DNA of 47,512 nt from Armatimonadota bacterium (GCA_025354405.1 JANXMY010000112.1:1-47512), one strand, 5' to 3'. Shown: positions 1 to 47,512, counted from the first letter of the stretch. Notes: generated by a model not told the origin, from the letters alone. Numbers and translations are program-made.

Positions 1-281
1 GCAGATGACTGGCTTTTGTGATTGTTATCTTTTAACCAGGAACTGACCGTGTTGCGGCTCACGCCGAAGATGCGCTGCAGCCCGCGCAGAGAAGGCCGCT
101 CGTGATAGGCGGCAAGGATCATGGCTTTGGTTTTCCCGTCGCAGGCATTGCTGCCCGGGTCTTGGCGGCTGTACTTGTGGCAGTCCCGGCACTGGAAGCG
201 GCGTTTGCCGTTTTTAGCGTGCCCGTTGCTGTAGAGATGATCGCTGGCGCACTGGGGACAGCGCAATGTTTGGGTCAGAAT
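1..281 (-). CDS. IS1-family transposase, N-terminal (InsA-like) part, partial
   Basis: The minus strand encodes a Cys4 zinc ribbon (LRCPQCASDHLYSNG, then FQCRDCHKYS) followed by a helix-turn-helix ending in GVSRNTVSSWLKD. This is the domain order of the InsA / IS1 N-terminal DNA-binding region. An in-frame TAA lies at 293-291. No ATG follows it, so the start must be a non-ATG codon (ATT at 281, CTG at 278 or TTG at 266). The frame runs off the window edge, so it cannot be seen whether the transposase is intact or frameshifted into InsB. The 73-codon ORF on the opposite strand is its shadow. Confidence 0.75.
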   Translation of the reverse strand, partial: MLTQTLRCPQCASDHLYSNGHAKNGKRRFQCRDCHKYSRQDPGSNACDGKTKAMILAAYHERPSLRGLQRIFGVSRNTVSSWLKDNNHKSQSS

Positions 282-332
282 AGGCTCTTGTTACCCAATT
301 CTGATCCGGTCAGACCAAATTGAGCCACTACC
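1..332 (-). mobile_element. IS1-family insertion sequence, one end only
   Basis: A minus-strand reading frame with an IS1-type zinc ribbon and helix-turn-helix enters from the left edge of the window. Reading the minus strand from about 332 inward, the sequence begins GGTAGTGGCTCAATTTGG, which resembles the GG-starting terminal inverted repeats of IS1 elements, so the element end is placed there. Only one end is visible; the other end, the target duplication and the catalytic DDE part lie outside the window. The exact boundary is inferred. Confidence 0.65.
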
Positions 333-392
333 AAAAATCTATGTAGTTACAAATGTAAGAAGTGAGTAAATTTCAGAAGCACGGGGCAATTT

Positions 393-1196
393 TCAATCGA
401 CAGCGATCTGCACGGCTCCCGGCTCAGCGGTCAGCAGGCGATTTGTCCAGGCTTTAGCACCGAACATCTCTAATGCCTGGACATGCTCCTCGCCGAGATC
501 GTAGTCCATGACATCGGTAAGATAGTGGAGGCACCGGGCAGCAGTGGTGCCGATGCGGGTGGCCTCTTCCTGGGCAATTTCGTTGAACTGGGTCAGGCCC
601 CAGGCTTTGGCGGTGCAAAGTGACTGAGTGAGATGCGGAGTGAGATTTTCTGAGCGGCCTAGCCAGACGGCGTAGACGAAGGGCAGTCCGGTGTGGCGGC
701 GCCAGGCGTGGCCGAGGTCGAGGGTGAGCAATCCGGCGTCGTCGGCCAGCCAGCCTTTGTCGCCAATGAGGAGGCAGGCGTCGGCCTGGGCCAGCATCGC
801 GCTCTGGTCCGGGACGGCTTGAAAGAACGCCGGATGAGAGTCTAAATACTCGGCCAGCAGAATCTTCAGTAGGGCTGCAGACGTCAGAGACGACGTGTCC
901 AAGGCCAGCGATTCAATCTTGCGCCACGGGACTCGGGCAAAAGCCCGTACGGACTCAATTTCGTCCTGGCCGGAGATGGAAACGCCGGGGGCGATAACGT
1001 AGCCGGGGGTGCGGAAGTATTCAAACGACGAGACCAGGGCTGCCGCGATCTCGCCGGAAGCCAGCAGCCGGGCCAGCTCGGAGGGGACAGCATAGACGAC
1101 TTCTATGCCTGATGCGCGGCCTTCCTCCGTGTGCGAAAACCAGCGCGTCAAAGGCTTTTCGTTTAAATAAGGCACGCTGCCAATACGAATGCACAT
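393..1196 (-). CDS. mqnA: chorismate dehydratase MqnA (futalosine menaquinone pathway)
   Basis: 267 residues, normal for MqnA, which converts chorismate to 3-enolpyruvylbenzoate, the first committed step of the futalosine route to menaquinone. The N-terminus carries IGSVPYLNEKPL (residues 5-16). Near residue 100 is the Ser/Thr-rich DTSSLTSAALLK, and near residue 160 the signature DLGHAWRRHTGLPFVYAVW. The fold is periplasmic-binding-protein-like but no signal peptide is present, as expected for the cytosolic enzyme. It starts 3 bp after the stop of the mqnP-like gene upstream, so the two are one transcription unit. The pairing of a menaquinone prenyltransferase with mqnA supports both calls. 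Confidence 0.92.
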   Translation of the reverse strand: MCIRIGSVPYLNEKPLTRWFSHTEEGRASGIEVVYAVPSELARLLASGEIAAALVSSFEYFRTPGYVIAPGVSISGQDEIESVRAFARVPWRKIESLALDTSSLTSAALLKILLAEYLDSHPAFFQAVPDQSAMLAQADACLLIGDKGWLADDAGLLTLDLGHAWRRHTGLPFVYAVWLGRSENLTPHLTQSLCTAKAWGLTQFNEIAQEEATRIGTTAARCLHYLTDVMDYDLGEEHVQALEMFGAKAWTNRLLTAEPGAVQIAVD

Positions 1197-1199
1197 AGG

Positions 1200-2105
1200 T
1201 TATCCTCGCAGCAGAACGTCAGCCAGGGTCAGCACGAAGAGGCCGACACTGATATAGCCATTGAGTGTGAAGAAGGCCAGGTTAAGCTGAGATAAGTCAT
1301 CGGCTTTGACCAGCGACTGCTCGTAGGCGATCATCAGGGCGACTAGGCCCACCGCAATGTAGTATATCATGCCCAGGCCCGCAGAGAGGCCGACCATGAC
1401 CAGCAGGCCGACCATCACCAGGTGGGAGAGTCGCGAGACAAGCAGGGCGCGGACATTGCCAAGTTTAGCAGGCATCGAATGCAGGCCATTCGATTGATCG
1501 AACTCCGTGTCCTGCAGGGCATACAGAATGTCAAAGCCAAAGAGCCAGCAGACGACCGCACCCCCGAGCCAGAGAGCGGGCGGGTCGATGCGGCCCGTGA
1601 TCGCAATCCAAGCTCCGACTGGGGCAACTGCCAGGGCCAGGCCTAGAAAAAAATGTGAGAAAGCAGTGAAGCGTTTGGTGTAAGAGTACCCCAGGGCCAG
1701 CAGCAGCGCGACCGGCGACAGTGCAAATGCCAGCGGGTTCAGCTGATAGGCGGCAAAAACCAGCAGGGCCGCCGAGACGACGGTGAACAATGCCACCTGC
1801 GGCACCGAAAGCAGTCCAGCGGGCAGAGCGCGGGAGGCGGTGCGGGGATTTCGGGCATCGTACTCGCGGTCCACGAGGCGGTTGAACGCCATTGCTGAAG
1901 ACCGCGCGCCGACCATCGCCAGCAGGATCCAAGGCAGCTTGTGCCAGAAGCCCAGCCAGTGATGCTGCGAGGCGATCACAGCGGCCATCAGCGCAAACGG
2001 CAGCATAAAGACCGTATGCTCGAACTTGATCATTTCCAGGATGATCTTTGTCTGATGCACACCGCGGACCAGTGGGTTTGGGGAAATCGGTTGTATGACT
2101 GACAT
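1200..2105 (-). CDS. mqnP: UbiA-family prenyltransferase, likely MqnP
   Basis: Integral membrane prenyltransferase of about 301 residues with 7-9 hydrophobic segments. The first Asp-rich motif is NRLVDREYDARNPRTASRA (N75, D79, D83) and the second is FDILYALQDTEFDQ (D192, D199, D203). Both bind the Mg-diphosphate of the polyprenyl donor. The second motif followed by GLHSMPAKLG is typical of the MqnP/UbiA-like group. The ORF is open 16 codons further upstream, but ATG 2105 is chosen because an AGGAG sits 7 nt before it. It is translationally close to mqnA, so a role in prenylating the futalosine-derived naphthoate is inferred. Classical UbiA function cannot be excluded from sequence alone. Confidence 0.85.
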   Translation of the reverse strand: MSVIQPISPNPLVRGVHQTKIILEMIKFEHTVFMLPFALMAAVIASQHHWLGFWHKLPWILLAMVGARSSAMAFNRLVDREYDARNPRTASRALPAGLLSVPQVALFTVVSAALLVFAAYQLNPLAFALSPVALLLALGYSYTKRFTAFSHFFLGLALAVAPVGAWIAITGRIDPPALWLGGAVVCWLFGFDILYALQDTEFDQSNGLHSMPAKLGNVRALLVSRLSHLVMVGLLVMVGLSAGLGMIYYIAVGLVALMIAYEQSLVKADDLSQLNLAFFTLNGYISVGLFVLTLADVLLRG

Positions 2106-2123
2106 CACTGCACTCCTGCCTTG

Positions 2124-2153
2124 ATTGTACCCACTGTCGGCCAGAGTTCGCAA
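2124..2153 (-). promoter_or_regulatory. promoter of mqnP-mqnA
   Basis: On the minus strand TTGCGA (2153-2148), an 18-bp spacer and TACAAT (2129-2124) lie about 20 bp before the ATG at 2105, predicting a very short leader. Confidence 0.5.
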
Positions 2154-2190
2154 CTTTTTTCACAATGTTATCCTGCCAGACTTATGGCGG

Positions 2191-2196
2191 TATAAT
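2191..2196 (+). promoter_or_regulatory. -10 element upstream of pepF
   Basis: A perfect TATAAT lies 32 bp before the TTG start of pepF. The matching -35 is poor (TTATCC at 2168-2173, 17-bp spacing), so only the -10 is supported. Confidence 0.4.
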
Positions 2197-2228
2197 AGGC
2201 CAAATCTTACAATGAAACGAGACTTTCT

Positions 2229-4034
2229 TTGGCAAATATAGTCAATGAGGATGATCTGGGGGCGGATGTCCACTGGAACTTGGGCGATTTATTTTCCGGC
2301 ATGGACGATCCACGCATCGAGGCGTCTCTGGTATCGTCACAAGCCCGTGCCGCGAAGATGGAAGCTGATTTCAAGGGGAAAATTAATGTCTCCGGTCTCA
2401 CGGCGGCGACACTGGGCGCGGCTTTGCGGGAATATGAAGATATTCAGCAGGAGGCCGCGAAGCCGGGGACCTATGCGTCGCTGCTTTTTGCGACTGCGAC
2501 CGGCGATGCCGCACGGGGAGCGTTCATGCAGAAAATGCGCGAGCGCGGGTCGCAGATGGCACTGCCGCTGCTATTTTTCGACCTGGAACTGGCCGCAATC
2601 CCGGATGCTGTCATTGACCCGCTGCTAGACACGCCCGAAATCACGCCGTATAAGCACTATATCGGGACCGTACGAGCCGCGCAGCCGCATATGCTCTCTG
2701 AAACAGAAGAGCGTTTGATGGAAGAACTGGCAAACACCGGAGCACGCGCCTTCGACCGGCTGTTTGATGAGACCACCGGAACTGCCACGTTTGAAGTCGA
2801 TGGAGAAAAGCTGTCTCAGGCACAGGTCATCGCGCGGACCATGTCCACCGATCGCGAAACCCGCCGTGCGGCTTCGGAAGCGTTTAGTGCCGGGCTGGAG
2901 AAGCACAGCCGGATCGTGACATTCATCTTCAACACCCTGATGGAGGATCAAAATGTCCAGGACCGCCTGCGTAAGTTCCCCACCCCACAGGCTTCCCGCC
3001 ACCTGGCGAATGAGCTCAGCGAAGAAACGGTGTCCCTGGTTGTCGACACTGTGGTTCGGAATTACCCGGTCGTGGCGCGATACTATGACGTCAAGCGGGA
3101 GATCTTAGGGCTGGATACGCTCACGCATTACGACCGCTACGCCCCGCTTTTCGAGACTGAAGAGACAGTATCGTACCCCGAAGCACAAAAGATCGTGCTG
3201 AATGCCTTTGGAGACTTTTCCCCGGAGATGCGCCGAAGAGCGTCTGAGTTCTTCGATAAGAACTGGATTGATGCCCCGGCGACGCAGGGTAAAAACGGCG
3301 GGGCTTTCTGCTCCTATGTTACGCCTGATACCCACCCCTACGTTCTGATGAACTATCTGGGCCGTATGAAAGATGTGATGACGCTGGCCCATGAGCTGGG
3401 ACACGGCGTGCATGCGTCGCTGTCGCGGTCGCAGTCCCTGCTGAACTTTCACGGCACCCTGCCGCTGGCCGAGCTGGCGTCGACATTCGGCGAGATGCTA
3501 GTCTTCGAGCAGGTAACAAAGCAGGCCTCACTCAAGGACAAACTGGCACTGTATGCCGAGAAGATCGAAGGGGCGATTGCCACCATCTCGCGGCAGACAG
3601 CTCTGTACCGCTTCGAGCTGGCGGTCCATACGCATCGGCGAACTAAAGGGGAGCTGACCACTGAGGAGTTCGGTCATTACTGGCAGCAGGAGATCCAATC
3701 AATGTTTGGAGATTCCGTTGTGCTTGGAGAGGAGCACCGATTGTGGTGGTCCTATATCGGCCACTTCGTTGGAACGCCCTTTTACGTTTACGCCTACTCG
3801 TTCGGCGAGCTGCTGGTACTTTCACTCTTCCAGCAGTCCAAAAAAGAAGGTCCAGCATTTGCCGAGCGCTACCTGGGGATGCTGGAAGCCGGGGGCAGCC
3901 TCACCCCGCAGGAGCTGATCAGCAAAGTTGGGATCACACTCAATGACGCCAAGTTCTGGCAGGGCGGCTTCGATGTTCTGTCACAGATGGTCAGTGACTT
4001 CGAGGCTTTGTGGCGTGAGTATCAAAGCTCTTAA
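2229..4034 (+). CDS. pepF: oligoendopeptidase F, M3 family zinc metallopeptidase
   Basis: 601 residues, normal for the M3B family, which cleaves short peptides in the cytosol. The zinc-binding HELGH is at residues 388-392 in [16 protein letters not shown], and the third ligand is expected at E422 in [10 protein letters not shown]. The C-terminal [19 protein letters not shown] is also typical of the family. There is no signal peptide. The start is TTG at 2229: the only nearby upstream ATG (2212) is out of frame. It is divergent from mqnP and its stop overlaps the stop of cysA on the other strand by 4 bp. Confidence 0.93.
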
Positions 4035-5092
4035 ATCGAGTAGTCTTCCGTAAACACCTGAAGTTTACGGGCTTTCACGTGAACTTCTTCGCCGGCCTTC
4101 AATGCCAGATCGGCGAAGCGTTCACGTGTCAGCTCGGCCTCCATCAGCTCACCATTGTCACGGCGTGCCAGCTCAATACGCACGGTCGGGCCAACGGCAT
4201 GAATGTGTTTAATTACGGCTTCAATGGTCGGCTCCCCGTTATGCTGCCGCAGGATATCCAGCTCGTGGGGGCGGACATAACCGATCGTAGAAGCATCCTG
4301 CGCGGCGGTGACCGGCACGGACGATGGGCCAATGTGCGCTTCGCCATCGTGAATACGTGCGTGAAACAGGTTGACGCTGCCCAGAAAGTTCATCACAAAC
4401 GGGTTCGCTGGGTTTTCGTAGACATCTTCCGGGGAGCCGACCTGCTCGATCTGTCCTTTGTTCATCACCACCACTCGGTCCGCCACTTCCAGAGCTTCTT
4501 CCTGGTCGTGGGTAACAAAAACGCTCGTGATATGCAGCTCATCATGCAGCCGCCGAAGCCACGAGCGCAGCTCCTGACGGACACGGGCATCCAGTGCACC
4601 GAACGGCTCGTCCAGCAGAAGCACTTTCGGCTCGACAGCCAGGGCGCGGGCAAGTGCGACCCGCTGCCGCTGACCGCCGGAAAGCTGAGAAGGAAAACGC
4701 TGGGCCAGCCCCTCAAGCTGGACCAGCTTCAGCAGCTCCATCACCCGCGCCTCGATGTCAGCTTTGGAGGGCCGCAAAGCACGCGGACGCACGCGCAGGC
4801 CAAACGCGATATTTTCAAATACCGTCATATGCCGAAAGAGTGCATAGTGCTGGAAGACGAAGCCAACCTGTCGGCTCCTGGCATCACGGCGAATCGTATC
4901 TTCGCCGTGAAATAAAATCGTCCCAGCCGTCGGATATTCCAGCCCGGCGATGATGCGCAGCAAAGTAGTCTTTCCCGAGCCGGATGGCCCAAGCAGTGCC
5001 ACTAATTCGCCGGTTTCGACCAGCAAGTTCACATCTTTCAGCGCCGCGAATTCGCCGAAGTTTCGGGAAACCCCGCGTATTTCTATGCTCAT
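4031..5092 (-). CDS. cysA: sulfate/thiosulfate ABC transporter ATP-binding protein CysA
   Basis: 353 residues. The ATPase domain has Walker [10 protein letters not shown] (35-43), Q-loop Q81, signature LSGGQRQR (from 137), Walker [13 protein letters not shown] (from 157) and the switch His in VTHDQEEA (H195). A C-terminal regulatory TOBE-like domain follows from about residue 240. It is the last gene of sbp-cysT-cysW-cysA and starts 3 bp after cysW, so it energises sulfate import through the CysT/CysW channel. No terminator is seen; its end overlaps the convergent pepF. Confidence 0.95.
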
Positions 5093-5095
5093 ATT

Positions 5096-5953
5096 TTACT
5101 GCTCATGTCGGGCGGTTCTCCATTCCACGAATGATTTGATTACCAAGGTTACCAGCCCCAGCAGCGCCAGAAGCGACGCCGCCGCAAACGCTCCGACGAA
5201 GTTGTAGTCGTCGTTAAACGCTTCGACCTGAAGTGGCAGTGTGTTGGTCTGCCCCATAATTTTGCCCGAAACGACCGAGACCGCTCCGAACTCGCCCATC
5301 GCACGGGCATTGCAGAGGATAACTCCGTAGATCAATCCCCATTTGATATTTGGCAGGGTGACACGCCAGAAGGACTGCCAGCCGGTCGCCCCGAGGACCA
5401 GCGCCGCCTGCTCTTCTTCAACGCCCTGCGCCTGCATCACGGGCAAAAGCTCCCGGGCGACGAAAGGAAATGTCACAAAGGTGGTTGCCAGAATAATCCC
5501 CGGAACAGCAAAGATGATCTTGATCTGATGTGCATCCAGCCAGCCACCCAGGGGGCTGAACTTGCCGAGCAGCAGAACGAAGATCATACCCGCAATGACC
5601 GGCGAGACGGCAAAGGGCAGGTCGATCAGAGTCAGCAGCAGATTTTTGCCCCAGAACTCAAACTTCGCGATAGCCCAGGCCGCCGCTAGTCCAAACAGAA
5701 CGTTCAGCGGAACGGAAACGGCCGCTGTCAGCAGTGTCAGTTTGATCGCACTCACTGTGTTCGGGTCTTTGAGGGCCGCAAAGTACGGGCCGCTGCCGGC
5801 GGCAAAAGCCTGGGTAAAGACAGCGGCCAGTGGCAGGCCTAAAAAGAGGCCGAGAAAGATCAGTGTCACCAAGATCAGCAGGATACGAATTGGAAGCGCT
5901 TCGGTGGCCAGACGTGGCCGGATTGTGCTGCCCTCTATTTTTTCACTCCGCAA
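5096..5953 (-). CDS. cysW: sulfate ABC transporter permease CysW
   Basis: 285 residues with six predicted membrane segments and the binding-protein-dependent permease EAA-type loop (VEEEQAALVLGATGWQSF) that contacts CysA. The C-terminal half contains ARAMGEFGAVSVVSGKI, typical of the CysW/ModB-type group. It starts with TTG one base after the stop of cysT; there is no in-frame ATG nearby, so translation is probably coupled. It forms the heterodimeric inner-membrane channel with CysT. Confidence 0.93.
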   Translation of the reverse strand: MRSEKIEGSTIRPRLATEALPIRILLILVTLIFLGLFLGLPLAAVFTQAFAAGSGPYFAALKDPNTVSAIKLTLLTAAVSVPLNVLFGLAAAWAIAKFEFWGKNLLLTLIDLPFAVSPVIAGMIFVLLLGKFSPLGGWLDAHQIKIIFAVPGIILATTFVTFPFVARELLPVMQAQGVEEEQAALVLGATGWQSFWRVTLPNIKWGLIYGVILCNARAMGEFGAVSVVSGKIMGQTNTLPLQVEAFNDDYNFVGAFAAASLLALLGLVTLVIKSFVEWRTARHEQ

Positions 5954-5954
5954 G

Positions 5955-6815
5955 TTAGGCCATCCCCAGCCGTTTGCGGCTCCACCACTGCAGGAGATTG
6001 ATCAGCAGCAGCAAGGCAAACGATGCCAGCAGCATGATGACAGCGATCGCGGCCGCTCCGGCATAGTCGAACTGATCCAGCTTGTCCATAATTAGCTTAG
6101 GCACGATCTCGCCGCGCAGTGGAATATTATTTGAGATAAATATCACCGATCCATATTCCCCTAAGGCCCGTGCGAAGGCCAATGTAAAGCCGGTCAGCAC
6201 AGCGGGAAAAAGCGTCGGCAGCAGAATACGCGCAAATATCTGCCCCCGCGTCGCCCCGAGACTCGCGGCCGCCTCTTCAACATCCGTTTCCAGATCCTGC
6301 AGCACCGGCTGGACAGTTCGTACGACAAAGGGCAGACCAATAAAGACCAGTGCTACAAAAATCCCCGCCTGCGTATACGCCACGTGGATATGGTGCGGAG
6401 CAAGAACCCGTCCAACCCATCCATTGTCGGCGTAGACAGCGCTCAGGCAGATGCCCGCCACCGCAGTCGGCAGCGCAAACGGCAGGTCGACCAGGCCATC
6501 GATCACCCTCCGCCCTGGAAAGGAGTAGCGCGTGAGTGTCCAGGCGACGAGCAGGCCAAAAAATGCATTCACGAGGGCAGCCAGGGCTGAGGCACCGAAA
6601 GTCAGCTTGAAAGCCGCCACCGTGCGTGGATCGTCGATAATTGCCCAAAACTGAGTATGGCTGAGGGTCCCCGCCCGAATAAATACAGTCGAGAGTGGAA
6701 TCAATACCAACAGGCACAGGTACAAAAGGGTATAGCCCAGAGACAGCCCAAACCCCGGCAGAATTCGCCGGGGCGGTAATGAGCGAGTTTGCGGTTGTGC
6801 AAGTGAAACGGCCAT
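5955..6815 (-). CDS. cysT: sulfate ABC transporter permease CysT (CysU)
   Basis: 286 residues with six hydrophobic segments, homologous to the adjacent CysW. The EAA loop reads VEEAAASLGATRGQIFARI and is followed by FARALGEYGSVIFIS. The start is ATG 6815 with MAVSLAQPQT. Upstream of it, before the sulfate-binding-protein gene, lie about 450 bp of inverted repeats, so cysTWA may depend on read-through from sbp or on an internal promoter not recognised here. Confidence 0.93.
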   Translation of the reverse strand: MAVSLAQPQTRSLPPRRILPGFGLSLGYTLLYLCLLVLIPLSTVFIRAGTLSHTQFWAIIDDPRTVAAFKLTFGASALAALVNAFFGLLVAWTLTRYSFPGRRVIDGLVDLPFALPTAVAGICLSAVYADNGWVGRVLAPHHIHVAYTQAGIFVALVFIGLPFVVRTVQPVLQDLETDVEEAAASLGATRGQIFARILLPTLFPAVLTGFTLAFARALGEYGSVIFISNNIPLRGEIVPKLIMDKLDQFDYAGAAAIAVIMLLASFALLLLINLLQWWSRKRLGMA

Positions 6816-6850
6816 AAAGGTTACTTAACTGATGTGACACAAGGTTCTCG

Positions 6851-7024
6851 GAACCCACCCCGCAGCAAGCTGCGACCCTCCCGGAACGGGAGGGTCTGCG
6901 GGAGAGCAGCCGCAGGGTTTTATCTTCTTGATAAGGCATCCAGACTATAGGCAGAACTTCATTCCCACCACAGGCTCACCCTCCCGTATCGGGAGGATCG
7001 CAGCTTGCTGCGGGGTGGGTTCCC
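6851..7024. repeat. REPIN-like inverted repeat pair, copy 1
   Basis: Two copies of a palindromic unit stand head to head. The plus-oriented arm (6851-6895) contains GAACCCACCCCGCAGC, the short palindrome GCAGCAAGCTGC and the hairpin CCCTCCCG-GAA-CGGGAGGG. The minus-oriented arm (6977-7024) is its reverse complement, with loop TAT. About 80 bp of unique sequence separates them. The same arms recur at 9580-9797. Confidence 0.85.
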
Positions 7025-7117
7025 AAAGCCCTGCGCAGCATCACTTACTTAACTGATGTGACGCCTATCGCCTCAAGTGAGTGACGATGAAGTGCATAAG
7101 CCACAAAGGCGGGAGCC

Positions 7118-7221
7118 GAAGAAGCGTGGGGGTAAACTCCTACGTCTTGCTCGGCTCACGTCTTGCCCGGTTCCTATCTTGCCCGCCAAAGAGGCGTAGG
7201 ATTTTACTCCCACGCTTCTTC
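7118..7221. repeat. 27-bp inverted repeats
   Basis: Left arm 7118-7144 (GAAGAAGCGTGGG...TCCTACG) and right arm 7195-7221 (CGTAGGATTTTACTCCCACG...) are reverse complements with a few mismatches, separated by 50 bp. The sequence is unrelated to the neighbouring 6851-7024 repeat. Confidence 0.8.
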
Positions 7222-7269
7222 AGTTGTATGTCTTGTCGGTTTCAGAGACACACTGCATGACATCGGTGC

Positions 7270-8319
7270 TTAATGCTTCGCGTAGATCTGATCAAAGATG
7301 CCACCCTCGGCGAAGTGCACCTTCTGGGCGTCCGACAAACTCCCGAAGACTGACTGTGCCGTGAACAGAGTGATGGCGGGAAACTGACTCTGGTACTTAT
7401 CGGCAACGGCCTTCAGCCGTGGCCGGTAAAAGTCCTTGGCGCCAATCTCCTGGCCTTCTGGGGAGGCGAGGTAAGCTAGGTAGGCTGTCGCCACTTCGCG
7501 CGTGTTGTGGGCGTCGACATTCTTATCTACCACCGCGACCGGAGGCTCGGCGAGAATGCTCACGGACGGATAGACGATATCAAATTTGCCCGCTCCGCCA
7601 TTGCGGCTCACGGCCAGTTTCGCTTCGTTTTCCCAGGCCACGAGGACATCACCGACATTGCGCTGGGTAAAAGTCACCGTCGAGCCGCGCGCTCCCGTGT
7701 CGAGAATCGGGACGTTTTTGTAGAGCGACGAAACATAGGCCTTCGCTTTATCCGGGGTGCCTCCGGGAAGCTTTAGAGCATAACCCCAAGCGGCCAGATA
7801 GTTCCAGCGTCCGCCACTGGAGGATTTCGGATTCGGTGTCACGACTTGAACACCCGGCTTGACCAGGTCAGACCAATCTTTGATGCCTTTCGGATTCCCG
7901 TGACGCACCAGAAACACCACAGTGGAGGTGTACGGTGCGCTTCCATTCGGCAGGCGATCGGCCCAGTCTGCATGTACCAGCCCAGCTTTGGCCAGCACAT
8001 TGATGTCTGTGGCGATCCCGAGTGTGACAACATCGGCGGCTAGACCGTCTTTGACCGCCCGGGCCTGTTTGCCGGAGCCGCCATGCGACTGCTGGATCGT
8101 GACCGTCTGTCCGGTCTTCGTCAGCCAGTATTTCGCGAACGCCGTATTATAATCCTGGTAGAATTCGCGTGTCGGGTCATACGAGACATTCAGCAAAGTC
8201 ACGGATCCGGCGGCACCCGACGACGGCTTGTCGGCGGATTTCTGCGGGGAACATCCAGCAAGAACGACCATCGAAGCGGTCAAAAGGGCGGCAGCAGTGC
8301 GTGACGAAATCAATTTCAT
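7270..8319 (-). CDS. sbp: sulfate-binding protein, lipoprotein (Sbp)
   Basis: 349 residues, extracytoplasmic solute-binding component of the sulfate transporter. The N-terminus is a lipoprotein signal with lipobox VLAGC, so the mature protein is membrane-anchored rather than freely periplasmic. Family signatures include [57 protein letters not shown] and [22 protein letters not shown]. The frame is open 48 codons upstream, but ATG 8319 is preceded by AAGGAG with 5-nt spacing and starts a proper signal peptide. It leads the cys operon, so substrate assignment rests on both sequence and context. Confidence 0.95.
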
Positions 8320-8391
8320 AAAATCTCCTTGAGGATACCTGTGATTGTCCAGAAAAGCAAGTGCGAAGGTTGCCAATGGGACATGAAAAAC

Positions 8392-8420
8392 ACTATACCC
8401 GATATTCTTCCAATTGTCTA
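8392..8420 (-). promoter_or_regulatory. promoter of sbp
   Basis: On the minus strand TAGACA (8420-8415), exactly 17 bp, and TATAGT (8397-8392). It lies about 73 bp upstream of the sbp ATG. Confidence 0.55.
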
Positions 8421-8755
8421 TAAACAAACTTGCAAATATATTTCGCGCATAGATAAAATTCACAGGTTAGAAATCTGAGGATGGGGAGTGCTCACCGTCG
8501 AAGCGACGTTAAGATTGGGGCAGTGGCTTTCTGTTTATCTCTTGCGTCCCCTGGATGCTGGCCTTTCACTTGTATTTGTCGATAAAGCCGCGGATTTCTA
8601 ATCCGTGGCTTTTGGTGAAATAATTACGCTTCCCTCAGGCCTTGCTGCATAAATATTCCCCCCCCATCCTCGCCTGGGGCCTCGCCTGCGCGGCATTGAT
8701 AGCCTGATTTGCGATATTTCCGCAATTCGAGAAGGGACATGAAGATGCACCACGT
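8421..8755. other. non-coding region between sbp promoter and DUF4349 remnant
   Basis: No convincing ORF. It holds one palindrome at 8586-8610 (AGCCGCGGATT TCT AATCCGTGGCT), a member of the short GGATTTC-AATCC family also seen at 27222-27240, 27405-27425, 41776-41800 and 41890-41910. No recognisable riboswitch was seen. Confidence 0.5.
8586..8610. repeat. short GGATTTC/AATCC palindrome
   Basis: Arms AGCCGCGGATT and AATCCGTGGCT around a 3-nt loop. It is not placed immediately after any gene, so a terminator role is not obvious. Confidence 0.6.
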
Positions 8756-9627
8756 ATGGCCTCGTCGAACAATACGTCACGGAAAGACAAGCAAGAAACT
8801 GCCGCCTTGCGCCAGCGGGCAAGCGATTCTGCCCGCCCGAGTGCCGCGGCATCAGGTCAGCCAGTCACCTTCTCCGCCAGAATCTCTGATCAAGAAGCTG
8901 GTATTGACGCCAGTGGACTTCCCAAAGTATACAAACAAATTAAAGGCCCAAAGAGCCGGTACCAATCGACTTCCGGTGCTGTCCAAACGTTCGATGCGAC
9001 AGGAAGCGCTTCCGCTAACCCCGACCTCCTCCGCCAGGCTCACAAAGAAGCCAGCATTGGAGTGCAAGTTCCCAACCCGGAGACGACCGGTGATGCGGTG
9101 GCGACGATGGTTAAAGAAGTGGGCGGCTATGTGGCTGCGAACAACCTCAGCACCGGCGACGATGGCTTGAAATCCTTGAAGATGACCGTGAAAGTTCCGG
9201 TGACACAGTTTGAGCCGTTTCTCGCTCAGGTCGCAAAACTCGGCAGTGTACAATCGAAGAATATCACAGGGGAAGACATCACGGAGAAGACATCACGGAG
9301 AAGACAAGCGATGCCAATCAGGCCGAAGGCGTGCTGGAGGACGATGCCCAGAAGTCGGAAGTAGGGCTGAAGGCGATGGGATCAAAGGCCAAATGGCGCG
9401 GCCAGGAAGCAATCCGCGAGCTGCGCACGCAGCTGGCTCAGGCTCGGACACGATTGATCCTGCTGAAGCGGATGGCAACCCCGGGTACGATCACAGTGGA
9501 GCTGAGCCAGACGCCAAAAGCTGTCACTCCGGCACCGGTTACCAACGGCGAGTGGCGTAGGAACCCACCGCGGAGGATAGGAACCCACCCCGCAGCAAGC
9601 TGCGACCCTCCCGATACGGGAGGGTGA
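8756..9627 (+). pseudogene. DUF4349-domain gene broken by a 14-bp tandem duplication
   Basis: The first part (to about 9285) encodes the DUF4349 core: a VQVPNPETTGDAV segment, KEVGGYVAANN, KMTVKVPVTQFEPFLAQV, and KLGSVQSKNITGEDIT. The 14-bp unit GAAGACATCACGGA then occurs twice in a row (9272-9285, 9286-9299), which shifts the frame and leads to a stop at 9364. Removing one copy restores an open frame through ITEKTSDANQAEGVL, a coiled-coil-like helix (about 9380-9480) and TPGTITVELSQTPKA. That is the normal continuation of this family. The restored frame then runs into the repeat at 9580. No N-terminal signal or C-terminal membrane anchor is visible, so the gene is probably also truncated at both ends. 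Confidence 0.8.
9272..9305 (+). repeat. 14-bp tandem duplication inside the DUF4349 gene
   Basis: GAAGACATCACGGA occurs twice without mismatch, followed by six bases of a third copy (GAAGAC). Fourteen is not a multiple of three, so the duplication is the frameshift. Confidence 0.9.
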
Positions 9628-9797
9628 GCGGGCAAAGTTTTGTTGAGCTTGCTCTATTTGATAGAGCCCTCTTAAAATAGCTTTTCGTTCCAGCGATAAA
9701 CACTCTGTCCACTTCCCACTCACCCTCCCGTTATACCCGCTGCCGAGGCCCTGGGAGCAGGGGCGGGAGGGTCGCAGCTTGCTGCGGGGTGGGTTCC
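9580..9797. repeat. REPIN-like inverted repeat pair, copy 2
   Basis: The plus arm (9580-9628) repeats the unit of 6851-6895 with hairpin CCCTCCCG-ATA-CGGGAGGG. The minus arm (9719-9797) is the reverse unit, but the loop between CCCTCCCG and CGGGAGGG has expanded to about 33 nt. About 90 bp separates the arms. A partial extra copy (GGAACCCACCGCGGAGG) lies just before at 9560-9577. Confidence 0.85.
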
Positions 9798-9827
9798 TGC
9801 TACTGGGTAGGTTCCTGCTACTGGGTG
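9792..9827 (+). repeat. 18-bp tandem repeat, two copies
   Basis: GGTTCCTGCTACTGGGT plus A or G is repeated at 9792-9809 and 9810-9827. Degenerate GGGTTCC continuations follow up to about 9907. It grows out of the end of the REPIN-like arm and leads directly into the recO promoter. Confidence 0.75.
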
Positions 9828-9888
9828 GGTTCCGAAATGGGTCGGAGCGACGGGGTGGGTTCCGAGAGGCTGCATGCAAGTTCACATC

Positions 9889-9916
9889 TTGCGACGGAAT
9901 GGGTTCCGGGTATAAT
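9889..9916 (+). promoter_or_regulatory. recO promoter, probably giving a leaderless mRNA
   Basis: TTGCGA (9889-9894), a 16-bp spacer and TATAAT (9911-9916). The recO ATG begins at 9923, only 6 nt after the -10, so transcription would start at or beside the ATG. No Shine-Dalgarno sequence lies between. Confidence 0.6.
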
Positions 9917-9922
9917 CTTCCT

Positions 9923-10708
9923 ATGCCCGCGTACTCAGCCACAGCCATTGTTTTGCAGCGACGGCACTTCAGCGAGACTGACAATATCCTGACGCTCTAC
10001 TCCCCGGAGATCGGACGCTTTTCGGCCATTGCCAAAGGCGCACGAAAGCCGATCTCGCGGCTCTCCGGGGCGACTGAGCTGCTGACCTGCACCCGGTTCG
10101 GCCTGGCTTCGGGGAAGTCTTTGGAAATCGTAACGCAGGTGGAGGTGCTGGAGTCATTCCCTGCACTGCGGCATGAATTGCCCCGACTGGCGCACGGCCT
10201 GTATCTGGCGGATCTGCTGAATCATTCCGTGGAAGACCACGCTCCAAGCCCGGAGCTATTTGAACTATTACGGTCGGGGCTGAGGCAGCTGGAAACGCTT
10301 TCGCCACCGGAGCTTGCCGCACGGTGGTTCGAAGTGCAGCTGCTGGGCGACCTGGGGTATGCACCCAATCTCTTCGAATGCAGTATCTGCCGCGCACCGG
10401 TGCCCGGGGAGTTTGCACGAGAAGAAAGGTTCGCGCTTTCCATTACGCAGGGAGGGGTTCTTTGCCCGGTCCATGCACGGCCCGAGACGAATGAGGATCA
10501 CAGCGCACTCGGCACGGGGGCACTCCGGCTGCTGCAAACGCTGGAGGCGCTTGGCCTAGGCGGCAGCGCAGCCCTTGCGGCTTTGCCCGCTGCCGGCCCG
10601 CGCAGCCTGGATCAGGCCCGGCTGGCCTTGCGGCGTTCCCTTCGAGTCCATTTGGAGCGGGACATGAAAAGCCTGGAATTTCTGGACAGCCTGCGAAACT
10701 CGGTCTAA
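9923..10708 (+). CDS. recO: DNA repair protein RecO
   Basis: 261 residues, normal for RecO, which loads RecA with RecR and anneals single strands. The N-terminal OB fold begins AYSATAIVLQRRHFSETD and includes GRFSAIAKGARKP. The helical C-terminal domain carries a zinc site C153-C156-C181-H184 (CSIC, CPVH). ATG 9923 gives the conserved N-terminus; the 48 codons open upstream are repeat sequence. It is convergent with the glycosyltransferase gene, with which its end overlaps by 4 bp. Confidence 0.93.
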   Translation: MPAYSATAIVLQRRHFSETDNILTLYSPEIGRFSAIAKGARKPISRLSGATELLTCTRFGLASGKSLEIVTQVEVLESFPALRHELPRLAHGLYLADLLNHSVEDHAPSPELFELLRSGLRQLETLSPPELAARWFEVQLLGDLGYAPNLFECSICRAPVPGEFAREERFALSITQGGVLCPVHARPETNEDHSALGTGALRLLQTLEALGLGGSAALAALPAAGPRSLDQARLALRRSLRVHLERDMKSLEFLDSLRNSV

Positions 10709-11409
10709 CGCTTCGAAAGTATCACGCGCGCCACATCTCGAAACTGCCTCGCCCGATGGCGAACACTCGCCCAGTCCCCCCCGGTGACATGGTGGCGAAA
10801 CTCGGTTTCGACTTCCCGAACGCGAAAGCCTGCCTGGAGTGTCCGAATGGTCAAATCGACTTCCACCCCAAATCCCGAAGCGAACGTACCCCCGAGAGCC
10901 TCCAAGACTTCGCGCCGCAGGGCACGCTGACCGGAGAGCGGCTGCGTAAAGGTCTCCCCGGTGCAGCGAAGAATCCCCTGGCGGGCAAGACGCACCACAA
11001 ACCCGCGCCCGCCTGACTGCCCGGTTTCCTCGAATACCGGATCGGGTGGCAGCAGGCCGACGGTCATGTCAGCCTCACCGGTCTGAATCAGCGGCAGGAG
11101 TTTGATCGCCTCACCAGCGGAAGCCCCAAGATCGGCATCGAGCAGGAGGAAAATACCGGCATGGCCCTTCGAAGCGGCATACGCAGCTGTGAGCGCCGCG
11201 CCTTTGCCGCCATTGGGGACGGTCAGTATCTGTGTCGCTCCGGCAGACCGGGCGAGCTGCGCTGTGCCGTCGGAGGAGCCATCGTCAGCCACGATGACTT
11301 CATCGATCTCGGGCCGGGCACAAAGGGCGGCAATCGTCGTGCCGATTCGCGGTGCTTCGTTGTAAGCGGGAATGAGAACACAGACTTTTTCGCGGCGGAG
11401 ACTGCTCAT
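10705..11409 (-). CDS. family 2 glycosyltransferase
   Basis: 234 residues, a soluble GT-A enzyme of the GT2 family. Signatures are LIPAYNEAPRIG near the N-terminus, VADDGSSDGTAQLA (from about 40), NGGKGAALTAAYAA, and the metal-binding LLLDADLG (about 87-94). No membrane anchor is seen. It is last in an operon with steA and the MctB-like gene; its start overlaps the upstream gene's end by 4 bp (ATGA). The acceptor is unknown; the location suggests an envelope glycan or lipid substrate, which is inference only. Confidence 0.85.
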   Translation of the reverse strand: MSSLRREKVCVLIPAYNEAPRIGTTIAALCARPEIDEVIVADDGSSDGTAQLARSAGATQILTVPNGGKGAALTAAYAASKGHAGIFLLLDADLGASAGEAIKLLPLIQTGEADMTVGLLPPDPVFEETGQSGGRGFVVRLARQGILRCTGETFTQPLSGQRALRREVLEALGGTFASGFGVEVDLTIRTLQAGFRVREVETEFRHHVTGGDWASVRHRARQFRDVARVILSKR

Positions 11410-12284
11410 GGACCGGGACTACCTCCGGAAGTGGAGGGAAGCTGCTGATGTGCGGTCAGCTTCAGCCCATAGTCACCAAAGTCGCCGCGCAGGGCGAAGG
11501 GGAGAGCAATTTGGCCCAGGGGTAAGTCGATACAGTCTACTGTGGAGATCCCGGCGGCCTGGAAGGTCGGTATCGAAGAGGCGGCCACCGTGTAAGGCTC
11601 GCAGCCGACGACGGTGACAGGTCCCGGGACTGCCTTGAAACCCTCCAGAAGCGGCCCCTCGACTGCGGTCGGCACACCGTCTTCCCGGCTGCCGCCGACG
11701 ATCACAAAGAAACCGCATGGATCGGATAGCTCTCCGGAAACAGTAATCAGCCCCTGCTCCTGAATGTCCTGAATTGTCGATGCAGAAACCGAGCCTGAGG
11801 CACCACCGCTGGCGAGGGCAAGAATGAGAGCCGCCGAGAGTGCTTTGTCCTGCTCCGCCGGGTCAGCGCTGCCGGCAATACTCTGCAGCGCCCGCCGCTG
11901 CCGAGGCAGGAGCAGGCCCCACTTGGGAGTCAAAGTAACAATCGCCCCAACGACTCCCCCAGCGTCGCCAATCGCCGTGTTCGCCGCTTCGGTGGCATCC
12001 GCATAATCGCCGGTCTGGACCAGAATAATCCGCTTGCCCGTAAGCCTGCCGCGAACGACAGCGGGGCGCAAGGCAGCCAGCGCACTTTCATCTTTATCAA
12101 GCCGTCCCTGGACTTCTCTCCGCTCCTGAACCACGGTGTTGGTTTGTACCAGCAAAGAGTCGAACGCCTTACGCTGCTGGCGCACCTGCACCGGGCCGTA
12201 ATACGAAGCCCCGATCAAAATACCGAAGCTCAGCATGAGAAAGATCGCGATGAGATAAAAAAGGTGATAGCGAGCATCTAACAT
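11406..12284 (-). CDS. MctB/SteB-like membrane-anchored coiled-coil protein
   Basis: 292 residues. It begins with the family-typical MLDARYHLFYLIAIFLMLS and a single membrane segment ending GILIGASYYGP. A coiled-coil stretch (about 33-70, QQRKAFDSLLVQTNTVVQE) and an extracytoplasmic alpha/beta domain follow. This is the DUF3186 family, named copper transporter MctB in mycobacteria and SteB in corynebacteria, where it pairs with SteA at the division septum. Its position directly after steA favours the SteB-type role. Copper transport is not supported by any visible metal-site motif. Confidence 0.82.
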   Translation of the reverse strand: MLDARYHLFYLIAIFLMLSFGILIGASYYGPVQVRQQRKAFDSLLVQTNTVVQERREVQGRLDKDESALAALRPAVVRGRLTGKRIILVQTGDYADATEAANTAIGDAGGVVGAIVTLTPKWGLLLPRQRRALQSIAGSADPAEQDKALSAALILALASGGASGSVSASTIQDIQEQGLITVSGELSDPCGFFVIVGGSREDGVPTAVEGPLLEGFKAVPGPVTVVGCEPYTVAASSIPTFQAAGISTVDCIDLPLGQIALPFALRGDFGDYGLKLTAHQQLPSTSGGSPGP

Positions 12285-12320
12285 AAATTGGCTTTAATAG
12301 ACTTGAATCAGAAACCGGCT

Positions 12321-13484
12321 TCAGTGAATATGAAGGCGCCACCAGATACGGACGAGCGCGACCAGATTTTCCCACATCGGCGAGAAATGCAGCAGAAGGA
12401 GAATCGCCAGCAGAAACGAGAGTAACAGACCAACAAGTGCAGAAAACGGTGGATTTGGCTGATACAGCTTGAAAACGCCGCGAGCATCCACCAGACGTGG
12501 GCCAACTTTCAGGCGCACCAGATAGGTGCTCGCCATGCCCGCGCGGCCCTTGTCGAGAAAATCTTCCAGATTGGAGTGTGTCCCGACGGCTACGATCAGA
12601 TCCGCTCCGTGCTCGTAGGCCAGCAGCAGGGCGGCGTCCTCACTGGTCCCCGGCACAGCGAAGGTATCGGCCGTCAATCCAAGGGCGTGAACTCGTTCCA
12701 GCCCAGGTGCATCACCGTTCTTATAGGCGTGAACGATCAGCTGTGCGCCGCAGCGAAGGGCCTCATCGGAAACACTGTCCATGTCGCCCAGAATGATATC
12801 CGGACGGCGTCCTAATGCCAGCACTGCGTCGGCTCCCCCGTCCACGGCGATCAAAACAGGCCGCACACCATCCATGTAGTTACGTAGAAGGGCCAGATCG
12901 TCTTTGTACCCCTCCCCGCGCACGACCACCAGGGCATGCCTCCCAGAAAGCTTTAATTTTCGGAGCGCGGGGACATTCGTCGGGTCCAGCAGTAAATCTT
13001 TCTCAGAATCCAGATATTGAAGCGTGTTGCGGGCAAACTTCTCCAGCTCCGACCCGAGATTCGCCCGCGCGAACGCTGTTTCCTGCGCCACACGAAGAGT
13101 GTCCCAGCGAGTCAGCCCGTCGGTCAGTTTATCGTCCTGATAGATGCCCCAGACATCGTCGATGATCAGATGCGACCCATCGCGAAACCGGCTGAAATGC
13201 GTCGGGTCCGAAAGCTGATACAGGGGAATCTGCGCCGCTTCCAGCACTGCCGGACCGCGGTTAGGATATTTGCCACTGATAAAAGGCTGGGCATTCACAA
13301 CCGCACACACCTGGGAGTCGGCCAGAGACTGTGCAGCCAACCCGTCCAGGTCTGCATGGTCGATCACGGCAATGTCACCCGGTCTCAGCCGCTTGACGAG
13401 CGATTTCGTTCGCCGCCCGCAGCGCGCCGTCCCTGCGAGGCGGTTTAATGACGTCGACTGAGAGTCGACACGAACAGTCGCCAC
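12321..13484 (-). CDS. steA: SteA-like cytokinetic-ring protein
   Basis: 387 residues. The N-terminal third has GDIAVIDHADLDGLAAQSL (about 36-54) and ISGKYPNRGP (about 69-78), the family hallmarks. The middle resembles thiamin pyrophosphokinase, with AVDGGADAVLALGRRPDIIL followed by GDMDS. A single C-terminal membrane segment (about 350-371) precedes a short tail. The start is GTG 13484 after AGGAG. In Actinobacteria SteA and SteB influence cell separation; the same gene order here argues for a conserved envelope or division function. The enzymatic competence of the kinase-like domain is unknown. Confidence 0.85.
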   Translation of the reverse strand: MATVRVDSQSTSLNRLAGTARCGRRTKSLVKRLRPGDIAVIDHADLDGLAAQSLADSQVCAVVNAQPFISGKYPNRGPAVLEAAQIPLYQLSDPTHFSRFRDGSHLIIDDVWGIYQDDKLTDGLTRWDTLRVAQETAFARANLGSELEKFARNTLQYLDSEKDLLLDPTNVPALRKLKLSGRHALVVVRGEGYKDDLALLRNYMDGVRPVLIAVDGGADAVLALGRRPDIILGDMDSVSDEALRCGAQLIVHAYKNGDAPGLERVHALGLTADTFAVPGTSEDAALLLAYEHGADLIVAVGTHSNLEDFLDKGRAGMASTYLVRLKVGPRLVDARGVFKLYQPNPPFSALVGLLLSFLLAILLLLHFSPMWENLVALVRIWWRLHIH

Positions 13485-13579
13485 GTCTTTCTACTCTCCT
13501 TTAGCCCAAATCACCCCGAAAACCGCTCCAAACTCTGCGGTTGACACAGTATAGCACAAGCGCGTGTCATACTATCAGT

Positions 13580-14347
13580 ATGGAACTTTTTGATACCCAT
13601 TGTCACCTGAATCATCTCGATTTCGATTCCGACCGCGAAGAAGCAAGGCAGCGGGCACGCGAAGCGGGAGTAACACGACTCCTCTGCATCGGTTTCGATC
13701 TGGCAAGCAGCCGAAGTGCCATTCAATTGTCGATCTGGGAAGAGATGCAGGCGGCAATCGGTATCCATCCCGAATCCGCAGAAGAATGGACCCTAGAGGC
13801 CGCCGCGACGCTCCGCCAATTGTATAACACGGGCAAGGCAGCAGCTTACGGAGAGATCGGTCTGGATTTTCACTGGGACAGCGTCCCACGAGCACGCCAA
13901 TCGGAAGTGTTTCAAGAGCAGATTGCCTTTGCTGCGACACTCTCCCCCACCCTGCCGCTGATCATTCACACTCGGGATGCTCTCGCCGAGACGCTGGCCG
14001 TCCTGGAAGCCTCTGCGACAAAGGCTCCCATCGTCATGCACTGCTTCACCGGAGACGTCCAAGAGGCCGCTGCCTGTCTCGACGCGGGATGCTATTTAGG
14101 CATCGGCGGAGTTGCGACGTTCAAAAAATCAGAAGATGTCCGCGCGGCGATAGCCTACGCTCCGCTGGAGAGGTTATTGCTGGAAACCGACTGTCCCTAT
14201 TTGGCCCCGCAATACAAGCGAGGACGCCGCAACGAGCCTTCGTACCTGCCGGCTATTGCGGAGATCGTCGCAACCGCAAAGGGACTGACGGTGCAGGAAA
14301 TCGCAGAGGCGACCACGGAGACGGCGCGGGGAATCTTTGGTTTTTAG
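13580..14347 (+). CDS. tatD: TatD-family metal-dependent hydrolase (DNase)
   Basis: 255 residues, normal size. Metal-binding motifs are FDTHCHL (4-10), GEIGLDFHW, IIHTRDA, MHCFTG and ETDCPYLAPQ followed by KRGRRNEPSYL. Members are 3'-5' DNases with possible RNA or D-aminoacyl-tRNA activity. ATG 13580 is chosen because it begins at the conserved N-terminus; 13 upstream codons are also open. A TTGACA lies at 13541-13546, but the nearest -10-like boxes are 21-23 bp away, so the promoter is unclear. Its end overlaps the convergent membrane-protein gene. Confidence 0.92.
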   Translation: MELFDTHCHLNHLDFDSDREEARQRAREAGVTRLLCIGFDLASSRSAIQLSIWEEMQAAIGIHPESAEEWTLEAAATLRQLYNTGKAAAYGEIGLDFHWDSVPRARQSEVFQEQIAFAATLSPTLPLIIHTRDALAETLAVLEASATKAPIVMHCFTGDVQEAAACLDAGCYLGIGGVATFKKSEDVRAAIAYAPLERLLLETDCPYLAPQYKRGRRNEPSYLPAIAEIVATAKGLTVQEIAEATTETARGIFGF

Positions 14348-14955
14348 GAGGCATCGATACGCTGCACCACCAGGCATTCCAGAACCGCCCCAATTCCTGC
14401 GGCCAATGCCAGAAGTACCAGCAGCCAGCCTGCATAGGGCAGCAGGGCAGCCAGCAGCAGCGTGACCAGACCTAGCTTCAGGCCCGGCAGGAAGCCGGGC
14501 TCGCCCGTTTCAGCGACTTCGGCGATCCGGGTTCCCAGCCAGAGCGCAGCGGCGCCCAGTCCAAGACTTGCCGCCACTAGTCCGAAACTTAGCACGACAA
14601 CTCCCAGCAGGGCCAATATTTTGGTGGAAATCAGCAGTGCTGCGGCCACAACGCAGACAATCGCGGCGGCGATGCCCCAGAGTGTCGGAATGAGCCGCCG
14701 CCCTTCCAGGCGCGCGGCAGACCGTTCGACCAGCTGCAGGCAAGTATCTATGCGCTGAAAGAGTGCCGCCAGCAAGACCACGGATGCCAAAACGGAGAAG
14801 AGAATCAGCAGAATGGCGGGGCCGCTGAAAAACAGTTGAACTGGATAATATTGGCTGTGATTTATGACAGGCTCCCTTTCAGGCGTGACTGCACAGCCCG
14901 CGTATAAAATAATAAATTCAGCAGGCAAGCTCCCGCCAGCAGGCTCGCGGTCCAA
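14344..14955 (-). CDS. multi-pass membrane protein, last gene of the sigma-factor operon
   Basis: Up to 203 residues with about four hydrophobic segments: one near LFFSGPAILLILFSVLA, a pair in the middle and one near LLAALLPYAGWLLVLLALA. The start is uncertain. The longest frame begins with TTG 14955 and overlaps the anti-sigma gene by 94 bp. The first membrane segment begins only after the anti-sigma stop, and no ATG is available, so a later non-ATG start is possible. The C-terminal half (RIAEVAET..., LLPYAGW) resembles the C-terminal half of the 18777-19286 protein. No function can be assigned. Confidence 0.65.
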   Translation of the reverse strand: MDREPAGGSLPAEFIILYAGCAVTPEREPVINHSQYYPVQLFFSGPAILLILFSVLASVVLLAALFQRIDTCLQLVERSAARLEGRRLIPTLWGIAAAIVCVVAAALLISTKILALLGVVVLSFGLVAASLGLGAAALWLGTRIAEVAETGEPGFLPGLKLGLVTLLLAALLPYAGWLLVLLALAAGIGAVLECLVVQRIDAS

Positions 14956-15410
14956 AGAGGCGAGGCAAACGAAACATGCTGGGCAGAATTCCAGATCGTG
15001 ACCGTCTCAGCGGGAACCATCCGTCCGGTGAGGAGAAACCATTCAGGCAGAGCATTTGCCGCGCCCCCAAGATTGGGCAGAGTCGGCCAGAGCGTATGCG
15101 GAATCAGCGCCAGGCAGGCGACACTAGCCGCCGCGGCCGAAAGTGGGAGCCAGAGTGATGAGCGCGTCTGGCGGGGAGCCTCGGCGATCCGGGCCAGTAG
15201 CTGTGCCGCGAAAACGTCGCCAGGCAGGTCCGTGAGCTCCGCCTGCGGAACCCAGTGGTGCCCCAGCCGCGTCAGCTGCCGGTATTCTTCGCTGACCTGC
15301 CGGCAGGCGGCGCAGCCCAACAAATGTCTGTCCAGAAGATCGCGCTCGGGACAAGAAAGCGCACCGTCAATAGCGCCAAGGATAAGTTGTTCGGCAGCTC
15401 GGCAGTTCAT
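14862..15410 (-). CDS. zinc-finger anti-sigma factor (transmembrane)
   Basis: 182 residues. The N-terminal cytosolic part is a zf-HC2-type anti-sigma domain: C3 and the HxxxCxxC motif H29-C33-C36 (RHLLGCAACRQ). Two hydrophobic segments follow, about 105-127 and 150-172. It overlaps the sigma gene by 4 bp (ATGA), the usual arrangement for a sigma/anti-sigma pair, so it is inferred to hold the sigma factor inactive at the membrane. The sensed signal is unknown. Confidence 0.82.
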   Translation of the reverse strand: MNCRAAEQLILGAIDGALSCPERDLLDRHLLGCAACRQVSEEYRQLTRLGHHWVPQAELTDLPGDVFAAQLLARIAEAPRQTRSSLWLPLSAAAASVACLALIPHTLWPTLPNLGGAANALPEWFLLTGRMVPAETVTIWNSAQHVSFASPLWTASLLAGACLLNLLFYTRAVQSRLKGSLS

Positions 15411-16036
15411 GGTGTAAGATACTCCGCAAGAGCCGTCCGCAGCTCGGCACGGGCACGAAACAGATGTGTTTTCACCGTCCCCAGCGGCAGACCGGTCGCG
15501 GCGGCAATTTCGTCGTACGAAAGATCGTCCAAATGCCGCAGCACGAAGACAACGCGCAGCTTGGGAGGCAGAGCGGCCACGGCGGCTTGTAAACGCGCTT
15601 CATTTTCGGTGGAAAGCAGAAGTTCTTCCGGACCATTCCCAAAAGTTTTCGGCTCCGAAAGGCTGCTGATCTCAATGGTGACCGGTCGCCGGGAGAGTGC
15701 TCGCAGTCGATCTAGACACCGGTTGACAGCGATCTTATAAAGCCAGGGGCGAAACGGCTCCCCTTTCCGAAAAGACGTGCGCTTGGCATAGGCTGCCACA
15801 AAGGCTTCCTGGGCCATGTCTTCGGCCTCATCCGAGCTGCTGCCTGGAAGCATCCTTCGGGCTAGGGCGACGAGGCGCCCCCGGTAGCGTATCACCAGCA
15901 TGGAAAACGCGGCGACATCCCCGGACGACCGGACGCGCTCTGCCAGGGATTCGTCTTCGGAACCATCGCTCACAGATTCATCCCTGCTGCCAGCTCTATA
16001 TTGAAAAAGCCTCGGAGGGAGGACGAGTTCAGCCAT
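15407..16036 (-). CDS. ECF RNA polymerase sigma factor
   Basis: 209 residues. Sigma region 2 lies about 40-105 (FSMLVIRYRGRLVALARRML, then EDMAQEAFVAAYAKR, PFRPWLYKIAVNRCLDRLR). Region 4 lies about 150-205 (LPPKLRVVFVLRHLDDLSYDE, then GLPLGTVKTHLFRARAELR). Regions 1.1 and 3 are absent, as in ECF factors. Its start lies inside the last codons of the DUF1501 gene (8-bp overlap), so it is translated as part of the DUF1800-DUF1501 operon. The target promoters are unknown; autoregulation from upstream of 19286 is a reasonable guess. Confidence 0.9.
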   Translation of the reverse strand: MAELVLPPRLFQYRAGSRDESVSDGSEDESLAERVRSSGDVAAFSMLVIRYRGRLVALARRMLPGSSSDEAEDMAQEAFVAAYAKRTSFRKGEPFRPWLYKIAVNRCLDRLRALSRRPVTIEISSLSEPKTFGNGPEELLLSTENEARLQAAVAALPPKLRVVFVLRHLDDLSYDEIAAATGLPLGTVKTHLFRARAELRTALAEYLTP

Positions 16037-17291
16037 GCACGACTCCCGGTGAATTGAATTCCAGGCCGGGAAATATCTGCCCAGTATTCGGGTTTTTCAG
16101 CCGCATAGATATCACTTCCGCCAGCACGTTCCGGTAATCAGTCGTCACTTTAAGGTCTCCCGGCCCGTCCAGATTCTCCGGCTTGAGTCCCGGCCACAAT
16201 CCATGCACTTTGCCGCCCACAACACTTTTTCCGCCAAGCAGGAGCATGGCCCCGCCACGTCCGTGGTCCGTTCCCAGCCCGCTGTTTTCGGCGACGCGCC
16301 GCCCAAATTCAGACTGCACCACGACCGTCGTTCGCCCCCAGCGCTCCGGGCCAAGATCGGCAGCGAATGCTGCCAGGCTCTTTCCGAGACTCTCCAGGCG
16401 CCCTGCAAGTATACCCTCGCTTGTCCCCTGTGCAACATGCGTATCATATCCGCCTTGGTCCAGACAGGCCGCTTCCAGACCGACTTCACTTTGAATTAAT
16501 TGAGCGACCTGCCGCAGTCCGTTCCCCAGATCATCTGCGGGATAGATCGTTTTTTGCAGCATCAGGGCCGGGGACGGCAGACGGTTGAGTGTCCTAAGCA
16601 CCAAAAGTGCCTCCTGCCCCGCTTCCGCCAGGGCATCTCGCGTGTAAAGATGGTGCAATGAGTCTTCAAATCGCCCCGATCCACTTCCAAAGGGCGACTG
16701 CAGCCTCAGGTCCGCCAGTGTCGTCAGAGCGGTAGCACGGCTTGCACCGCGCAGGGACTGTGGCAGAATCGTCCCGAGTGAAACGGCACGCAGCGGCGAC
16801 ACGTTATGCCAGGGCGCCGTCTCCAGGTGACGCGCCAGCCAGCCACTGGCCGGACCAGTGTCCGACGACACGCCCCGCTCCATTGTTGCCATCGCCTCGA
16901 AATGTGAGCGTGTCTGGTCCCCGGAGCCGCAGGCATGAGTTATGGAAAGCTGCCCGGCGGCATACAGCGGCTTGAGAGCTGCGAGGGCCGGGTGCAGGCC
17001 GAAGTACCCATCCAGATCCAGCACGCGGTTCTTCATAGCAAGCCGCGTGTCCCCAGGTCGGCCCAGAGCGATCGTTGGGCGGTTTCGGTAATAGGCATCG
17101 TCGGCATGCGGAACGATCATACTGAGGCCGTCGACGCCCCCGCGCAGGAAGATTGAAACGAGGACATCTCCTGGCGGCCCCGATCTCTGCGGCGTCACCG
17201 TAACTCCCGCGAGTGCGCTGCGTGGCCCTGCTGTCAGAGCGAGAGCGGACAGAGTGCCCAGTGCAAATAATCCGCGACGTGTGGTCAGCAT
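16029..17291 (-). CDS. DUF1501 protein, Tat-exported
   Basis: 420 residues. The N-terminus is a twin-arginine signal (TTRRGLFALGTLSALALTA). The body shows family blocks VLVSIFLRGGVDGLSMIVPH, YFGLHPALAALKPLYAAGQL, a QTRSHFEA segment, GYDTHVAQG and TTVVVQSEFGRRVAENSG with DHGRGGAMLLLGG. These resemble the alkaline-phosphatase/sulfatase-like fold. The biochemical role of the family is not established. It lies 22 bp after the DUF1800 gene; such pairs are common and the products are thought to act together outside the cytoplasm. Confidence 0.88.
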   Translation of the reverse strand: MLTTRRGLFALGTLSALALTAGPRSALAGVTVTPQRSGPPGDVLVSIFLRGGVDGLSMIVPHADDAYYRNRPTIALGRPGDTRLAMKNRVLDLDGYFGLHPALAALKPLYAAGQLSITHACGSGDQTRSHFEAMATMERGVSSDTGPASGWLARHLETAPWHNVSPLRAVSLGTILPQSLRGASRATALTTLADLRLQSPFGSGSGRFEDSLHHLYTRDALAEAGQEALLVLRTLNRLPSPALMLQKTIYPADDLGNGLRQVAQLIQSEVGLEAACLDQGGYDTHVAQGTSEGILAGRLESLGKSLAAFAADLGPERWGRTTVVVQSEFGRRVAENSGLGTDHGRGGAMLLLGGKSVVGGKVHGLWPGLKPENLDGPGDLKVTTDYRNVLAEVISMRLKNPNTGQIFPGLEFNSPGVVHG

Positions 17292-17313
17292 TCTATTTTC
17301 TCCCCGAATTGGA

Positions 17314-18780
17314 CTAGCGCCACTGAAAGGCGGGCGACATCAAAACAACCGCCGTGTACTCGGCCAGATCAGGATATCCATGAGCCAGTGCCCGCAGCCC
17401 GGCCAGTGCCGGGTCGGCGGAGGAACATCCGAACGCGAGTTCGAGCAGTGTGTTGTGCGGCGTCAGTGCGGCCTTCTTTCCCGCCTCAGACAAAGCCGGG
17501 AGATCAAGCCGAGTATTCTCGAGCGCATTGCCCGAAAGCGCCAGCGCGAAGTTCCAGCGCGGAATTAGTGCCCCGGTCCAGAAATGGGCGGCTTCGGGAA
17601 ACCCGTCGGGCATCGGCCAGGCAAACAGCGCTTGCCCCATCGATTCCAGATGCCCCTGTACGCTTAGGCTTCCATCCGTGTCAGCGTTTAAAGCACGCAG
17701 GCCACTGACGGTAAAGTCCAGGGGCCGCTTCAAAATCGGCTTCGCAGTCAGCAGATCGTCCGAGGTCAGCAGCGCCAGCAGCATGGGCTTGATGTCGCCG
17801 TCCGAGTCACGGAATATCTTTGCCAGACGCTTAGTCCAGCGGTCAGACGCCTCGCCGAGAAAGTGAACACACAGCTTACGCGCCAAATGCCCTGCCGTCG
17901 CCGGATGAGATGCCAGAACGTCCAAAACGCGCTCCCCATCGTGGACGCCCCCGCCTGCCGGAATTGAGATTCCTAAAACTCGCTTTGGGCCATTGTCATG
18001 TGCTTCAGGGTCGAAACGGAACCGGCCCCGATGCCAGTGATTTTCGAATGTCCAGCCGGAGAAGCACCGGGCGACTTCCTTGACATCCCGCTGCGTGTAG
18101 CCGCCGTGGACGCCGAGCGTGTGCAGTTCCATCAGCTCCCGGGCATAGTTTTCGTTGGGAATACCTTTCCGGTTCGCCGTGTTGTCCAGATAGCCCAGCA
18201 TCGCCGCCGACCGTGCCGAGGCTCCCAGCAAATCGCGAAATTTGCCAAGGGCGTGGCTGCGGATCGTCGCGTGGTCATCCACCACTTTAAGCTGCGGGCC
18301 CAGCCCTTTGAACGCATAGATATTGAAATGATCCGTCCAGAACTCAACCATGCGCTCCGACAGCTGCTTCCGACTATAGACCGCCCGCAGCAAGGTTACC
18401 TGCCGCAGTGCCTCGACGACCCGATGATCGTCTTCATCGAAAAGCGTGCCGGTATCGGGATTCAGCGTGTCGGTCAGGCTTCGAACTCGAAGGGTGAGAA
18501 TTGGCTCCTCCGTAAGCGCCTCCGGTGCCAGCTGCTCGGCGACATAGGCCGGGATGCCGATGCTCATCACATGCGCGAGATCCCCGGGACGCGGCCCGTA
18601 AGCGGCCCGGTTCAGCACACGAGCTGCGGGCGAATGGAACGGCAGATTCGGGGGCGGCAGCGCATTTCCGGGAAGCCTGGCCTGTGTCAAGCGCTGTTCG
18701 AGAGTTTCGCAGCCAGAGAGCAGGGTTGCGGTCAGCCCTGCCGCACCGAGAGCCAGCAGTTGACGTCGCGAGGCTATCAT
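17314..18780 (-). CDS. DUF1800 protein, probable Tat lipoprotein
   Basis: 488 residues. The signal SRRQLLALGAAGLTATLLSGC combines a twin-arginine motif with a lipobox. Family blocks are LNRAAYGPRPGDLAHV, ERMVEFWTDHFNIY, GYLDNTANRKGIPNENYARE, ELMELHTLGVHGGYTQRDV and ARCFSGWTF. The start overlaps the stop of the upstream membrane-protein gene (ATGA). The function is unknown; it is co-transcribed with DUF1501 and the sigma/anti-sigma genes. A 439-codon frame on the opposite strand is not considered real. Confidence 0.88.
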   Translation of the reverse strand: MIASRRQLLALGAAGLTATLLSGCETLEQRLTQARLPGNALPPPNLPFHSPAARVLNRAAYGPRPGDLAHVMSIGIPAYVAEQLAPEALTEEPILTLRVRSLTDTLNPDTGTLFDEDDHRVVEALRQVTLLRAVYSRKQLSERMVEFWTDHFNIYAFKGLGPQLKVVDDHATIRSHALGKFRDLLGASARSAAMLGYLDNTANRKGIPNENYARELMELHTLGVHGGYTQRDVKEVARCFSGWTFENHWHRGRFRFDPEAHDNGPKRVLGISIPAGGGVHDGERVLDVLASHPATAGHLARKLCVHFLGEASDRWTKRLAKIFRDSDGDIKPMLLALLTSDDLLTAKPILKRPLDFTVSGLRALNADTDGSLSVQGHLESMGQALFAWPMPDGFPEAAHFWTGALIPRWNFALALSGNALENTRLDLPALSEAGKKAALTPHNTLLELAFGCSSADPALAGLRALAHGYPDLAEYTAVVLMSPAFQWR

Positions 18781-19286
18781 GACACTCCCTCCAGCACGTA
18801 TATGGCTTTCTTCGCTCTGTGCAATGCGCTGAGGCCGCAGCCGACAGAAAGCAGCAGGGCGGCGGGAAGGAAGAAGAACCAGCCCAGAACCGGCAGGAAG
18901 CCGGCTGAGACATACAGAACGGAGGCACGGGTCAGGCTGCCAAACGCAGTGAGTGACGACCCCAGATCGTCAATCCGGCTCGCGACCAGCCGTACAATCG
19001 CGGCACTGCCCAGTGTGGACAGCAGGCCAAGCACGCCCAGGAGCACGGCCCCTAACAGCTTGAGCGGGCCCGGAGCGAAGGTGATTAACAAGAATGCCGG
19101 AAACCCGCCTACCAGCAATGCGACTGTACCAGCCCCGGCACAGCGGCCCGGTGCAGTCGTGAGACAAGTCTCCGCCCGTGCCACAGGCCGGGGAAATGCC
19201 AGCGCGATCAGCAAAATTGCCGCGGCCCAAGAAGCGCCGACGATAAAAACGACGGCCAGCACGGCTAAAACATCTCCAAAGGTCAT
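18777..19286 (-). CDS. multi-pass membrane protein, first gene of the sigma-factor operon
   Basis: 169 residues with about four hydrophobic segments (about 5-32, 52-70, 73-95, 125-150). The C-terminal part, RASVLYVSAGFLPVLGWFFF, resembles the corresponding part of the 14344-14955 product, so the operon may be bracketed by distant paralogues. The start ATG 19286 follows AAAGGA. No family name is recognised. Its coupling to the DUF1800 gene suggests a shared envelope function. Confidence 0.75.
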   Translation of the reverse strand: MTFGDVLAVLAVVFIVGASWAAAILLIALAFPRPVARAETCLTTAPGRCAGAGTVALLVGGFPAFLLITFAPGPLKLLGAVLLGVLGLLSTLGSAAIVRLVASRIDDLGSSLTAFGSLTRASVLYVSAGFLPVLGWFFFLPAALLLSVGCGLSALHRAKKAIYVLEGVS

Positions 19287-19341
19287 GGCGTCGGTCCTTT
19301 CGCGTGAGTGTCAATAAAGACAGTACGCCGCTTTAACAGAT

Positions 19342-19368
19342 AAGTTTCAACCAGGCGCAATGGAACTT
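19342..19368. promoter_or_regulatory. divergent ECF-like -35 motifs between the sigma operon and the DsbD-N gene
   Basis: The plus strand has GGAACTT at 19362-19368, and the minus strand has GAAACTT at 19348-19342. Both resemble the AAC-containing -35 element used by ECF sigma factors. A convincing -10 partner was not found on either side, so this is a weak call. Confidence 0.25.
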
Positions 19369-19397
19369 ATGACCGGCATTTTGCGGTTACTAAAGCT

Positions 19398-19892
19398 ATG
19401 ATCACTGCCAAACACACACTCTTATTTTCGCTCGCTTCCGTGCCCTTTCTCGGCACACACCCCGCACTGGCGCAGTTCGGTGGCCCGAAGGTGGCAGCAG
19501 TCACCTCAGCCGTTCGGCAGACCGTCGTGGCACGCGGCGGGGAAGGCATGCTCAGCGTGACACTCAATGTCGGGACGCAGTACCACATCAACGCACATCG
19601 ACCAAACGATCCGGCGTATATTCCGACAAACTTTGTGGCCCAGCCATCACCCGGGATCACCTATGGCGTCGTACATTATCCGGTGCCGAGAACGGTGCGT
19701 GTCTCCTATTCGACAAAGCCACTTTTAGTGTACGTCGGTAAAGTCGTGATCTCCATCCCCTTTAAGGTCTCTCGATCGGCCAAACCCGGGGCTGCGGCTC
19801 TGGCCGGCACTGTCATGTACCAGGGCTGTAATGACAAGTCATGCTATCCTCCTGCCTCCATGCCGGTTCGGGCCGTGGTCACCATCAAATGA
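19398..19892 (+). CDS. secreted DsbD N-terminal-domain-like protein
   Basis: 164 residues with a signal peptide ending THPALAQ. The mature part is a single immunoglobulin-like domain with MYQGCNDKSCYPP near the end (C144, C149), the Cys pair pattern of the DsbD alpha domain. It probably receives electrons from or delivers them to a periplasmic thiol partner. It overlaps dsbD by 4 bp (ATGA). The same domain is repeated at the start of the downstream DsbD, so this may be a specialised second shuttle domain. Confidence 0.8.
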   Translation: MITAKHTLLFSLASVPFLGTHPALAQFGGPKVAAVTSAVRQTVVARGGEGMLSVTLNVGTQYHINAHRPNDPAYIPTNFVAQPSPGITYGVVHYPVPRTVRVSYSTKPLLVYVGKVVISIPFKVSRSAKPGAAALAGTVMYQGCNDKSCYPPASMPVRAVVTIK

Positions 19893-22108
19893 AATATTTT
19901 TCGCCCGTTCTCTTATGTCTAACGCTGCTTTTGCTGATGGTCGGTACACAGGCGGGAACTCCGCTTCCAGTCCACTTTACCGCCTCCGTGAGTCCGAGTC
20001 CGGCCCATCCCGGCGAAGCCGTCACGGTGCAGGTCAAAGTGGCGGTGGACCCCGGATGGCACGTGTACTCCGTAGTTCCCGCCGAAAACGGCCCGGCGGC
20101 GACTGAAATCGTATCACTGTCGGGGTCAAAGGCTTTAGGGCCGACGACGGAGGACGCACCGGTCAGCAAATTCGATCCTAACTTTGGGCGTCAGGTCGCG
20201 TTTCACGAAGGCTCGGCAGAGTTTCAGCGGAAGTTTAAAGTGGGTGCGGTCGCCGGGCAGTCGGTCGCCGTGCATTATCAGACCTGCAACGACAAAATCT
20301 GCCTGCCCCCAACAGATGTCATTCTCCCGGTCAGTTATTCGTTGGCAGCCGGTCCGGTGCGGGAAGAGTACAAATCTCAGAGGGGAGACGCGCCAGGCAG
20401 CGCCCCCATAGGCCTGTTCTTATTTCTCGCGGCGGCGCTTGGGGCCGGACTGCTGGCACTGGCAACTCCCTGTGTCTTTCCCCTGATTCCGATTACCCTG
20501 ACGAATTTCGTCAAGCAGGCGAACGGGGACAAGAAAAAGCTGGTTCGGCTCTCGGGTGGGTACGCCCTGGGGATTGTCGCTTTGTATTTAGCGCTCGGCG
20601 CGATTGCTACGGCGACGTTCGGGGCGGCGGGGATCAACAAAGTCGCCGCAAACCCGTGGGTAAATGTCGGCATTTTTGCGGTGTTCGTCGTGTTCGCCCT
20701 GTCATTCTTCGAAACCATTCAGATTCAATTTCCGGCAAACCTCAGCGCACTTCAGACTACAGCCCGGGCACACAGCGGGACATTAGGATTGGTGCTGCTG
20801 GGGATTACGTTCGTGCTGGCTTCATTCACCTGTACTGCACCGCTGATTGGGACATTGCTGGTGGCCGCCTCCCAGGGAGAACGACTGCGGCCCCTGCTGG
20901 GAACACTGGTCTTTTCCCTGGCATTCGTATCGCCGTTTTTGATCTTTGCGGCATTTCCGCAGTGGATATCGAAGATCCCTAAGAGTGGAGTCTGGCTGGC
21001 ACGGGTCAAGGCAACACTGGGGTTTTTAGAGCTGGCTGCGGCACTTAAGTTTCTCTCTAATGCCGATCAGGTGTGGCAATGGAAGCTGCTGACTCAGCCG
21101 GTGCTGCTGGCTGCTTGGGCGGTGATTTTCGTCTGTGCGGGGCTCTATCTGTGGGGAACGTTTCGCTTTGGGATTGTGGCGGAGACCGAGGCTCCAGGGG
21201 CGAAAGTCCCCCCACCCCGCGCCGCGTTCGCTGCACTTTTCTTCTTTGCTGCGCTTTACTGCTTCTGGGGGTTATCCGGACGACCTCTCAGCCCCTATGT
21301 CGGGGCGTTCCTGCCTCCAGAGGGCTACGGCGGGGGTTCGGAGGCGAAAGTCGCCGGGCTTCCCTGGCTCACGGATTACGATACCGCACTTGCCCAGGCA
21401 AAGGCTGAAAACAAACCGCTGCTGATCGATTTCACCGGGTACACCTGCACAAACTGCCGACTGAACGAGAAGAATGTCTTCCCGCGCCCAGAAGTTCAAA
21501 CCGCCCTGGGCAATTACGTCCGAGTCCAGCTTTACACCGACGGTGGCAAAGATGGCCCGAAGAACCAGAGATTGGAACAGGACAAGTTTGGCGATGTCGC
21601 CCTTCCACTTTACGGCATTATCGACCCCCAAACGGGAAGGCCCGTAGACAAGGTCGCCGGAGTGATCAGCCCCGGGTCATTCTCGCAGTTTCTCGCACGG
21701 CCTGCCCCGGCGGTGGCGGCGGTGGCCCCCTGGACTGCTTACAGCCCGGAGACTTTCGCCTTAGCGAAGCGCGCCGGCAAACCTATTGTGATTGACTTCA
21801 CGGCGGCCTGGTGCGTCAACTGCAAAGAGATCGCCCACGACGTCTTTGAAGCCCCCACTGTCGCTCCAACCCTCGCCCAAGATTTCGTGACCCTGCGTGC
21901 CGATCTCACAGATTGGTCCAGTCCAGCCAGCGTCGCCCTGCAGAAGCAGTACGGCTTCGGCAGCCTGCCCACTGTGGTGCTACTGAATGCGTCGGGCGTG
22001 GAATTTAAGCCGCTGCGCATCACCGGACGCCTGCCTATTGTCGATTTTCAAGGACGTCTGATCAAAGCCCGCACCGACGAAGCGGCTGTCGCTGCCTTGC
22101 CTCGGTGA
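19889..22108 (+). CDS. dsbD: thiol:disulfide interchange protein DsbD with two C-terminal thioredoxin domains
   Basis: 739 residues from ATG 19889. Order: signal peptide; N-terminal alpha domain with CNDKIC (C133, C138); about eight membrane segments with the buried redox cysteines C195 (ATPCVFPLIPIT) and C315 (FTCTAPLIG); then two thioredoxin-like domains. The first has YTCTNCR (C520, C523), the second AWCVNCK (C642, C645). DsbD moves electrons from cytosolic thioredoxin to exported proteins. Normal DsbD has one gamma domain, so the second thioredoxin module is unusual. The frame is open 16 codons upstream, but ATG 19889 begins the signal peptide. Confidence 0.9.
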   Translation: MKYFSPVLLCLTLLLLMVGTQAGTPLPVHFTASVSPSPAHPGEAVTVQVKVAVDPGWHVYSVVPAENGPAATEIVSLSGSKALGPTTEDAPVSKFDPNFGRQVAFHEGSAEFQRKFKVGAVAGQSVAVHYQTCNDKICLPPTDVILPVSYSLAAGPVREEYKSQRGDAPGSAPIGLFLFLAAALGAGLLALATPCVFPLIPITLTNFVKQANGDKKKLVRLSGGYALGIVALYLALGAIATATFGAAGINKVAANPWVNVGIFAVFVVFALSFFETIQIQFPANLSALQTTARAHSGTLGLVLLGITFVLASFTCTAPLIGTLLVAASQGERLRPLLGTLVFSLAFVSPFLIFAAFPQWISKIPKSGVWLARVKATLGFLELAAALKFLSNADQVWQWKLLTQPVLLAAWAVIFVCAGLYLWGTFRFGIVAETEAPGAKVPPPRAAFAALFFFAALYCFWGLSGRPLSPYVGAFLPPEGYGGGSEAKVAGLPWLTDYDTALAQAKAENKPLLIDFTGYTCTNCRLNEKNVFPRPEVQTALGNYVRVQLYTDGGKDGPKNQRLEQDKFGDVALPLYGIIDPQTGRPVDKVAGVISPGSFSQFLARPAPAVAAVAPWTAYSPETFALAKRAGKPIVIDFTAAWCVNCKEIAHDVFEAPTVAPTLAQDFVTLRADLTDWSSPASVALQKQYGFGSLPTVVLLNASGVEFKPLRITGRLPIVDFQGRLIKARTDEAAVAALPR

Positions 22109-22115
22109 CGAACGA

Positions 22116-22142
22116 TGCGCAGGGCTGATTCAGCCCTGCGCA
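22116..22142. terminator. perfect hairpin after dsbD
   Basis: TGCGCAGGGCTGA and its complement TCAGCCCTGCGCA meet almost without a loop. There is no T-tract on either side, so it is a weak intrinsic terminator between two convergent genes. Confidence 0.45.
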
Positions 22143-22163
22143 GCAGCACTTCAAACGTAAAAG

Positions 22164-22763
22164 TTAAGGCGTAGTGGGAGCGGCGTTTGGATCTGGCGCC
22201 GCAGGCGGCGGCGGCAGAGACGTATCCCCGGAGATTGGCGCGGCCGGTGAAGCTGGTGGGGCATTCTGATCATGGATGACAACCGTTTTTGTCTTCGTAA
22301 TGACTACGGGTTTAGGCTTCGCCCCACCGGTGCTGACGATGATCAGCTTATTTTTGACGCTCAACACGCCCGGTGTCTGGGTGGCACTCTTCTCTGCGAG
22401 TGCCTTCTGCTGCTGGTTCTGGACCTGGCCCGTCAGGGTCACAACGCCGCCAGTGGCCACGGGTTCGACCCGCGATCCGGTCATCTGCTTATTGTGAACG
22501 ATCGCCGTATTGACGGCATCGGAAAGCGCGGAATCAGTCCCGGTCGAGCCACCGGGTCCGGCATTGACATTCACCTTGGTATCTGGTGACGCCATTCCCG
22601 GCATTGTGGTCGTGACAGTAGACGTGGATGGCGGCGTAGTTACGACTGTCGGCGGGGTAGATGTATCGTCGTGTGCACAGCCAGAAGCAAGCAGGGCGGC
22701 AATGACCGCGCCGGCTGCGAGTACGGCGGACCGGCGTGCTTTAGAGGAAAGGGAAGTGTTCAT
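22164..22763 (-). CDS. BON-domain lipoprotein
   Basis: 199 residues. A lipoprotein signal ends LLASGC. A Thr/Pro-rich linker follows, then a BON domain at about 80-145 (LSDAVNTAIVHNKQ, GGVVTLTGQVQNQQQKALAE, GVLSVKNKLIIV) and a low-complexity tail rich in Pro and Ala. BON domains bind membrane lipids or envelope polymers in stress-related proteins such as OsmY. It is convergent with dsbD. Confidence 0.82.
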   Translation of the reverse strand: MNTSLSSKARRSAVLAAGAVIAALLASGCAHDDTSTPPTVVTTPPSTSTVTTTMPGMASPDTKVNVNAGPGGSTGTDSALSDAVNTAIVHNKQMTGSRVEPVATGGVVTLTGQVQNQQQKALAEKSATQTPGVLSVKNKLIIVSTGGAKPKPVVITKTKTVVIHDQNAPPASPAAPISGDTSLPPPPAAPDPNAAPTTP

Positions 22764-22859
22764 AGTAATGCTCCTGGTGAGTTCGCCCTAAGCGGGATGA
22801 CAATACGTACCCATGCTGGCGGCCGCAGAAACCTGCCACCCTGCTGGATATTTTGCAGG

Positions 22860-23165
22860 CTATTTTCCTTCCGACCCCATCGTTCCCTCTGCATCGTAAG
22901 GGGTGTTGCCTTCCCGCTCACCTGGGCGGTCGTCATCTTCGAGGCTGACAGGCATATCCGGGTCACGGCTGCCGGGCAGTAACCCTGGATCCCCGAGCGG
23001 ATTGTCCCGCAGACCGGGGATCGGAGCAGGATAATCCAGTGTTCCCGCAGGCGGATCGGCACCTCTTTCATGCATCTTCAGCGGCTCATTTTCTCCGGCA
23101 ATTTCACCGTCGATGAAATCGTCTCCAATTAAGCTGGGGGCAAGCGGATTTGTTCGGCTGTCCAT
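22860..23165 (-). CDS. small acidic protein of unknown function
   Basis: 101 residues from ATG 23165, which follows AGGAGA with good spacing. The frame also stays open 13 codons upstream. The protein is hydrophilic, strongly acidic and rich in Pro, Gly and Asp, with short motifs such as IGDDFIDGE and no hydrophobic segment. It is likely disordered and cytosolic. No family is recognised. The good ribosome-binding site is the main reason to call it a gene. Confidence 0.6.
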   Translation of the reverse strand: MDSRTNPLAPSLIGDDFIDGEIAGENEPLKMHERGADPPAGTLDYPAPIPGLRDNPLGDPGLLPGSRDPDMPVSLEDDDRPGEREGNTPYDAEGTMGSEGK

Positions 23166-23244
23166 AGATTTCTCCTGAGTTTGACTTGGGAGTAGGTTAC
23201 CCACCTGACACAGATTTCATGCACGGTGCCAGGCGAAAAAAGGA

Positions 23245-23278
23245 GGGGCTGACGGCGAATACTATCGCTATCAGCCCC
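23245..23278 (-). terminator. intrinsic terminator of the MBL-M16 unit
   Basis: On the minus strand GGGGCTGA pairs with TCAGCCCC across an 18-nt loop and is followed by TCCTTTTTT (to about 23236). It lies 37 bp beyond the M16 stop. Confidence 0.65.
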
Positions 23279-23314
23279 CCCATGAGTGAAGGGAGAGGAA
23301 AGTGGGCAGGTTCT

Positions 23315-26158
23315 CTACTCGGGGGCAGCCCCGGCGATAATCAATGCGCCTTCCGCAGGGCGAAGATACTTCCGAATCGCGACACTGACCTGGGCGGGTG
23401 TGACTGCGTTATAGATCGCATTGCGTCGATACGGGAAGTCCAGGCCCAGACCGTTGTCCTCTGCCATCAAAAGGACACTGGCGACACCGGCATTGGTTTC
23501 CAGACGGATAGGATAGGAACCGGTGATATAGAGCTTGGCCTGCTCGATCTCGTCGGGCGTCACGCCATACTGCTTGATCTGAGACAGGGTCTGCCGAAGC
23601 AGGCTGAGAGCACGAGCAGCATTTTTCGGGTTCGTTCCGACAAAAAACTGATAGGGTCCGGACCCGTGCTGCGCCTGAATACCTGAGCTGACGGAATACG
23701 CGAGTCCGTTATCATCTCGAATAATCTTGCCGAGCCGCGAACCAAACACACTGCCGCCGACGATGAAGTTCATGATCTGGGCAGCATAGTAATCCGGGTT
23801 ACTCTGCGTCAGGCCGCCGTTGTATCCAAAGAGGATACTGGTCTGCGGCGTGTCCGGAATCGCGATCACCTGGGTCGCGGGGGCTTTAGCCGGAGCGGCA
23901 ACGTCAGGAATCACGACCACAGGCTTCGGGCCTGCCGGGTTTTTCCAGTCGCCGAATGCCGCCTTTATCTGGCTGACCGCTTGCTGCGCATTGACGTCTC
24001 CCACGATCACCAAAGTCATCGTATCAGGCCGATAGTACGTTTTGTAGAAACTGATCAGATCATCACGCGTGAGGGCCTTGGTCGCGGCCTCGCTTTCGTC
24101 GATTGATGGCTGCCAGTAAGGATGTCCTTTCGGGTAGAGCGTCTGCGCAAAAGCGATCTCCGCCTGCGTTCCCGCTCCGCCTGTGCCGCCGGTGTCCTGA
24201 CGGGCATCTTCCAGTCCGGAGAGTGTTTGCGTCCGCAGCCGTTCCAGCTGATCTGCCGGGAAGGTCGGATGCTGCATCTCATCGGCCAGAGTAGAGAGCA
24301 TCAGCCCGAAATCTTTGGTCTGGCTGGCCCCGGAAACGCGGGCTGATTCTTCCGCCGCCCCAATTCCGACCGCGGCTCCGACTGATTCCAGGCTAAGCGC
24401 TAGCTGAAGGGCAGTCTTGCCGGTCGTACCGCGCGACAGCATCGCGGCGGTCAATGAGGCAAGGCCATATTGACCGTCCGGCTCGAAGACGCTTCCTGCC
24501 TTCACCATGCCGCTTAGCGCCACAGTCTTGTTCGCATGGTTTTCCTCGATGATGACAGTTAAGCCATTTGGCAGGACAACTCGGGTCGGCTTAGGGCGAT
24601 TGACTGAGACGGCAGCCTTCGTGACCCCATTAAACTTTTTGTCCAGAGCAGCGAGAATAGCCTTCTGACGCGGATCGGTGACAGGCTTCGAGGAACCGAA
24701 GTTGTCGGCGATTGGCGGCGGCGGCGGCGCTGAACCGGGCGGAAGCGGCTGCGGCTCGAAATAAGCCACGGTCCGATTTGTCTGGGTCAGGTACTGCTTC
24801 GCAACGCGCTGGACATCAGCGGGCGTGACCAGCTGGATGCGGTCCAGATAGGTACCATTGTAACGGGGCAGCCCGATCACGGCATATCCGCCGAGAGAAT
24901 CCGCCTGTGAAGAAACGCTGTCGTTGCGGAAAACAAAGCTCGCCTTGAGCTGCTGAACCGCCCGTGTGACTTCTGCGGTGGTTACCAGGGTGGTTTGCAG
25001 GCGGGTGATCTCGGCTTCCAGGCCTTTTTCAAGATCGGCATTGGAGACTCCCGTACTTGGGGAGCCGTCCAATTCAAAGAGATACGGGTCCCGGGTATCT
25101 TCATTGCCAGCTCCGGCGGACTGGGCAACTCCGGTCTCGACAAGAGACTGGTAGAGACGCGCACTTCGCCCCCCGGAAAGAATTTGCGAAAGGACATCTA
25201 GGACGTAGTGATCCGGCTCCCCAGTCTTGGGCACATGGTAGCCGATTAATACCTGCCCGGTCGTGCCGGGCCGCTTCAGGATAACCCGACGCTCGCCACG
25301 CTGCGCCGGCTCGGGCGTAATAAAGTGTGACTCGGTTTTCCCGCCAGGATAGACACCGAAATACTTCTGGACGATCCCTACCGCTTTCGGGGTCTCAAAG
25401 TCCCCGACCATGACTACGATAGCGTTGCTGGGCATGTAGTGATGCTTATAGTAGCTGTAGATGACATCGCGGCGGTTTGCGACCGCTTCAACATCAGGGC
25501 GCCATCCGATCGTCGGCCAGTGGTACGGATGCGCCGTCATCGCTGAGGGCAGAAAGACGTTCGTATAAAGATCATAGCCGGGGCTGTTGTTGTCCCCTTC
25601 CAGCTCAGAGCGTACGACGGTCATCTCGTGAGCCAGCTCCGAGGGGTCAAACTTCGAATTTTCCATGCGGTCGGCTTCGATACGTGCGGCGAGTTCCAGC
25701 CGGTCTGAGGCGATCAGCTCATGGTATTCCGTGCGGTCCTGCCCGGTAGACGCATTGATCTCGCCGCCATTGCTTTGAAAGAGGTGATTGATCGCGCCTG
25801 GAGGCAGATCGTTGGTTCCCTTAAATTGCATATGTTCCAGAATATGTGACAGGCCGGTCTGGCCGCTGATTTCGTCGCGGGAGCCAACTTTGTACCAGAC
25901 GCTGAAGTATGCGACCGGTGCGGAATGCACTTCTTTGGAGATGATCGTCAGGCCGTTCGCCAGATGGGTTTCAGTCACCATCTGCGCTTTATCATAGGTC
26001 TGCGAAACGACCGAACCGTAGTTCGCCGGGCTGGAAGCCAGCACGGCGGATGCGGCAGAGGAGAACAGCAGCAGGGTAGCGGCAAGAGAGAGGCGGGGAA
26101 ACTTCAAAATCGGGTTCTCTTTCTTTAGTCGGGAGAGTCTGTATTTTTCTACGGTCAC
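23315..26158 (-). CDS. secreted two-domain M16 zinc metallopeptidase
   Basis: 947 residues with tandem M16 units. The N-terminal unit has the inverted zinc motif in GLSHILEHMQFKG (H105, E108, H109), with a further Glu in the following helix (ELAHEMTVVRSELE). The C-terminal unit (about 545-947) lacks the HxxEH and is the usual non-catalytic partner half. A hydrophobic signal (LSLAATLLLFSSAASA) suggests export. The start is GTG 26158, overlapping the MBL stop; a TTG 17 codons later would give a tighter signal peptide. The family resembles processing peptidases and PqqL-like proteases; the substrate is unknown. Confidence 0.9.
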   Translation of the reverse strand: MTVEKYRLSRLKKENPILKFPRLSLAATLLLFSSAASAVLASSPANYGSVVSQTYDKAQMVTETHLANGLTIISKEVHSAPVAYFSVWYKVGSRDEISGQTGLSHILEHMQFKGTNDLPPGAINHLFQSNGGEINASTGQDRTEYHELIASDRLELAARIEADRMENSKFDPSELAHEMTVVRSELEGDNNSPGYDLYTNVFLPSAMTAHPYHWPTIGWRPDVEAVANRRDVIYSYYKHHYMPSNAIVVMVGDFETPKAVGIVQKYFGVYPGGKTESHFITPEPAQRGERRVILKRPGTTGQVLIGYHVPKTGEPDHYVLDVLSQILSGGRSARLYQSLVETGVAQSAGAGNEDTRDPYLFELDGSPSTGVSNADLEKGLEAEITRLQTTLVTTAEVTRAVQQLKASFVFRNDSVSSQADSLGGYAVIGLPRYNGTYLDRIQLVTPADVQRVAKQYLTQTNRTVAYFEPQPLPPGSAPPPPPIADNFGSSKPVTDPRQKAILAALDKKFNGVTKAAVSVNRPKPTRVVLPNGLTVIIEENHANKTVALSGMVKAGSVFEPDGQYGLASLTAAMLSRGTTGKTALQLALSLESVGAAVGIGAAEESARVSGASQTKDFGLMLSTLADEMQHPTFPADQLERLRTQTLSGLEDARQDTGGTGGAGTQAEIAFAQTLYPKGHPYWQPSIDESEAATKALTRDDLISFYKTYYRPDTMTLVIVGDVNAQQAVSQIKAAFGDWKNPAGPKPVVVIPDVAAPAKAPATQVIAIPDTPQTSILFGYNGGLTQSNPDYYAAQIMNFIVGGSVFGSRLGKIIRDDNGLAYSVSSGIQAQHGSGPYQFFVGTNPKNAARALSLLRQTLSQIKQYGVTPDEIEQAKLYITGSYPIRLETNAGVASVLLMAEDNGLGLDFPYRRNAIYNAVTPAQVSVAIRKYLRPAEGALIIAGAAPE

Positions 26159-27030
26159 GAGGTCGTACGGGGTTCCTGAATCGCCCCACTGATTTCGAAG
26201 GATTGGGCTTCCGCCGCCGCGAATATCTCCAGTGTGCTGCTGGTCAGAATCGCCTGGGCGCGGCAGTCGGCGGTCAGCGCATCAATCGAGTCGTCACTGC
26301 GGTCAGGGTCATGATGAAAGAGTGCAAGCCGTTTGCATCCTGCTTCGAGTGCCAGTCGGGTAGCATCGCGCCCCGAGGAATGCCCCCAGCCTTTGCGTGC
26401 GGGCATTTCGTGGTCAAGATACTGGGCGTCATGTATCAGCAGATCAGCGCCATGGCAAATATCTCGATAAAAGTCCCAATCGGGACTGCCTGGTGTCAGC
26501 TCATTGTCAGTCAGGTAAACAATCACCCCGCCGCCCGACTCAGGCCGTTCTTCGATCCGAAACCCCCAACCCACCCCTGTATGACGGAGGGGGAACGCCT
26601 GTACCCGGGCCGAGCCAATCTGTTTCCAATCGTCGTAGATCTCATCGAACTCAACTTGTGCCTGGAGCTGCTCGAGCGGTACGGGGAAATACGAATCTTC
26701 CATCTGATCTGATAACAACTGTTTCAGGCAGTTCGTGCCGCCCGGCCCGCCAAAGACTTGAATCCGGCAGATGTCACGGTATCCCGGTGCAAAAAAAGGA
26801 AATCCCTGAATATGGTCCCAGTGGCCGTGGCTAAGCAGGAGAGCAAAGCTGCATTCTGCGCTCATCTCCGGAGCGTTCCCCAGCGCTCGGATGCCCGTTC
26901 CTGCATCCAGCACAAGCAGCGGCCCAGACGCCAGACGAACGCTGACACAGGGCGTATTGCCTCCGTATCGAAGGGTAGAGGGACCAGGCACCGGGATCGA
27001 GCCGCGCGTCCCCCAAAACGTCACCTGCAT
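26155..27030 (-). CDS. metallo-beta-lactamase-fold hydrolase
   Basis: 291 residues. The N-terminus is WGTRGSIPVPGPSTLRYGGN and the metal motif is LLLSHGHWDHIQGFPFF. Further ligands are expected in LRHTGVGWGF, VYLTDNE, LIHDAQYLDHE with KKGWGHS-like GWGHSSG, and LALFHHDP. This block order matches the PhnP / cyclic-nucleotide-phosphodiesterase-like subgroup often found in signalling proteins. No signal peptide is present. The gene is first in a unit with the M16 peptidase. Confidence 0.85.
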   Translation of the reverse strand: MQVTFWGTRGSIPVPGPSTLRYGGNTPCVSVRLASGPLLVLDAGTGIRALGNAPEMSAECSFALLLSHGHWDHIQGFPFFAPGYRDICRIQVFGGPGGTNCLKQLLSDQMEDSYFPVPLEQLQAQVEFDEIYDDWKQIGSARVQAFPLRHTGVGWGFRIEERPESGGGVIVYLTDNELTPGSPDWDFYRDICHGADLLIHDAQYLDHEMPARKGWGHSSGRDATRLALEAGCKRLALFHHDPDRSDDSIDALTADCRAQAILTSSTLEIFAAAEAQSFEISGAIQEPRTTS

Positions 27031-27050
27031 GGGAAATCCAACATGACATC

Positions 27051-27079
27051 ATGGTAGCATAGGAAGGGGGCATTGTCAA
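27051..27079 (-). promoter_or_regulatory. promoter of the MBL-M16 unit
   Basis: On the minus strand TTGACA (27079-27074), 17 bp, and TACCAT (27056-27051). It lies about 20 bp before the ATG at 27030. Confidence 0.5.
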
Positions 27080-27160
27080 GGCTGGCAATAATTCGCGAAT
27101 GCTTTATCTCTTGGTTCCGAATGCAACCGGCACAGGTAAGAACCGGCAGAGAAATGCCGG

Positions 27161-27483
27161 TTACCCCGTAGGGGCACTGCTTGCTGCTCCCTCTTAATCT
27201 TGCCCTCTTGCCTGCTTTTACCCGGATTGGAAATCCGGGTCTTTGATAAAGCGATTGTCTACTGCGTAGACATAAGACGAACCGATAGGAGCCTTGTCAT
27301 TGTCCCTCGCATGCTCTTTGTCCCCCACATGCTCTTTGTCCCCCACATGCTCTTTGTCCCCCGCATGCTCTTTGTCCGCCCTGCGGACACTCGCACTTCA
27401 ACAGACCCGGATTTCCAATCCGGGTAAAAGCAGGCAAGAGGTCAAAGATAAGAGGGCGCAGCAAGCAGTGCCCCTACGGGGAA
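27161..27483. repeat. large inverted-repeat element with about 80-bp arms
   Basis: The left arm 27161-27242 and right arm 27403-27483 are reverse complements with only a handful of mismatches. Each arm contains the CAGCAAGCAGTGCCCCTACG block, a GCCTGCTTTTACCC-type stretch and a GGATTTCCAATCC palindrome. The 160-bp centre holds an 18-bp tandem array. No ORF of merit is inside. An extra hairpin (AACCGGCAGAGAAATGCCGG) sits just outside the left arm. It occupies most of the 556-bp gap between the MBL and DUF4139 genes. Confidence 0.85.
27310..27381 (+). repeat. four 18-bp tandem repeats
   Basis: The unit CATGCTCTTTGTCCCCCA is repeated four times head to tail (27310, 27328, 27346, 27364) with one or two changes, in the centre of the large inverted repeat. 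Confidence 0.85.
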
Positions 27484-27586
27484 TACTGGAGCGTCGGTGC
27501 GGGCAAAAGCAGAAATATCACCGATTGAAGGTAAACCCACAAAGACCACTCAAATTACGCATTACCCTCTTCAGGAGAACTACCCC

Positions 27587-29746
27587 ATGCGCCAGCGATC
27601 ACTTTGCCTCTATACCGGCCTGTTTTTGGCTGCACTCACCCCAGCCGCATTCGCTCAGACGGCGGCGACCGTTCCAGCCACCGCTTCCCTGCCCGTCACC
27701 GGCGTGACGCTATACACCAGCGGGGTCGGCTACTTCGAGCGCGGCGGACTGGTCGACGGCGACGCGGCCCAGACGCTGCTCTTTCCCGTGGGACAGATCA
27801 ACGATGTTCTCAAATCGCTTGTCCTGCTGGATAACGGCGGCGGTACGATCCGTCCGGTCACCTACGGGGCACTGGACCCGGTGACAAAGCAGCTGCAGGC
27901 ATTCTCGGTGGATGTCAGCGACAATCCCGATCAGGCCACCCTGCTGAACCGGATGCGCGGGGCGTCGGTGACAGTGTCTTATGCCGTCGGGACCGTGCCG
28001 AAGATGCTCACGGGGACGATCGTCGGTGTCCAGACTCAAATCGTCACCCTGCCGAACGGCGGCGGCACGATCCCGCAATCGCTTTTAACGCTTCTCGCCG
28101 AGGGCTCCCTGCATACCGTGCCACTGGCGGCGGTGACGGACACGCAGATTAACGACCCGGACCTGCGGCGCGAACTAGGCTCTGCCCTGGCCGTGGTCGC
28201 GCAGAGCCGGGATGCAGGGAAGCGTCCGGTGACGCTGAGCTTTGCCGGAAAGGGCCGCCGGAGCGTTCTGGTCGGTTACCTGACTGAAGCGCCTCTCTGG
28301 CAGAGCAGCTACCGATTAGTTTTAGGCAAGTCTCCCGTCTTGCAGGGCTGGGCGATGGTGCAGAATACCAGCCAGGACGATTGGAACAACGTGCATCTGA
28401 CACTGGTGTCCGGTCGCCCGATTTCGTTCCTCCAGGACCTCTACACCCCGCTCTACGTCCCCCGCCCGGTCGTGCAGGCCTCAGTACTCGGTTCCCCCAC
28501 CCCACAGACGTATCAGGGAAATCTCAATCAGGATACAAGCAGAGCGACGGCAGATATGCCACTTGCGTCTCCCGCTCCCTCAGCCCGGACGGAAGAACAG
28601 GCTAGATTCAATGTTACAGGCGAAGTAAATGGTATCGCTGACGGAGATGCTAATCGCAGGAAGCGCATGCCGCAATCGGGATACATCATCAACGGCAATC
28701 AGGTCGCTAATAATAGCTTATCGTACACGCAGGCGTTGGTGCAGGCGGCTCCGAAGACCAATGGGGCGGAGCTTGGCACGGCGCTTTTTACCTATAAGAT
28801 CGCCGCTCCGCTGTCGATTGGGCGGCAGAAGTCGGCGATGATTCCCTTTGTGTCCAGCCCGGTGATCACCCAGATGGTCTCCATCTTTAATCCCTCCGTG
28901 CAGAATGCTCACCCTCTCCTCGGCGCACGGCTGAAGAACACCTCTGGCCTGCATTTGATGGGCGGACCGCTGACTGTCTTTGACGAAAGCTCCTCCGGCG
29001 GCACGGGCTATGTCGGCGATGCCCTAGTAGACGACACGGAGCCGGGGCAGACCCGCATGATCTCCTACGCCGTGGACCTTGCTCTTGATGCCCACAGCGA
29101 AAATGGCAAAGATAAAGGGACCGTCGTTTCCGTTAAGCTCTACAAGGGTAACCTGGTGATCAAAACTCACCGGGAACAATCGCGGCTGTATACCGTCAAG
29201 AACAACAGCGATAAGCCGCGCACCGTGGTGATTGAGCATCCGTACCATGGGACCGACTGGACACTGATCGCGCCTCTGAAGGCTGCGGAGCGAACGGCTG
29301 ATCTGCAGCGGTTTGACATCAATGTCGCCCCGCACAAGAGCGAACAGCTAACCGTCACCGAAGCCTACCCCGACACGACGGTCTATAGCCTGCTGGACAG
29401 CGATTTCGATACCCTGCTGCTTTGCGTCACCAAAGGCGAAGCAGCCCCACAAGTCGCTGCCGCCCTGAAAGACATCATCGCCCGGCGCGGCCAGATTTCG
29501 GATCTTCAGACAAAGATCAGCGGCCTGGAAGGCGAAGCTCAGAATATTGGGCAGGGACAGACCCGTATCCGCACGAATATGCACGAGCTGGACCGGGCTT
29601 CCGCACTCTACCGCCGGTATGTCGGGGAGTTAGATGCTCAGGAGACCCAGCTGGCAGCGATCCAAACGCGGAAGGCAGCACTGCAGTCGGAAGTGGCACA
29701 GGCCCAGAATTTGCTGAGCAACCTGGTGGCGGGAATTAATCTGTAG
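27587..29746 (+). CDS. secreted DUF4139-domain protein
   Basis: 719 residues from ATG 27587, preceded by AGGAGA. The signal peptide ends TPAAFAQ. The start of the mature region reads VTLYTSGVGYFERGG and INDVLKSLVLLDNGGG, typical of the DUF4139/mucoidy-inhibitor-like family. DUF4139 proper spans roughly 230-640 and includes PLWQSSYRLVL. A Gln/Asn/Ser-rich insertion lies about 310-400. The last 90 residues are a predicted coiled coil (LQTKISGLEGEAQNIGQ, TQLAAIQTRKAALQSEV). The function is not established. Confidence 0.8.
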   Translation: MRQRSLCLYTGLFLAALTPAAFAQTAATVPATASLPVTGVTLYTSGVGYFERGGLVDGDAAQTLLFPVGQINDVLKSLVLLDNGGGTIRPVTYGALDPVTKQLQAFSVDVSDNPDQATLLNRMRGASVTVSYAVGTVPKMLTGTIVGVQTQIVTLPNGGGTIPQSLLTLLAEGSLHTVPLAAVTDTQINDPDLRRELGSALAVVAQSRDAGKRPVTLSFAGKGRRSVLVGYLTEAPLWQSSYRLVLGKSPVLQGWAMVQNTSQDDWNNVHLTLVSGRPISFLQDLYTPLYVPRPVVQASVLGSPTPQTYQGNLNQDTSRATADMPLASPAPSARTEEQARFNVTGEVNGIADGDANRRKRMPQSGYIINGNQVANNSLSYTQALVQAAPKTNGAELGTALFTYKIAAPLSIGRQKSAMIPFVSSPVITQMVSIFNPSVQNAHPLLGARLKNTSGLHLMGGPLTVFDESSSGGTGYVGDALVDDTEPGQTRMISYAVDLALDAHSENGKDKGTVVSVKLYKGNLVIKTHREQSRLYTVKNNSDKPRTVVIEHPYHGTDWTLIAPLKAAERTADLQRFDINVAPHKSEQLTVTEAYPDTTVYSLLDSDFDTLLLCVTKGEAAPQVAAALKDIIARRGQISDLQTKISGLEGEAQNIGQGQTRIRTNMHELDRASALYRRYVGELDAQETQLAAIQTRKAALQSEVAQAQNLLSNLVAGINL

Positions 29747-29774
29747 GAGAGCGCACCCCATCGCTCCGCGCCGA

Positions 29775-29798
29775 CCCTCTCTTTCAGAAAGACGAGGG
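29775..29798 (+). terminator. hairpin after the DUF4139 gene
   Basis: CCCTCTCTTT-CAG-AAAGACGAGGG forms a stem with one bulged base 28 bp after the stop. No T-tract follows, so termination is uncertain. Confidence 0.35.
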
Positions 29799-29921
29799 TT
29801 AGGAGCTGATGTTACGCCGTGAAAACTTGTAACGAGCCAGACGCGGAAGAGAAACGCCAGGCGGGAGAAAAGCGCCAGGCATGACAGAGGCGAGTAGTTA
29901 GGACAGAAGATTAGGACAAAA

Positions 29922-29947
29922 GGGCGCAGCAAGCAGCGCACCCTACG
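29922..29947 (+). repeat. partial copy of the 27161-27483 arm
   Basis: GGGCGCAGCAAGCAG followed by CACCCTACG matches the outer end of the large inverted-repeat arms at 27452-27478, without the rest of the arm. Confidence 0.65.
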
Positions 29948-30026
29948 TCTAATTTCGCCCCTCTCTTTTTTTAAGGAGGGGGTGGCAACTTGCTGCTAAG
30001 CACTCGCGCATATGTTTCGGGGGATT

Positions 30027-30110
30027 TAGACCCGGCCTTGAAAGGCCGGGCTGCTCGGAGAAAGCCCTTCGGGGCTGAGGAAAATCCCAGGTTACTTAGT
30101 CACAAGTACT
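30027..30110 (+). repeat. double-hairpin repeat, copy 1
   Basis: Contains CCCGGCCTTGAAAGGCCGGG and then AGCCCTTCGGGGCT, followed by a conserved tail (TCCCAGGTTACTTAG). An inverted copy of high similarity is at 31939-32024. Confidence 0.8.
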
Positions 30111-30156
30111 CAGGTGAATTCACCCCCTACGTTTAGCCCATTAAGAAAGAAAACCT

Positions 30157-31242
30157 ATGACCCATAATACAACCCGTTTTGCAGCTGCCCTGCTTCTGAC
30201 GCTCACTGGCGGATCACTCGCGGCGCAGACGCCGCTAGCCGTGCCGTCCCCGGCCTCTACTCCAGTCGCGGTACCGGCAGCAATAAGCAGCTTTGCCGAC
30301 CTGACACTGGGCGGCTATCCCGTCCTGCGCCTCAGAGCAGCCGCGGGCGGCATGACGGCCCAGGAGCGAATAGATCGGATCACCGAACGTCTGACACCGC
30401 TGCTCGGGATCCCGGATATTCGTCCCTCAGACATCGTCGTATTTCTGCCGCCCGTCGACAGCCATGTTAACCGCTCTCCGGTGATCTATGCCCTGGGCCG
30501 GAAGCTGATCACTGTGGACACGGCAACTGTCGCTGCCGCAGGGGGAGGAGGAACGCCCCTCATGATGGCCTCAAAGTGGGCAGCGCGTCTGCAGCAGGTG
30601 CTGCCGCGTGTCAACTGGCGTCCCGCGAATCGGCCTGAAACGAAAGTACCGCCCCACCCGCCTCTGACGGTGACACATGATTTTGCGCAGGTGGGCGGCA
30701 TGCTGGGAGTCGTGAGTCTGCGGGGAAAAGTGGTTCTCAAGCTTCGCGGGCCGCAGCCGGGCGGCGTGACGGCGGCGGAGCGTGCGGACCTCCTGACTTC
30801 ACGCCTGGACCGCCTTTCGTCGGGGCCAGCGGCAAGTCTGCCGGATGCCGTGCAGGTCGCGGCACTGCCGGATGGCACGGCCGCACTGACCGTGAGCGGC
30901 ACATCGTTTGTGACTGTGACCGCACCGGATGCGCGGGCCGCGGGCTTTACCCAGCCGCTGCCACTGGCCCAGGGCTGGGCAAAAAATCTCCGGGCCGCCC
31001 TGACTCAGCCGCCGCCTGCTCCGCTTTTGCCCGTTCCGCCAACGCAGGTTCCTGGCGATCCACCTGCACCAACACCCGTTCCCGCAGCACCAGTCACTGT
31101 GCCGGAGACCGTGCTGCCAGCACCAACACCAGTACCCACGACACCCGTACCCACGCCTCCGGTTGCGCCTACGCCGCCAGCTCCTACGCCTCCGGTTATT
31201 GCACCAACGCCCGACGCCGCACCTACGACACCCGCCAAATAG
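30157..31242 (+). CDS. secreted protein with proline-rich tail, unknown function
   Basis: 361 residues. The signal peptide ends GGSLAAQ. Two similar segments, AAAGGMTAQERIDRITERLT (about 61-80) and GPQPGGVTAAERADLLTSRL (about 203-222), each start a repeat of about 100 residues. AERAxxIxxRL motifs are also found in extracytoplasmic regions of some mechanosensitive-channel-like proteins, but no membrane segment is present here. The last 75 residues are a Pro/Ala/Thr/Val low-complexity tail, which may span or bind the cell wall. No function is assigned. Confidence 0.7.
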   Translation: MTHNTTRFAAALLLTLTGGSLAAQTPLAVPSPASTPVAVPAAISSFADLTLGGYPVLRLRAAAGGMTAQERIDRITERLTPLLGIPDIRPSDIVVFLPPVDSHVNRSPVIYALGRKLITVDTATVAAAGGGGTPLMMASKWAARLQQVLPRVNWRPANRPETKVPPHPPLTVTHDFAQVGGMLGVVSLRGKVVLKLRGPQPGGVTAAERADLLTSRLDRLSSGPAASLPDAVQVAALPDGTAALTVSGTSFVTVTAPDARAAGFTQPLPLAQGWAKNLRAALTQPPPAPLLPVPPTQVPGDPPAPTPVPAAPVTVPETVLPAPTPVPTTPVPTPPVAPTPPAPTPPVIAPTPDAAPTTPAK

Positions 31243-31271
31243 TGCAGTATCTTGAGTGTTGCCCGGTCAAT

Positions 31272-31309
31272 CGCCACCCACCCACATGACAGATTGCGAG
31301 TGGGTGGCG
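31272..31309 (+). terminator. hairpin after the Pro-rich protein gene
   Basis: CGCCACCCAC and GTGGGTGGCG form a 10-bp perfect stem with an 18-nt loop 30 bp past the stop. No T-tract follows. Confidence 0.4.
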
Positions 31310-31396
31310 TCGGACACAACGCATTGTTCGTCTGCAGCGGTTCCTACTTTGCTGCAGTCCTGAATAAATCGATGCTGTATTTAGCGACGGGGTGCC

Positions 31397-31595
31397 TCAG
31401 TCACCGCTTCCGTTGTTGGATAAAAATTTCGCAGCGTCGGAGTCCAGTAAAATCAGGTTTGTGCCCGAACGATACTGAGCCAAATATTTGCCCCGTACCC
31501 CTTTCTTAAGAGCTGTTCTGTCATACTCAGGGCGCGGTTCGTCTTCTAAATCATCGCTGAGCTCAACCGCGGACAAATTATTCTGTGCTTTCATT

Positions 31596-31612
<17 letters not shown>
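31397..31612 (-). CDS. antitoxin-like small protein partnered with brnT remnant, probably C-terminally frameshifted
   Basis: 71 residues: an N-terminal LSAVELSDDLEDEPRPEYD segment followed by GVRGKYLAQYRSGTNLILLD, a conserved antitoxin-type block. The frame then ends LSNNGSGD. In the next frame the DNA reads PTTEAVTEAPRR before a stop, which matches the usual family ending. A single extra A in the TTTTTA run (about 31431) would explain it. ATG 31612 follows AAGGAGC and overlaps the 3' end of the brnT frame by 17 bp, as in toxin-antitoxin operons. Confidence 0.6.
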
Positions 31613-32190
<578 letters not shown>

Positions 32191-32244
32191 TTGGCATGAT
32201 TTATGCAGGAGGTATAAGTGAGGCGCTTTGCTTCCGCCTCACTT
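32191..32244 (+). promoter_or_regulatory. promoter plus 5'-end hairpin of the cytochrome c gene
   Basis: TTGGCA (32191-32196), 16 bp, TATAAG (32213-32218). A perfect 10-bp stem, AAGTGAGGCG and CGCCTCACTT (32216-32225 and 32235-32244), overlaps the -10 and covers the expected start site. It could be an operator or a transcript-stabilising 5' hairpin. Confidence 0.5.
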
Positions 32245-32267
32245 CATTTCCATAAAGGAACATACTC

Positions 32268-32972
32268 ATGCAGAAAAACACGTTCTCTTTTTCCCGGCGG
32301 GGAAGCAGCCTTGCTCTGGGCGCGACTGCGCTGTTGGGCCTTGCTGCCATCGCCGGCTGCGGCGGGTCGGGCAGCTCCAGCAGTTCGGGCGATTCCGGCA
32401 GCGGACTGCCCGTTGCGAAAGCCGCTCAGGCCCAGGTGATACGCGGACGCGCGTTGGTGACGACGTATGGCTGCGTAGACTGCCATTCCCAGGGTTTGAA
32501 TAACCCGGCTTCCCCCACCTGGATGGCGGGATACAGCAGCGCAGCCGGGCCACACGGGCCGGGCATCTTTCAGATCGGCCCCTTTGCGACTTATGCTGCG
32601 AACCTCACACCTGACGCCACCGGCATTGGGACATTCACAGATCGTCAGATTTATAATGCCCTCAAGCATGGTCTGGACCCCGGCGCGACCCCGGATGCAG
32701 TTATCACCGGGGAGACGCCAGGACAGGGCAATTTCCCAGCTGCGCCTCACTACCTCGCAGTTCCCATGCCCTGGCCTTCCACCCGGAATCTCTCCGACGA
32801 TGATCTGTGGAGCCTTGTCGCTTACCTGAAGCATGGCATCAAAGCCGTCGCCAACACAGTCCCGGACAGCCAGGGTCCCCCGGACTTCTGGGCGAGCTCT
32901 TACACGGCAGACAAAGTCGGCCCATATCCGCTGCCTATGTATCCGACGGGATCGGAGCAGTTTGCTCCCTAA
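32268..32972 (+). CDS. cytochrome c lipoprotein
   Basis: 234 residues. The lipoprotein signal ends AIAGC, followed by a Ser/Gly linker. One heme-binding CVDCH lies near residue 67 in RALVTTYGCVDCHSQG. The axial Met is probably in LAVPMPWPSTRNLSDDDL, near WSLVAYLKHGIK. The arrangement (NLTPDATGIG, TFTDRQIYNALKHGLDPGA) resembles cytochrome c domains that accompany alcohol or sugar dehydrogenases. It appears monocistronic, with an AAAGGA before the ATG. Confidence 0.87.
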   Translation: MQKNTFSFSRRGSSLALGATALLGLAAIAGCGGSGSSSSSGDSGSGLPVAKAAQAQVIRGRALVTTYGCVDCHSQGLNNPASPTWMAGYSSAAGPHGPGIFQIGPFATYAANLTPDATGIGTFTDRQIYNALKHGLDPGATPDAVITGETPGQGNFPAAPHYLAVPMPWPSTRNLSDDDLWSLVAYLKHGIKAVANTVPDSQGPPDFWASSYTADKVGPYPLPMYPTGSEQFAP

Positions 32973-32983
32973 GACGTAAAAAA

Positions 32984-33013
32984 ACAGGGCTTGCCATGTC
33001 AGGCAAGCCCTGT
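32984..33013. terminator. bidirectional terminator between cytochrome c and aminopeptidase genes
   Basis: ACAGGGCTTGCC and GGCAAGCCCTGT form a perfect 12-bp stem with a 6-nt loop. On the minus strand it is followed by TTTTTTTAC, a good intrinsic terminator for the aminopeptidase; on the plus strand the T-tract is weak. Confidence 0.75.
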
Positions 33014-33022
33014 GTTCTGTGC

Positions 33023-34150
33023 TTACAGAGTTTTCAAGTTGTCCGGGTTGAGCGGCAGCAGGTCTTCCGGGACGAATAGGCCGTCATGGCGGATGAGAAC
33101 GTCGTCAAAGAAGACATCACCGCCGCCGAACTCGGGCCGCTGAATAAAGACCATGTCCCAATGGACCACGGAGCGATTGCCATTGAAGGCTTCATCGTAG
33201 GCCCCGCCGGGGGTGAAGTGGAAGGAGCCGGCGATCTTTTCGTCGAATAAAATGTCCTTCATGGGCTGCAAAATATAGGGGTTAAAGCCAAGCGAAAACT
33301 CGCCGATATAACGCGCCCCTTCGTCACTGTCAAGTATCTGGTTGAGCACTGGGCTCAGCCCCCCGCCAGCGGAGGCTTCCACCACTTTCCCCGCCTCGAA
33401 ACGCAGGATCACACCCTCGAAAATTGTTCCCTGGTAGATGGTCGCCGTGTTGAAGGCGATGGTCCCGTTGACCGAGTCGCGCACCGGAGCCGTGAAGATT
33501 TCGCCGTCGGGGATATTGGCCCGCCCGGTGCAGGGGATCGTCGGGATATCTTTGATGCTGAAGGTCAGATCCGTGCCCACTCCCGTCAAACGTACCCGAT
33601 CGGTGCGGTCCATGAGGGCCTGGAGCGGCTCAATCACGGCGTCGAGCTTGGAGTAGTCGAACGTGCAGACATCAAAGTAATAATCTTCGAACGCCTCACA
33701 GCTCATCCCCGCCTGCTGGGCCATGGAGGGAGTAGGCCAGCGTAATACCGTCCATTTTGTATTGGGGACGCGCGTTTCCGAGTGCACCGGATTTGACCAG
33801 AGCTTACGATAGATTTTCATCTTTTCGTCCGGCACGTCCGACAGCTCCGCGTTGTTTTCCGCACCGCGCAGCCCAAGGTAGGCATCCATCTGCTCCATGC
33901 GGGCCTTCTCGAATTCGCCTGTCAGCCGCATCTGCTCCTCTGTGGCGTTGTGGAGCAGCGCTCGCAGAACGCTGTTGCTCTTGCGTGTCACAAAGGGCAG
34001 CCCCCCCGCCTCCGCAATACGGTTTACCAGCGCATTCACCACCTCATCGGGAATCTCCGTGGCTTCAATGAGGACTTTTTCGCCCGGCTGGACACGGGTA
34101 GAGTAGCCGATGAGTATGTCGGCGAGTTTAGCAACGCGGGGATCTTTCAT
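33023..34150 (-). CDS. M29-family metallo-aminopeptidase
   Basis: 375 residues, normal for thermophilic aminopeptidase (AmpS/PepS). Typical blocks are QPGEKVLIEATEIPDEVVNA, TDLTFSIKDIPTIPCTGRANIPDGE (metal-site region), IFEGVILRFEAGKV, DEGARYIGEFSLGFNP and NRSVVHWDMVF. The frame is open 39 codons further upstream, but ATG 34150 is preceded by AGGAG and starts the conserved N-terminus. The minus-strand -10 TATACT (34203-34198) lies about 50 bp upstream with a weak -35. It is divergent from the SDR gene. Confidence 0.9.
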   Translation of the reverse strand: MKDPRVAKLADILIGYSTRVQPGEKVLIEATEIPDEVVNALVNRIAEAGGLPFVTRKSNSVLRALLHNATEEQMRLTGEFEKARMEQMDAYLGLRGAENNAELSDVPDEKMKIYRKLWSNPVHSETRVPNTKWTVLRWPTPSMAQQAGMSCEAFEDYYFDVCTFDYSKLDAVIEPLQALMDRTDRVRLTGVGTDLTFSIKDIPTIPCTGRANIPDGEIFTAPVRDSVNGTIAFNTATIYQGTIFEGVILRFEAGKVVEASAGGGLSPVLNQILDSDEGARYIGEFSLGFNPYILQPMKDILFDEKIAGSFHFTPGGAYDEAFNGNRSVVHWDMVFIQRPEFGGGDVFFDDVLIRHDGLFVPEDLLPLNPDNLKTL

Positions 34151-34199
34151 ACGAAACGCTCCTGGTGAATTAAGATTTTGGAAGTTGGAATGCGATAGT

Positions 34200-34217
34200 A
34201 TACCCGGAACGGGGTAT
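34200..34217. promoter_or_regulatory. palindrome between divergent aminopeptidase and SDR genes
   Basis: ATACCC and GGGTAT are arranged around GGAACG. It overlaps the minus-strand -10 TATACT and the plus-strand TATGAT (34215-34220), so it is a candidate shared operator. The plus-strand -35 is not recognisable. Confidence 0.3.
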
Positions 34218-34269
34218 GATGGGAAAGATTTTGGCCGAACAGAACACACTCGCTGGAGGGGAAACATCT

Positions 34270-35070
34270 ATGGCAACGGACATGACGGGGAAGCTTGCAG
34301 GAAAAGTAGCACTGGTCACCGGAGGGGACGGTGGGCTGGGGTCGGCGATGTGCCGCAAGTTCGCGGCGGCGGGTGCGTCGGTCGCGATCGGCTGGTACGG
34401 CAAGGACCCGGCACATGCCGAGGCGCTGGCGAAGGAGATCACGGACGGCGGGGGCCGGGCGATCACCGTGCTGGGAAACGTTGCCAGCCCCGAAGACGTG
34501 CAGAAAGATATCGATCAGGTCGTGGACCAGCTGGGCGGAGTTCACATCGTGGTCAATAATGCGGGTTTCGAATCCGACCATGCTTTTTTAGAGATGCCCC
34601 CGGAAGTCTGGTCGGCAGTGATCGCCGTCAACCTGACCGGACCGTTCCTGGTCGCACAGGCCGCGGCCAAATGGATGGCGGCGAATAACACCGGCGGCGT
34701 GATCATCAACATATCGAGTGTTCATGATGTCATCCCGTGGTCGCATTTCTCCCATTACTGCGCAGCGAAAGCCGGACTTTCGATGCTGACCAAATGTATG
34801 GCGGTGGCCCTGGCGGAGAACAAGATTCGCGCTGTGACGGTCTGCCCCGGTGCGATCGCGACACCGATCAACAAAAACGTCTGGGGCGACCCGGAGCTTT
34901 CCAAGCTTCTCGATGCCAAAATCCCCTGGGGCCGCATCGGTCAGCCGGAAGAAGTCGCCAATGTCGTCGTTTTTCTTGCTTCCCCCGAAGCCGAATATAT
35001 CAATGGCTCGCAGATTTATGTTGATGGTGCCATGGTTCAGTACGCAGACTTCCAGCACGGGGCGGTATAA
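34270..35070 (+). CDS. SDR-family oxidoreductase (glucose 1-dehydrogenase-like)
   Basis: 266 residues, classical short-chain dehydrogenase. The cofactor motif is ALVTGGDGGLG, followed by VVNNAG, the catalytic Ser in INISSVHDV and the YCAAK tyrosine-lysine pair. NVASPEDVQKDID and PWGRIGQPEEVANVVVFLAS are typical of glucose 1-dehydrogenase-like members. The substrate cannot be fixed from sequence. ATG 34270 follows GGAGGGG with 8-nt spacing; the 18 codons open upstream are not used. Confidence 0.88.
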   Translation: MATDMTGKLAGKVALVTGGDGGLGSAMCRKFAAAGASVAIGWYGKDPAHAEALAKEITDGGGRAITVLGNVASPEDVQKDIDQVVDQLGGVHIVVNNAGFESDHAFLEMPPEVWSAVIAVNLTGPFLVAQAAAKWMAANNTGGVIINISSVHDVIPWSHFSHYCAAKAGLSMLTKCMAVALAENKIRAVTVCPGAIATPINKNVWGDPELSKLLDAKIPWGRIGQPEEVANVVVFLASPEAEYINGSQIYVDGAMVQYADFQHGAV

Positions 35071-35077
35071 TGACTAA

Positions 35078-35959
35078 ATGAATATTTCTGCTCCGGGAAT
35101 CGACCTGCATGCCCATACCACGGCCTCCGACGGCAGTTTGTCACCGACGGAGCTGGTACAGAAGGCCGCCTCTCTTGGCCTGTCCGCTCTGGCGGTCACG
35201 GATCACGATACGCTAAGCGGGCTGGCGGAAGCTCAGTCGGCGGCAGCGGAAGTCGGGCTGGTGCTGATTCCCGGTGTTGAGCTTTCCGTGGAAGATGACA
35301 GCGGGCGGTTTCACCTTCTGGGCTACTTGTTCGATCCCAGCAACGGCCCGCTGCAGGAAACGCTGGTCCATATCCGGGCCGGGCGAGCAGCACGAAATGA
35401 ACAGATGGCCCAGAAAATGGCCGCTCTAGGCCTTCCGGTCACGATGGACGATGTTCGAACCGAAGCCGGGGAGGACGCCGAAGTGATTGCCCGCCCGCAT
35501 TTCGCCCAGGCACTGATGAAAAAGGGCATCGTCACTTCCGTCAAAGAGGCTTTCGACCGCTACCTGGCGACAGGCAAGCCGCTGTATATGCCGAAAGAGG
35601 TGCTGACGCCCAGGGACGCGATCGCGCTGATTCATGGTGCAGGCGGCGTGGCGGTCATGGCCCATCCGGGCCTAATCGCCCTCAGTGCGGAGGCGCTGGC
35701 GCAGCGCATCGGAACCCTGGCCCGCGAGGACGGGCTGGACGGGCTGGAAGCCTACTACTCGCAGCACAGCCCAGCCGATACGCAGCGCTTTTTAGCCCTC
35801 GCATTGGCAAACCAATTGCTCGTAACCGGTGGGTCAGACTTTCATGGCACGCCAAAACCGCATGTGCCGTTAGGCGTGGTCACTCAAGGCAAGCCAGCCG
35901 ATGCCGCGCTGCTAGCAGATATCCGGGCACGCATTTCATTGCAACGACAAGGAGAATAG
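35078..35959 (+). CDS. PHP-domain phosphoesterase (RNase AM / YciV type)
   Basis: 293 residues. Metal ligands are visible in DLHAHTTASDGSLSPTELV, LAVTDHDTLSG, LIPGVELSVE and VAVMAHPGL, and in the C-terminal GGSDFHGTPKPHVPLG. The set and spacing match the YciV/TrpH group, which degrades nucleoside 3',5'-bisphosphates or 5' ends of RNA. It starts 7 bp after the SDR gene, so the two are co-transcribed. Confidence 0.88.
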   Translation: MNISAPGIDLHAHTTASDGSLSPTELVQKAASLGLSALAVTDHDTLSGLAEAQSAAAEVGLVLIPGVELSVEDDSGRFHLLGYLFDPSNGPLQETLVHIRAGRAARNEQMAQKMAALGLPVTMDDVRTEAGEDAEVIARPHFAQALMKKGIVTSVKEAFDRYLATGKPLYMPKEVLTPRDAIALIHGAGGVAVMAHPGLIALSAEALAQRIGTLAREDGLDGLEAYYSQHSPADTQRFLALALANQLLVTGGSDFHGTPKPHVPLGVVTQGKPADAALLADIRARISLQRQGE

Positions 35960-35965
35960 AATTTG

Positions 35966-36613
35966 ATGACACTACGATCAACCGGGTCGATTTTGACCGC
36001 GCTGGCACTGACAGCTTTGACACTCTCAGCTGCGTCGGCACAAAACACGGATACCTCCCCGGCATCCACGACTGTGATTGCCCCGGCCCCGCAGGCTGAG
36101 GCGGCCCCACAGCTGGAAAGCCAGACCGTAACGGAGCAGGCGAAGAAAAAGAATCGGTTCCGTATCGGGCCTGAAGTCGGTGTGTTTCTGCCGACTTCCA
36201 GCCAGACTCGGTCGCAGTTCGGCAGCTCCTGGGTCTCCCTGGGCGTCGGCTTCGGAAGCATCGGGAAAGTTCCCAAGACGGGCCAGACCTCACTCGACCT
36301 TCAGGTTCTGTACCAGACACGCGGCGATAATCATGCCTTTCTGGCTCCGATCGGTATCGGCTATCGAACGGCCCTCAGCCAGAATGGTTCTCTGACGACG
36401 TATGTTGGAGCCACCGGCGATATCTACCTGGCGGATCTGCGCTCGGCAGACTACAATGTCCACTCCGGGCTGCGAACCGGTTTCGGCGGCAGTGTTCTGA
36501 TAGGAATTAACTCCGGCGAGAGCGGCTTTGTAGAAGCCCGCTATCTGGCAGTTTCCAAGATCAAAGGCTTTGATCTGAGCGGTTTGAACCTGACCGCCGG
36601 ATATCGGTTCTAG
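35966..36613 (+). CDS. outer-membrane beta-barrel protein
   Basis: About 215 residues. The signal peptide ends SAASAQ, followed by a Pro/Ala/Gln-rich linker and a Lys-rich KKKNRFRIGPEVGVFLP. Alternating hydrophobic strands run to a C-terminal ...LNLTAGYRF, ending in Phe as outer-membrane barrels do. The length suggests eight strands. An in-frame TTG at 35963 could also be the start; AAGGAG lies at 35949-35954. It is 3-6 bp after the PHP gene and 1 bp before the next gene, so all belong to one operon. Its presence implies an outer membrane. Confidence 0.75.
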   Translation: MTLRSTGSILTALALTALTLSAASAQNTDTSPASTTVIAPAPQAEAAPQLESQTVTEQAKKKNRFRIGPEVGVFLPTSSQTRSQFGSSWVSLGVGFGSIGKVPKTGQTSLDLQVLYQTRGDNHAFLAPIGIGYRTALSQNGSLTTYVGATGDIYLADLRSADYNVHSGLRTGFGGSVLIGINSGESGFVEARYLAVSKIKGFDLSGLNLTAGYRF

Positions 36614-36614
36614 C

Positions 36615-37415
36615 ATGCCTGTCGTCTATGCCTGTATTGCGCCGCATGGCGGGAATCTGCTTCTCGGTGAAACGACGCCCGGCCCGGTTCCAGGCTGCCG
36701 ACGGGCAATGCATTGTATGCGCCAGTCTCTGGAAGCGGCACGCCCCGACTGCATTGCGATCCTCACTCCGCATGGGTTCGGAGTCGAGGGAAGCATCACG
36801 ATCGGCATGACCGAGACGGGTTACGGGGAGCTGGACGACCTGAAGTTTGAAGTTCAGACCGATCTGGCGCTAGCATCCGCTTGGGCGGATTTGGCGGCGG
36901 AACGCGGTATTCCCGTAACGCCGCTGGTTTCGGGAGATCCAGGTGAAGCTTTGCCGCTGGACTGGGGCGTGACGATCCCGCTCGCCCTGCTGACGCCAGG
37001 GTCTCACACTTTGCCGACGGTCGTAGCCTGTCCGGCCCGGGATGTTGCGCGGGCGGATCTCGTGGGCTGGGGCGAAGCACTGGTCGAGGCCGCCGAGTCG
37101 CTAGGGCGCCGAGTCGCGCTCATCATCAGTGCCGACCAGGGGCACGGGCATGCCGCTGACGGGCCATACGGCTTTACACCGGCGTCCGCACTCTACGACT
37201 CCGCGATGCAGGACGCGATCGAAGCCAACGATCTGGCACGTCTCCTGACCTGGCCGGAAGAGAGTGCCGAAACCGCGCTTGCGGATTCCTATTGGCAGAC
37301 ACTGGCGCTGGTCGGCGTCCAGAAGCACGTCTCCCTGCAAGCCCACTTTCTCGCGTATGAAGTCGACCATTATTTCGGTCTGCTGTGCGCCGAGTTTAAG
37401 ACCGCAGCCCTCTGA
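36615..37415 (+). CDS. class III extradiol dioxygenase (LigB/Memo-like) protein
   Basis: 266 residues. VYACIAPHGGNLLLGE near the N-terminus and LIISADQGHGHAADGPYGF near residue 175-195 are the metal-region blocks of the LigB superfamily. AILTPHGFGVEG supplies another conserved His. Members include protocatechuate-type ring-cleaving dioxygenases and Memo/AmmB proteins. No aromatic-degradation genes are nearby, so a Memo-like non-degradative role is as likely. It ends the SDR-PHP-barrel operon. Confidence 0.78.
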   Translation: MPVVYACIAPHGGNLLLGETTPGPVPGCRRAMHCMRQSLEAARPDCIAILTPHGFGVEGSITIGMTETGYGELDDLKFEVQTDLALASAWADLAAERGIPVTPLVSGDPGEALPLDWGVTIPLALLTPGSHTLPTVVACPARDVARADLVGWGEALVEAAESLGRRVALIISADQGHGHAADGPYGFTPASALYDSAMQDAIEANDLARLLTWPEESAETALADSYWQTLALVGVQKHVSLQAHFLAYEVDHYFGLLCAEFKTAAL

Positions 37416-37427
37416 TTGCACTAAATA

Positions 37428-37456
37428 TTGACAAGATGCACATAGCACTGTATACT
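37428..37456 (+). promoter_or_regulatory. promoter of the GntR-LacI regulator
   Basis: TTGACA (37428-37433), exactly 17 bp, TATACT (37451-37456). The leader to the TTG start is about 80 nt. Confidence 0.65.
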
Positions 37457-37541
37457 AAAAATATAGTTGATTGCAAAACGTGTTCTCAGCTGACGACTAT
37501 TCGCCCAATTTTCTGACTGTGCAGTCCTGCTTAATAGTGCC

Positions 37542-38717
37542 TTGAAAAAACAATCCTCACTTGCGCCGTTCGTCGCGGAATACCGACGTATCGAAACTGA
37601 TTTGCGCCGCCGAATCGAGGCAGGGCAATGGTCTGCCGGTGCCATGCTGCCCAGTCGCCGGGACCTGGCCCACGAGTACCGAGTTTCTTCCGTGACAGTG
37701 GGACGAGCTATCGAAGCACTTGTCGCCGAGGACCTGCTGAGGGCGGACAGCCGCCGCGGTACATTCGTATCTTCCCGACCACCCAGCGCGGCTTCCGATG
37801 CTCAGCCACGTCAGACCTCCCCTGCCCCAATGCGGCGATCCGGACGGATCGGTATTGTAGCTGCTTACGGGGCAGCTCCATTTAGCCAGGATACGCTTGT
37901 CATGCATGCGATCGAGCAGGCCCTCTCGGAGAATGGGCATGTCACATCCGTTTGCAACCGGGCAGGGCTGTACGACCATGCCCTCCTGCCATTGACTGAA
38001 GCGATTGACTGCCTTCTCCGAGAGGGAGTCGCGGCGGTCGCGGTCATCTGCCTCGATATGGACCGGGTCGTGATCGAATCGGAACTTGCAACCCTCAATC
38101 TTCACCATACTCCAGTGGTTTTAATCGTTGCCGGCGAGCTGCACCTGCCGATTCCCCATATCTTTTACGATAACTGGATCGGCGGCTATCAGGCGGCAAA
38201 GCATCTTCTGGACAAAGGTCATCGGGAGATTACGGTTCTGGCGCCGTTCACCGCTTCCTGGGTCACAGAGCGCCTCAGCGGCATCCGGCAGGCCTGCCAG
38301 AGGGCGGGGCTGCCACCCCACGCCCTGCGAATTCTCTCCGGTGCCCAGAAGCCGTGGGACTACCAGGGAGACCCGGTAGTCACCGGTGTCGAAGCCTCTT
38401 TGGCAGCATTTGAAGCGGGGTGGATTCCGAAGGGCGGCATTATCTGTGTCAACGATCAGGTGGCATTCGGACTGATGCAGTCAGCTTCCGAACGGGGATG
38501 GAATGCGGGACAGGACTTCGCATTGATCGGCTTTGACGATGACCCCAGTGCCCGCGGCTGCGGCTTGACGACTCTTCGCACCCCACTGGAAGCCATGGGC
38601 CGCGAAGCCGCCCGCCTGCTGCTCGAAGGGATGAACGGCGAGCAGAGCAGCCATCAGCTGCGCCTCCGAGCACATTTAATCCCACGGATGACGACCGATA
38701 TGGCTCCGCTTGCGTAA
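37542..38717 (+). CDS. GntR-LacI hybrid transcriptional regulator
   Basis: 391 residues. The N-terminal 80 residues are a GntR-type winged helix (RRRIEAGQWSAGAMLPSRRD, LAHEYRVSSVTVGRAIEALV, RGTFVSSRPP). A LacI/GalR-type sugar-sensing domain follows from about residue 103 (RIGIVAAYGAAPFSQDTL) to ...ARLLLEGMNGEQSSHQ. The start is TTG 37542; no in-frame ATG gives the full winged helix. It lies immediately upstream of the GH26-like gene, so it is a good candidate to control it through a sugar ligand. Confidence 0.88.
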   Translation: MKKQSSLAPFVAEYRRIETDLRRRIEAGQWSAGAMLPSRRDLAHEYRVSSVTVGRAIEALVAEDLLRADSRRGTFVSSRPPSAASDAQPRQTSPAPMRRSGRIGIVAAYGAAPFSQDTLVMHAIEQALSENGHVTSVCNRAGLYDHALLPLTEAIDCLLREGVAAVAVICLDMDRVVIESELATLNLHHTPVVLIVAGELHLPIPHIFYDNWIGGYQAAKHLLDKGHREITVLAPFTASWVTERLSGIRQACQRAGLPPHALRILSGAQKPWDYQGDPVVTGVEASLAAFEAGWIPKGGIICVNDQVAFGLMQSASERGWNAGQDFALIGFDDDPSARGCGLTTLRTPLEAMGREAARLLLEGMNGEQSSHQLRLRAHLIPRMTTDMAPLA

Positions 38718-38765
38718 CATCACCGCGGAAGACGATTAACCAGTTCAGGACAGGATTTTGACGAG

Positions 38766-38799
38766 TACCGGCCAGTGCAAAACTGGCCGGTATTTTAAT
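38766..38799 (+). terminator. intrinsic terminator of the GntR-LacI gene
   Basis: TACCGGCCAGT and ACTGGCCGGTA form a perfect stem with loop GCAAA, followed by TTTTAATTTT. Confidence 0.8.
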
Positions 38800-38804
38800 T
38801 TTGT

Positions 38805-38870
38805 TGCCAACTGATTTATGCTTGACAGAAATAAACAGCTATGTTATAATTTACATGCCAACTGATTTAT
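38805..38870 (+). promoter_or_regulatory. GH26 promoter flanked by two identical operator-like sites
   Basis: TTGACA (38822-38827), 17 bp, TATAAT (38845-38850), close to consensus. The 15-mer TGCCAACTGATTTAT occurs without mismatch just before the -35 (38805-38819) and just after the -10 (38856-38870), centres 51 bp apart. A related sequence precedes the promoter at 41023. Confidence 0.7.
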
Positions 38871-38902
38871 TTTTCACACAGTACTTTGTGAGGTAAGTGA
38901 AC

Positions 38903-38947
38903 ATGAAACGAAATGCCCAAAGAATCACTCGCGGCTTTAATCCGTAG
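38903..38947 (+). CDS. possible 14-residue leader peptide ahead of the GH26-like gene
   Basis: ATG 38903 has GAGGTAAG a few bases before it, a better ribosome-binding site than that of the main gene. The frame encodes a basic 14-residue peptide (MKRNAQRITRGFNP) ending at TAG 38947. Between it and the main start lies a tandem GGAAGTATA repeat. It may be a leader peptide or an upstream remnant; translation is unproven. Confidence 0.35.
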   Translation: MKRNAQRITRGFNP

Positions 38948-38996
38948 GAATGATGACCAACGGAAGTATAGGAAGTATAGGAATTTTAGAAAGATT

Positions 38997-40928
38997 ATGA
39001 AAGCCCCTACCCGCTCCGCTTTGCCAATCCTGCTCGCCACCCTCGCCCTGAGCAGCGGCGCTGCCCAGGCCGCTCCGCCCCAGAAGACGGTGGCAGCGGA
39101 CCCGCCGTTTATCCAATCTGCGTATCTGTGGACACAGGCGACCGACATCGACCTCGGTGGCAGCGGAGACTGGGGCATGTACAAGTCCTGGCTGGGCCTC
39201 TCGAAACTTGGTGCTGAGACCGATCCTGGCGGATGGGGTTCCTGGGCAGAGGCCACTGAGGGAAATTACAACTACCATTGGGGCGATCAGCAGACACGGT
39301 ACGGAACGGCGGCGCTGCCGGAAATCCTGCTCGGTATCGCTTCGATGCCGTACGACCCAACGCAAAATCATTCGTGGAACGAAAAACTTGCCTGGGCGGG
39401 AAAGACATGGCAGCTGGAAGCCGAGAATGATCCGGCCACCATGGCGCATTTCGTGACATTGGGCGAGAATCTTGCCAAGTGGAATTACAAAAGTGTTATT
39501 ATTCGAATGGACTATGAGTTCGATGGCGGCTGGGACCCCTATGGCAACCTGAATGTGATGCCGGGGATGCCAGGCAACTTTATCAAAGCCTGGCAAAATA
39601 TCGTCACCACCGTTAAAAACACCATCAAGTCAAAGAACCCAAATATCAAAGTCAAATTTCTCTGGAACCCGACCGACGCCAATGTTCAGGTCGAGGCTGC
39701 GAAATTCTATCCTGGCGATGCCTTCGTCGATTATATTGGATTCGACAGTTACGACGCTGATTATACGGGCGTGTACAAGTCCGGGGTGCAGCCCGATGAA
39801 GCGACCCAGCAAAAAGCCTGGGCAAGCAGTGTGAGGCCGCGGATGCAGTGGTTCGCCGATTTCGCCTCAGCGGTCAATGCATCGCCGGCGAACCCTAAAA
39901 GCCGGAACGGCTATATCGCGGGTAAGAGCGTTCCATTGATCGTCGGCGAGTGGGGACTCTGGCAGGTAGATCCCAAAGGCCGCGGAGCCGGGGGAGACAA
40001 CCCCTCATACATTCAGAATATGTACCAGTGGATGTCTGATCCCAGAAACAATGTCTACATGGAGTGCTATTTCGAGACGCCTTCAGACGGCGTCTCCACA
40101 CTCTGGCCGGGCGGCCATCCAGCACCCGGCAGCGGAAATCCCAGCTGGGGAACGGCGGGAACGCCTTACCCAAGAGCCGCGGCGAAGTACCGAGAGCTGT
40201 TTGGCAAAGTTGCCCCGCCGAGTGCACCGACTATCCCAGCCAGTCCCTCTGCTTCCGCAGGGATTGGGAAAGTGCTGGTGAGCTGGCAGAAAAGCGGTGG
40301 AAACCCGCAGCCAACCTATGCCGTCTTCCGCGGCGTGAGTGCCGAGAGCATTGCGCCAAAACCGATCGCCAGCGGCCTGAAATCTACGGCCTATCTGGAC
40401 AGCGGTCTCACTGACGGCAAAACCTATGTCTACAAAGTCAAAGCGGTGAATAAGCTTGGAGCAAGCAGCTACTCCTCGCCTGCAAGTGCCGTGGCTGGAA
40501 GCCCCGAAAATTATCTGCTGAACGGCGACTTCGAGACTGGAAACATGTCCCAGTGGTCCGTATTAACAGGCAGCAACCCACGGGCCTCTTATGTCGAGAA
40601 ACGCAATCCGGGCCTCACCCACTCCGGCAGCTATCAATACACTCACTGGTCGAACAGCGCGTATGATCTGACACTTTCGCAAAGCACTGCACTCCCGAAT
40701 GGCAGACACACGGTGAGTGCCTGGGTCAAAAGCAGCGGCGGGCAGGCGATCTGCCAGATGGAAGTAACTGCCGCCGGAGTCAAAACGATCATTCCCATCA
40801 AGGCAGGAAACGACTGGACACAAATTTCAACCACAATCACTGTGACCAGTGGAACTTTGATCGTAGATTTTCACAGCACCGCCTCCGATAACCAGTGGCT
40901 GAATTTGGATGATATCACGGTGAAGTAA
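38997..40928 (+). CDS. secreted GH26-like glycoside hydrolase with FN3 and carbohydrate-binding domains
   Basis: 643 residues from ATG 38997, which begins a clear signal peptide (cleavage near AAQAA). The catalytic TIM-barrel region spans about 40-400. The likely acid/base is E174 in IIRMDYEFDGGWDPYG and the likely nucleophile E318 in VPLIVGEWGLWQ, the pattern of GH26 mannanase-like enzymes. An FN3-like domain (about 405-500) and a jelly-roll carbohydrate-binding module (about 504-643, NYLLNGDFETGNMSQWSV) follow. Substrate prediction as a mannan-type or other beta-glycan is tentative. Control by the adjacent GntR-LacI regulator is inferred. Confidence 0.75.
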   Translation: MKAPTRSALPILLATLALSSGAAQAAPPQKTVAADPPFIQSAYLWTQATDIDLGGSGDWGMYKSWLGLSKLGAETDPGGWGSWAEATEGNYNYHWGDQQTRYGTAALPEILLGIASMPYDPTQNHSWNEKLAWAGKTWQLEAENDPATMAHFVTLGENLAKWNYKSVIIRMDYEFDGGWDPYGNLNVMPGMPGNFIKAWQNIVTTVKNTIKSKNPNIKVKFLWNPTDANVQVEAAKFYPGDAFVDYIGFDSYDADYTGVYKSGVQPDEATQQKAWASSVRPRMQWFADFASAVNASPANPKSRNGYIAGKSVPLIVGEWGLWQVDPKGRGAGGDNPSYIQNMYQWMSDPRNNVYMECYFETPSDGVSTLWPGGHPAPGSGNPSWGTAGTPYPRAAAKYRELFGKVAPPSAPTIPASPSASAGIGKVLVSWQKSGGNPQPTYAVFRGVSAESIAPKPIASGLKSTAYLDSGLTDGKTYVYKVKAVNKLGASSYSSPASAVAGSPENYLLNGDFETGNMSQWSVLTGSNPRASYVEKRNPGLTHSGSYQYTHWSNSAYDLTLSQSTALPNGRHTVSAWVKSSGGQAICQMEVTAAGVKTIIPIKAGNDWTQISTTITVTSGTLIVDFHSTASDNQWLNLDDITVK

Positions 40929-40954
40929 GAATTACTTACCGTGGACTGCCAAAG

Positions 40955-40988
40955 ATGCCAACCGGGCTTTTGTCCGGTCGGCATTTTT
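40955..40988 (+). terminator. intrinsic terminator of the GH26-like gene
   Basis: ATGCCAACCGG and CCGGTCGGCAT pair with one mismatch across an 8-nt loop and are followed by TTTT. Confidence 0.75.
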
Positions 40989-41007
40989 GCGTCAGAGTTT
41001 TTGTTCT

Positions 41008-41051
41008 CAACTGTTTTATTGCTTGACACAACACGCGCCCCATATTATAGT
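41008..41051 (+). promoter_or_regulatory. promoter with GH26-type operator
   Basis: CTCAACTGTTTTATTG (41007-41022) resembles the TGCCAACTGATTTATG site at 38805. It lies next to TTGACA (41023-41028), 17 bp, TATAGT (41046-41051). The operator-to--35 arrangement is the same in both promoters. Confidence 0.6.
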
Positions 41052-41087
41052 TTAGCAGTATCACTGCTGCATTCGAAAGGACCTCGA

Positions 41088-41770
41088 ATGAATACTCGCT
41101 CATCTCTACTCATCGCCGGGCTTGCCGCGCTGAGCCGGCTGCGGCCCATCCCGCCGCCACCCAGAACCTCGTGCTGCAAAATGGCGCTTTGACCACCAAT
41201 GCCGGCGACTACAACGGCGACCAAACTGTCAAGTTTTTCAGCGGTACCGAGACTTATGGCTATGCCTTCGGTGCCCACACCCAGAATGACAGCAGCAGCA
41301 CCAGTGTCAATGGAGCCTGCCTCAATGGCGAATCCATTTTTCAGCTTCTGGGCATGACCACTTCCATCGGTGAGACAGTCACCCTCAGTGGGCAGTGCTA
41401 TTTCAACGATGCCACGGTCCGGTCCCAGGTCGAACTCACCTCGGCGGCCCCGACGCTGAGCAATGCAGCTGCCACCGGCTCAATCCTGGCTTTCAATGTG
41501 CTTCCTCAAAACGGCTCCAATAGCAGTTTCACCCCGCTGACATACACGGCGACCGCCGCCAACCAGAGCATCTATGTGGTTCTCGTTGGACCAGATGTAC
41601 AGCCAGCGGGCAGCAATCACTATGGCTCCCAGGCCAATTTCGACAACCTCTCGCTGACGGACACTCCCCCCGCTGTTCCGGAAGCCGCCGCGCGAACCCG
41701 CGGCTATCCGCTCCTGCATCCATTTCGATTACAGGCGTTTCTGGATTTCTTTTGGTGTCATGGAGAATAG
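41088..41770 (+). pseudogene. secreted PEP-CTERM-like protein, frameshifted in the signal peptide
   Basis: ATG 41088, behind AAAGGA, starts a signal peptide (MNTRSSLLIAGLAAL). The frame is then lost at AGCCGG (41133-41138). Restoring one C (AGC CCG) gives a smooth join to PAAAHPAATQNLVLQNGAL and a long extracellular beta-rich domain (FFSGTETYGYAFGAH, YTATAANQSIYVVLVG, FDNLSLTDTPPAVPEA). The VPE near the end resembles the start of a PEP-CTERM sorting tag, but the expected membrane segment and basic tail are not clear. A sequencing error in the C run is possible. Confidence 0.65.
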
Positions 41771-41775
41771 AAGAA

Positions 41776-41800
41776 AGCCTCGGATTGAAAATCCGAGGCT
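41776..41800. repeat. palindrome after the PEP-CTERM-like gene
   Basis: AGCCTCGGAT-TGAAA-ATCCGAGGCT, 10-bp perfect stem 5 bp past the stop. It belongs to the GGATT/AATCC family and may also serve as a terminator. Confidence 0.65.
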
Positions 41801-41889
41801 CATAAGTGTCCAGCGGCCAGGGGACACAAGAGCAGAGAGACCGCGTGTCACGCTCTGAACGTCGCTTCGACGGCGAGCTTTTTCCAGCC

Positions 41890-41910
41890 ACGGATTTCCA
41901 ATCCATGGTT
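41890..41910. repeat. short GGATTTCC palindrome
   Basis: CCACGGATT-TCC-AATCCATGG, near the 3' end of the convergent epimerase gene; same family as 8586-8610. Confidence 0.6.
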
Positions 41911-41932
41911 CCTGCTTGCCCCTACTATATGC

Positions 41933-42937
41933 TTACCCCTGCTTTGGCAGCCCCGCCGTCTTCTCTCGCCATGCCGCGATCAGCCGATCTTCGTAGTCGT
42001 CCCCGTCACTGTCGACCAGCTTGTTCTCCCCTTCCAGCCAGGCAACGGTACGCTTAACACCCTCTTTGAAGTTGATCGTCTGACCGGTGTAATTGGTATC
42101 GCGCTTGATCTTGGCGTTGTCGAAGATCGATGGCCACTGGAAAATCTCGTGGGTGCCGCCGCTGAGCTGCGGGGCGGCTTCGAGCAGGGTATCCGTCGGA
42201 ATATGCACCGGGGTGAACGTACCGCCGACCACTTCCGCGACCTGCTGGTGATATTGGTTCCAGGTCATATATTCGTCACCGGCAATATTGTAAGCCTCGC
42301 CAATGCATTTGGGGTTTCCCATCGCGCCAATGAAGCCGCGGGCGACGTCGTCCACATGGCAGGCGCCCCAGGGGCTGTTGCCATCTCCTTGTACCACGAC
42401 CGGCTTGTGCTTGCGCAGGCGGTCGATGAACGTATCCGCTTGGCCAAACGAACGGATGACCGAGCCGCCCTCGCCGTAGGAGTGCGAGGGGCGCATGATC
42501 GTCATCGGAAACTGATTATCGGCGTGTGCTTCCAGCAGGAGCTTTTCGCAGGCGATTTTGTTTTGCCCGTATCCTCCGATCGAATGGTAGGGCTCCGTTT
42601 CGGTGGTTGGAATCTGCGACACCGGGCCGGAGTAGACGCACACGGTAGAGCAGTGGATAAACTGCCCGCAGCGGCCTGCGAATGTCCGGATCGCAGAGGC
42701 GGTATCATCCGGATGAAATGCCACCATATCCACTACGACATCGTAGCTTTTATCGGCAAACGTTAACTCAAAAGCCGCGTAATCTTTGCGGTCTCCAACA
42801 ATGACTTCGGCTCCTGGTGGCAGGCGGTTCTCTGACTTGCCCCGATTGAAGAGCGTCACCTGGTGCCCCGCTCCCAGAAGCTGACGCGCAATCGCCGTCG
42901 AAATCAACCCGGTTCCGCCAATAAATAAAATATGCAT
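41933..42937 (-). CDS. NAD-dependent epimerase/dehydratase (extended SDR)
   Basis: 334 residues. The Rossmann motif is FIGGTGLISTAIARQLL. A catalytic Ser/Thr-containing FIHCSTVCVYSG and GGYGQNKIACEKLLLE (YxxxK-type) follow, then IMRPSHSYGEGG. This pattern is common in NAD-epimerases related to isoflavone-reductase-like or sugar-nucleotide enzymes of unknown substrate. ATG 42937 is used because AGAGGA precedes it; the frame starts two codons earlier with TTG. No partner gene is adjacent. Confidence 0.82.
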   Translation of the reverse strand: MHILFIGGTGLISTAIARQLLGAGHQVTLFNRGKSENRLPPGAEVIVGDRKDYAAFELTFADKSYDVVVDMVAFHPDDTASAIRTFAGRCGQFIHCSTVCVYSGPVSQIPTTETEPYHSIGGYGQNKIACEKLLLEAHADNQFPMTIMRPSHSYGEGGSVIRSFGQADTFIDRLRKHKPVVVQGDGNSPWGACHVDDVARGFIGAMGNPKCIGEAYNIAGDEYMTWNQYHQQVAEVVGGTFTPVHIPTDTLLEAAPQLSGGTHEIFQWPSIFDNAKIKRDTNYTGQTINFKEGVKRTVAWLEGENKLVDSDGDDYEDRLIAAWREKTAGLPKQG

Positions 42938-43023
42938 GTTCAATCCTCTACGGTGAGTGTACCCTGCCCTGGCATGTTTTCTCTTGCATGAGGCCAGAGG
43001 TTAAAAAAGAATCGTGCGAGTCT

Positions 43024-43075
43024 TGACAAGCTGTATTTAGTGTAGTATACTAGAAATCCGCACAAGATATAGAGC
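43024..43075 (+). promoter_or_regulatory. nrdR-nrdJ promoter with two NrdR-box-like sites
   Basis: TTGACA (43024-43029), 17 bp, TATACT (43047-43052). The downstream box 43060-43075 reads, on the minus strand, GCTCTATATCTTGTGC and matches the NrdR consensus ACACWATATMTTGTGT at 13 of 16 positions. A weaker box, AAGCTGTATTTAGTGT (43028-43043), matches 11 of 16. The boxes are 32 bp apart, about three helical turns, as in known NrdR operators, and straddle the promoter. Confidence 0.7.
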
Positions 43076-43102
43076 TTATCTGGAGAAACAGAGTCTGAGA
43101 CA

Positions 43103-43591
43103 ATGAAGTGCCCTTACTGCGGCAATGATGATGATGCCGTGCTGGATTCGCGTCCTTTGCGCGATGGAGAAGCGATCAAACGCCGCCGTGAATGTAAGCA
43201 CTGCGACCGGCGCTTCACCACGTTTGAGACAATCGAAGAGATGCAGCTGACCGTAGTCAAAAAGCCCGACCGAGACGGACATCAGCGGCGGGAGCAGTTC
43301 GATCGAAACAAACTTCTACGCTCTCTGCGTGTGGCGTGTCAGAAGCGTCCGATTTCCGAGGAAACGCTTCAGACGATGGCCGACGACATCGAGCGTGCTC
43401 TGACGAACCGTTTAGACAAAGAAGTTCCCTCGGCAGACATCGGCGAGATGGTGATGGAGCATCTGCGCCGGATCGACCAAGTCGCCTATGTTCGTTTCGC
43501 CTCCGTCTACCGTCAGTTTGAAGATGCGACCCAGTTTCGCGACATCGTAAACCTGCTGAAAAAGCAGGGCGGACGACTGCGTAAAGAGTAA
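43103..43591 (+). CDS. nrdR: transcriptional repressor NrdR
   Basis: 162 residues, normal. The N-terminal zinc ribbon uses MKCPYCGNDDDAVLDSRP and ECKHCDRRFTTFE. The ATP-cone follows from about residue 49 (VVKKPDRDGHQRREQFDRNK) and includes YVRFASVYRQFED. NrdR senses ATP/dATP and represses ribonucleotide reductase genes. Its place directly before nrdJ and the NrdR-box-like sites in its own promoter indicate autoregulation of the unit. Confidence 0.95.
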   Translation: MKCPYCGNDDDAVLDSRPLRDGEAIKRRRECKHCDRRFTTFETIEEMQLTVVKKPDRDGHQRREQFDRNKLLRSLRVACQKRPISEETLQTMADDIERALTNRLDKEVPSADIGEMVMEHLRRIDQVAYVRFASVYRQFEDATQFRDIVNLLKKQGGRLRKE

Positions 43592-43630
43592 TCTGCACCG
43601 GCAGCAATTGAGAGAAAGAATGGAAAACCC

Positions 43631-46600
43631 ATGGCAGATAAAAGCAATGGAAAAAAGAACTCCGGCGGAACAACGCTGAATTTGATGGGGGAAGACGAAG
43701 CCCCGCGCCCGAAAGCCATCCGTCGGCCCGCCGCAGCTGCGGCTCCGCTCGAAATGGGTGGGGCACTGTTCGGCGGCGATGAAGTGGATACCCAGGCTCG
43801 CCACCCCGCCGATGTTCCAGTCGGCAACTACCCCGCACCGTCCCAGATCGCCCAGCGCGACGATGCTCCGACAGACCCGTTCGCCGAGGAGGACCCGTTT
43901 GAGGACACCGTCATGGCCCGAATGCTGGCCGATGAGCCAGTCCCGATTGCCAGCCCGCTGCGAGCCGCGCGTGAGGATTTAAACGTCATTATCCGCGAAG
44001 AGTTAGAGAATATGCAGGCTGCCCCGGATGCTCAGGCCGCACCTGACCTCGAGGCCTTCGCCGACCCGGTCGCCGTTCCCGAAGTCGAGCAGAGGATCGA
44101 AGCCCCTGTGAAGATCGAAATCGCCCCGAAAATCGAAATCGCCCCGAAAATTGAAGAAGTAAAACAGAAAGCAGATTTACCTATGCCCGCAGCCATCGAA
44201 ATGGAGCCCGTTGCCGAAACCAAGCCCGTTGCCGAAGCGAAACCAGCTCCGAAAGCCAGCACTGGCGGCCTCTCCCTCTCTCGCCGTTACACACAGGCCG
44301 GTCAAGACGTTTGGAACTCGACCGAATGGGAGCTGCGCACGGCCAGCATCGTCGGCAGCGACGGCAAAATCGTTTTCGAGCAGAAGGGCGTCGAAATCCC
44401 CAAGTCCTGGTCTCAGATGGCGACCAACGTTGTCGTCTCCAAGTATTTTCGGGGACAGATCGGCACCCTAGACCGCGAATACAGTGTCAAGCAGCTGATC
44501 GGTCGCGTCTCCGACCGGATCGTCGGCTGGGGCGTCGATGGCAGCTACTTTGCGACTGACGCCGATCGACAGACATTCCATGACGAGCTGCGCTACATTC
44601 TGCTGCATCAGTTTGCGGCCTTTAACAGCCCCGTCTGGTTCAACCTTGGCTGGGCCGGTCGCCGCCAAGCCGTGTCGGCATGTTATATCAATGAAGTCGA
44701 TGACACGATGGAGTCTATCCTCGATCTGTATAAGACCGAAGGCATGCTCTTTAAAGACGGTTCTGGGTCGGGCCTCAACCTCTCCGTGCTGCGGTCCTCG
44801 AAAGAGCCGCTGGAAGCGGGCGGGCGGTCCAGCGGCCCTATCTCCTTTATGAAGGGGCTGGATGCGTCGGCAGGCAGCATCAAGAGCGGGGGCAGCACCC
44901 GCCGCGCCGCCTGTATGCGCGTCCTCGATATTGACCACCCGGATATTCAGGACTTCATCGACTGCAAGAAGGATGCGGAGCTGAAGGCCCATGCACTGAT
45001 TGATGCCGGCTACTCGGGCGCGTTTAACGTCCCAAATGGGGCCTACGATACCGTGCCGTTCCAGAACGCCAATCACAGTGTGCGTGTCACCGACGAGTTC
45101 ATGCAGGCCGTGGAAGACGACGGCCCCTGGGAGACGAAGTTCCGCACTACCGGCAAGACCGCTGAGACGTTCCGGGCCAAAGACCTGCTGCACAGCCTCG
45201 CCGTCGGCACCTGGGTCTGCGGCGACCCCGGCATGCAGTACGACACCATTTCCAATGACTGGCACACCTGCGCCAACACCGATCGCATCTATGCATCTAA
45301 CCCGTGCTCGGAGTTCTTCTTTCTCAACAGCACGGCCTGTAACCTATCATCGCTGAACTTGATGAAATTCCGTGTGCCGGGAACAATGGCTTTCGATACG
45401 GCCTCGTTCGAGCATGCCGTTCAGATCATGATCACCGCGCAGGAGATCGTGGTCGGCTTTGCGCACTACCCGACCCCTAAAATCGAGGCCCGCTCCCATG
45501 AGTTCCGTCCGCTGGGCTTGGGTTACGCGAATCTAGGCGCGCTGCTGATGGCCGCCGGCCTGCCCTACGACAGCGATGCCGGCCGGGCGTATGCGGGAGC
45601 CGTCACCGCTCTGATGACTGGGCGAGCCTACCACCAGTCCGCGACTATTGCCCGGGACTGCGGCGGGCCGTTCGGCGGCTTTGCCGTCAACCGCGACCCC
45701 ATGCTGCGCGTCATGCGCAAGCACCGCGACCATGTCGAGCATATCAACGAAACACTGATCCCCGCCACGCTCCTGACCGCCGCACGCACGGCGTGGGACG
45801 ACGCCGTTGCCGAAGGGCAAGTCTCAGGCTATCGCAACGCCCAGGCCACCGTGCTGGCTCCGACGGGCACCATCGGCTTCCTGATGGACTGCGACACGAC
45901 GGGCATCGAGCCGGACATCGCGATCGTCAAGTACAAGTCACTCGTCGGCGGCGGCATGATGAAGATCGTCAACCAGACCGTGCCCGAAGCCCTGCAGCGG
46001 CTCGGCTACTCGGAGGCGCAGGTCCAGGGCATCATCAACTTCATCGACGAGCACGATACTATCGAAGGCGCGCCCGATCTGAAAGAAGAGCATCTATCCA
46101 TCTTCGACTGTGCCTTCCGCCCGATGAACGGCACCCGCTCGATCCATTACCGCGGCCATATCAAGATGATGGCCGCCGCGCAGCCCTTTATCTCGGGAGC
46201 GATCTCTAAGACCGTGAACGTCCCCAACGACGCCACGCCGGAAGACATCGCCGAGACCTACCTGGAAGCCTGGAAGCTGGGCATCAAAGCCGTGGCTATC
46301 TACCGCGACGGCTCCAAGCGCACCCAGCCGCTGAATACCAGCAAAGAGCAGCCCGCTGCGGACAAAACCAGCGTGTCGGCCACCGTCGATGAGACATCGG
46401 TCGCCGCCCTGGCCCCGCCCAAAGCGGTCCGCCGCCGCCTGCCCGACGAGCGCACCGGAATCACGCACAAGTTCAGCATCGGCGGCCACGAAGGCTACCT
46501 GACCGTCGGCCTTTACCCGGACACGAACCAGCCCGGCGAGATCTTCATCCGCATGTCCAAAGAAGGCTCCAGCATCTCGGGCCTGATGGACAGCTTCGCC

Positions 46601-47110
46601 ACCGCCATCTCCCTGGCCCTGCAGTACGGCGTCCCGCTCTCGACCCTAGTGGACAAGTTCATCCACTCCCGCTTTGAGCCATCGGGCTTCACCGGTAACA
46701 AAGAGATCCCCATGGCGAAGTCGGTCATGGACTATATCTTCCGGTACCTGGCCCTGCGCTTCCTGCAGAAAGAAGATCGCCATAACGTCGGCCTCCTCGC
46801 CGACCAGGACGACTCGGCCTACCCCGCCGCACCCAAGCTGGCGATCCCGCCGCCCGCTCCGGCCCACGACACCAAAAATGGGACGATGGGTAACGGCAAG
46901 AACGGCAACGGCAGCAATGGAAACGGCCACAAAACCGGTGACCTGCTCCATCTGGCCGAGACCAACACCGCGACCATCGCCGATCATGAGCGCGAGATCT
47001 ACCGCATGCAGTCGGACGCCCCACCCTGCCCAGAATGCGGAGCGATCACGATCCGAAGCGGGGCGTGCTATAAATGCTTAAGCTGCGGAACTAGCTTGGG
47101 CTGCTCGTAA
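43631..47110 (+). CDS. nrdJ: B12-dependent (class II) ribonucleotide reductase NrdJ with long N-terminal extension
   Basis: 1159 residues. The catalytic barrel starts near 220. C351 (SACYINEVDD) and C570 (NSTACNLSS) are the reducible pair and C559 (NPCSEF, with N557 and E561) the radical cysteine. FLMDCDTTGIEPD also fits the group seen in Actinobacteria. The C-terminus is a Cys-rich tail from C1133 (CPECG, CYKCLSCG, GCS), the likely redox shuttle arm, after a Gly/Asn-rich linker. The first 215 residues are disordered, Ala/Pro/Glu-rich, with short repeats (KIEIAP; PVAEAKP), and are not part of the usual enzyme. It makes deoxynucleotides using adenosylcobalamin. Confidence 0.95.
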   Translation: MADKSNGKKNSGGTTLNLMGEDEAPRPKAIRRPAAAAAPLEMGGALFGGDEVDTQARHPADVPVGNYPAPSQIAQRDDAPTDPFAEEDPFEDTVMARMLADEPVPIASPLRAAREDLNVIIREELENMQAAPDAQAAPDLEAFADPVAVPEVEQRIEAPVKIEIAPKIEIAPKIEEVKQKADLPMPAAIEMEPVAETKPVAEAKPAPKASTGGLSLSRRYTQAGQDVWNSTEWELRTASIVGSDGKIVFEQKGVEIPKSWSQMATNVVVSKYFRGQIGTLDREYSVKQLIGRVSDRIVGWGVDGSYFATDADRQTFHDELRYILLHQFAAFNSPVWFNLGWAGRRQAVSACYINEVDDTMESILDLYKTEGMLFKDGSGSGLNLSVLRSSKEPLEAGGRSSGPISFMKGLDASAGSIKSGGSTRRAACMRVLDIDHPDIQDFIDCKKDAELKAHALIDAGYSGAFNVPNGAYDTVPFQNANHSVRVTDEFMQAVEDDGPWETKFRTTGKTAETFRAKDLLHSLAVGTWVCGDPGMQYDTISNDWHTCANTDRIYASNPCSEFFFLNSTACNLSSLNLMKFRVPGTMAFDTASFEHAVQIMITAQEIVVGFAHYPTPKIEARSHEFRPLGLGYANLGALLMAAGLPYDSDAGRAYAGAVTALMTGRAYHQSATIARDCGGPFGGFAVNRDPMLRVMRKHRDHVEHINETLIPATLLTAARTAWDDAVAEGQVSGYRNAQATVLAPTGTIGFLMDCDTTGIEPDIAIVKYKSLVGGGMMKIVNQTVPEALQRLGYSEAQVQGIINFIDEHDTIEGAPDLKEEHLSIFDCAFRPMNGTRSIHYRGHIKMMAAAQPFISGAISKTVNVPNDATPEDIAETYLEAWKLGIKAVAIYRDGSKRTQPLNTSKEQPAADKTSVSATVDETSVAALAPPKAVRRRLPDERTGITHKFSIGGHEGYLTVGLYPDTNQPGEIFIRMSKEGSSISGLMDSFATAISLALQYGVPLSTLVDKFIHSRFEPSGFTGNKEIPMAKSVMDYIFRYLALRFLQKEDRHNVGLLADQDDSAYPAAPKLAIPPPAPAHDTKNGTMGNGKNGNGSNGNGHKTGDLLHLAETNTATIADHEREIYRMQSDAPPCPECGAITIRSGACYKCLSCGTSLGCS

Positions 47111-47119
47111 CAACGGTTT

Positions 47120-47152
47120 GAGGCCGGAAGCATACGATTTGCTTCCGGCCTC
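47120..47152 (+). terminator. hairpin after nrdJ
   Basis: GAGGCCGGAAGCA and TGCTTCCGGCCTC form a perfect 13-bp stem with a 7-nt loop 10 bp past the stop. The following sequence is TGACTCTTTC, a weak T-tract. Confidence 0.6.
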
Positions 47153-47319
47153 TGACTCTTTCAGAAAATATTTGATAGTACACCTGCTGCATCAAGAACC
47201 GCCCTATTTTTAACTGGGAAAGGCAGCGAGTACAGGTAATTTAGTGCCAGAGTTTCACAGACTAATTCTGGTTTGGACAGAATGGAACTCCGTCAAATTG
47301 AAAAAGCCCAAACCACCCG

Positions 47320-47348
47320 TAGACAAAACTGGAAAAGTCGGGTAGAAT
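47320..47348 (+). promoter_or_regulatory. promoter of tRNA-Val
   Basis: TAGACA (47320-47325), 17 bp, TAGAAT (47343-47348); the tRNA begins 27 bp after the -10. Confidence 0.5.
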
Positions 47349-47374
47349 AAAAATGTATCGTTTTTCGCCTCCAT

Positions 47375-47446
47375 GGACAGTTGGCGCAGTGGTAGCGTAC
47401 TTCGTTGACATCGAAGTGGTCACAAGTTCGAATCTTGTACTGTCCA
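47375..47446 (+). tRNA. tRNA-Val (anticodon GAC)
   Basis: The cloverleaf folds by eye. The acceptor stem is GGACAGT / ACTGTCC (47375-47381 and 47439-47445). The D-arm is GCGC-AGTGGTA-GCGT. The anticodon stem-loop is CTTCG-TTGACAT-CGAAG with GAC at the anticodon position. The T-arm is ACAAG-TTCGAAT-CTTGT. The discriminator is A and no CCA is encoded. GAC reads GUC/GUU valine codons. Confidence 0.93.
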
Positions 47447-47512
47447 TTTTCCCTCCCAAAACCGGTACTTGCTGCTTAATCCCTTCGTTGCCTCTCCCAC
47501 TGGAAAAAACTT

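Follow-up and report, generated by a model that had tools for sequence, protein, structure and literature searches.

ECF sigma factors are characterized by promoters with AAC and CGT boxes, co-transcribed anti-sigma factors, and positive autoregulation (PMC8103513), and the consensus promoter of B. subtilis SigW is TGAAACN16,17CGTA (PMC2375139). Co-located DUF1800-DUF1501 pairs have been described next to bacterial chitin synthases (PMC5122149). The DUF1800 and DUF1501 families are widespread in bacteria but have no established function, and the literature that we found mentions them only in passing. ECF pairs, autoregulation, and DUF1800-DUF1501 pairs are all already known kinds; in the searchable, non-subscription literature, we found no description of an operon that joins them, of ECF-type promoters at DUF1800 operons, or of the MemA/MemB family reported here. 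ECF promoters at DUF1800 operons, together with a sigma switch inside the operon, would provide a testable regulatory setting for both families, and the analysis further brings out a family of membrane proteins, so far undescribed, whose genes repeatedly accompany ECF sigma/anti-sigma pairs.

The window, which is the whole analysed stretch of 47,512 nucleotides from an Armatimonadota bacterium, contains six genes, all on the minus strand and running from 19286 to 14344 in the order MemA, DUF1800, DUF1501, SIG, ANTI, and MemB (Table 1). The earlier note had described six same-direction genes with overlaps or short gaps, and its positions, strand, and all four junctions match ours: MemA and DUF1800 share an ATGA overlap (18777-18780), DUF1800 is separated from DUF1501 by a 22-bp gap, DUF1501 and SIG overlap by 8 bp (16029-16036), and SIG and ANTI by 4 bp (15407-15410). 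Its 203-residue last membrane protein, with a TTG start at 14955, is over-extended by about 90 bp, since in the relatives the first bases of MemB overlap the end of ANTI by 4 bp, which leaves 173 residues. The ANTI/MemB boundary reads ATGA in G004, TTGA in G002 and G006, and ATAA in the window and G001, and MemB of the window thus most likely begins with the rare start codon ATA within the ATAA that overlaps the ANTI stop.

Table 1. Features of the six-gene locus, in the order of transcription (window coordinates)
Feature	Coordinates	Strand	Remarks
ECF-type promoter TGAAAC-N16-CGTA, TGAAACTTATCTGTTAAAGCGGCGTA	19324..19349	(-)	3' end 37 nt ahead of the MemA start codon
MemA, 169-aa membrane protein, about four hydrophobic segments	18777..19286	(-)	Ahead of DUF1800 phylum-wide
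DUF1800 protein, 488 aa, predicted Tat-exported lipoprotein	17314..18780	(-)	PF08811, E 2e-116
DUF1501 protein, 420 aa, twin-arginine signal	16029..17291	(-)	PF07394, E 2e-26
SIG, ECF sigma factor, sigma2 and sigma4 only, 209 aa	15407..16036	(-)	Sigma70_r2, r4_2
ANTI, 182-aa anti-sigma factor, two hydrophobic segments	14862..15410	(-)	zf-HC2 PF13490, E 7e-7
MemB, 173-aa multi-helix membrane protein, MemA homologue	14344..14865	(-)	Probable ATA start

The first genome set (n = 61) comprised the window's own genome (G000, a 3.6-Mb draft, with Armatimonadota as the inferred phylum) and 60 relatives. Of the seven genomes that make up the window's family, five (G000, G001, G002, G004, and G006), which belong to three genera and include every family genome with this DUF1800, have the full six-gene order, and the remaining two (G003 and G005) have neither MemA nor SIG. 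The recurrence in G001, G002, G004, and G006 indicates that the arrangement is more than chance. The order is kept with tight overlaps in these five species, which, at the level of sequence, supports the earlier reading of the six genes as one putative transcription unit. A scan for sigma-70 promoters and terminators gave nothing that exceeded shuffled sequences.

SIG has the features of an ECF sigma factor, namely only sigma2 and sigma4 (Sigma70_r2 at residues 47-116 and r4_2 at 148-199) and an adjoining gene for a zf-HC2 membrane protein that overlaps its stop codon, and it scored 108.5 bits against TIGR02937 (cut-off 42.9). ANTI scored 29.7 bits against zf-HC2 (cut-off 22.2), and the ligands of its zinc motif, C3 and H29xxxC33xxC36 (Hx3Cx2C), are invariant in the five genomes. 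The locus resembles described ECF/zf-HC2 pairs such as RpoE-RseA and SigW-RsiW in its sigma2 and sigma4 domains, the adjoining membrane anti-sigma factor with HxxxCxxC, and the AAC/CGT boxes, and its gene order is consistent with autoregulation (PMC8103513). It differs from them in that three genes separate the probable feedback promoter from SIG, and in that the pair is preceded by DUF1800-DUF1501 and followed by a MemA-like membrane protein. The head promoter is identical to the consensus of B. subtilis SigW, TGAAAC-N16/17-CGTA (PMC2375139), but this agreement concerns the type of promoter, and SIG scored 115.5 bits against the NCBIfam SigW model (PRK09641), below the equivalog cut-off of 209, so that orthology receives no support from the score. 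In a tree of 43 ECF proteins, SIG grouped with Mem-linked and polymer-linked sigma factors in a clade of 16 members (clade A, support 95/87). In the same tree, a named Fimbriimonadaceae sigma factor grouped with that of G043 (support 100/100), in line with the inferred phylum.

Each of the five family operons has TGAAAC-N16-CGTA ahead of MemA, at a distance of 60-71 nt from its first base to the start codon, and no other 6+4 word (14-19 nt spacer) is common to the five heads. After dinucleotide shuffling of the upstream region, any such word common with the G000/G001 pair appeared in 29 of 5000 trials for G004 and in 16 of 5000 for G006. Furthermore, the 300 nt upstream of SIG contain no ECF-type motif in any of the five operons. 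We also compared promoter type with sigma clade. Clade-A sigma genes elsewhere carry AAAC-N16/17-CGTA in their own upstream regions in 5 of 11 cases and GAAC-N16/17-CGTC in none, whereas sigma genes of the neighbouring, other large clade (clade B) carry GAAC-N16/17-CGTC in 11 of 23 and AAAC-CGTA in none; this lack of crossover (5:0 versus 0:11, Fisher p = 2e-4) is to be read with the uneven sampling of clade A (five exact matches in 11) and the non-independence of genomes within a family. The operon promoter is thus of the clade-A type and SIG belongs to clade A; of all the evidence, this match speaks most strongly for SIG as the driver of its own operon, and SIG itself probably uses the head promoter. 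The earlier note had suggested that DUF1800 and DUF1501 are either sensed by, or targets of, a dedicated envelope response; that they are targets of an ECF sigma factor agrees, in terms of sequence, with the head promoter in 5/5 operons, its absence before SIG, and the clade-type match. The regulatory link, for the note an inference from gene order, thereby gains promoter evidence. Genome-wide, TGAAAC-N16-CGTA is no commoner than a reversed control, so the rest of the SIG regulon is not readable from the motif.

The exported pair belongs to the DUF1800-DUF1501 pairs (PF08811/PF07394) in having both families in the usual order with twin-arginine signals, and differs from them in that MemA leads, an ECF-type promoter stands at the head, and a sigma/anti-sigma pair lies inside the operon. 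The DUF1800 protein (389.9 bits, cut-off 26.1) begins with a twin-arginine signal and a lipobox (MIASRRQ...LLSGC), both kept in the five family operons, and the signal of the DUF1501 protein (93.7 bits, cut-off 27) is likewise found in its relatives. Sequence searches of the PDB with the two proteins gave no matches. The AlphaFold2 model of DUF1800 is mostly helical (pLDDT 94), and its fold search of the PDB gave nothing convincing, with no match at E <= 0.001. The DUF1501 model (pLDDT 83) gave a best Foldseek match at E 2e-5 (prob 1.00), with TM-scores of only about 0.3-0.46, and among the matches listed were sulfatases, YejM, LtaS, BcsG, and alkaline phosphatase. DUF1501 thus models as a distant relative of the alkaline-phosphatase/sulfatase superfamily fold, and conserved Asp/His columns are present in its alignment. 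Several of these fold matches have glycans, lipids, or teichoic acids of the envelope as their substrates, which makes an envelope-modifying role for the exported pair plausible.

Taken together, we consider it likely that the locus is an ECF-controlled, positively autoregulated envelope operon of two modules, [MemA-DUF1800-DUF1501] and [SIG-ANTI-MemB]. ANTI, as a membrane zinc-finger anti-sigma factor, would keep SIG inactive until an envelope signal relieves it, and SIG would then initiate transcription from the TGAAAC-N16-CGTA promoter ahead of MemA. The transcript would yield MemA, the Tat lipoprotein DUF1800, and the Tat-exported alkaline-phosphatase/sulfatase-like DUF1501, and also more SIG, ANTI, and MemB, which would close the feedback loop. 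MemB most likely acts at the membrane with ANTI, and MemA would act with the exported pair. The questions of which signal activates SIG and of how the envelope is altered once the operon is expressed can now be asked directly.

We then considered whether the two modules belong together. A search of 255 genomes of the phylum provided 76 further MemA loci as a second set, in which DUF1800 directly follows MemA in 74 and a DUF1501 gene is on the same strand in 72, whereas any ECF gene within the fetched stretch was found in only two. Outside the family, MemA-DUF1800-DUF1501 is therefore a conserved core that usually has no neighbouring sigma factor, and the sigma-anti-sigma-MemB half is a separate cassette, which occurs elsewhere without DUF1800 beside it. 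A conserved adjacency of an ECF/anti-sigma pair with DUF1800/DUF1501, for which the earlier note proposed a neighbourhood comparison, thus holds across five species of three genera but is not a general rule outside the family, and the adjacency is not limited to the window's genome, the finding that the note had named as refuting. When the contigs of named genomes were searched with SIG, the hits were for the most part remote ECFs from other phyla, none of them with DUF1800 or MemA neighbours, and DUF1501 genes were neighbours only in three planctomycete loci.

This usual separation of the modules (ECF nearby in 2 of 76) would also fit a cassette that landed by chance downstream of MemA-DUF1800-DUF1501 in the family ancestor and is merely co-transcribed, with its targets elsewhere, and few other promoter copies are distinguishable from chance. 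We nevertheless regard such an accidental insertion as unlikely, because the head promoter matches precisely the specificity seen in the SIG clade and the 300 nt before SIG contain no other ECF-type motif. The order and overlaps have also been kept although SIG identity within the family (58-80%) falls to 58% and ANTI has diverged to about 30% across the family operons. Moreover, in G029, the one genome of another family (f13) in which a sigma cassette and MemA-DUF1800-DUF1501 are contiguous, a clade-A sigma gene, an anti-sigma gene, a gene for a 519-aa protein, and a bactofilin-like membrane gene lie upstream of MemA-DUF1800-DUF1501 on the same strand.

The heads of other DUF1800 operons were also analysed. 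In the first set, AAC-N16-CGT[AC] was present at 23 of 58 heads and the N17 form at 8, as compared with 0-3 of 58 at the other spacings (8 to 24) and with 13 of 618 other genes of the same loci at N16, a background that was flat over spacings (Fisher p 3e-18); the motif was first noticed by inspection and then scored on these same loci, and the p-values for DUF1800 heads are too optimistic because genomes within a family are related. With the five sigma-bearing operons left out, 18 of 51 heads had the motif at N16 and 8 at N17. The signal was weaker in the 76 further MemA loci (N16/N17 in 12 of 76 versus 18 of 425 background genes, p 6e-4); of these further loci, most come from a single family (f14) in which the ECF-type motif is largely missing. 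DUF1800 operons elsewhere in the phylum thus often appear to carry ECF-type promoters. Outside the phylum, we compared eight plasmid loci, three of them with clear gene starts, and these three clearly delimited proteobacterial DUF1800-DUF1501 pairs had no ECF-type motif upstream and, unlike the window, no annotated membrane-protein gene in the place of MemA.

The window's genome has two more DUF1800-DUF1501 operons, and both carry GAAC-N17-CGTC, as read by eye, which is the clade-B type, suggesting that several ECFs can drive such operons. Together with the many ECF paralogues per genome, this would suit an operon driven in trans by another ECF sigma factor, with SIG as a product and not the driver. 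We find this quite improbable for the present operon, since its head promoter is of the AAAC/CGTA, clade-A type and its own sigma factor is a clade-A member.

Finally, we analysed the two membrane proteins that bracket the operon. MemA is without any Pfam family, and no Bactofilin (PF04519) match was found in MemA or MemB; UbiA (PF01040) was rejected for MemB, with 18.6-20.9 bits in one member of five (cut-off 34.2). The earlier note had found the first and last membrane proteins alike and proposed an HMM-HMM alignment, and indeed, profile-profile comparison by hhalign aligned MemA with MemB at E 6e-9 (probability 96%), as compared with E >= 0.04 for reversed sequences and E >= 0.07 for membrane proteins unlinked to such cassettes; among the multi-helix control proteins of the loci, only those encoded by third genes of sigma/anti-sigma cassettes scored better. 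Judging from their profiles, MemA and MemB are homologous proteins. In the 61 genomes, the MemA profile detected, beyond the strong hits, only four weak matches (E above 1e-16), each directly after an ECF sigma gene, three with a zinc-finger anti-sigma gene in between and the fourth (G045) after a gap of anti-sigma size with no clear match inside. A larger search added four more weak matches, of which L274 and L277 directly follow a sigma/anti-sigma pair, while L275 (whose contig extends only about 800 bp upstream) and L276 are followed by a glycosyltransferase-2 gene and show no sigma neighbour. Six of the eight Mem homologues without DUF1800 are thus sigma-linked. That MemA and MemB are unrelated and alike merely through hydrophobicity, as their low direct identity might suggest, along with the A1 profile, which recovered MemA but not MemB from the window's genome, is very improbable in view of the profile-profile score against its controls and of these six homologues directly after ECF sigma/anti-sigma pairs.

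We offer only tentatively a further reading, in which the MemA/MemB family is a third, previously undescribed component of ECF sigma/anti-sigma systems. This membrane module, which also occurs fused to polymer-forming ectodomains, would couple the anti-sigma factor to an exported partner and, in this operon, let the cell sense the SIG-controlled DUF1800/DUF1501 pathway. In bactofilin-like polymer-forming proteins of the same phylum (G029, G039, and G020), the membrane domain at the C-terminus, which is presumably Pfam DUF8173, is homologous to MemA and MemB (hhalign E 9e-10 to 4e-6). These proteins have a polymer-forming ectodomain that is absent from MemA and MemB and, like MemB, follow a SIG-ANTI pair.

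The divergent DsbD genes lie 112 nt from MemA, so that the intergenic region, with its ECF-type promoter, is common to both sides. On the other side of the window operon, the same-strand group that includes a glycosyltransferase-2 gene is located beyond a convergent tatD gene. Within the operon, MemB probably starts with the ATA of an ATAA at 14862-14865, overlapping the stop codon of the anti-sigma gene; the corresponding junction in relatives is ATGA or TTGA. The two other DUF1800-DUF1501 operons of this genome, on contigs C181 and C185, are both preceded by GAAC-N17-CGTC (L054, about 8590-8640, and L055, about 8280-8330, respectively), an ECF promoter type unlike that of the window operon.

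Features flanking the window operon and related loci in other genomes
Feature	Location	Strand	Remark
DsbD_N protein and DsbD-like thiol:disulfide interchange protein	window 19398-22108	plus	divergent from MemA
SteA-like_C/TPK protein, MctB protein, glycosyltransferase-2	window 10705-13484	minus	same-strand group
Sigma, anti-sigma, 519-aa protein, bactofilin-like membrane protein, then MemA-DUF1800-DUF1501	L039 (G029) 2463-9963		
DUF1800-DUF1501 pair	L361 (Ensifer adhaerens plasmid pC) 2465-6164		convergent to sigma-factor-containing gene group
MemA-family homologue and glycosyltransferase-2 sequence	L275 806-2182		no sigma neighbour detected
MemA-family homologue and glycosyltransferase-2 sequence	L276 4811-6139		no sigma neighbour detected

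In G029, from another family of the phylum, the cassette immediately 5' of MemA-DUF1800-DUF1501 represents a second way of joining the two modules. The genes facing the Ensifer pair are annotated as a periplasmic heavy metal sensor, a hypothetical protein and an RNA polymerase sigma factor. In L275 and L276, the glycosyltransferase-2 sequence follows, or is continuous with, the MemA-family homologue.
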